Positions 1 to 33,200 of a DNA stretch of 33,200 nucleotides are shown piece by piece. The stretch's first letter is position 1. Every line of letters starts with the position of its first letter. The notes below the pieces were generated by a model. It made no database searches and was not told the origin of the DNA. It was given only the letters and a program-made list of their open reading frames with translations. The DNA comes from Sandarakinorhabdus oryzae (GTDB taxonomy: Bacteria > Pseudomonadota > Alphaproteobacteria > Sphingomonadales > Sphingomonadaceae). The DNA lies in NCBI RefSeq assembly GCF_009733735.1, contig NZ_WNJP01000015.1:1-33200 (forward strand), in the 5' to 3' direction. The position numbers and the translations under genes were made by a program.

Positions 1-279
1 GCGCAGTTCGGCGGCAAGGCCGACCAGCACGACCGCCAGCACCAGCAGCGCCAGGATCCGCAGCACGGCGTGGCCTGGCTCGGCCGCGGCAGCGCGCAGC
101 ATCGCCGGTGTGGCCGGCCGCATGCGCCACGAAAGGGTCACGAGGAAGGCGATCACGGCGCCGTCAAAGGCGAGCAGCAGCGCCGCGTCGCGGGCCATCA
201 GCTGCAGCAGCACGATCGCCAGCACCAGCATCACGCCAGCAAAGGCGGCATAGTGCGGAAAACGCTTCAGCCCGTTCAT
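1..279 (-). CDS. DUF1345-like integral membrane protein, N-terminal part
   Basis: The reading frame starts at an ATG at 279 and stays open to the window edge, so only the first 93 residues are visible. They contain a short basic start (MNGLKRFPHY), a hydrophobic helix at about residues 10-30, a second helix at about 34-50, the loop WRMRPATPAMLRAAAAEPGH, and a third helix beginning near residue 72. This pattern (helix pair, a WRM loop, an Arg/Ala-rich amphipathic stretch, another helix) resembles the DUF1345 family of bacterial inner-membrane proteins, which have no established function. The start overlaps the nhaA stop in an ATGA, so the two are probably translationally coupled. The family call is from memory of the pattern; the presence of a membrane protein is well supported. 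Confidence 0.6.
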   Translation of the reverse strand, partial: MNGLKRFPHYAAFAGVMLVLAIVLLQLMARDAALLLAFDGAVIAFLVTLSWRMRPATPAMLRAAAAEPGHAVLRILALLVLAVVLVGLAAELR

Positions 280-1448
280 GCCGGCTGCCGCTTGCCGAGC
301 ACGGCCAGCCCGAACAGGGCGGAGGCGAGGCTGCCGGCGATGATGCCCAGTTTCGCCGCCGCTTCGCGTTCGCTGCCCGCGCCAAAGGCCAGGGCCGCGA
401 TGAACAGGCTCATGGTGAAGCCGATCCCGCACAAAAGCGACAGGCCCCAGAGCTGGCGGGCGCTGGCGTGGGCCGGCATGTCGACAAGCTTGAGCTTCAC
501 CAGTGCCATGATGGCGCCGAAGATGCCCAGCTGCTTGCCGATCAGCAATCCGGCGGCGATGCCCAGCACCAGCGGGTCCAACTCGGCGGCAAGGGACCGG
601 CCGCGCAGATCGACTCCGGCGTTGGCAAAGCCGAAGATCGGCACGATGGCAAACGCCACGACCGGTGCCAGTGCATGTTCGACCCGCAGCAACGGGCTGT
701 CACGGTCTTCAGGCGTGCCAGGGGTGATCCGGATCGGCAGGGCCAGTGCGGTGATCACCCCGGCCAGAGTGGCGTGGATGCCGCTGGCGTGCACCGCCAC
801 CCACAGCGCCGCGCCGACCAGCAGATAGGGCCACACGGCCTGCACCCGTCGCCAGTTGAGCAGTGCCAGCAGCGCGGTCAGCCCGCCGGCCGCGGCCAGC
901 GCGGTGAGGTCAACGCCCTCGGTGTAGACGGCAGCGATGACGATGATGGCGCCCAGATCGTCGATCACGGCAATGGCGGTGAGCAGCAACTTCAGGCTGG
1001 CGGGGACCCGGTCGCCGAGCAGCGCCATCACCCCCAGCGCAAAGGCGATATCGGTGGCGGTCGGGATGGCCCAGCCCTGGATATTGCCCGGCGCTACGCG
1101 GTTGATCGCCAGATAGACCAGCGCCGGCGCCGCCATGCCGGCCGCCGCAGCAACACCAGGCAGGATGCGGCGTGGCCAGCTGGCCATTTCGCCATCAAGA
1201 AACTCGCGCTTGATCTCGCAACCGACGAGCAGAAAGAACACCGCCATCAGCCCGTCGTTGATCCAGTGCAGCAGGCTGAGCGGCCCGATCTGTACATGCA
1301 GCAAGTGGAAATATTGGTCTGACAGCGCCGAGTTGGCCGCAAACAGCGCGGCCACGGCGGCAAACATCAGCACCTGGCCGCCACTGGCCTGGCTGGCCAT
1401 CAATTCGCGGATCACGCTGAAGCGCAGGCGGAGCAGGGGCGGGCGCAT
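276..1448 (-). CDS. nhaA: Na+/H+ antiporter NhaA
   Basis: A 390-residue inner-membrane antiporter that exchanges Na+ (or Li+) for external protons in pH and sodium homeostasis. It has the length of the E. coli protein and about a dozen hydrophobic segments. Three acidic residues fall exactly where the family has its ion-binding and transport aspartates: D133 in IPTATDIAFALG, and D163-D164 in AVIDDLGAIIV. The early motif FFLLVGCEIKREF (residues 71-83) is also typical of NhaA. The ATG at 1448 is used; an internal Met at residue 17 is less likely because the family normally has an amphipathic N-terminal helix. It ends inside the start of the DUF1345-like gene (ATGA). A 62-base gap separates it from the sugar gene upstream, so it may or may not share that transcript. 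Confidence 0.96.
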   Translation of the reverse strand: MRPPLLRLRFSVIRELMASQASGGQVLMFAAVAALFAANSALSDQYFHLLHVQIGPLSLLHWINDGLMAVFFLLVGCEIKREFLDGEMASWPRRILPGVAAAAGMAAPALVYLAINRVAPGNIQGWAIPTATDIAFALGVMALLGDRVPASLKLLLTAIAVIDDLGAIIVIAAVYTEGVDLTALAAAGGLTALLALLNWRRVQAVWPYLLVGAALWVAVHASGIHATLAGVITALALPIRITPGTPEDRDSPLLRVEHALAPVVAFAIVPIFGFANAGVDLRGRSLAAELDPLVLGIAAGLLIGKQLGIFGAIMALVKLKLVDMPAHASARQLWGLSLLCGIGFTMSLFIAALAFGAGSEREAAAKLGIIAGSLASALFGLAVLGKRQPA

Positions 1449-1510
1449 CCATTGAGATTAACAGGCGCCGCCGCTGCGCGAAACCAAAACCGGCCGCGCC
1501 GGCGCTGGAA

Positions 1511-2500
1511 TCAGGCCAGATACCAGGGATTCTCCCGTGCCCATGCGATGGTGTTGGCAATGCCCTGACGCGCCGAGGTGGTCGCCCGCCAGCCCAGCAG
1601 CTGCGCCGCCTTGTCCACCGCCGGCACGCGGCGGCCGATGTCTTCATAGACATCGCCATAGCGCTTGCCGGTGTCGACCGGGATTGGCGTCAGGCTGCTG
1701 CCGGCTTCCTCCAGCACCATCTGCACCACTTCGGCCATGGTGTTTTCCACCGGATTGCCCAGGTTGATGGCTTGGCCGATGGCGGCATCGCTGTTGGCCG
1801 CGGCGATCACGCCGCCGATGACATCGCCAATGTAGGTCAGGCACCGGGTCTGCTGGCCGCCGTCATACAGCTCCGGCGCCACGCCGTTGAGCACGCGATG
1901 CACCGCCTTGGAGACGACATAGATCGGGTTCTGGCGCGGGCCATAGACGTTGAAGAAGCGCACGATCGACATCGGCCAGCCGGATTTGTGGTGCATGCCG
2001 AACAACATATGCTCGCACACACCCTTGGATGCCGAATAGGACCAGCGATCGACATTGGTCGCCCCCAGCACCCGGTCGTCATCCTCGCGCCACGGCACCG
2101 CCGGGTTGCGGCCATAGACTTCCGACGTGGAAGTGAACAGCATGCGCACCCCATGGCGCTCACACAGCTCGATCAGGTTGCGGGTGCCGATGATGGCGAT
2201 ATCGATGAGGCTCAGCGGGTCTTCCATGTAGCGGTTGACGCCCACCACCGACGCCAGATGGTAGAGCACCGCCGCATCGGGGCGAAAGAACGCCTTGATG
2301 AAGGCGGGATCGCGGATGTCGCCCTTGGTGTAGTGAAAGGCCGGGTGATCGCGCACCAGATCGAGATTGTGGCACGTGGCGGGATCGACCACGTCCATGG
2401 CAAACACCTGATGGCCCTGGGCCAGCAGGGTTTCGGCCAGATGGCTGCCGATCAGGCCGGCGACACCGGTGATCATCACCGCGCTGCTGTTGGTGGTCAT
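1511..2500 (-). CDS. ArnA/UXS-like NAD-dependent sugar epimerase/decarboxylase (SDR)
   Basis: An extended short-chain dehydrogenase of 329 residues acting on a nucleotide sugar in the cytoplasm. The NAD motif GVAGLIGSH lies at the N-terminus. STSEVYG supplies the catalytic Ser and a Glu, YSASK is the catalytic Tyr/Lys pair, and RFFNVYGPRQ is the usual substrate-loop start. The C-terminal half resembles the decarboxylase domain of ArnA: DGGQQTRCLTYIGDV, INLGNPVEN and YEDIGRRVPAVDKA, with a Glu in STSE and an Arg in GRRVP at the places where ArnA has its decarboxylation residues. I therefore infer a UDP-uronic acid decarboxylase (UDP-xylose or related product); a 4-epimerase is the alternative. 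The UDP-sugar dehydrogenase lies 15 bases upstream and could supply the uronate. An AGGAA ribosome site precedes the ATG. It is not RmlB-like in sequence. Confidence 0.75.
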   Translation of the reverse strand: MTTNSSAVMITGVAGLIGSHLAETLLAQGHQVFAMDVVDPATCHNLDLVRDHPAFHYTKGDIRDPAFIKAFFRPDAAVLYHLASVVGVNRYMEDPLSLIDIAIIGTRNLIELCERHGVRMLFTSTSEVYGRNPAVPWREDDDRVLGATNVDRWSYSASKGVCEHMLFGMHHKSGWPMSIVRFFNVYGPRQNPIYVVSKAVHRVLNGVAPELYDGGQQTRCLTYIGDVIGGVIAAANSDAAIGQAINLGNPVENTMAEVVQMVLEEAGSSLTPIPVDTGKRYGDVYEDIGRRVPAVDKAAQLLGWRATTSARQGIANTIAWARENPWYLA

Positions 2501-2515
2501 GCGGATGTTCCTGTT

Positions 2516-3835
2516 TCAGATGCTGCGGCCAACGCCGCGATAGACAAAGCCGGATGCGGTGAGCGCGTCGATCATCGCCCGGTCATAATAGATGCGGCCA
2601 TCATAGATCAGCGCGCCGGGGCTGAGCAGGCGGCTGAAATCCGCCACGCCCAGTGCCTTGAAGGCGTCGTGGGCAGCGTTGATGATCACCGCGTCCGCCC
2701 CGTCCAGCGCCGCATCGAGGTCGCGGGTCAGCACCACGCCATGATGGGCAGCTTCGGCATCGCTCACCATCGGATCGGCGATATGCAGATCGTCATGGCC
2801 GGCGGCGCGCAGGGCGGCGAGCAGCGGATCGACCGGCGTGAAGCGGCAATCGCCGCTGTTCGTCTTGAAGCTGTAGCCCAGCACGGCGATCTTGGCCGCC
2901 TTTTTGCCGCGCCCCTTCAGGAACAGATCGACCGCATCGGCAACATAGGCTGGCATGCCGTCATTCACCGTCCGTCCGGCTGCCGACAGCCGCAGATCAA
3001 GGCCGTTGCTCTTGCCCAGCGCATCGATGAACCACGGGTCCTTGGTCAGGCAATAGCCGCCAACGCCGTTCGACGGCGTCAGGATGTTGACATAATGCTG
3101 GCCTTTTTTCAGCGAGTTGGCGCCGCGGATCACCTCCAGCGTGTCGATCGGCCAGGGCAGGGCATCGGCCAACTTGGCCAGCTCGTGGGCCAGCGCGATG
3201 TTGAGATCGATCCACTGGTTGCAGGCCAGCTTGACCAGCTCGGCGGTCTCCGGACTGGCGACCTCGATCACCTCCACATCAAGCACGCTGCGCCAGAAGG
3301 CAGCGGCCGCTGCGGTGGCGGCACGGTCCATGCCGCCGACAACGATCGGCAGGGTCTGGAATTCGCGGATGGCCGCGCCTTCGGCCAGCCGTTCCGGCGA
3401 AAAGGCGACGTGGATGCGGGCCGCCGGCAACAGCACTTCCTCGGCCATGCGGCGGGTGACCCCGGGCGGCACGGTGGATTTCACCATCAGCACCTGGCCG
3501 TCGTGCAGATGCGGCGCGATCCCCATGCAGGCGGCCCGGATGTGCGACAGATCGGCGTCATATTCGTCTGACAATGGCGTGCCGACGGTGACCACCACCA
3601 CATCCGCCCCGGCCACTGCGGCCATGTCGGTGCTGGCGGAAAGGCGGCCCGCGGCCACGGTCTTGGCGACCAGATCGTCGATGCCCGGTTCCGGGATCGG
3701 GCATTCGCCGCGATTGACGGCATCGACCAGACCCTGGTTGAGATCGATACCGACCACCTGGCAACCCCGGTCGGCCAAAACAGCGCCAATCACGCTGCCG
3801 ATGTAGCCGAAACCGACCACTGCCACGCGCTTCAT
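2516..3835 (-). CDS. UDP-glucose/UDP-HexNAc 6-dehydrogenase family protein
   Basis: A nucleotide-sugar dehydrogenase of 439 residues that oxidises the C6 alcohol of a UDP-hexose to a carboxylate with two NAD+. The Rossmann motif is VAVVGFGYIGSVIG (residues 4-17). Lys202 and Asn206 lie in the central helix ELVKLACNQW. The catalytic Cys262 is in GVGGYCLTKD. The motif FSPERLAEG resembles WecC/WbpA-type dehydrogenases (UDP-ManNAc or UDP-GlcNAc) more than classic UDP-glucose dehydrogenase, whose usual form is PEFLREG, so the substrate is left open. Start: an ATG at 3850 is in frame, but its first codons contain a GGAGAG that sits as a good ribosome site before the ATG at 3835, so I use 3835. It lies directly upstream of the SDR decarboxylase/epimerase. 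Confidence 0.85.
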   Translation of the reverse strand: MKRVAVVGFGYIGSVIGAVLADRGCQVVGIDLNQGLVDAVNRGECPIPEPGIDDLVAKTVAAGRLSASTDMAAVAGADVVVVTVGTPLSDEYDADLSHIRAACMGIAPHLHDGQVLMVKSTVPPGVTRRMAEEVLLPAARIHVAFSPERLAEGAAIREFQTLPIVVGGMDRAATAAAAAFWRSVLDVEVIEVASPETAELVKLACNQWIDLNIALAHELAKLADALPWPIDTLEVIRGANSLKKGQHYVNILTPSNGVGGYCLTKDPWFIDALGKSNGLDLRLSAAGRTVNDGMPAYVADAVDLFLKGRGKKAAKIAVLGYSFKTNSGDCRFTPVDPLLAALRAAGHDDLHIADPMVSDAEAAHHGVVLTRDLDAALDGADAVIINAAHDAFKALGVADFSRLLSPGALIYDGRIYYDRAMIDALTASGFVYRGVGRSI

Positions 3836-3937
3836 GCCCACACTCTCCACCCAGCTCAGGCCGAAGAACGGCCGTCGCTGCCGTCTGTGAAGCGATTTTG
3901 CCGTCCAATCAAGTGCGTGACGCGGCCGGCCCCGCGG

Positions 3938-4795
3938 TCAGCGCGCGGCGACCATCCCGGCGAGGCACAGTTCCAGTTCGGCCAGCCAGTGTCGCGCCGG
4001 GCCGGTGATCGCCCAGGTTGCCGCCTTGTCGAGAACCGAATAGGCCGGGCGGCGCGCCGGCACCGGATAGTCGGCCGTGCCGATCGGCAACACCGGCACG
4101 GCATGGTCGAGCAGGCCCAGCCGGCAGGCGATGGCCTGGGTGGCAGCGGCCAGATCATACCAGCTGGCGGTGCCGGCATCGGTCCAGTGCAAGGTGCCGC
4201 TGGCATCGCGCAGTTGCCAGATGGCAGCGGCCAGCGACGTGACATGGGTGGGCGTGCCGGTCTGATCGGCGATCACCCGCACTTCGGGACGCTCGGCCAT
4301 CAGCCGCAGCATGGTGCGCACGAAATTATTGCCGTGCGCGCCATAGACCCAGGCCGTGCGCAGCACCAGCGGGGCCGGGTGCGCTGCCCGCACCGCCTGT
4401 TCGCCGGCCAATTTGGTGCGGCCATAGACGGAGAGCGGGTTGGTGGCGGCATCGGGGGCCCAGGGCCGGCTGGCCTCGCCATCAAACACGAAATCGGTGG
4501 AAATCTGCACCAGCCGCGCGCCGCAGGCAGCGGCCGCTGCGGCAATCTCGCCGGCCGCCGTCCCATTCAGCCGCATGGCCAGCTCTGGTTCGCTTTCGGC
4601 CCTGTCCACCGCCACATGGGCGGCGCAGTTGATGATGTGGCTGGGTTGCTCCGCTGCGATCACTGCCGCGATGCTGGCTGGATCGGCCAGATCAAGCTGC
4701 GTGCGCGGCGGCGCCACGATGGTGACGCCGGCCGGTGCGCTGGCGATCAGCGCTCGCCCCAGTTGACCGGTGCCGCCGGTGATCAGCACCTTCAT
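3938..4795 (-). CDS. rmlD: dTDP-4-dehydrorhamnose reductase
   Basis: Last step of dTDP-L-rhamnose synthesis: NAD(P)H reduction of dTDP-4-dehydro-L-rhamnose. The 285-residue SDR has the NAD motif TGGTGQLG at residues 6-13, STDFVFDG with the catalytic Thr region at about 99-106, and YGRTK with Tyr124 and Lys128. Length and motifs match RmlD (RfbD). Its ATG overlaps the end of rmlC by four bases, which fits a tightly coupled rmlACD transcription unit. About 100 bases separate it from the dehydrogenase downstream; that gap contains only a 5-bp stem (3859-3873) close to the dehydrogenase start. Rhamnose made here is a likely substrate of the two glycosyltransferases farther upstream. Confidence 0.95.
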   Translation of the reverse strand: MKVLITGGTGQLGRALIASAPAGVTIVAPPRTQLDLADPASIAAVIAAEQPSHIINCAAHVAVDRAESEPELAMRLNGTAAGEIAAAAAACGARLVQISTDFVFDGEASRPWAPDAATNPLSVYGRTKLAGEQAVRAAHPAPLVLRTAWVYGAHGNNFVRTMLRLMAERPEVRVIADQTGTPTHVTSLAAAIWQLRDASGTLHWTDAGTASWYDLAAATQAIACRLGLLDHAVPVLPIGTADYPVPARRPAYSVLDKAATWAITGPARHWLAELELCLAGMVAAR

Positions 4796-5337
4796 GGCAT
4801 CGGCTCGATCTGGCTGAACGGCGGCGCCGCCGTATCACGTGGTGACAGGGTGGGGGCCATGCCAAGATCGGGCCAGGCAATGGCCAGCGTCGGATCATTC
4901 CAGGCAAAGGTCGTGTCGCTGCCGGGATGATAATAGTCGGTGACCTTGTAGAACAGGTCGGTGCCGTCCTCGAGAACGAGGAAGCCATGGGCAAAGCCGG
5001 GCGGCACCCACAGCATGCGGTGGTTTTCCGCCGACAGGGTGACGCCGACCCATTGGCCGAAGTGCGGCGACGAACGCCGCACATCCACCGCCACATCAAA
5101 AACCGCGCCATTGATGACGCGCACCAGCTTGCCCTGCGACTGCTCGCGCTGGAAATGCATGCCGCGCAAAACACCGCGGCCTGAGTGGCTGTGATTGTCC
5201 TGCACGAAGGCGATGTCGAGGCCCAGATCGGCAAAGCTGCGCTGGTTCCAGCTTTCCATGAAGAAGCCGCGCGCATCGCCGAACAGCTTGGGCTCGATGA
5301 TCAGCACGCCGGGCAGGGCGGTCGGGGTGATGTTCAC
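4792..5337 (-). CDS. rmlC: dTDP-4-dehydrorhamnose 3,5-epimerase
   Basis: Converts dTDP-4-dehydro-6-deoxyglucose to dTDP-4-dehydro-L-rhamnose. The 181-residue single cupin domain has the family motifs: [10 protein letters not shown] (residues 21-30), GVLRGMHFQ with the catalytic His61, [11 protein letters not shown] (109-119) and YKVTDYY with the catalytic Tyr region at 130-136. It starts with GTG at 5337, and that codon overlaps the rmlA stop as GTGA. The other end overlaps the rmlD start by four bases. The order rmlA-rmlC-rmlD without rmlB is unusual, since most rml operons carry all four genes. Confidence 0.95.
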
Positions 5338-6221
5338 CGCGCCAGCCCTGCCTTCTGGTTGAGCTGGGTGAGCAGATATTCGCCATAGCCGGACTTCTTC
5401 AGCGGTGCAGCGATGGCTTCCAGCTTGGCATCATCGATCAGGCCCATGCGCCAGGCGATCTCTTCCGGACAACAGATCTTCAGGCCCTGGCGTTCCTCGA
5501 CGATGCGCACATAGTTGGCAGCATCGAGCAGAGAACTGTGGGTGCCGGTATCGAGCCAGGCAAAGCCGCGCCCCATCAGCTCGACATTGAGCTTGCCGGC
5601 CTCGAGATAGCATCGGTTGAGATCGGTGATCTCCAGCTCGCCGCGCGGTGACGGCTTCAGATCGCGGGCCAGCGCCACGGCATCGCCATCATAGAAATAG
5701 AGCCCGGTGACGGCATAGTTGCTGCGCGGTGCGCGCGGCTTTTCCTCGATGGTCTCGGCGCGGCCATCGGCATCGAACGACACCACGCCATAGGCGGTGG
5801 GATCCTTGACATAATAACCAAACACCGTGGCGCCATCAGTGCGGGCATCGGCCTTTGCCATCAGTTCAGGCAGGCCATGGCCGTGATAGATATTGTCGCC
5901 AAGGATCAGCACGCTGGGATTGCTCCCGACGAAGTCGGCGCCGATATGATAGGCCTGCGCCAGCCCCTCCGGTCGCGGCTGCTGGGCATAGCTGATGGTG
6001 ATGCCCCACTGGCTGCCGTCGCCGAGCAGGCTGGCAAAGGCCGGCGCGTCCGCCGGCGTGGTGATGATCAGCACCTCGCGCACGCCGGCCAGCAGCAGCA
6101 CCGACAGCGGATAATAGATCATCGGCTTGTCATAGACCGGCATCAATTGCTTCGATACCGGCATGGTCAGCGGATAGAGGCGAGTGCCCGATCCGCCGGC
6201 CAGGATAATTCCGCGCCGCAT
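5334..6221 (-). CDS. rmlA: Glucose-1-phosphate thymidylyltransferase
   Basis: First step of dTDP-rhamnose synthesis: glucose-1-phosphate + dTTP gives dTDP-glucose. From the ATG at 6221 the protein is 295 residues, the usual RmlA length. It begins [19 protein letters not shown], with the nucleotide-binding GGSGTRL followed by [13 protein letters not shown], the signature of the sugar-phosphate nucleotidyltransferase family. ILGDNIYHG carries the metal-binding Asp. The frame is open for 56 codons further upstream, but that extension is Arg-rich, resembles nothing and would overlap the coding boundary of the EpsD-like gene, so it is rejected. The gene lies about 50 bases downstream of the epsD-like gene, likely on the same transcript. 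Confidence 0.96.
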
Positions 6222-6270
6222 AGTCCGTGCCACTCCCGTTCGGGCCGGAAGGGGGCGTCTGCCCCCCTTG

Positions 6271-7221
6271 TTACTTCGCCGCAGCCGGTGCTGCCGGCTT
6301 GGCCGCCCCTGCCGCTGCAACCGCGGCTGCGTTCTGCGTCTTCTGCAGCTGTGCCGCCACCTTGTCGGGCGTGTCATAGCCCTTGCCATAGGTGATCTTG
6401 GCCTTGTTGGCCTCGCGCAGCTTGGTCAGTTCGGCCTGCAGTCGCTTGCCGATCTCCTGGCGCTGGATCACCTGCTGGGCATAGGAAATCGCCTTCTCGC
6501 CCAGGAACGGCTCGGTCTTCATTTCGGAGACGACGTTGACATAGACCACCGGTGCCGGGGCGCCCTGCGGCTGGTCGGTATACATGAACGGCTCGCCATT
6601 CGGGCCCTTCGACAGCTTGACGAATTCCTGGCTCAGTCGCGGATCAAGCACCAGCGTGTCGATCTGCTGCGGTGCCCGGCGATAATCGACATTGCCTTCG
6701 ATCAGTATCTTTTCGACTTCCTGCATCGACTTGGCGCTCTTCAGCGGCAGGTTGGCAAAGCTGGCCGTGCGCAGGAACTGGATCTGATCCAGCGTCATGA
6801 CGCGGCGATCGCTGAACATGATCGGGTTGTCGCTGATGAACTTCTGGGCCGCCTCACGCGGGGTCGATTGCACCTTGCCAGCCACTTCGGCCTGCAGCGC
6901 CTGCACCAGCAGATTTTCATCGTTGCGGGTCTTGGCCAACACGAACTGCGGTGACTGGTCCAGCTTGCGGGCGCGGGCCTCGTTGGCCAGCATCTTGCGC
7001 TCGATCACGCGGGCCAGCGCGACGGATTCGACCAGTTTGCGCGGTGCTGCCGCCGCCTGCGCACCCATGCCGGCGATCTCGGCATTGACTTCGTGGATGG
7101 TCACATCCTTGCCATCAACTGTGGCCACCACCTGGCCTTCGGGGGCCTTGGCCTCCTTGCTGCAGGCGGTCAGCGCCAGGCTGGCAACGGCAGCCAGCAA
7201 CAGCGGAACACGGGTCTTCAT
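6271..7221 (-). CDS. EpsD-family putative peptidyl-prolyl isomerase lipoprotein
   Basis: A predicted periplasmic lipoprotein of 316 residues. The ATG at 7221 gives a clean lipoprotein signal ([10 protein letters not shown]..., lipobox LTAC, acylated Cys20), while the in-frame upstream extension has no signal character. The rest is a SurA/PpiC-like chaperone fold: a VDGKDVT strand after the linker, a helical stretch rich in Lys/Arg/Glu (about 50-120), then a parvulin-like region with LDQIQF and the segment near residues 200-220. It ends in an Ala/Pro/Lys-rich tail. This arrangement matches the EpsD-type isomerases encoded in exosortase-linked EPS loci, and an exosortase lies about 8.5 kb away in this window. 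The isomerase activity is a family-based assumption. A set of inverted TGTTC/GAACA motifs lies just upstream. Confidence 0.75.
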
Positions 7222-7243
7222 CGCTTCATCACTCCCCACCAGG

Positions 7244-7287
7244 TCTGTTCGCCCACGGGCCGAACAGATTTGAACAAGATCCTGTTC
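7244..7287. promoter_or_regulatory. Paired inverted repeats upstream of the epsD-like gene
   Basis: Four copies of TGTTC/GAACA are packed into 44 bases. TCTGTTCG (7244-7251) is a perfect inverted repeat of CGAACAGA (7261-7268). GAACA (7272-7276) is inverted as TGTTC (7283-7287). The first pair begins about 7 bases upstream of the GGGGAG ribosome site of the epsD-like gene. It could be an operator for a dimeric regulator or a leader hairpin. It does not match the alphaproteobacterial SOS box, because the direct GAAC copies are 6 rather than 7 bases apart. The function is unknown. Confidence 0.4.
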
Positions 7288-7341
7288 TCTCTTGCCGCTG
7301 TGGTCCGCCATGGTCAACCACAAGCACGGCCCGCACCGGCG

Positions 7342-8415
7342 TCAGAACCGGCGGCCGAGCGCGGCGCGGGCGATGGCGCTGGCATTGGCGCCACGCCGGC
7401 GCAGCAGTCGACGCAGCACGAGGCCCCAGCTGACCAGCCAGTGCAGCGGCCACAGCAGCGGATAATGGCGCCAGATGAACTTCAGCCGCGCCCGCGTCAG
7501 CCAATAATCGGCAAAGCTGTTGCGCGTGCTGCGCGCGCTGCCCGAACCGATCGAGCGGCCGGCCTTGTGGAACACGTTGGCACCATGAGCGAAGGCGGTT
7601 TCAAAGGCCTTGCCGCGCAGCTTGCGATTGCGCACTGCCCAGTCAATCTCCTCGAAATACAGGAAATAGCGCTCCTCCATGAAGCCAACTTCTGTGAGGA
7701 AGTCGCGGCTCACGGCCAGGCTGGCGCCGAGCACGAAATCGGTGGCGTCAGCGACGTCCTGCGGGCTGTATTTGATGGTGGCCGGTTGCTCGCCGCCCAG
7801 CGAACGACTGGCGCCGGTGAACAGGTTGAAGGCTGAGCCATTGAGCGCCTGGATGCGATCAGGCTCCCAATAATGGCGCACCACCGTCCCGCACATGCCG
7901 ACCCGCGGCGTCGCCATCATCCGCGCCAGCAGCGCCATCGCGGCATCGGGTGCAACCACCGTGTCGTTGTTGAGCAACCAGAGATGCTTGAGCTGGGGAT
8001 CGCCAAGCAGATAGCGCAGGCCCAGGTTGTTGCCGCCGGCAAAGCCGCGATTGGTTTCAGACCGGATCAGGGTGAGCGGCTCAACCTGCGCGCGGCCGCT
8101 CTCTGCCGTGGCGGCATCGATTTCGGTCACGGGCACCGGCTTGGCCACCGGCGGCGCCGAAAAGGCGCTCATTTCGGTGGACTCGGCCGCAGCATCGAGT
8201 TGCCCGGCGGCCCAGGCGCGCAGCCGCTCCATCGAATCATCGCCAGAACCATTCTCAACCACCACCACCTTCATCGGCAGAGTCGAGCGCAACAGGCTCT
8301 CCAGGCATTCGATGGTGTCGCCGGCACCGCGGAAATTGACGATGACGACGCCGAGCAGCGGCGGCAACGCCGACGGGGCCAGCGCTCCGGGCGCACGGGC
8401 TTCCGCCGCCCTCAT
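7342..8415 (-). CDS. Family 2 glycosyltransferase (rhamnosyltransferase-like)
   Basis: A cytoplasmic-face GT-A glycosyltransferase of 357 residues. It shows the GT2 landmarks: LGVVIVNFRGAGDT at the start of the fold, VVVENGSGDDS, NRGFAGGNNLGLR, and the acidic metal site in LWLLNNDTVV. A later acceptor-side motif is MEERYFLYFEEIDWAVRNR. The NRGFAGGNN/NND/FFEEID-type combination is typical of WbbL-like rhamnosyltransferases, and dTDP-rhamnose genes lie downstream. A basic, Trp-rich C-terminal hydrophobic segment (about 310-340) may contact the membrane. The ATG at 8415 overlaps the stop of the next GT gene (ATGA); the longer upstream frame is a shadow of that gene. Donor specificity is inference. 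Confidence 0.88.
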   Translation of the reverse strand: MRAAEARAPGALAPSALPPLLGVVIVNFRGAGDTIECLESLLRSTLPMKVVVVENGSGDDSMERLRAWAAGQLDAAAESTEMSAFSAPPVAKPVPVTEIDAATAESGRAQVEPLTLIRSETNRGFAGGNNLGLRYLLGDPQLKHLWLLNNDTVVAPDAAMALLARMMATPRVGMCGTVVRHYWEPDRIQALNGSAFNLFTGASRSLGGEQPATIKYSPQDVADATDFVLGASLAVSRDFLTEVGFMEERYFLYFEEIDWAVRNRKLRGKAFETAFAHGANVFHKAGRSIGSGSARSTRNSFADYWLTRARLKFIWRHYPLLWPLHWLVSWGLVLRRLLRRRGANASAIARAALGRRF

Positions 8416-9350
8416 GCCGCGCCCCCGTGCCAATGGGTGGCGGCATCCTCGCCGGTGGCGCCAATGACGCGCAGCATTTCCAATCCGCGCAGCAGCCGCA
8501 CCTGCGCCAGCACGCCCACGCCGCGCAGGCGGTTGGCCAGGCCCGACAGGCGCGGCGACGTGAGAAGGCGAGCGCCATCGACGAACACCGAGACCGGCAT
8601 CAGCGCTGCCTTGCCCAGCCAACGCCACAGGGCTTTGCCGGCGGCGCGGTGTTCAGCCCAGTCATGGGCGACATGGCGCCGCCATTTCAGGGCCAGGCTG
8701 GCCAGATCGGTGCGCGCCGGGTGATAGATGCACATGGCCGGCACATAGACCGGACGGTAGCCGGCAGCCGAGGCGCGCTGGCCCCAGTCGCGATCCTCGG
8801 CAACGCCGATGCCGGCAAAGGGCCCCACCGTTGCATGGACATCGCGGTGCATGGCGAGGTTGCCCGTGCCCGAGAAGCCCTGGCGTTCGATGTAGAGACG
8901 CTGACGATAGGCAAACACCGCCTCATAGGCTTCGACCGGGGTGAGGCGGGCCGGATCGATGAAATCGATGCGCACGTCGCCACCGACGACGCCGCGATTG
9001 CCGCTGGCCTCCACCGCTTCGACAGCGGCCTGCAGCCAGCCGTCACCGGCCCGGCAATCCGCGTCGATGAAGGCCAGAACCGGCGCTCGCGCCACCGCCA
9101 CACCGGCATTGCGCGCCGGGCCGGGGCCGGGAGTGGGCTCCACCAGGTAGCGCACGCCCGGATAATCGGTGAGCACGGCTTCCGGTGTCTGGCGCGAGCC
9201 ATTGTCGACGACAATGATCTCCACCGCGCCATCCAGACGCTGACCTGCCACAGACGCCAGGCAGCGCGCCAATGCGTCGGGCATGTTGAAGTGTGGAATG
9301 ATCACGGACACGCGCGGAACATCCGAGGGCAGATCCGGCGGGCTGGGCAT
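8412..9350 (-). CDS. Family 2 glycosyltransferase
   Basis: A GT-A fold glycosyltransferase of about 312 residues. Motifs in order are VSVIIPHFNMPDALARCL at the N-terminus, EIIVVDNGS, GPGPARNAGVAVA and FIDADCRAGDGWL with the DXD-type metal site. RDWGQRASAAGYR follows in the acceptor region. I use the ATG at 9350; a GTG two codons upstream (9356) is also in frame and lies only 6 bases after the AAA ATPase stop. Its stop overlaps the start of the next GT by four bases, so the two transferases are likely made together and may add consecutive sugars to the EPS repeat unit. Substrates cannot be read from the sequence. Confidence 0.88.
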   Translation of the reverse strand: MPSPPDLPSDVPRVSVIIPHFNMPDALARCLASVAGQRLDGAVEIIVVDNGSRQTPEAVLTDYPGVRYLVEPTPGPGPARNAGVAVARAPVLAFIDADCRAGDGWLQAAVEAVEASGNRGVVGGDVRIDFIDPARLTPVEAYEAVFAYRQRLYIERQGFSGTGNLAMHRDVHATVGPFAGIGVAEDRDWGQRASAAGYRPVYVPAMCIYHPARTDLASLALKWRRHVAHDWAEHRAAGKALWRWLGKAALMPVSVFVDGARLLTSPRLSGLANRLRGVGVLAQVRLLRGLEMLRVIGATGEDAATHWHGGAA

Positions 9351-9362
9351 CGGCACTGCCCG

Positions 9363-10739
9363 TCAGGCAGCCAGCCGGGCCATGGCCGCCGACATCATCA
9401 GCAGGGATGCAACGCCGGGATATCCGAAGCGGAAATGCGGATCGCCCGGGCCTTCGCGCCGTTCCAGCAGGTCAACGGTGTTGACGAACAGCTTGAGGTC
9501 ACGCTCGATTGCCAGCGGCGAATGGGTGCCGCCCATTTCGGCATAGACATCGTCGACGGTGAACCAGCCATCGGCCGAGCTGCCGGCCCGTGCGGCGGCG
9601 ACCAGCAGGCCCCAGTGCACGCGGGCTTCGTCACGCGCCAGATTGGCCTGCACCCGGCGCGGCAGGCTGGCCTGCCATTCGGCAATCACCTGTTCGACGG
9701 CCTTGCGGGCATCGGCATCACCGACCACGCTGCGATCATCGTTCATGGCCAGGATGCCGGCCTGGTGGCCGAGCAGGCGCACAAGATAAGGCGAACCACC
9801 AGCCATCTGGGTGATCATCGCCAGCGCAGCGTTGTCATAGCGGATTTCGGCAGCACGTTCGCCCAAACGCAGCAGCTCCTTGACCTCGGCACCGTTCATC
9901 GGGCGCATCGGCAGGCCGGTGATGTTGCGCCGGATCGACGGTGCATAGCCGATCAACTCGTCGAGGTTGAGCGCGACACCGGTGATGACCAGCTGCACGC
10001 GGGCGGCGCGGTCCGACAGATTCTTGATCAGTTCGGCGACTTCGCGGCGGAAGTTCACGTCCACCACGCGGTCATATTCGTCGAGAATGACCAGCACCCG
10101 GGTCCCGACCACGCCGGCCATCACATCGGCCAGTTCGCGCGCACCGAATGGGCCTTCCGGCAGCATCACCTCGAAACTGTCGCCCTTTTCGGCCTCCAGC
10201 GAGTTGGGCAGCACCGAGCTGTGATAGATGCGCGGAATGCGGGCGCAGACCGAACGGAACATGTCGGAGAAATTGGCTGCCGTGCCACAACTGCCATAGA
10301 TGACGAGGTAGCGCGCTTCGCGGGCGGTTTCGGCAAACACATGGGCCAGACTGGTCTTGCCGATCCCGCGTTCGCCATAGATGACGACGTGGACGCGCTG
10401 CTCCTCGACCGCGTTGATCAGTGCCGCCATCGCCTCACGGCGGCCTGCGAACGATTCGCGCGCGATGACCGGCTGCGACGCCCCCAGTGCATCGCGCAGC
10501 GCCAGCCGACGGCGAGCCAGTTCGTTGGCGACATCGGTTTCGACGTCATCCGACGCATTGGCCATGAAGCGCGGCAGCATCGGGCCGGGCTCGGCAGCCG
10601 TGCGGCGCCACAATTCTCCGCCGGCAGGCGCAAAATCCTCCCGGTTCACGCCAGGCGCCACGTCGGCCGGTGCAATGCTGTCCATGCCGCTTTCGGCCTG
10701 GTCAGTCGCCTCGTCACGAGTCTTGCGTTTCCAGATCAT
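9363..10739 (-). CDS. AAA/STAND-like ATPase of the EPS locus
   Basis: A 458-residue P-loop ATPase. After a polar, probably disordered N-terminus of about 90 residues it has a Walker A GERGIGKT (residues 122-129), a Walker B RVLVILDEYD (about 214-223), and a sensor-like region VQLVITGVALN. A C-terminal all-helical part follows, with a possible winged-helix domain. The layout recalls Orc1/Cdc6-like or MalT/STAND ATPases rather than the ExeA-like ATPase linked to XrtA systems. It is the first gene of the minus-strand EPS unit and is divergent from the outer-membrane barrel gene. A role in regulating or assembling the EPS machine is inference only. The ATG at 10739 is preferred over two GTG codons just upstream. 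Confidence 0.75.
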   Translation of the reverse strand: MIWKRKTRDEATDQAESGMDSIAPADVAPGVNREDFAPAGGELWRRTAAEPGPMLPRFMANASDDVETDVANELARRRLALRDALGASQPVIARESFAGRREAMAALINAVEEQRVHVVIYGERGIGKTSLAHVFAETAREARYLVIYGSCGTAANFSDMFRSVCARIPRIYHSSVLPNSLEAEKGDSFEVMLPEGPFGARELADVMAGVVGTRVLVILDEYDRVVDVNFRREVAELIKNLSDRAARVQLVITGVALNLDELIGYAPSIRRNITGLPMRPMNGAEVKELLRLGERAAEIRYDNAALAMITQMAGGSPYLVRLLGHQAGILAMNDDRSVVGDADARKAVEQVIAEWQASLPRRVQANLARDEARVHWGLLVAAARAGSSADGWFTVDDVYAEMGGTHSPLAIERDLKLFVNTVDLLERREGPGDPHFRFGYPGVASLLMMSAAMARLAA

Positions 10740-11085
10740 CACCACCCCAGTCTGGCATCATGCGATTGTGTCCGCGCTCACACTCTGCCGGATTTCCGGC
10801 AGCAGGTCAGGACGAGTCCTGCCCTGCAGTGACGGCCCGGACATGCAATCGCTTGACCCGCATGTGCCACGAAGCGGGCGCGGAAGCGAGTGGCAAATAT
10901 CGCTTCGCAGTCACACCATTTCCAAAAAAGGCTGCGATATTGGGTGAAAAGCTTGTCGCAAGTTGCGGCAGCGTGTAGCAAACGTGTCGTTAGGGTTTCC
11001 GAGTTATAGCCGTTACTCCGGTTATCGTGCCGTTCTGGCGAGGGCGGGATTGGGGATGGTGGCGCCGATGGATTGGGTGGGTGGA
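10740..11085. promoter_or_regulatory. Divergent intergenic control region
   Basis: This 346-base gap separates the two divergent EPS transcription units and must hold both promoters, although I see no convincing -35/-10 pair. It does hold several inverted repeats: GCCGGA-tt-TCCGGC at 10787-10800, a 26-bp near-palindrome at 10802-10827, and AATATCGC/GCGATATT (10896-10903 and 10934-10941, 30 bases apart). The last 300 bases are visibly more AT-rich than the neighbouring genes. No RNA gene or small ORF stands out. Confidence 0.55.
10802..10827. promoter_or_regulatory. 26-bp near-perfect palindrome, candidate operator
   Basis: Arms of 12 bases (GCAGGTCAGGAC and GTCCTGCCCTGC) flank a 2-base centre, with 11 of 12 positions paired and one T/C mismatch. 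The symmetry fits a dimeric DNA-binding protein. It lies 63 bases upstream of the AAA ATPase start and about 260 bases upstream of the barrel gene. A smaller 14-bp inverted repeat (10787-10800) is next to it. No regulator gene is adjacent. Confidence 0.45.
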
Positions 11086-12453
11086 ATGACGCTGTTTGTT
11101 GTCCGGCAAAAATTGCCGGTGGGCGCGGCCATGACGGCCGTCGCCCTGTGGTCGGTTGCGGCCACCCCGGCGCTGGCCCAGATCAACCCCTATGCCCAGA
11201 CTGGCAGCAATGGCCCGGCTGACAATGACGACCCTTCCCTGCGCGCGCCGACCGCGGTGCCGGGGCTGGCTGGATACAACCGCGGCCTTTCGCTCGATTT
11301 CTCGATCCTGTCCCGCTATGACGACAATCTGGGCCGTCAGCCAGTGAAGGATGGCGGCTTCCGGTTCCGGCCGCAGGTCAATGGCGTCTATGGGCTTGGC
11401 CTGGGGCGTGGTGGCGTGTTCGTTCAGGCCAATTATGGCCGCGACTTCATTTCGGGGACCAGCCGGCTTCGCCCGTCGGACCGTCTGATGCTTGGCGGCG
11501 GCCTGGATTTCCAGCTGTCGCGCTGCACCGGCGAGGTCGGGGGATCGTGGCGCCGCGCGCTCAGTTTCGTCACCGATACCACCCAGTTTGGCGGTTTTTC
11601 GCAGGAAACGGCCACGGCTGGCTTTGCCGCGCAGTGCCGAATTGGCAGCGCGCTCAGCATCAACGGCTCAGTGTTGCGTTCCACGATCGAAACCGTGCGC
11701 GACAGTAGCGGCGTGGTGCCGTTCAGCACGGCCTTCAACGTCGAACGCTGGAGCTATTCGGCCGGGCTCGGCTTTGGCACGCCAGCGCTGGGACAGTTCT
11801 CGCTCGGCGGTTCCATCACCGATTCAAAGTTCCCGGGTCGGCTGGTGTTGACCCCGACGGGGGTCGTCGAGGACGGGCTGAGCCAGCGCAGCGCCCGCTT
11901 CGGCTATTCGCGCCGCTTCGGCAACCGCATCAACCTGTCGGTCGGCGCCTCCTACATCGATACGCAACCTTCGACGACGTTGAGCGTTGTGCTGATCGAT
12001 GGTGTGCCGCAAGTTGTCGACCGGCCGGGTTTCCGCGGCCTGGGCTATGACGCGGCGCTCGATGTCACCTTGTCGCGGCGGATGGGCCTGATGATCACTG
12101 CCGGGCGCAACACTTTTGCCAATGGCGTGGTCGGCGCGCAGTTCACGGTCGCCAACACCTGGGCCGCTCAGCTTGATTACCAGCTCGGCCGCCGCTTCAC
12201 TGTCGGCGCCGGGGTGAGTCATCGCCGGAGTGATTATCGCGGCGCATTCAATTCGCCGCTCGATCCGGTGCGCCGCGTGTCTGATGATTTCACGCGTTAT
12301 TACGGCCAGTTCGGCGGGCGGCTGGCCCGGCGCATGCGGTTCACGATCGATGTCGCGCACAATATGCGCCGGTCGAACCCGGCGATCTTGAATTTCAACT
12401 CGACCAGTGTCGGGTTCTCACTTGGTTACCAGTTGGGAAGAGGCGCGAAATGA
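11086..12453 (+). CDS. Outer-membrane beta-barrel protein of the EPS locus
   Basis: A 455-residue predicted outer-membrane barrel. The chosen ATG gives a signal peptide (hydrophobic core about residues 11-28, cleavage after ATPALA at residue 31). The mature part is a long run of alternating amphipathic strands such as LSLDFSILSRYDDNL, GVFVQANYGRDF and YSAGLGFGTPALGQFSLGG. It ends with a final strand containing SVGFSLGYQLG, close to the C-terminus. Upstream in-frame ATGs (11056, 11068) would add residues without improving the signal. The family is the beta-barrel proteins (VpsM/EpsL-like) found next to OPX export genes. It overlaps the OPX gene by four bases, so it is a likely outer-membrane pore partner for the exported polysaccharide. 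Strand number and pore role are inference. Confidence 0.82.
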   Translation: MTLFVVRQKLPVGAAMTAVALWSVAATPALAQINPYAQTGSNGPADNDDPSLRAPTAVPGLAGYNRGLSLDFSILSRYDDNLGRQPVKDGGFRFRPQVNGVYGLGLGRGGVFVQANYGRDFISGTSRLRPSDRLMLGGGLDFQLSRCTGEVGGSWRRALSFVTDTTQFGGFSQETATAGFAAQCRIGSALSINGSVLRSTIETVRDSSGVVPFSTAFNVERWSYSAGLGFGTPALGQFSLGGSITDSKFPGRLVLTPTGVVEDGLSQRSARFGYSRRFGNRINLSVGASYIDTQPSTTLSVVLIDGVPQVVDRPGFRGLGYDAALDVTLSRRMGLMITAGRNTFANGVVGAQFTVANTWAAQLDYQLGRRFTVGAGVSHRRSDYRGAFNSPLDPVRRVSDDFTRYYGQFGGRLARRMRFTIDVAHNMRRSNPAILNFNSTSVGFSLGYQLGRGAK

Positions 12454-13223
12454 AGCAATTGCTGAAGGCGGCTGCCCTGTCGGTGTTGATGGCGGGCACG
12501 GCACTGGCCCAGAATGCCGAGTACAAGGGCTACACGCTGGGACCGGATGATACGGTCCAGGTCATCGTCTATGGCCAGAGCGAATTCAACGTCACCACCC
12601 GCATCAAGGCTGATGGCACCATCGTGATGCCGTTGATCGGCATCGTGCAGGCCGGCGGGCAGACCAACATCACGCTGGCCAAGGAAATCACCGACAAGCT
12701 GGTGGCCAGTGGTTTTCTGAAGCAGCCGCTCGTCAACATCGAAGTCGGTTCCTACGTGTCACGCTCGGTCAACGTGGCCGGAAATGTTGGCGCGGCCGGC
12801 ATCATTCCGCTCGATCGCCCGTATCATGCCCTGGAAGCATTGCTGAAGGCGGGCTGGGTGCGCAACGACGGGGCCAATTTTGTCTATCTGCGGCGCCAGG
12901 GCCAGCCCGAGCGCAAGCTGGACGTGGAGCAGCTGGTGCGCGGCGACGCCAATGCCGATCCGCTGCTGCAGCCGGGTGACACGCTGTTCGTGCCGCCGGC
13001 CGAAACCTTCTTCATCTATGGCCAGATCAATTCGCCGGGCATGAAGGCGATCCTGCCAGGCATGACCATCCGTCAGGCCATCGGGCTGTCGGGCGGCGTC
13101 TCGCCGTCGGGCAAGGCCGACAAGGTGGGCCTGGTGCGCGGTAATGGCAAGGAAGTGGATGCCGATCCGTCCATGAAGGTGCAGAATGGCGATGTGATCA
13201 TCATCAAGGAGCGACTGTTCTGA
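12450..13223 (+). CDS. Polysaccharide export protein (OPX, GumB/Wza family)
   Basis: A periplasmic/outer-membrane polysaccharide export protein of 257 residues. A classical signal peptide ends at ALA (residue 20) followed by Gln; there is no lipobox Cys, unlike Wza. The mature protein starts with the Poly_export domain (YTLGPDDTVQVIVYGQSEF, then IKADGTIVMPLIGIVQAGG). SLBB-type beta-grasp segments follow (VNVAGNVGAAGIIPLDRP and FFIYGQINSPGMKAILPG). The small size and absence of a C-terminal amphipathic helix suggest it cannot span the outer membrane by itself, in keeping with the barrel gene coupled just upstream (ATGA overlap). It is followed after 72 bases by the Wzz-like gene. Confidence 0.92.
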   Translation: MKQLLKAAALSVLMAGTALAQNAEYKGYTLGPDDTVQVIVYGQSEFNVTTRIKADGTIVMPLIGIVQAGGQTNITLAKEITDKLVASGFLKQPLVNIEVGSYVSRSVNVAGNVGAAGIIPLDRPYHALEALLKAGWVRNDGANFVYLRRQGQPERKLDVEQLVRGDANADPLLQPGDTLFVPPAETFFIYGQINSPGMKAILPGMTIRQAIGLSGGVSPSGKADKVGLVRGNGKEVDADPSMKVQNGDVIIIKERLF

Positions 13224-13295
13224 TCGTCACTGGCGGTCAGCATCGGGCGGCCGGGGTGAAAACGGGAAAGGGGCCAGGCAAACTGGCATGACGTT

Positions 13296-14690
13296 ATGAG
13301 CATTATTCAGCTGTTGCGTATTCTGGTGGCCCGGCGGTGGATCGTCTTTGGCTGCATGTTGCTGTCGCTGATCGTGGCGGGGGCTGTCGGCAAGATCCTG
13401 CCGGCGCGCTATCCGGCCACGGCTCGCGTGCTTATGGACAATTTCAAGCCCGACCCGGTGACGGGCACCATGATGAACGTCAATTCGCTGCGCGTCTTCA
13501 CCCGCACACAGATCGAGCTGATCAAGGATTATCGTATCGCTGGTGAAGCCGTCGACAAGCTGGGTCTGACCGACAATGCCGACCTGTTGGCGCAGTGGCA
13601 GGCGCAAACTGGTGGTTATGGCGATTTCCGCCGCTGGGTCGCCGATCGCATCATCGACAGCACCCGCGTGGACCTGATCGAGAATTCGAACATCCTGGCC
13701 ATCAATTATGAAGCCAGCAATCCCGAAGTCGCCCGCCGCACCGCCAACGCGCTGCGCGAAGCTTATATCGAGAACAGCCTGAAGTTCCGCACCGACAGTG
13801 CCGGCCGCACCGCCGAATGGTATCGCGAACAGGCCAACCGCGCCCTGAAAGCGCTGGAAGCCGCTGAATCTGCCAAGACCAAGTTCGAGCAGGAAAATGG
13901 CATCGTGATGACCGCGTCGGGCGAAGCCGAAACCGTGAAGCTGGCGAGCCTGCAGGCGGCGCTGACCGCGGCCCGCAGCAACGAGAGCATGCAGCAGTTC
14001 GAGGCGGTCAAGCAGGCCACAACGTCCAGCGTGGTCGATCAGCTCAAGGTGCAGCTGGCCACGCTCAACGACCAGATCGAGAGCGCTTCAGAACGGCTGG
14101 GCGTGCAGCACCCGACTTATCTCGCGATGCTGTCCCGCCGCCAGCAGCTGGAACGCCAGCTGGCGCGTGAACAGGTCGCGGCCCGCCAGGCCGGGGCGCA
14201 GCAGATGGGGGCCTCGCGCAGCAGCGTCGCCCAGATCGAGGCGTCCTATGAAGCCCAGCGCGCCAAGGTGTTCGCGATGAAGGAAAAGCTCGACAAGTTG
14301 AACCAGCTGGTTGGTGAAGTCGCGCTGCGCCGCGCCCAGTATGAGCAGGCGGCCAAGCGCACGGCCGACTTGCAGCTGGAATCAAACGTGGCTGATGCCG
14401 GCCTGATCGTGCTGGGCGATGCCACCGTTTCGGCCCAGCCGTCGTTCCCGAACTGGCCGCTGATCATCGGTCTTGCCGCCGGTGCCGGCCTCGCCCTTGG
14501 CGTGGTGACGGGCCTGTTCGTCGAATTGGTGAACCGGCGCGTGCGCGGGGCTGAGGATCTCAGCTTTGCCTCCCGTGTGCCGGTGTTTGCGGTCATTGCT
14601 GAACGCCGCAAGCCGGAATGGCACCAGTTCGTCAAGCGCATCCTGAGCCGTGGCAACGCCACTGCGTCAGGCATGCAGCCAGCCCAGTGA
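13296..14690 (+). CDS. Wzz/GumC-like polysaccharide co-polymerase
   Basis: An inner-membrane chain-length determinant of 464 residues. It has an N-terminal transmembrane helix (about residues 14-36), a periplasmic Wzz region, a long Gln/Arg/Ala/Glu-rich coiled coil (about 170-370), and a second transmembrane helix (about 388-412, IIGLAAGAGLALGVVTG). A short basic cytoplasmic tail follows. There is no kinase domain; that is encoded separately by the next gene, as in split PCP-2a systems. The ATG at 13296 is preceded by a purine-rich stretch and a 5-bp hairpin (13273-13287). A GTG of the next gene overlaps its stop. It probably docks the OPX protein on one side and the BY-kinase-like protein on the other. 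Confidence 0.93.
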   Translation: MSIIQLLRILVARRWIVFGCMLLSLIVAGAVGKILPARYPATARVLMDNFKPDPVTGTMMNVNSLRVFTRTQIELIKDYRIAGEAVDKLGLTDNADLLAQWQAQTGGYGDFRRWVADRIIDSTRVDLIENSNILAINYEASNPEVARRTANALREAYIENSLKFRTDSAGRTAEWYREQANRALKALEAAESAKTKFEQENGIVMTASGEAETVKLASLQAALTAARSNESMQQFEAVKQATTSSVVDQLKVQLATLNDQIESASERLGVQHPTYLAMLSRRQQLERQLAREQVAARQAGAQQMGASRSSVAQIEASYEAQRAKVFAMKEKLDKLNQLVGEVALRRAQYEQAAKRTADLQLESNVADAGLIVLGDATVSAQPSFPNWPLIIGLAAGAGLALGVVTGLFVELVNRRVRGAEDLSFASRVPVFAVIAERRKPEWHQFVKRILSRGNATASGMQPAQ

Positions 14691-14701
14691 GTACCCACGC
14701 C

Positions 14702-15628
14702 ATGGACAATGTCGAAACCGAAATTGGCGCTGAAACCGAAGTCGAAGCTGCGCCGGCGCACGACGCCGGCAGTGTTGACGGTGGTGAGCGTTATGATGCG
14801 CCGATCCGTGACGTGCTCACCCGGCTGGGCTTCCTCAGCCTCGACCAGGTCGCCAAGGTGCAGGCCCATGCTGCCGAGCGGGGCCTGGATTTTGACCAGG
14901 CCGCGCTGGAACTGGGCTTCATCACCACCGAGGATCTGGATCGCGCCCGCGAACAGCTGATCAACAGCCTGGCCCTGCAGAATATCGCCCGCCGTCCTGT
15001 GTCGGATGAACTGGTGGTGCTGTCGGACCCCGGTTCAGTGCGGGCGGAATCGATCCGCATGCTGCGCACCTCGATAATTGCCCAGCACATCAAGAACGGC
15101 CGTCGCGGCCTGGCCGTGGTGGCCACGGCCGATGGCCATGGCTGCTCGTGGGTCGCCGCCAATCTGGCGGTGGCGCTGAGCCAGGTCGGCTTCAAGATCC
15201 TGCTGGTCGATGCCAACATGCGCTCGCCGCGGCAGGACCAGATCTTCGGCCTCGATCCCAATGCGCCGGGCCTGTCGAGCTTCCTGTCGCTGCAGGTCGC
15301 CCGGCCGGAGCGCGTGGTCAATGCCAACGTCCTTCCCGGCCTGGCGCTGATCACCGCCGGCCCGCCGACCAGCCGCCCGCAGGAACTGCTGTCGGGCAAC
15401 CGGTTCCGCGACGGTGTCAACACGCTGCTGCGCGAATATGATCTGGTGATCTTTGACACGCCCGCCGCCAACACCAGCGCCGACGCGTTGAACGTCGGGG
15501 CAGGGGCCGCCTACGCGCTCGTCGTCGGCCGTTCAAACCACAGTTTCTACAAGGACATCAACACGCTGACCGATCAGCTGGCAGCCGCCCGCTGTGCCGT
15601 GGTCGGTGCGGTGTTGAACGAGTTCTAA
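14702..15628 (+). CDS. BY-kinase-like ATPase with MshEN-like N-terminus, degenerate Walker A
   Basis: A 308-residue cytoplasmic protein with two parts. Residues about 30-85 form two helical repeats (VLTRLGFLSLDQVAKVQ and ALELGFITTEDLDRARE) like the MshEN/GspE N-terminal domain, some members of which bind c-di-GMP. Residues about 105-308 are a CpsD/CapB-type P-loop domain with LLVDANMRSP (Walker A') and VIFDTPA (Walker B). The Walker A reads ADGHGCSW where the family has GEGKST, so the phosphate-binding Lys is replaced by Cys. There is no C-terminal tyrosine cluster. Kinase activity is thus doubtful and a regulatory or structural role with the Wzz protein is likelier. A GTG at 14687 overlapping the previous stop (GTGA) is an alternative start. 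The stop overlaps the exosortase start by one base. Confidence 0.85.
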   Translation: MDNVETEIGAETEVEAAPAHDAGSVDGGERYDAPIRDVLTRLGFLSLDQVAKVQAHAAERGLDFDQAALELGFITTEDLDRAREQLINSLALQNIARRPVSDELVVLSDPGSVRAESIRMLRTSIIAQHIKNGRRGLAVVATADGHGCSWVAANLAVALSQVGFKILLVDANMRSPRQDQIFGLDPNAPGLSSFLSLQVARPERVVNANVLPGLALITAGPPTSRPQELLSGNRFRDGVNTLLREYDLVIFDTPAANTSADALNVGAGAAYALVVGRSNHSFYKDINTLTDQLAAARCAVVGAVLNEF

Positions 15629-16524
15629 TGCCGGACCCGGGGGCGATCGCACCAGCAGCGGCGCCAGCCGCGACCGACTGGCGCCAGCTGCTGTCCGCGC
15701 ACTGGCCGTTGTGGCTGGGTGTGGCCTCCATGGCCGTGCCGACGCTGATCGCGCTGGCGCAGGGGCCGTGGCAGGAGGAATCCGGTGTGCACGGCATCAT
15801 CGTGCTGGTTACCGGCCTGTGGCTGGTCTGGCGCCGGCATGACGAGATCATGGCGGCCCGCACTGATGGCAACCCGGCGCTGACCATTGCCGCGCTTGCG
15901 CTGGCGGTGCCGCTCTATATCGCCGGGCGGGCCTTTGAATTCATCAGTATCGAAACTGCGGCGCTGCTGCTGGCGCTGGTTGCGGTCGCCCAGCAATATT
16001 GGGGCCTCAAGGTGGTGAAGAGCCTGTGGTTCCCGATCGTCTATCTGGGCTTTGTCATCCCGTTGCCGGGCTGGTTCCTCGATACGATCACGCTGCCGCT
16101 GAAGGAGTTCGTCTCGGAACTGGTGACGGGCGGCCTCGCTGCCGTGGGCTACCCGGTCGGCCGCATGGGGGTGACGCTCTATATCGGATCCTATCAGTTG
16201 CTGGTGGAAGATGCCTGCTCGGGCCTTAACTCGCTGATCAGCCTGACCGCCATCGGCCTTTTCTATGTCTATCTCATCCGCGGCTCCAACCCGCTCTATT
16301 CGCTGCTGTTGCTCGCGATGGTGATCCCGATCGCGATCGCCGCCAATTGCGTGCGGGTGGCGGCGCTGGTGCTGATCACCTATCATTTCGGCAACGCCAT
16401 GGCGCAGGGCTATCTCCACAATTTCGCCGGCATGGTCACCTTCGTGTCGGCCCTGCTGTTCATCTTCGCGCTCGATTGGGTGCTCACCCCGCTGCGCCGT
16501 CGCCTGGAAAGCAAGCCGGCATGA
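15628..16524 (+). CDS. xrtV: Exosortase (sphingomonad type, probably XrtV)
   Basis: A multi-spanning inner-membrane cysteine transpeptidase of 298 residues that cleaves C-terminal PEP-CTERM-like sorting signals. About eight hydrophobic segments are present. All three catalytic residues are visible: Cys197 in EDACSGLNSL, Arg243 in ANCVRVAALV and His264 in GYLHNFAG. Also typical is PIVYLGFVIPLPGWFLD. Unlike XrtA of beta- and gammaproteobacteria, EpsI is a separate gene directly downstream (ATGA overlap). The link to the V subtype rests on that layout, the sphingomonad context and the nearby small membrane protein, and is an inference. No protein with a recognisable sorting tail is encoded in the window. 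Confidence 0.93.
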   Translation: MPDPGAIAPAAAPAATDWRQLLSAHWPLWLGVASMAVPTLIALAQGPWQEESGVHGIIVLVTGLWLVWRRHDEIMAARTDGNPALTIAALALAVPLYIAGRAFEFISIETAALLLALVAVAQQYWGLKVVKSLWFPIVYLGFVIPLPGWFLDTITLPLKEFVSELVTGGLAAVGYPVGRMGVTLYIGSYQLLVEDACSGLNSLISLTAIGLFYVYLIRGSNPLYSLLLLAMVIPIAIAANCVRVAALVLITYHFGNAMAQGYLHNFAGMVTFVSALLFIFALDWVLTPLRRRLESKPA

Positions 16525-17219
16525 GCGGGATCAGTCGCCGTGATGTGCTGATGGGCGGCGCCCTCCTGGCCGGTGCCACAGGTGCGGCCGCGCTGATGCC
16601 GCGCAATCGCCTGGTGCTGATGCCGCAAGGCCATGAGCTTGAGAAGTTCGTGCCCGAAACGCTGGGCAGTTGGCACCACGTGCCCAGCCCCGGCATCGTC
16701 ATGCCGCGTACCGAGGGCAGCTTGTCGGCTAAGCTCTATGGCCAGGTGCTGAGCCGGGTCTATGTCTCCCAGACCCAGCTGCCGGTGATCCTGGTGATGG
16801 CCTATGGCCCGATCCAGAACGACCTGTTGCAGCTGCACCGCCCGGAAGTCTGCTACACGGCGGTCGGCTTTGCCGTATCGGGCACGACCCCGGCGCTGCT
16901 GCCCTTGCGGCCGGGCGTGGACCTGCCGATCCGCGAGCTTGTCGCCCAGTCGGAACAGCGCACCGAAACCATCACCTATTGGACCCGGATTGGCGATGAT
17001 CTGCCGACCAACGGCACCGAACAGCGCATCGCCAAGCTGAAACAGCAATGGGCTGGCTATATTTCCGATGGCATATTGGTGCGGCTGAGCTGCGCGGTGC
17101 CGCCGGAGCCAGGTGTGCGTGACCAGCTTGCGGCCTTTGCGCGCGAACTGGTGCAGGCGGTGCCGCTGGCGGATCGGCCGGCGCTGGTGGGGCGGCCAAT
17201 AGCCGCCAGGCTAGCCTGA
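16521..17219 (+). CDS. epsI: EpsI-family exosortase-associated protein
   Basis: A 232-residue exported protein of the EpsI family (DUF3485), which always accompanies exosortases in EPS loci; its exact activity is not established. The signature HRPEVCY lies at residues 106-112, preceded by VILVMAYG, and a conserved Trp (GSWH) follows the N-terminal segment. The N-terminus (MSGISRRDVLMGGALLAGAT) looks like a twin-arginine signal with RR directly before the hydrophobic core, which would mean export in folded form. The ATG at 16521 overlaps the exosortase stop; the longer frame upstream is a shadow of the exosortase gene. Confidence 0.9.
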   Translation: MSGISRRDVLMGGALLAGATGAAALMPRNRLVLMPQGHELEKFVPETLGSWHHVPSPGIVMPRTEGSLSAKLYGQVLSRVYVSQTQLPVILVMAYGPIQNDLLQLHRPEVCYTAVGFAVSGTTPALLPLRPGVDLPIRELVAQSEQRTETITYWTRIGDDLPTNGTEQRIAKLKQQWAGYISDGILVRLSCAVPPEPGVRDQLAAFARELVQAVPLADRPALVGRPIAARLA

Positions 17220-17239
17220 TGCGTGCTCGCCGGGCCTGG

Positions 17240-17497
17240 TCAGCCCTGCTTGAAGGGCTGAAGAACGCGCCAGATGAAACCGATGGTGGCGATGAACAGC
17301 GCCACGGCGCCCGCATGCATCACCACTTCGCCGGACTTCATCGCTTCGTTGCCGATGTAATTGGTCACCGCACAGCCGACCGCGGCCACCATATATTGCC
17401 AGAGATGATCACGGGCTTCACCCTGACTGCGCTGCAGAAACAGCACGATCAGGCCCGCGAAGGTCATCACCGTCAGCCAATCATATGGCGTTTCCAT
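17240..17497 (-). CDS. Small two- or three-helix membrane protein, possible exosortase accessory protein
   Basis: An 85-residue protein on the strand opposite to its neighbours. Hydrophobic segments lie at about residues 7-21 (WLTVMTFAGLIVLFL), 33-47 and 60-78 (VVMHAGAVALFIATIGFIW). A charged loop QRSQGEARDHLWQ separates the first two. The ATG at 17497 has a GGGAG ribosome site 7-8 bases upstream. It sits between epsI and the initiating sugar transferase. I believe similar small proteins accompany sphingomonad exosortase V loci and have been called accessory proteins, but I cannot verify that here and no function is known. The frame is convergent with epsI, with only 20 bases between the stops. 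Confidence 0.7.
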   Translation of the reverse strand: METPYDWLTVMTFAGLIVLFLQRSQGEARDHLWQYMVAAVGCAVTNYIGNEAMKSGEVVMHAGAVALFIATIGFIWRVLQPFKQG

Positions 17498-17604
17498 GCA
17501 CGCTACTCCCTCGGACCGACCTCTATAGCAATTCGCGGCAGGCTGACCAGACTATTTAGGACCGTGTGTGCCAATTCATCGGTACTGTTGATCGGGGCTG
17601 CGCC

Positions 17605-19071
17605 ATGAACAGCCAGAATCCGATCACGCCACCTGCCCCTGACGTTACAGCTGTTGCTGGCGGCCCCGGCGTCCCGCTCAGCCTGGCGATCCTGATCGTT
17701 CGGATGCTGGAATTCCTCGCGGTGGGCGGCAGCGGTCTGTGGCTGATCGCGTCGGCGCCGACGGATCTGGGCTTTAACGACGAGCTTTATGCCCGCATCA
17801 CCCTGATCGCCAGCCTGGCCTTTGCCGTGCTGGCCGAAAGCCTGGGCAGCTACGATATCGAAGCGCAATTCTCGCTGCGGCTGGGCTGGCGGCGGGTGCT
17901 GATGGCCTGGACGATGGCCGCCCTGTTCCTGATCACCATGGGCTTCCTGCTGAAATCGTCGGAAAACGTGTCGCGCGCCTGGGCGATCAGCTGGTTTGCC
18001 ACCGGCGGCGTCGCGCTGCTGTTCACCCGCGTGGTCACCACCATGTGGGTACGCCGCCTCAAGCAACGTGGCACCTTCAATGAACGCGTCGCCATCTTCG
18101 GTGCCGGACCGCAGGGCGTGCGCTTTGCCGAATATGTGCAGGCGCACGATCGGCTGACCATCACCCTGGTCGGCATCTTTGATGATCGCCGGCCCGATCG
18201 GTTGCCAACCGAAGCCGCGGGCGTGCCGGTGCTGGGCAATCTTTCCACGCTGATTGGCATGATCCGCGATGGCCTGATCGATCAGGTGGTGGTGGCGCTG
18301 CCCTGGGCCGCCGAACGCCGCCTGCAAGACGTGATGGCGCGGCTGGTGCTGACGCCGGTGAAGGTGCGGCTGGCGCCTGACCTCGTATCCTTCACCTTCG
18401 CGCACCGGCCGGTCGTCATCCTGGGCGACGTGCCGGTGATGACCCTGTTCGAACGGCCGATCTCCGGCCTGTCGGGCATTGCCAAGACGATCGAAGACAA
18501 ATTGCTGGCGGCGCTGATCCTGGTGGCGGTGTCGCCGATCATGCTGCTGGCGGCGCTGGCCGTGCGGCTGGACTCGTCGGGCCCGATCCTGTTCCGCCAA
18601 CCGCGCGAAGGTTTCAACAACAGCACCTTCCGCTGCTTCAAGTTCCGCACGATGTATCACGACCAGCTGGAGTACAAGAACATCAACCAGGCCAGCCGTG
18701 ATGATCCGCGCATCACCCGGGTCGGCCGGTTCCTGCGGCGCACCAGCATCGATGAACTGCCGCAGCTGTTCAACGTGCTGATGGGTGACATGTCACTGGT
18801 CGGGCCACGCCCGCACGCCGCCTCCACCCGGGCCGGCGGTCGGCTGTTTTCCGATGTGGTGCAAAGCTATGCCGCACGTCACAAGGTGAAGCCGGGCATC
18901 ACTGGCTGGGCGCAGGTGCGCGGCTGGCGCGGCGAGACCGACACCGAAGAGAAGCTGATCAAGCGGATCGAGCACGACCTCTATTACATCGAGAACTGGT
19001 CGATCTGGCTCGATCTCTACATTCTGGTGCGCACTGTCGGTGCCGTTCTGCTGCCCAGGAACGCCTTCTGA
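17605..19071 (+). CDS. Undecaprenyl-phosphate sugar phosphotransferase (WbaP/WcaJ/GumD type)
   Basis: Initiates EPS repeat-unit synthesis by moving a sugar-1-phosphate to undecaprenyl phosphate at the inner membrane. The 488-residue protein has about four N-terminal transmembrane helices and a CoA_binding_3-like Rossmann region (VAIFGAGPQGVRFAEY, then VGIFDDRRPDR). The catalytic C-terminal domain begins at IEDKLLAALILVAVSP. Diagnostic motifs there are FRCFKFRTMY, SIDELPQLFNVLMGDMS, LVGPRPHA and KPGITGWAQVRGWRG. The ATG at 17605 is used; an in-frame upstream codon at 17566 adds 13 unconvincing residues. Donor sugar is probably glucose, by family. It is the last gene of the EPS block before the 3-HP genes. 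Confidence 0.94.
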   Translation: MNSQNPITPPAPDVTAVAGGPGVPLSLAILIVRMLEFLAVGGSGLWLIASAPTDLGFNDELYARITLIASLAFAVLAESLGSYDIEAQFSLRLGWRRVLMAWTMAALFLITMGFLLKSSENVSRAWAISWFATGGVALLFTRVVTTMWVRRLKQRGTFNERVAIFGAGPQGVRFAEYVQAHDRLTITLVGIFDDRRPDRLPTEAAGVPVLGNLSTLIGMIRDGLIDQVVVALPWAAERRLQDVMARLVLTPVKVRLAPDLVSFTFAHRPVVILGDVPVMTLFERPISGLSGIAKTIEDKLLAALILVAVSPIMLLAALAVRLDSSGPILFRQPREGFNNSTFRCFKFRTMYHDQLEYKNINQASRDDPRITRVGRFLRRTSIDELPQLFNVLMGDMSLVGPRPHAASTRAGGRLFSDVVQSYAARHKVKPGITGWAQVRGWRGETDTEEKLIKRIEHDLYYIENWSIWLDLYILVRTVGAVLLPRNAF

Positions 19072-19153
19072 ACCCGCTTGGCCGATGCCTGCGCACGGCT
19101 GGTCGTGACGCGGTGTCGCGCAAACCGGACAGAATGTCGCATGCGAAGCAAAA

Positions 19154-19183
19154 TTGCCGTTGGCGTCTTGGCAGAGACATAAT
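19154..19183 (+). promoter_or_regulatory. Candidate sigma70-type promoter for pcs-mcr
   Basis: TTGCCG (19154-19159) and CATAAT (19178-19183) are separated by 18 bases, matching the consensus at 4 of 6 and 5 of 6 positions. This would start transcription near 19190 and leave a leader of about 80 bases before pcs. It is the best-looking promoter in the 198-base gap after the sugar transferase gene. The call is by eye only. Confidence 0.45.
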
Positions 19184-19215
19184 CTTTCCCTAAGCGCTGC
19201 CTTCATCAAAGTTTC

Positions 19216-19265
19216 CTGTCTGCTGGCCGGCCCTTGCCGAGCCAGCGGCAATGTTGGGCAGACAG
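19216..19265 (+). promoter_or_regulatory. Inverted-repeat leader immediately before pcs
   Basis: CTGTCTGC (19216-19223) and GCAGACAG (19258-19265) are perfect 8-base complements enclosing 34 bases. Inside them, TTGCCG (19234-19239) pairs with CGGCAA (19246-19251), and GCTGGC (19222-19227) can alternatively pair with GCCAGC (19241-19246). The 3' arm ends four bases before the pcs ATG and covers the place where the ribosome site should be, so folding could limit translation. It may be a regulatory leader or simply an operator. It matches no riboswitch class that I recognise. Confidence 0.4.
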
Positions 19266-19269
19266 AGCG

Positions 19270-22200
19270 ATGTACGATCCCGCCGCCGCTTCGCGTGCGC
19301 CTGTTCCGATCCCCGGTGTCAACCCGGTGCGCACCCGTGCCGACTGGGATGCTATGCGCGCCGCCGTGCTGGCCGATCCCGGCGCGTTCCACGGCGATAT
19401 CGCGGCGCGCAACCTGCACTGGCTGGTGGCTGTCGATGGCCGCACGGCGTGGCTGAGCCGCGATGCGCAGGGCCGCTGGAGCGGCTGGGACGCTGACACC
19501 GCTGCCCCGGTGACGGCCGACCTGCCCGCCGATTTTGCGCCCTGGACCCGCGCCTTCAATGCCGATGACGCGCCCAATTTCCGCTGGTTCGAAGGCGGCC
19601 GCACCAATGCTGCCTTCAACGAGCTTGATCGCCACGTGCTGGCCGGCCACGGCGCTGAAACCGCCTTCATCTTCGAAGGCGACCGTTGGGACCTGGCCGC
19701 CAATAATGGTCGCGGCGCCCCGGTTGATTGCGTGTCGGTCTCGCGCCGCCAACTGCTGCTCGAAGCCGCCAAGTGCGCGATTGCCTTGCAGAAGCTCGGC
19801 CTGAAGGCCGGCGACCGCATCGCGCTCAACATGCCCAACATCCCGGCCCAGCTCTACTGGACGGAAGCGGCCAAGCGCATCGGTGTCATCTACACGCCGG
19901 TCTTCGGCGGCTTTTCCGACAAGACATTGTCGGATCGCATCCACGATGCCGGCGCGCGCATCGTCATCACCGCCGACGGTGGCTATCGCAACGCCCAGAT
20001 CGTGCCGTTCAAGACGGCCTATACCGACCCGGCGCTCGACAATTATGTGCCGGTCAATGTCGCGCTGCGTTTGCTCACTGATCGTCTGGGCGGCGAAGAC
20101 CTTGGCTTGTCTGACGCCACCCGCACGGCCATGTCCGGCATCGTCACGGCGGCGCTGAAGGGCGAAGTCACTGTCGAGCGCGGCGACGTCATGCGCGGGC
20201 TGGGCCGGGCGCTGGCGGAACTGGGCAAGGACGGCCTGGTTGATGCCGCGCAATCCGCCCGCATCCGCATCGCCATCGCCGAGGCACTGGTCAGCACGCC
20301 GCCGCGCGTGGAGGCGGTGATTGTCGCCAATCACACCCATGTGCCCGATCTGGTCTGGCGTGACCGCGATCTGTGGAGCCATGACCTGACCAACGCCGCG
20401 CTGGCTGATATTCTCACCGCCGCGGGCCTGCCCGATGAGGCGGCGCTGCACGCGCTGGACGATGAAGCCTTCGTGGCCGCGATCTGGAAAGCGTCGAAGC
20501 CGCTGCCGGTCGATGCCGAATATCCGTTGTTCTTCATCTACACCTCGGGTTCGACCGGCAAGCCGAAAGGCGTCGTCCATGTCCATGGCGGCTATGCCAG
20601 CGGCATCATGGAGACGATGAAGGTCGCGTTTGACGCGCGTCCGGGCGACACCATCTTCGTTGTCGCCGATCCGGGCTGGATCACCGGCCAGAGCTACATG
20701 ATTGCCGCCGCGCTGCTGAGCCGAGTCACCACCGTGCTGGCCGAAGGCTCGCCGGTGTTCCCGCATGCCGGGCGCTTTGCCGCGATGATCGAGAACCACG
20801 GCGTCACCATCTTCAAGGCGGGCGTGACCTTCCTGAAGGCGGTGATGACCGATCCGCAGAACCTCACCGACATCAAGGCCTATGACCTGTCGAAGCTGCG
20901 GGTCGCCACCTTCTGCGCCGAGCCCTGCTCCCCGCCGGTGCAGGATTTCGGCATGAAGAACATCACGCCGCAATATATCAACAGCTATTGGGCGACCGAG
21001 CATGGCGGCATCGCCTGGACGCATTTCTATGGCAATGGCGATTTCCCGTTGGCGGCCGATGCCCGCACCTTCCCGCTGCCGTGGATCGTGGGCGACGTGT
21101 GGGTGGAAGACGAAGCCGGCGACAGGCAAGCGACCGCGCTGCTGACCCGCGAGGGCAGCGACGGCGTGATGTGGCGCAAGGCCGGCAAGGGCGAGAAGGG
21201 CGAGATCATCATCGCCGCGCCCTATCCCTATCTGGCGCGCACCGTCTGGGGCGATCCGGAGAATTTCCGCGTGGAAGATGGCGTGGTTGCCTCTGGCTGG
21301 GCGGGCGACTCGGTGCGCTGGCGCGATGGTTATTGGAGCCGCTGGCAGGGCGTGTGGGCCTATACCCAGGGCGATTTCGCCGTGCAGGGCGATGATGACG
21401 GCTTCTCGCTGCATGGCCGCTCGGATGACGTGATCAACGTCTCCGGCCACCGCATGGGCACCGAGGAGATCGAAGGCGCCATCCTGCGCGACAAGGCGCT
21501 GAACCCGGAAAGCCCGGTCGGCAATGTGCTCGTCGTTGGCGCGCCGCACCGCGAGAAGGGGTTGACGCCGCTCGCCTTCATCACGCCGGCCCCCGGCCAG
21601 ATCATCACCCGTGATGACGAGCGTCGCTTGGCTGATCTGGTGCGTAACGAAAAGGGCGCCGTGGCCGTGCCGGGCGATTTCATCACGGTGAGCCAGTTCC
21701 CCGAAACCCGCAGCGGCAAATATATGCGCCGCATGGTGCGGGCGCTGGTGGAAGGCACGCCCATTGGCGACGTCACCACGCTGAAGAACCCGGAAAGCCT
21801 GGACGAGCTGAAGCGCGCCATCACCAAATGGGAGCGCAAGCAGCGCCTGTCGGAAGACCAGGATATCTTCGACCGCTATCGCTATTTCCGTATTCAATAC
21901 AACACGGTCGCGCCGGGCAAGAAGGTGGCGACGGTGTTCATCACCAACCCGCCGGTGAACGCGCTCAACGAACGCGCCATCGATGAACTGGTGATCGTCG
22001 TCGAGCATCTGTCGCGCCGTGACGATGTGGCCGCCGTGGTGTTCACCGGTGACGGCACCGCCAGCTTCGTCGCCGGCGCCGACATTCGCCAGTTCCTTGA
22101 AGAAATCCACACCGTCGAGGAAGCCCGCGTGCTGCCGGCCAACGCCCAGCTGGCGTTCGGCAAGATCGAGCAGATGGGCAAGCCCTGCGTGGCGGCCATC

Positions 22201-24783
22201 CAGGGCGTGGCGCTGGGCGGCGGCATGGAGTTCGCACTGGCCTGCCATTATCGCGTGGCGGAATCGCACGCACGCTTCGGCCAGCCTGAAATCCGCCTGC
22301 GCCTGTTGCCCGGCTATGGCGGCACCCAGCGCCTGCCGCGCCTGCTCACCGATCGGCGCGGGCCAGAGGGGATGCTCGACGCGCTCGATCTGATCCTGGG
22401 TGGCCGCAGCGTCGAAGCGTCGGCCGCGCTCGAGATGGGCGCCATCGATGCCATCGCCGATGGCTCAAATGACGCGCTCAGCCTCGCCCACGCCGCCGTG
22501 CGTGAGTTCGTCCGGCTCGGCGACACCAGCCATCTCGGCCGCGCCTGGGCCGAACGCCGCAAGGCCGCCAAGAGCGCGTGGCAACATGAAGGCCATGTCG
22601 ATCTTGATGCCGCGCTGAGCGATGCGTTCGTCCAGCGCATCCTGAAGCAGCTGGAATGGGCCGGCCGCGGCAAGGCTGGCGAGCGCGCCATCGACGCGAT
22701 CCGCACCGGCTGGAACCAGGGCATGGCCGCCGGCCTCGCCCGCGAAGCCGAATTGTTCGCGCAGGCCGTGGTCGACCCCGATGGCGGCAAGACCGGCATC
22801 CGCCTGTTCATGGACAAAAAGGCGCCGCCGCTGCCCGTCCGCCGCGACGGCGTCCATGTCGAAGCCGAATTCGACGCCAAGGCCCAGCGCCTGGAAGCGG
22901 CCGGCGACCTGCTGCCGGTCGGCGCGCCCTTCTTCCCCGGCATCACCCCGATCCCCGGCCATCAATATGGCTTCGGCATTGCGCGCAGCCCGGATACCGG
23001 CGCGCCGCAGTTCGGCCCGCCAGCGACCCACGAAAAGCAGCTGATCGTGCCGACGCCGCAGCCGGAGCCGAACGAGGCCTTGGTCTACATGCTCAGCTCG
23101 GAGGTCAACTTCAACGATATCTGGGCGTTGACCGGCATCCCCGTCTCCCCGTTCGACAATCACGAGGAGGATGTGCAGCTCACCGGCTCCGGCGGCCTCG
23201 CGCTGGTCGCGGCGCTGGGCAGCGAAGTGCGCGGGCAGGGCCGCCTCAAGGTCGGTGATATGGTGGCGGTCTATTCCGGCACCTCCGATCTCCTGTCCCC
23301 GCAGGCCGGGCGCGATCCGATGTATGCCGATTTCGCCATCCAGGGTTATGAGACCAAGTCGGGCAGCCACGCCCAGTTCCTCACCGTGCAGGCGCCGCAG
23401 TTGCACCCGGTGCCCGGCGATCTGACGCTGGAACAGGCAGGCAGCTACATTCTCAACCTCGGCACCATCTGGCGCTGCCTCTACACCACGCTGGAAATCG
23501 TTGGCGGCAAGACCATCTTCATCGAAGGCAGCGCCACCGGCACCGGCCTTGATGCGCTGAAATCGGCCAAGGCCAGCGGCCTCGCCGTGACCGGCCTGGT
23601 TTCCAGCCCGGCGCGTGCCGAATTCGTGAAGTCGAAGGGCGCCGTCGGCGCGCTCGACCGCACCGATCCGCGCTTCAAGTCGCTGTTCACGCCGGTGCCC
23701 GATGGCAGCAAGGCCGACTGGGCGGCGTGGGAAGCCGCAGGCGAGGCGCTGGTGGCCGAATACAAGGCCATCAATGGTGGCAAGCTGGCGGATTATGCCG
23801 TCTCTCACGCCGGCGAAACCGCCTTCCCGCGCTCGTTCCAGCTGCTGGGCGACGGCGGCGTGCTCGCTTTCTACGGCGCCTCGTCGGGCTATCACCTCAG
23901 CTTCATGGGCAAGAAGGGCGGCTCCGACCCCGTCTCCATGCTGGCGAAAGCGGGTGCGCGCGGCGGTGAGGCGGTGCTGATCTTCTATGGCCCGGGCACC
24001 ACCCAATTGGCCGACGAGACCGGCCTGGAGATGATCGAGGCCGCCCGCGGCTTGGGCTGCCGCATCGTTGTCGTCACCAACACCGATGGCCAACGCGAGT
24101 TCATCCTCAGCCTCGGCTTTGAAGACGCGGTGGCCGGCGTCGTCTCCCTCGAAGGCATCAAGCGGCGGGAGGGCGCCAATTTCGATTGGCCCGATACCAT
24201 GCCGCGGCTTCCGGTCGCCCGCGAGGATATCGAGAATTTCCGCGAGGCCGTGCGCCAGTTCCAGGACAAGACGCTGAAGCCGTTCGGCAACGCCGTCGGC
24301 AAGCTGCTGCGTTCGCCCGACAATCCGCGCGGCAACCCGGATATCGTGCTGGAACGTGCCGGGCAGGACACGCTGGGCGTGACGACGGCACTGGTGAAGC
24401 CGTTCACCGGCCGCGTGGTCTATTGTGAAGACATGGCCGGCCAGCGCTACAATTTCTACGCCCCGCAGGTGTGGACCCGCCAGCGCCGCATCATCATGCC
24501 GATGGCGGAAATCCGCGGCACCCACCTGTGCAACGCCTACGAAGTCACCCGTATGAACGACATGATCGCGGCCGGCATCCTGGATGTGACCGAGCCAACG
24601 GTGGTGCCGTGGGAGGGCCTGCCGGAGGCGCACCAGAGCATGTGGGACAACCGCCACACCGGCGCGACCTATATCGTCAACCACGCGCTGCCGGCGATGG
24701 GTTTGCGCGGCAAGGATGAACTCTACGAAGCGTGGGCGTCCCTTGGGGCGTCGTTGAGCGCAGACAAGGGGCAGGGGGAATGA
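19270..24783 (+). CDS. pcs: Propionyl-CoA synthase (3-HP-CoA ligase/dehydratase/acrylyl-CoA reductase)
   Basis: A trifunctional cytoplasmic enzyme of 1837 residues, close to the 1822 of Chloroflexus. It converts 3-hydroxypropionate + CoA + ATP + NADPH to propionyl-CoA. Domain 1 (about 70-860) is an acetyl-CoA-synthetase-type ligase: TSGSTGKPKG at 425-434, WATEHGG, GRSDDVINVSGHRMG, and the modifiable Lys817 in TRSGKYMRR. Domain 2 (about 875-1150) is a crotonase with AGADIRQF and both catalytic glutamates, Glu987 (LGGGMEFAL) and Glu1007 (FGQPEIRLR). Domain 3 (about 1255-1837) is an MDR-type enoyl-CoA reductase related to crotonyl-CoA carboxylase/reductase: EVNFNDIWAL at 1278-1287 and the NADPH motif EGSATGTGL at 1419-1427. 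All active-site motifs are intact. The ATG at 19270 is preferred over a TTG at 19234, which lies inside the leader stem. It overlaps mcr by ATGA. Confidence 0.96.
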   Translation: MYDPAAASRAPVPIPGVNPVRTRADWDAMRAAVLADPGAFHGDIAARNLHWLVAVDGRTAWLSRDAQGRWSGWDADTAAPVTADLPADFAPWTRAFNADDAPNFRWFEGGRTNAAFNELDRHVLAGHGAETAFIFEGDRWDLAANNGRGAPVDCVSVSRRQLLLEAAKCAIALQKLGLKAGDRIALNMPNIPAQLYWTEAAKRIGVIYTPVFGGFSDKTLSDRIHDAGARIVITADGGYRNAQIVPFKTAYTDPALDNYVPVNVALRLLTDRLGGEDLGLSDATRTAMSGIVTAALKGEVTVERGDVMRGLGRALAELGKDGLVDAAQSARIRIAIAEALVSTPPRVEAVIVANHTHVPDLVWRDRDLWSHDLTNAALADILTAAGLPDEAALHALDDEAFVAAIWKASKPLPVDAEYPLFFIYTSGSTGKPKGVVHVHGGYASGIMETMKVAFDARPGDTIFVVADPGWITGQSYMIAAALLSRVTTVLAEGSPVFPHAGRFAAMIENHGVTIFKAGVTFLKAVMTDPQNLTDIKAYDLSKLRVATFCAEPCSPPVQDFGMKNITPQYINSYWATEHGGIAWTHFYGNGDFPLAADARTFPLPWIVGDVWVEDEAGDRQATALLTREGSDGVMWRKAGKGEKGEIIIAAPYPYLARTVWGDPENFRVEDGVVASGWAGDSVRWRDGYWSRWQGVWAYTQGDFAVQGDDDGFSLHGRSDDVINVSGHRMGTEEIEGAILRDKALNPESPVGNVLVVGAPHREKGLTPLAFITPAPGQIITRDDERRLADLVRNEKGAVAVPGDFITVSQFPETRSGKYMRRMVRALVEGTPIGDVTTLKNPESLDELKRAITKWERKQRLSEDQDIFDRYRYFRIQYNTVAPGKKVATVFITNPPVNALNERAIDELVIVVEHLSRRDDVAAVVFTGDGTASFVAGADIRQFLEEIHTVEEARVLPANAQLAFGKIEQMGKPCVAAIQGVALGGGMEFALACHYRVAESHARFGQPEIRLRLLPGYGGTQRLPRLLTDRRGPEGMLDALDLILGGRSVEASAALEMGAIDAIADGSNDALSLAHAAVREFVRLGDTSHLGRAWAERRKAAKSAWQHEGHVDLDAALSDAFVQRILKQLEWAGRGKAGERAIDAIRTGWNQGMAAGLAREAELFAQAVVDPDGGKTGIRLFMDKKAPPLPVRRDGVHVEAEFDAKAQRLEAAGDLLPVGAPFFPGITPIPGHQYGFGIARSPDTGAPQFGPPATHEKQLIVPTPQPEPNEALVYMLSSEVNFNDIWALTGIPVSPFDNHEEDVQLTGSGGLALVAALGSEVRGQGRLKVGDMVAVYSGTSDLLSPQAGRDPMYADFAIQGYETKSGSHAQFLTVQAPQLHPVPGDLTLEQAGSYILNLGTIWRCLYTTLEIVGGKTIFIEGSATGTGLDALKSAKASGLAVTGLVSSPARAEFVKSKGAVGALDRTDPRFKSLFTPVPDGSKADWAAWEAAGEALVAEYKAINGGKLADYAVSHAGETAFPRSFQLLGDGGVLAFYGASSGYHLSFMGKKGGSDPVSMLAKAGARGGEAVLIFYGPGTTQLADETGLEMIEAARGLGCRIVVVTNTDGQREFILSLGFEDAVAGVVSLEGIKRREGANFDWPDTMPRLPVAREDIENFREAVRQFQDKTLKPFGNAVGKLLRSPDNPRGNPDIVLERAGQDTLGVTTALVKPFTGRVVYCEDMAGQRYNFYAPQVWTRQRRIIMPMAEIRGTHLCNAYEVTRMNDMIAAGILDVTEPTVVPWEGLPEAHQSMWDNRHTGATYIVNHALPAMGLRGKDELYEAWASLGASLSADKGQGE

Positions 24784-27700
24784 ACGCCATGGGCAAGACG
24801 ACGGCGCAGGCCGCGCAAACGGGCCGGCTGGCCGGCAAGGTGGCGCTGATCACCGGGGCGGCCGGCAACCTGGGCGGCAGCATCGTGCGGCGCTACCTGG
24901 CTGAAGGCGCGACCGTGGTGATGAGCGGCCGCGACGCCGCCCGCACCCAGGCCGCGCTGGATGCCGCGGTGGCCGAGGTGGGCGGCACCGCCAGCATCGT
25001 CACCATGGACGGTTCCGACATCGAATCCGTGCGCGCCGGCATTGCCGAGGTGGTCGGCCGCCATGGCCGCATCGACGTACTGGTCAACAACGCCGGTTCG
25101 GCTGGCCCCAAGCAGGTGCTGGGTGATCTGCCGCTGCTGCGCGACGAACTGGACGGCACGCCCGACAGCGAGACGGTGGGCGACGCTGCCCGCAACATCA
25201 TGGTGGTGGCCTGGAACCTCGTCCGCGCCGCCGCCCCGGCGATGGGCGAGGGTGGCAGCATCATCAACGTCTCCACCATTTTCAGCCGTACCGATTATTT
25301 CGGCCGCGCCGCATACACGGTGCCCAAGGCCGCGCTCAACATCCTGTCCAAGGGCCTGGCGCGCGAGCTCGGCACGCGCGGCATCAGGGTGAACCAGCTC
25401 TATCCCGGCCCGATTGCGTCCGAACGCATCCGCACCGTCTTCGCTGCCATGGACAAATTGAAGGGCGATGACGCTGGCAGCACCGCCAATCATTTCTTCA
25501 ACCTGATGGCGCTCGAACGCAGCGTCGATGGCGAGCCCAGGGCCAAGACCTTCCCGACGCCGGCCGATATCGCCAATGCCTGCGTGTTCCTTGGCTCGGA
25601 CGAGAGCGCGGCCTTTGCCGCCCATGATTTCGAAGTCACCCACGGCATGGCGGTGCCGCTCGAATCGCGCAGCGAATTCCTGCACCGGCCTGATCTGCGT
25701 GCCATCGATGGCGATGGCCACGGCATCCTGATCTCCGCCGGCAACCAGCTGGACGACGCTCTGGCGATGGCCGGGCTGTTCGCCGGGCAGGGGGCCAAGG
25801 TGCTGCTTGGCTTCCACGCCCAGGCCGCGCTTGATGACGCGGCGGAGCGTCTGCCGGCGGGTGTGAAAGCCGTGCGCTTCCCGCGCCACGATCACCTGGC
25901 GATGGACGCCGAACTGGCCCGTTTCACCGCCCATGTGGCGCCCATCGATGGCGCCATCATCCTGCCGACGCGCGGTCCAGGCTATTTCACCGGCGCACTG
26001 GCCGAGGCTGGCGATGCGGCGGTGGAGCGCTTTGTCGACGATGAGCTGGAAGGCGCCATCGCGGTTGCCCGCACGCTCGATCGCTACTGGCAGCAGGGCC
26101 AGGATCTGCCCGGCGATCCGCGCGTGCTGTTCATCACCAACCCGGATGATGGCGCCGGCAATGGCTGGGCCGATGTGGGTCGCGCCGCTATCGAGGAGTT
26201 GCTGCGCGTGTGGCGGGACGAAGCCCGTGTCGCCAGCCAGCAGGGCAAGACGCCGCGCCCGGTGTGGGGCAACCAGATTGTCCGCTTCGGCAACAACGAG
26301 CCGGAAAATCGCGACTTTGCCGCCGGCCATGCAGCCCGCTTGCTGCTCGGCGGCCGTGAGGTCGATGCCATCAATCTCTATATCCCGGCCAGCATCGCCA
26401 AGGCGACCGGCGCCCGCCGCGCGCTGGCGGGCACGGCCGAGAACATCACCGGGCTGCACCTGGGCAAGGTGGCGCTGATCACCGGCGGTTCGGCCGGCAT
26501 CGGCGGTGCGCTCGCCCGGCTGCTGGCGCTGGCCGGCGCCAAGGTGATGATGGTCGCCCGCCGCGAGAGCGAGCTTGATGCCGCGCGCGAACGCATCGTG
26601 GGCGAACTGCAGGATATCGGCTTTGCCGGTGTGGAGCGCCGGGTGCGCACGCTGGCCGGCATCGATGTGGCCGACATGAAGAGCCTGAAGCACGCCGTTG
26701 ACGAGACAGTGCGCGCCTTTGGCCGCATCGATTATCTGATCAACAATGCCGGCGTGTCGGGGGCCGAGGAGATGGCGGTGGACATGGGGGTCGACGCCTT
26801 CCGCCACACCCAGTTCGCCAATCTCATCTCCAACTATGCCCTGATGCACATGGTGGTGCCCATGATGCGCCGCCAGGGCTCGGGCTATATCCTCAATGTT
26901 TCGAGCTATTTCGGCGGCGAGAAGTTCCTCGCCGTCTCCTATCCCAACCGCACCGACTATGCGGTGTCGAAATCCGGCCAGCGCGCCATGGTCGAATCCA
27001 TGGCCCGCCACCTCGGCCCGGAAATCCAGATCAACGCCATTGCGCCAGGCCCAGTGGATGGTGACCGGCTGGCGGGTCTCGGCGGCAAGCCCGGCCTGTT
27101 CGAGCGGCGCGGCCGGCTGATCCTCGAGAACAAGCGCCTCAATGCCGTCCACGCCGCCGTCATCAAGGCGGTGCGCGGCGGCGCGCCGGTGGCACAAGTG
27201 CTCTCGCGCCTGTCACGCAACGACAGCGTGCAACTCAGCCACGACAAGGCCAACCCGCAGGCGCTGCGCGACCTGGCGCTGGCCTGTGCGCGCGAGGGCG
27301 ATGAAAGCTGCTGCTGGGATCGCTACATCCTCACGCCCGTGCTGGCCGCCAAGCTGCTGAAGCGCCTGCGGCTGGGCGGCTGGCTGATCGGCACCGACTG
27401 GCAGGACCGTGACGAGAATGACTGGCTGCTGCGGGTGCCGCCCGATGACATGCCGTGGCTGCCGGTCGCCCAGATCGGCCGCGAAGCCGCCAAGGTGCGC
27501 GGCGGCGTGCTGAGCCAGCTCCACCTCGGCAAGATGCCGACCGAGACCGAAGTGGCGCAGGCGACGGTGTTCTTCCTCGCCGATCGCGCCGTCTCGGGCG
27601 AAACCTTCATGCCGTCAGGCGGCCTCAACGTCGAACGCTCGCACACCGAGCGCGAACTGTTCGGCAGCCCCAAGGCCGAGCGCCTGGCCCAGATGGGCGG

Positions 27701-28406
27701 CAAGACCGTGTGGCTGGTGGGTGAGCATCTCGCCGATTATCTCGGCGCCGCCGCCCAGGGTTTCCTCGATTGCGACGTGGCGCGCGTGGTGCTGGTCACC
27801 GCCAGTGCAGCGGGTGCTGCAGCGATCAAGGCCAATATCAGGGACAGCGGTGACCGAGTGGAAAGCCTGGTCATTGACGGCGATATCGAGAGCGCGATGG
27901 ACGCGGCGCTGGCAACGTGGGGTCACCCGACCACCATCGTCTCCACCCCGCTCAAGGCCCTGCCCGACCAGCTGTTCGACGCCGACAGTCCGCTGGATGG
28001 CGACGGCTTTGCCGACGTGGTCGAGCACAACCTGACCCATCATTTCCGCATCGCCCGCAAGGTCTCGCTGTTCGATCAGTGCCAGCTTGTGCTGGTCTCG
28101 CCCGATGTGCCGATGGGCGAGGGGGCCAAGGGTGCGTTTGCGCTGGCCAACTTCGTCAAGACGACGCTGCACGCCTTCACCGCCACCATCGCGGTGGAAA
28201 ATGAGCGTCTTGTCCACGAGGTGGCAGTGAACCAGATCAACCTCACCCGCCGCGTGCGTTCGGAAGAGCCGCGCAACGCCGGCGAGCACGAGGAAGAGGT
28301 CCGCCGCTTCGCCCGTGCCGTGCTGCTGGCCGGGGCGCCGCTGCCGGATGCCGAGGACAGTCGTTATCGCAGCCGCATCTATCGCGGCATGTCGCTGACG
28401 GTGTGA
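24780..28406 (+). CDS. mcr: Bifunctional malonyl-CoA reductase
   Basis: A 1208-residue NADPH-dependent enzyme (Chloroflexus form about 1220) that reduces malonyl-CoA to malonate semialdehyde (C-terminal half) and then to 3-hydroxypropionate (N-terminal half). Half 1 has the SDR motif ITGAAGNLGG (from residue 24), NNAGSAGPKQ, VSTIFSR and the catalytic Tyr179/Lys183 in YTVPK. Half 2 has KVALITGGSAGIGG (Thr568), INNAGVSGAEEM, LNVSSYFGGEKFLAVSYPNR and Tyr727/Lys731 in YAVSK, then NAIAPGPVDGDRL. Each half is followed by a second, non-catalytic Rossmann-like region, as in the family. The C-terminal segment (FALANFVKTTLHAFTATIAV) also matches. Similarity extends over the whole length. A strong AGGGGG ribosome site precedes the ATG, and the four-base overlap with pcs couples the two. 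Its product 3-HP is the substrate of Pcs. Confidence 0.97.
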   Translation: MNAMGKTTAQAAQTGRLAGKVALITGAAGNLGGSIVRRYLAEGATVVMSGRDAARTQAALDAAVAEVGGTASIVTMDGSDIESVRAGIAEVVGRHGRIDVLVNNAGSAGPKQVLGDLPLLRDELDGTPDSETVGDAARNIMVVAWNLVRAAAPAMGEGGSIINVSTIFSRTDYFGRAAYTVPKAALNILSKGLARELGTRGIRVNQLYPGPIASERIRTVFAAMDKLKGDDAGSTANHFFNLMALERSVDGEPRAKTFPTPADIANACVFLGSDESAAFAAHDFEVTHGMAVPLESRSEFLHRPDLRAIDGDGHGILISAGNQLDDALAMAGLFAGQGAKVLLGFHAQAALDDAAERLPAGVKAVRFPRHDHLAMDAELARFTAHVAPIDGAIILPTRGPGYFTGALAEAGDAAVERFVDDELEGAIAVARTLDRYWQQGQDLPGDPRVLFITNPDDGAGNGWADVGRAAIEELLRVWRDEARVASQQGKTPRPVWGNQIVRFGNNEPENRDFAAGHAARLLLGGREVDAINLYIPASIAKATGARRALAGTAENITGLHLGKVALITGGSAGIGGALARLLALAGAKVMMVARRESELDAARERIVGELQDIGFAGVERRVRTLAGIDVADMKSLKHAVDETVRAFGRIDYLINNAGVSGAEEMAVDMGVDAFRHTQFANLISNYALMHMVVPMMRRQGSGYILNVSSYFGGEKFLAVSYPNRTDYAVSKSGQRAMVESMARHLGPEIQINAIAPGPVDGDRLAGLGGKPGLFERRGRLILENKRLNAVHAAVIKAVRGGAPVAQVLSRLSRNDSVQLSHDKANPQALRDLALACAREGDESCCWDRYILTPVLAAKLLKRLRLGGWLIGTDWQDRDENDWLLRVPPDDMPWLPVAQIGREAAKVRGGVLSQLHLGKMPTETEVAQATVFFLADRAVSGETFMPSGGLNVERSHTERELFGSPKAERLAQMGGKTVWLVGEHLADYLGAAAQGFLDCDVARVVLVTASAAGAAAIKANIRDSGDRVESLVIDGDIESAMDAALATWGHPTTIVSTPLKALPDQLFDADSPLDGDGFADVVEHNLTHHFRIARKVSLFDQCQLVLVSPDVPMGEGAKGAFALANFVKTTLHAFTATIAVENERLVHEVAVNQINLTRRVRSEEPRNAGEHEEEVRRFARAVLLAGAPLPDAEDSRYRSRIYRGMSLTV

Positions 28407-28414
28407 GGCCAAAC

Positions 28415-28437
28415 CCCTCCCCCCTCTGGGGGGAGGG
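28415..28437 (+). terminator. GC-rich hairpin after mcr
   Basis: CCCTCCCCCC (28415-28424) and GGGGGGAGGG (28428-28437) form a perfect 10-bp stem with a TCT loop, 8 bases after the mcr stop. No T-tract follows, so it is not a standard intrinsic terminator. It could slow polymerase, protect the 3' end, or be a copy of a dispersed palindromic repeat; similar CCCCTCC...GGAGGGG elements are common between sphingomonad genes. The remaining gap up to the parA-like gene is otherwise featureless apart from the minus-strand terminator. Confidence 0.5.
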
Positions 28438-28564
28438 TCGGTCGCTCCGTCCGGCCTGTCCTACGCGGCCAAAGCCTGTCATTGTGGCAGGGCTCGGACG
28501 ATGCCTGGTCCGGGCCAGTGCGACCGGAAAAATCCCGGAATCGATACGAATCGTCAATTGTGTC

Positions 28565-28583
28565 AAAAACCCGAAACCGGGCC
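28565..28583 (-). terminator. Candidate intrinsic terminator of the parA-like gene
   Basis: Read on the minus strand, GGCCCGGTTTCGGGTTTTT gives a CCCG/CGGG stem with a four-base loop followed by five T residues. It starts 25 bases past the stop of the ParA-like gene. The stem is short but all G-C. It would end the minus-strand housekeeping transcript before it reaches mcr. Confidence 0.5.
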
Positions 28584-28607
28584 AGCTCTTTCAAAAGTCT
28601 GTGCTTT

Positions 28608-29327
28608 TTAGCCTGCCAGGCGCCGTTCCACGTCAGCCCACAGGCTGGTGATGGCCGTGGCAGCGGGGCTCTTGCGGCCCGCAAGCAGCGGCGTGCGCGT
28701 CGCCGTCATCGCCTCCACCGCGGCTGCATAAGGGATAACGGGCCAATCCGGCTTGGCCTCCAGCGCGGCCCGGTGCAGCGCCTTGCGGCGATCGGCCATC
28801 GAGAAGACCGGCAGCACAGCCGGCGGCGATTTCATTTCGGCGGCAAGATGGTCCTGCAACTGCGCCAGCGCCCGGGTCGAGAGCGGCGACGGGATCAGCG
28901 GCACCACGATAAGATCAGCAGCGCGGAACAATTGATCGGCCAGTTCGGTCAGGCCGGGCGGGCAATCGAGGATGATGCGATCATAGCGCTTCTCCAGTGA
29001 TTTCAATGCCCTTTTGAGCATCTTCTCACCTTCGCCGGCAAGATCAGCCTCCAAGCGGCGCAGCGAGCGGTCGGCCGCCAGCACGTCGAGATTGGGAAAG
29101 GCAGTGGGCTGCACCAGGTCGGTCAGTTCGGCCTCTGTGAGGCCCTTCCGGGCTTTGGCGCCGGCGCGGGCTTCGACCTTGAGCAGCCAACTCGCAGCGC
29201 CCTGCGCATCCAGGTCCCAGAGCAGGGTGCGCCGACCCGAAAGGGTGGCGGCGGCATGGGCGAGGTTCACCGCCAGCGCCGTCTTGCCTACCCCGCCCTT
29301 GACGCTGAACAGGGCGATGCAGCGCAT
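28608..29327 (-). CDS. Orphan ParA/MinD-family ATPase
   Basis: A 239-residue cytoplasmic P-loop ATPase of the ParA/MinD/Mrp (SIMIBI) group. It has the deviant Walker A KGGVGKTA from Lys10 (FSVKGGVGKTALAVNLA), the Walker A' DLDAQGAASW, and the Walker B ILDCPPG (about 118-124). VPLIPSPLSTRAL follows. No parB-like gene or parS is nearby, so it is not the chromosome partition ParA; orphan members position protein clusters, flagella or chromosomes. It is the last gene of the minus-strand block, 8 bases after the MerR gene. The cargo is unknown. Confidence 0.85.
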   Translation of the reverse strand: MRCIALFSVKGGVGKTALAVNLAHAAATLSGRRTLLWDLDAQGAASWLLKVEARAGAKARKGLTEAELTDLVQPTAFPNLDVLAADRSLRRLEADLAGEGEKMLKRALKSLEKRYDRIILDCPPGLTELADQLFRAADLIVVPLIPSPLSTRALAQLQDHLAAEMKSPPAVLPVFSMADRRKALHRAALEAKPDWPVIPYAAAVEAMTATRTPLLAGRKSPAATAITSLWADVERRLAG

Positions 29328-29335
29328 GAGACGCT

Positions 29336-29701
29336 TCAGGCCGCCAGGGCGGCGGCGAGGCGGTTGCGAATGGCGATCAAAGCCTGGCGATCAGGTGCGG
29401 CGGTCACTATTGCCGGGGCAGGGGCCGGTGATGGCGGCGCCGGCTCCTTGGCCACCACGCTCTTGCCGGCCAGCGCCAACTGGGCACCGCGGATGGTCAT
29501 GCCGCCATCGTGCAGCAGGGTCTTGATCTGGCGCAGCAACGCCATGTCCACCGGCCGGTAATAGCGGCGGCCGCCGGCGCGCTTCAATGGCTGCAACTGG
29601 GGAAAGCGTGTTTCCCAGAAGCGCAGCACGTGCGCCGGCACCCCGATCTCGTCGGCAGCTTCGGAAATGGTGCGGAACGCGGTGTCGGATTTGTCGGTCA
29701 C
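29336..29701 (-). CDS. MerR-family transcriptional regulator
   Basis: A 121-residue protein with an N-terminal MerR winged helix. [20 protein letters not shown] is the helix-turn-helix, followed by [18 protein letters not shown] (wing) and [19 protein letters not shown] (dimer helix start). It has no cysteines, so it is not a metal-thiol sensor, and its C-terminal part is short and Ala/Pro-rich with no visible effector domain. It starts with GTG at 29701, with GGAG 5-8 bases upstream. The position directly after ihfA is conserved in many alphaproteobacteria. The target is unknown. Confidence 0.88.
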
Positions 29702-29731
29702 GCTCCAACCATCTCCCTGTCGTCCAGGCGC

Positions 29732-30034
29732 TTACTTGTTGATGGCTTCGCGCAGCAGCTGGCTCGGCCGGAAGGTGAGCACAGTGCGCGGCTCGATCGG
29801 CACTTCAACGCCCGTCTTGGGGTTGCGGCCGACGCGCAAACCCTTGTTGCGCAAGACGAAACTGCCAAAGCTGGAAATCTTGACATTGCTGCCGGCAACC
29901 AGCGCCTCGCTGATCCGGTCCAGCACCTGTTCGACCAGTTGCGCCGATTCCGTGCGCGACAGACCGATTTCGCGATGAACAGCGTCCGCCAGGTCGGCGC
30001 GCGTCACGCTCCCTGCTGAAGTCGTGGTAGCCAT
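29732..30034 (-). CDS. ihfA: Integration host factor alpha subunit
   Basis: A DNA-bending nucleoid protein of 100 residues (HU/IHF family). The motif [14 protein letters not shown] is followed by the DNA-arm motif GRNPKTG at residues 69-75, with the intercalating Pro72. The alpha subunit is favoured over beta or HU by the [10 protein letters not shown] sequence and the fabH-ihfA-merR gene order. The ATG at 30034 has a GGGGGGAA ribosome site 4-5 bases upstream; the frame stays open for 22 codons further but without support. In the 151-base gap upstream a 6-bp inverted repeat (30114-30131) contains a TAAAAT on the minus strand. Confidence 0.94.
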
Positions 30035-30185
30035 GCTTTTCCCCCCAGTTGCTGCGTGCCCGGCAGCAGTTTCGACCCAAACGGTGAGACCAATCGGCAA
30101 GCGACTCTTGTTATCGCGTGATTTTACGCGACTTTCTTTGCTTTGCGAGTCGAATTGTCACACCTGGGCGCGAGGTCTGCACTTC

Positions 30186-31166
30186 TTACCAGCGAACCGC
30201 AGCAGCGCCCCAGGTAAAGCCGCCGCCCATCGCCTCCAGCAGCAGCAGATCGCCCGGCTTCACCCGGCCATCACGCACGGCCACATCCAGCGCCAGCGGC
30301 ACGGAAGCGGCCGACGTGTTGGCATGGCGATCGACCGTCACCACGACCTGATCGGGTGACAGGTTCAATTTCTTGGCCGTGGCTTCCAGGATGCGCAGAT
30401 TGGCTTGGTGTGGCACCACCCAGGTCACATCTCCCGGCTGCAAAGACGCGGCCTCAAGAACCTCACCCATCACACTGGAAAGATTGACCACGGCATGGCG
30501 GAAAACCTCCTTGCCCTTCATCCTCAGCTTGCCCGTGGTGCCGGTTGAACCCGGGCCGCCATCGACATACAGCAGATCATTGTAGCGGCCGTCGCTGTGC
30601 AGCTTGGCGGCCAGCACGCCGCGATCGCTGGCGTTGTTTCCGGGTTGGACCTGCGCCTCCAGCACGATGGCGCCAGCGCCATCGCCGAACAGCACGGCGG
30701 TGGTGCGGTCTTCCCAGTCCAGGATGTGGCTGAAGGTCTCGGCGCCGATCACCAGCGCCCGGCTGTGGGCACCACTGGTCAGCAACGCGTCCGCGACAGT
30801 GAGGGCATAGAGAAAGCCCGAGCAGACGGCGGCGACATCGAAGGCGACGCCGTGGACCATTCCCAGTTTATGCTGGATCACGGTGGCGCAGGCCGGGAAC
30901 GTCTGGTCCGGCGTGGCGGTGGCGACAACGATCAGATCGATGTCACCGGGCGTCAGGCCAGCGGCTTCTAGGGCGCTGCGCGCAGCGGCGGTGCCAAGAT
31001 CGGAGGTGAACTCGCCTTCGGCGGCAATATGGCGGCGCTTGATGCCAGTGCGCTCATGGATCCAGGCATCAGACGTGTCGAGCCGGGCGGCCAGATCCTC
31101 GTTGGTGAGCACGGTCTGCGGCAGGTAGCTGCCGGTGCCGATGATCACGGAACGCCGCTTGCTCAT
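30186..31166 (-). CDS. fabH: Beta-ketoacyl-ACP synthase III
   Basis: Condenses acetyl-CoA with malonyl-ACP to start type II fatty acid synthesis. The 326-residue thiolase-fold protein has the complete Cys-His-Asn triad: Cys115 in [11 protein letters not shown], His253 in [10 protein letters not shown] and Asn283 in [13 protein letters not shown]. The C-terminal [13 protein letters not shown] is the standard FabH ending. The ATG overlaps the plsX stop by four bases, the classic plsX-fabH coupling linking phospholipid and fatty acid synthesis. Confidence 0.98.
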
Positions 31167-32224
31167 GCCGCATCAGGCTCCAGCGTGGTGGCAAGTGCCA
31201 TGTTGACCCCGGCAAGATCGTCGCGGATGCGGCGGCCAACATCGTCGATCACCAGATCATGCGCCACGCCGATGGCGTTGGCGAGGCCGCGGGCATTGGC
31301 ACTGCCGTGGCTTTTCACCACCAGGCCGTTGAGCCCCAGGAACACCGCGCCGTTGTGGGCATTGGGATCGAGATGGGCACGCAGCGATTCCAGCGCCCCG
31401 CGGGCAATGAAATAGCCGAGCTTGCCCCAGATCGAGGAGCGGAAGGCATTGCCGAGCAGGCCAGTGACCAGCCGGCTGGTGCCTTCGGCGGTCTTCAGGG
31501 CGATGTTGCCGGAAAAGCCGTCGGTCACCACCACGTCGGTGTCGCCCTGGCCGATCTTGTCGCCTTCGACAAAGCCCATGAACTGCATTGGCAGGCTGGC
31601 GCCGCGCAGTACGGTGGCGGCAGCGCGGATCTCGCCGGTGCCCTTCAACTCTTCCTCACCGATGTTGAGCAGGGCGACCTTGGGCCGCTCCAGCCCCAGC
31701 ACGGTGCGCGCAAACGCCGCGCCCATCACGGCGAACTGCACGAGGTTGGTGGCATCGCATTCGGTGTTGGCGCCCAGGTCGAGCATCACCGATTCGGATT
31801 TGAGCGTGGGTAGCACGGCGGCCAGCGCCGGCCGATCGATGCCCGGCATGGTGCGCAGGGCAAACAGACTCATTGCCATCAGCGCGCCGGTGTTGCCGGC
31901 CGAAACCGCGGCATTGGCTTCGCCGCGCTTCACCGCGTCGATGGCGAGGCCCATGGAGGTGGTGCGTGCCCGGCGCAGCGCTTGGCTGGGCTTGTCGCTC
32001 ATGGCGACGACGTCATCGCTGTGGACGATGCGGGCGCGGGCGGCCAGGTGCGGCCAACGCGCCAGCTCGGCAGCAATCACCTCTTGCCGGCCAAACAGCA
32101 GGAACGACAGTCGTGGATAGCGTTCGGCCGCAATATCAGCCGCGGCAACGGCTTCAGCCGCACCTGCATCGCCGCTCATCACATCGAGCGCGATGACCGG
32201 ACCCCCGTTTGGCGTGCCTGTCAT
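31163..32224 (-). CDS. plsX: Phosphate acyltransferase PlsX
   Basis: Converts acyl-ACP to acyl-phosphate, the donor for PlsY in phosphatidic acid synthesis; a peripheral membrane enzyme. The 353-residue protein starts with [12 protein letters not shown] (the usual IALDAMGGD motif, with Ser for Gly). It also has [31 protein letters not shown] and [17 protein letters not shown], all diagnostic of PlsX. The ATG at 32224 is used; the 28-codon upstream extension lies between rpmF and plsX and has no support. It lies 31 bases after rpmF, as in many proteobacteria. Confidence 0.97.
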
Positions 32225-32255
32225 GAGAACCGGGCCAGCCCGACGGCCGCCAGGA

Positions 32256-32435
32256 TCAAGCTTCGACGGCGACGACTTCGCGGCCGTTGTAGAAACCGCA
32301 GGCGCCACACATGTTGTGCGGCAGCTTCAGCTCACCGCAGTTCGGGCATTCCTGGAACTGGGTGGCCGTCAGCGCGTGGTGGCTGCGACGCATGTTGCGG
32401 CGGGAAGGCGAGGTCTTGCGCTTGGGAACGGCCAT
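32256..32435 (-). CDS. rpmF: 50S ribosomal protein L32
   Basis: A 59-residue ribosomal protein. The N-terminus [20 protein letters not shown] is almost invariant in alphaproteobacteria. A four-cysteine zinc ribbon follows (Cys30, Cys33, Cys43, Cys46 in [18 protein letters not shown]), and the chain ends GREVVAVEA. The ATG is at 32435 and the TGA stop at 32256-32258. It is the first gene of the rpmF-plsX-fabH-ihfA unit. It keeps all four Zn ligands, so it is the zinc-containing (C+) paralog. Confidence 0.97.
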
Positions 32436-32548
32436 GAGGCACCTGTATCCATCAATCTGAAATCGGTCAGTGATCCGCCGTCCAGTGTCTGCGCTTCGGC
32501 CATGACGAATGGCCCGGCCGCCAACTCCGGATCGACGAAGGAACGGCG

Positions 32549-32576
32549 GCTATATTCGATTTTGGCTCAAGTGCAA
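32549..32576 (-). promoter_or_regulatory. Candidate promoter for rpmF operon
   Basis: On the minus strand, TTGCAC (32576-32571) and TATAGC (32554-32549) are 16 bases apart, in the 222-base divergent gap between rpmF and recN. Transcription would start near 32541 and give a leader of about 105 bases. The match to consensus is moderate. I see no SOS box (GTTC-N7-GTTC type) for recN in this gap. Confidence 0.35.
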
Positions 32577-32657
32577 GCGGGAATGGCATTTCGGGGCCAC
32601 CAGCGCCTGCGAAAATGTCTCTACCGCGTGGGCTGCGCAATCGGCTAACACGAGGCT

Positions 32658-33200
32658 GTGCTGACCGCGCTTGCCATCCAGAATGTCGTGCTGATCGAGG
32701 CGCTGGCCATCGAGTTCGCGCCCGGCCTCGTCGTGCTCACCGGCGAAACCGGGGCCGGCAAGTCGATCCTGCTCGATGCGCTGGGGCTGGTGCTGGGCAA
32801 TCGCGCCGATGCCGGGCTGGTGCGGGCCGGGGCCGATGTGGCGCGGGTGGTGGCAGAATTCGCGGTGGGCGATGACCATCCGGCCCGCGCCTTGCTGGCC
32901 GAGAATGAGCTGGAGGCCGATGGCGCCATCATCCTGCGCCGCCAGCTGAAGGCCGATGGCGGCAGCCGGGCCTTTGTGAATGACCAGCCGGTGTCGGCCA
33001 CGCTGCTGCGCGAACTCGGCGCGGCGCTGGTCGAAATCCATGGCCAGCATGACGAGCGCGGCCTGCTTAGCCCCAAGGGTCACCGCGCGTTACTCGATCA
33101 ATTTGCTGGCCATGGTGACCATCTGCTGGCCGTGCGTGCCGCCTGGGAGGCCGCGCGGACCGCGCGGGAGGCCGCCGTGGCCGCGCGGGAGCGGCTGGCG
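32658..33200 (+). CDS. recN: DNA repair protein RecN, N-terminal part
   Basis: An SMC-like ATPase that acts in double-strand break repair. The 181 visible residues start with a GTG at 32658 (LTALAIQNVVLIEALAIEF), preceded by CGAGG. They contain the Walker A GETGAGKS at residues 29-36, then LGLVLGNRADAGLVRAGA, the segment RRQLKADGGSRAFVNDQPVS, and EIHGQHDERGLL, the RecN-typical Q-loop region. The final 30 residues begin an Ala/Arg-rich coiled coil. The C-terminal half lies outside the window. Confidence 0.94.
   Translation, partial: MLTALAIQNVVLIEALAIEFAPGLVVLTGETGAGKSILLDALGLVLGNRADAGLVRAGADVARVVAEFAVGDDHPARALLAENELEADGAIILRRQLKADGGSRAFVNDQPVSATLLRELGAALVEIHGQHDERGLLSPKGHRALLDQFAGHGDHLLAVRAAWEAARTAREAAVAARERLA

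What the first reader, a model, noticed from the sequence alone, without database searches (positions are those of the whole stretch)
19270..28406. Complete pcs-mcr pair of the 3-hydroxypropionate pathway fused into one coupled operon
Two giant genes overlap by ATGA and have all catalytic residues in place: Pcs with Lys817, Glu987 and Glu1007; Mcr with Tyr179/Lys183 and Tyr727/Lys731. Together they reduce malonyl-CoA to propionyl-CoA through free 3-HP. The established home of these enzymes is the Chloroflexus bi-cycle; related genes occur in Erythrobacter/Porphyrobacter-type organisms that lack the full cycle. In this window no carboxylase, methylmalonyl-CoA mutase or malyl-CoA lyase is present. 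The role may therefore be electron sinking, assimilation of 3-HP, or CO2 entry by acetyl- and propionyl-CoA carboxylases.
Basis: partly seen in the sequence, partly recalled or inferred. Interest (0 to 1): 0.85.

Follow-up and report, generated by a model that had tools for sequence, protein, structure and literature searches.

The report
Carbon-fixing enzyme pair in light-using bacterium
A light-using bacterium carries two giant enzymes that turn malonyl-CoA, made from acetyl-CoA, into propionyl-CoA, probably to build four-carbon compounds with extra CO2; the enzyme pair itself is already known from its relatives.

Summary
Window 19270-24783 (+) encodes a 1837-aa propionyl-CoA synthase (Pcs), 24780-28406 (+) a 1208-aa bifunctional malonyl-CoA reductase (Mcr); they overlap by ATGA, are not fused, and keep every tested catalytic residue. 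The genome belongs with Sandarakinorhabdus (S. limnophila Pcs 95% identical) and has photosynthetic reaction-centre genes, AccA- and AccD-like carboxyltransferases, PccB/PccA-like proteins, methylmalonyl-CoA mutase and isocitrate lyase. Crotonyl-CoA carboxylase/reductase and two marker enzymes of the bi-cycle's second half were not found. Best reading: a linear, CO2- and NADPH-consuming route from acetyl-CoA to succinyl-CoA in a photoheterotroph, not autotrophy. Support: mcr follows pcs in 61 of 62 fetched loci holding both; 45 of 50 pcs-positive genomes tested have reaction-centre genes; Pcs and Mcr distances agree closely (0.94), Pcs and PufLM much less (0.42); in 28 relatives, not here, accA lies directly behind mcr. 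The pair, the CO2 co-assimilation idea and an association of the 3HP cycle with anoxygenic phototrophy are in print. A new member of a known kind; one library search found no paper on the accA linkage. No expression, activity or labelling data exist here.

The parts
19270..24783 (+). pcs: propionyl-CoA synthase, 1837 aa, ATG start (the mechanical ORF begins at TTG 19234)
   Evidence: PDB 6eqo 2827 bits over residues 23-1825; 95% and 92% identical to the two named Sandarakinorhabdus orthologues L072 and L086
20440..21720 (+). Pcs CoA-ligase part (best AMP-binding and AMP-binding_C stretches), holds Lys817
   Evidence: Pfam PF00501, PF13193; Lys817 in 84 of 84
21922..22458 (+). Pcs enoyl-CoA hydratase part, holds Glu987 and Glu1007
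   Evidence: Pfam PF00378; conservation
23539..23889 (+). Pcs dehydrogenase (enoyl-CoA reductase) part, nucleotide-binding stretch
   Evidence: Pfam PF00107; below-cut-off similarity to crotonyl-CoA carboxylase/reductase TIGR01751
24780..28406 (+). mcr: bifunctional malonyl-CoA reductase, 1208 aa, ATG start
   Evidence: PDB 8hi4 1171 bits over 15-1208, 6k8s 1056 bits
24855..25649 (+). Mcr N-terminal SDR domain (malonate semialdehyde reduction), Tyr179/Lys183
   Evidence: Pfam PF13561; residues in 61 of 62
26466..27065 (+). Mcr C-half SDR domain (malonyl-CoA reduction), Tyr727/Lys731
   Evidence: Pfam PF00106; residues in 62 of 62
24780..24783 (+). ATGA start/stop overlap of pcs and mcr (translational coupling inferred)
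   Evidence: direct from sequence; a -4 overlap in 9 of 61 pairs, window included, under a simple start-codon rule
19176..19194 (+). block GACATAATCTTTCCCTAAG upstream of pcs, similar in the 5 other Sandarakinorhabdus-type loci printed; possible promoter element
   Evidence: by-eye comparison of six upstream regions; one sigma-70-like match at 19154-19183, about as many such matches as in shuffles

Best explanation
A two-gene unit encodes Pcs and bifunctional Mcr, which reduce malonyl-CoA (2 NADPH) to free 3-hydroxypropionate and then (ATP, CoA, 1 NADPH) to propionyl-CoA (stoichiometry recalled). In this phototroph I infer that the pair is the middle of a linear assimilation route: acetyl-CoA carboxylase, Mcr, Pcs, propionyl-CoA carboxylase and B12-dependent methylmalonyl-CoA mutase, giving succinyl-CoA from one acetyl-CoA plus two CO2 equivalents. 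It would replenish C4 intermediates while spending light-derived ATP and reductant and saving organic carbon, beside an isocitrate lyase of the glyoxylate shunt, which uses two acetyl-CoA instead. Shown: the genes, residues, partner genes and reaction-centre genes. Inferred: flux direction, light dependence, carbon saving, translational coupling.
For: Full-length matches to solved chains and conserved residues. Own genome: two PF00124 genes; AccA and an AccD-like PF01039 match; a PccB-like protein, 785 bits to TIGR01117 (below its cut-off of 998.8), with a biotin carboxylase/biotin-carrier protein 1.2 kb downstream; methylmalonyl-CoA mutase, 1201 bits; isocitrate lyase, 1066 bits, PDB 6g1o; no crotonyl-CoA carboxylase/reductase over cut-off. 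Order pcs-mcr in 61 of 62 loci with both, of 84 loci examined. PF00124 in 45 of 50 pcs-positive genomes, against 4 of 35 pcs-negative relatives outside the genus (kinship not corrected for). Distance correlation Pcs-Mcr 0.94, Pcs-PufLM 0.42, n=44. accA directly behind mcr in 28 relatives. Porphyrobacter ULC335: 3HP-bicycle genes up by day (PMC10674011, passages).
Against: No expression, enzyme or labelling data for this organism. Isocitrate lyase is also present, so the route is not a plain replacement of the glyoxylate shunt. Five of 50 pcs-positive genomes lack PF00124 matches, two of them Aneurinibacillus. Relatives with reaction-centre genes but without pcs exist (G012, G026, G029, G046 and, by a fragment, G037). 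Pcs-PufLM correlation, though weak, is still positive (permutation p 0.001), and no vertical marker was compared. No enrichment of TGTN12ACA upstream of pcs: 3 of 81 against 3.4 expected. A metagenome study did not detect propionyl-CoA carboxylase in AAP bacteria (PMC11089705, passages), and the PccB-like score here is below the model's cut-off. Epimerase and malate synthase were not looked for. accA is not beside mcr in the window.
Confidence: 0.65

Rival explanations
1. 3-HP (or acrylate) assimilation: Pcs takes 3-HP from outside to propionyl-CoA, and Mcr is an accessory.
For: Pcs alone does 3-HP to propionyl-CoA (recalled); Aneurinibacillus (L094, L113) and one Rhodocyclaceae genome (L112) hold pcs with no mcr in the flank held.
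Against: mcr follows pcs in 61 of 62 loci that hold both, and accA follows mcr in 28, which points to malonyl-CoA as the source; the link with reaction-centre genes is not expected.
Confidence: 0.13
2. Reductant sink and propionyl-CoA supply (odd-chain lipids, polyhydroxyvalerate, methylcitrate) rather than C4 replenishment.
For: The two enzymes consume three NADPH per acetyl unit (recalled); isocitrate lyase is already present.
Against: PccB/PccA-like and methylmalonyl-CoA mutase genes are present to carry propionyl-CoA on; methylcitrate and PHA genes were not searched for.
Confidence: 0.13
3. Part of a complete 3-hydroxypropionate bi-cycle for autotrophy.
For: Pcs and Mcr are bi-cycle key enzymes; three Burkholderiales loci carry CoA-transferase, Mct-, Mcl- and Mch-like genes beside pcs-mcr.
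Against: Own genome: no PF19315 match and only a 360-bit Mct-like protein, cut by a contig end, whose relatives sit in acyl-CoA dehydrogenase/thiolase operons. Mcl, Smt and Meh were not searched for.
Confidence: 0.05
4. Silent or decaying acquired genes.
For: None found.
Against: Intact ORFs, invariant residues, presence in 22 of 24 genomes of the genus.
Confidence: 0.02

Closest known systems
Pcs and Mcr of Erythrobacter sp. NAP1 (locus L069) and Mcr of Erythrobacter/Porphyrobacter dokdonensis (L114)
   Same: Same enzymes and order pcs-mcr; NAP1 has reaction-centre genes; solved structures match the window proteins (which chain is from which of these strains is recalled)
   Different: Pcs 68% (NAP1) and 70% (dokdonensis) identical; no -4 overlap; accA follows mcr in E. 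dokdonensis but not in NAP1 or the window
Chloroflexus 3-hydroxypropionate bi-cycle
   Same: Pcs 59% identical over nearly full length; same reactions expected
   Different: In 12 of 13 Chloroflexota loci no mcr in the flank held, in one (L109) it lies upstream of pcs; Mct over cut-off in 4 of 8 Chloroflexota genomes tested, not here
Burkholderiales bi-cycle gene sets (PMC9802188, section 7 read)
   Same: pcs followed by mcr; four Burkholderiales Pcs are sister to the clade with the window (support 91, quick tree)
   Different: There two CoA-transferase genes and Mct-, Mcl- and Mch-like genes precede pcs-mcr on one strand (L066, L073, L095); here only the pair
Ethylmalonyl-CoA pathway and glyoxylate shunt
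   Same: Would serve the same end, C4 from acetyl-CoA
   Different: No Ccr over cut-off in the genus; isocitrate lyase present alongside

Membership tests
Propionyl-CoA synthase | Ligase, hydratase and reductase parts in one chain, full-length match to a solved Pcs | tested here: met
   (6eqo is deposited as acetyl-coenzyme A synthetase; that it is NAP1 Pcs is recalled)
Propionyl-CoA synthase | Ligase lysine and two hydratase glutamates | tested here: met
   K817, E987, E1007; their roles are taken from the finding and from general knowledge
Propionyl-CoA synthase | 3-HP to propionyl-CoA activity with ATP and NADPH | not testable with these tools
   needs purified protein
Bifunctional malonyl-CoA reductase | Tandem SDR architecture, full-length match to solved Mcr | tested here: met
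Bifunctional malonyl-CoA reductase | YxxRxxY and YxxxK in both active SDR domains, malonyl-CoA-binding arginines | tested here: met
   motif and arginines from PMC10470521 passages, arginines matched by offset only
3-hydroxypropionate bi-cycle | Acetyl-/propionyl-CoA carboxylases and methylmalonyl-CoA mutase in the genome | tested here: met
   PccB-like score below the model's cut-off; AccD by PF01039 match only; epimerase not tested
3-hydroxypropionate bi-cycle | Mesaconyl-CoA hydratase (Mch) | tested here: not met
   PF19315: 0 matches in G000; the model finds 6 of 11 Chloroflexota genomes, some weakly
[quoted passage not shown]
   TIGR04253 cut-off 725 bits; own best 360 bits over 2-376 of 403, cut by a contig end
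3-hydroxypropionate bi-cycle | Malyl-CoA lyase, Smt transferases, Meh | not tested
Anoxygenic phototroph | Type II reaction-centre genes | tested here: met
   two PF00124 genes within G000:C257:20829-22490

The most novel reading that the evidence does not exclude
pcs-mcr(-accA) is a separate, horizontally mobile half-cycle: a light-coupled acetyl-CoA carboxylation module that unrelated proteobacterial phototrophs acquired repeatedly and independently of their photosynthesis genes, and for which part of them recruited a carboxyltransferase subunit of their own. It would be a standing third way, next to the glyoxylate shunt and the ethylmalonyl-CoA pathway, to make C4 acids from acetyl-CoA, run mainly in the light.
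Probability: 0.4. Interest if true: 0.66.

Novelty: new member of a known kind. Interest (0 to 1): 0.42.

Why it matters
How light lets heterotrophic bacteria save organic carbon is an open question with weight for aquatic carbon budgets. If this pair carries light-driven CO2 entry, the potential for it in phototrophic Sphingomonadales can be counted from one gene pair, and a deletion in a cultivable Sandarakinorhabdus or Porphyrobacter strain tests it. The accA linkage in relatives is a concrete, checkable sign of which way the pathway runs.

Tried and rejected
Second half of the bi-cycle in a disguised form: the 290-390-bit Mct-like gene of many pcs-positive Sphingomonadales was followed to its neighbours in six genomes. 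In L198 and L203 family scans show acyl-CoA dehydrogenases and thiolases around it; L199, L201 and L202 have the same genes by similarity; in G000 (L200) the gene is cut by the contig end, with a homologue of the L198 thiolase beside it. Rejected as bi-cycle evidence. Pcs-mcr as a replacement of the glyoxylate shunt: rejected, isocitrate lyase is in the own genome; NF005074 passes its cut-off in 26 of 50 pcs-positive genomes, 22 more have weaker matches, many in 430-470-aa frames that I did not confirm one by one, 2 have none. PpsR-type control: no enrichment of TGTN12ACA (motif recalled; the control shuffled single bases only). Simple joint transfer of the pair with the photosynthesis genes: not supported, though not excluded for single lineages. 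PF19315 also catches generic MaoC-type proteins and scores Chloroflexus Mch weakly, so its 35 of 46 was not used as a tally.

Rows dropped before counts: one search kept 80 of 317 stretches. One search used 50 of those 80; left out were six Sandarakinorhabdus-like loci (L044, L045, L046, L062, L072, L086), 13 Chloroflexota and 11 others (L088, L096, L102, L110, L114, L117-L122). The PufLM comparison used 44 of 47 fetched pairs, those with Pcs and Mcr as well; genomes with split, partial or single puf hits (G359, G368, G371, G395) were not fetched, and of genomes with two puf sets only one was. The AccA tree has only 5 stand-alone AccA sequences and some long branches, so 'second copy' against 'moved housekeeping gene' stays open; one AccA 2 kb behind mcr (L065) groups with the stand-alone ones.
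Full report
WHAT IS THERE. The window is one whole contig (C57) of a 3.27-Mb, 431-contig, 99%-complete genome. Two long ORFs on the + strand are a 1837-aa Pcs (19270-24783) and a 1208-aa Mcr (24780-28406) that overlap by ATGA. Pcs matches the solved chain 6eqo over residues 23-1825 with 2827 bits (its deposit name reads acetyl-coenzyme A synthetase; that it is the Erythrobacter NAP1 Pcs is recalled). Mcr matches 8hi4, 8hjw and 6k8s. The pair is not fused.

SURROUNDINGS. To the left lies an exopolysaccharide cluster with exosortase V, EpsI type V, chain-length and export proteins and an undecaprenyl-phosphate glucose transferase, and further left dTDP-rhamnose genes. To the right are a ParA-type ATPase, a weakly MerR-like protein, IHF alpha, FabH, PlsX and the start of RecN. 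The sugar transferase recurs upstream of pcs in 10 other loci, all of the genus by their kinship to the window on the Pcs tree, but not in L072 (S. limnophila); PlsX recurs downstream in 5 others, L072 included.

WHOSE GENOME. The closest named Pcs is Sandarakinorhabdus limnophila DSM 17366, 95%; S. cyanobacteriorum has 92%. G001, a genome of the same genus as the window, has a contig of the same length as the S. limnophila record and hits at the same places, so the genus is taken to be Sandarakinorhabdus. pcs is present in 22 of 24 genomes of the genus, own included; PF00124 (reaction centre) genes are also in 22 of 24. G012 has reaction-centre genes without pcs, G019 has neither, and G004 (75% complete) has pcs without reaction-centre genes. 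In a draw of 289 genomes of the class, 3 besides the own one had pcs.

PARTNER GENES IN THE OWN GENOME. Methylmalonyl-CoA mutase (1201 bits, cut-off 876) and isocitrate lyase (1066 bits, cut-off 446) pass their models (PDB 6g1o for the lyase). Carboxyltransferase matches include C381, an AccA by similarity, and C37, AccD-like by its PF01039 match only. C24 carries a 521-aa PccB-like protein (785 bits to TIGR01117, below its cut-off of 998.8) and 1.2 kb downstream a biotin carboxylase with a biotin-carrier end, which together look like propionyl-CoA carboxylase. Crotonyl-CoA carboxylase/reductase passes its cut-off in 11 of 60 genomes, none of the genus. PF19315 (mesaconyl-CoA hydratase) gave no match in the own genome. 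TIGR04253 (mesaconyl-CoA transferase) gave 360 bits in a gene cut by a contig end (cut-off 725), whose relatives sit in acyl-CoA dehydrogenase/thiolase operons. Epimerase, malate synthase, malyl-CoA lyase, Smt and Meh were not searched for in the own genome.

RELATIVES. A scan of named genomes found 317 stretches encoding Pcs relatives; 80 were kept. With four more loci, 84 were examined: 62 hold mcr, in 61 of them downstream of pcs on the same strand, in one Chloroflexota locus (L109) upstream. Of 13 Chloroflexota loci, 12 show no mcr in the flank held. Of 10 other loci without mcr, 7 end within or close behind pcs; L112 (8 kb held downstream), L113 (8 kb) and L094 (3 kb) lack it there. A -4 overlap occurs in 9 of 61 pairs, window included, if the first ATG or GTG from 40 bases before the stop is taken as start. 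A quick tree (LG+G4, SH-aLRT only) places the clade with the window, mostly Sphingomonadales, as sister to four Burkholderiales sequences (support 91). In three of these (L066, L073, L095) two CoA-transferase genes and Mct-, Mcl- and Mch-like genes stand before pcs-mcr on one strand, in the order of the Chloroflexus cluster, with 67-81% identity to their Chloroflexus counterparts (gene names smtA, smtB, mct, mcl, mch by recall and family match). L063 shows the last two before its contig ends. Complete bi-cycle gene sets in Burkholderiales are already in print (PMC9802188, section 7 read).

LINK WITH PHOTOTROPHY. Of 50 pcs-positive genomes, 45 carry PF00124 genes over the cut-off; without are two Aneurinibacillus (L094, L113) and three assemblies (L052, L060, L085). 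Among 35 pcs-negative relatives outside the genus, 4 have them, one by a fragment (Fisher tests, not corrected for kinship; the two sets were drawn differently). That the 3HP cycle and anoxygenic photosynthesis go together was reported before as a trait association (PMC10239486, passages). Over 44 genomes the pairwise distances of Pcs and Mcr correlate at 0.94, those of Pcs and PufLM at 0.42, both with permutation p 0.001. Aerophototrophica (Rhodospirillaceae) has a Sphingomonadales-type Pcs (clade support 99) but its PufLM falls in a clade of Beta-, Gamma- and other Alphaproteobacteria (99); NAP1 and other Erythrobacter are together by PufLM (100) but apart by Pcs. The pair thus looks inherited as a unit and at least in part without the photosynthesis genes, yet mostly ends up in phototrophs. 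No vertical marker was compared.

ACCA. Directly behind mcr, on the same strand, 28 loci carry accA (PF03255, 426 and 427 bits in the two scanned); in L050 it is cut by the contig end; a further one, L065, has it 2 kb away. On the Pcs tree these 28 are L055, the 28-row clade beside it except L071 and L088, whose contigs end, and L070. The mcr-linked AccA sequences of 27 loci form a clade (96/89) apart from the stand-alone AccA of NAP1 and of four genomes of the window's genus; only these five stand-alone sequences were at hand and some branches are long. The window has no accA beside mcr. That a subunit for malonyl-CoA synthesis is tied to Mcr in relatives argues for the direction acetyl-CoA to propionyl-CoA. 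The paper search for malonyl-CoA reductase, propionyl-CoA synthase, accA and operon returned one paper, the Chloroflexus genome (listing only), so I found no report of this linkage in that library; subscription journals are mostly missing from it.

WHAT IS IN PRINT. Porphyrobacter sp. ULC335 is said, like Erythrobacter NAP1, to make key enzymes of the 3HP bicycle, to be able to co-assimilate CO2, to lack a full fixation pathway and to have these genes up by day (PMC10674011, passages). AAP bacteria in Microcystis aggregates, Sandarakinorhabdus among the genera, are credited with an incomplete 3HP bicycle, propionyl-CoA carboxylase not detected (PMC11089705, passages); the PccB/PccA-like pair found here does not agree with that last point. 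Anoxygenic photosynthesis and the 3HP cycle are reported as associated traits, with a Sandarakinorhabdus bin named (PMC10239486, passages). Zarzycki 2009, Bernhardsgruetter 2018 and Hauruseu 2012 could not be read and are known only from citations and memory.

CONCLUSION. The finding is real and correctly identified, and belongs to a known kind. The best-supported working model is a linear, light-supported, CO2-consuming route from acetyl-CoA to succinyl-CoA beside isocitrate lyase. What goes beyond the texts I saw is the accA linkage, the partly separate ancestry of pair and photosystem, and the conserved pcs-mcr order in Proteobacteria against Chloroflexota.

Noticed in passing
L128:106-15390 (-), L129/L146, L132 (Burkholderiales, same contigs as L066, L073, L095): Two CoA-transferase genes, Mct-, Mcl- and Mch-like genes, pcs and mcr lie on one strand in a single run, colinear with the Chloroflexus cluster: most of the bi-cycle's special genes in one place.
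   Followed up: partly
L049:17281-18213 and 27 further loci, directly behind mcr: accA (acetyl-CoA carboxylase carboxyltransferase alpha) follows mcr; its AccA forms a clade apart from the five stand-alone AccA sequences compared. Copy number per genome unknown.
   Followed up: partly
L094 and L113 (Aneurinibacillus): A Bacillota genus with full-length Pcs, 58-59% identical, no mcr in the flank held and no PF00124 match in the genome: Pcs may serve another purpose there.
   Followed up: no
L198:8378-9586, L199:9004-10257, G000:C68:3-1124: A Mct-like class III CoA-transferase (290-390 bits to TIGR04253) in acyl-CoA dehydrogenase/thiolase operons of many pcs-positive Sphingomonadales; substrate unknown.
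   Followed up: partly
window 10963-19071 (+): Exosortase V / EpsI-V exopolysaccharide cluster immediately upstream of pcs, also beside pcs in several other loci of the genus.
   Followed up: partly
L057 (Sphingomonas psychrolutea) mcr: The aligned Mcr lacks its N-terminal active-site region (gap at 164-183), perhaps a split frame or an assembly error.
   Followed up: no
window 19176-19194: Conserved block upstream of pcs in six Sandarakinorhabdus-type loci, possible promoter or regulator site.
   Followed up: no
L105, L107, L109, L111 (Chloroflexota): These pcs-bearing genomes gave neither a PF19315 match nor a TIGR04253 match above generic level, so some Chloroflexota may also hold a truncated version.
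   Followed up: no
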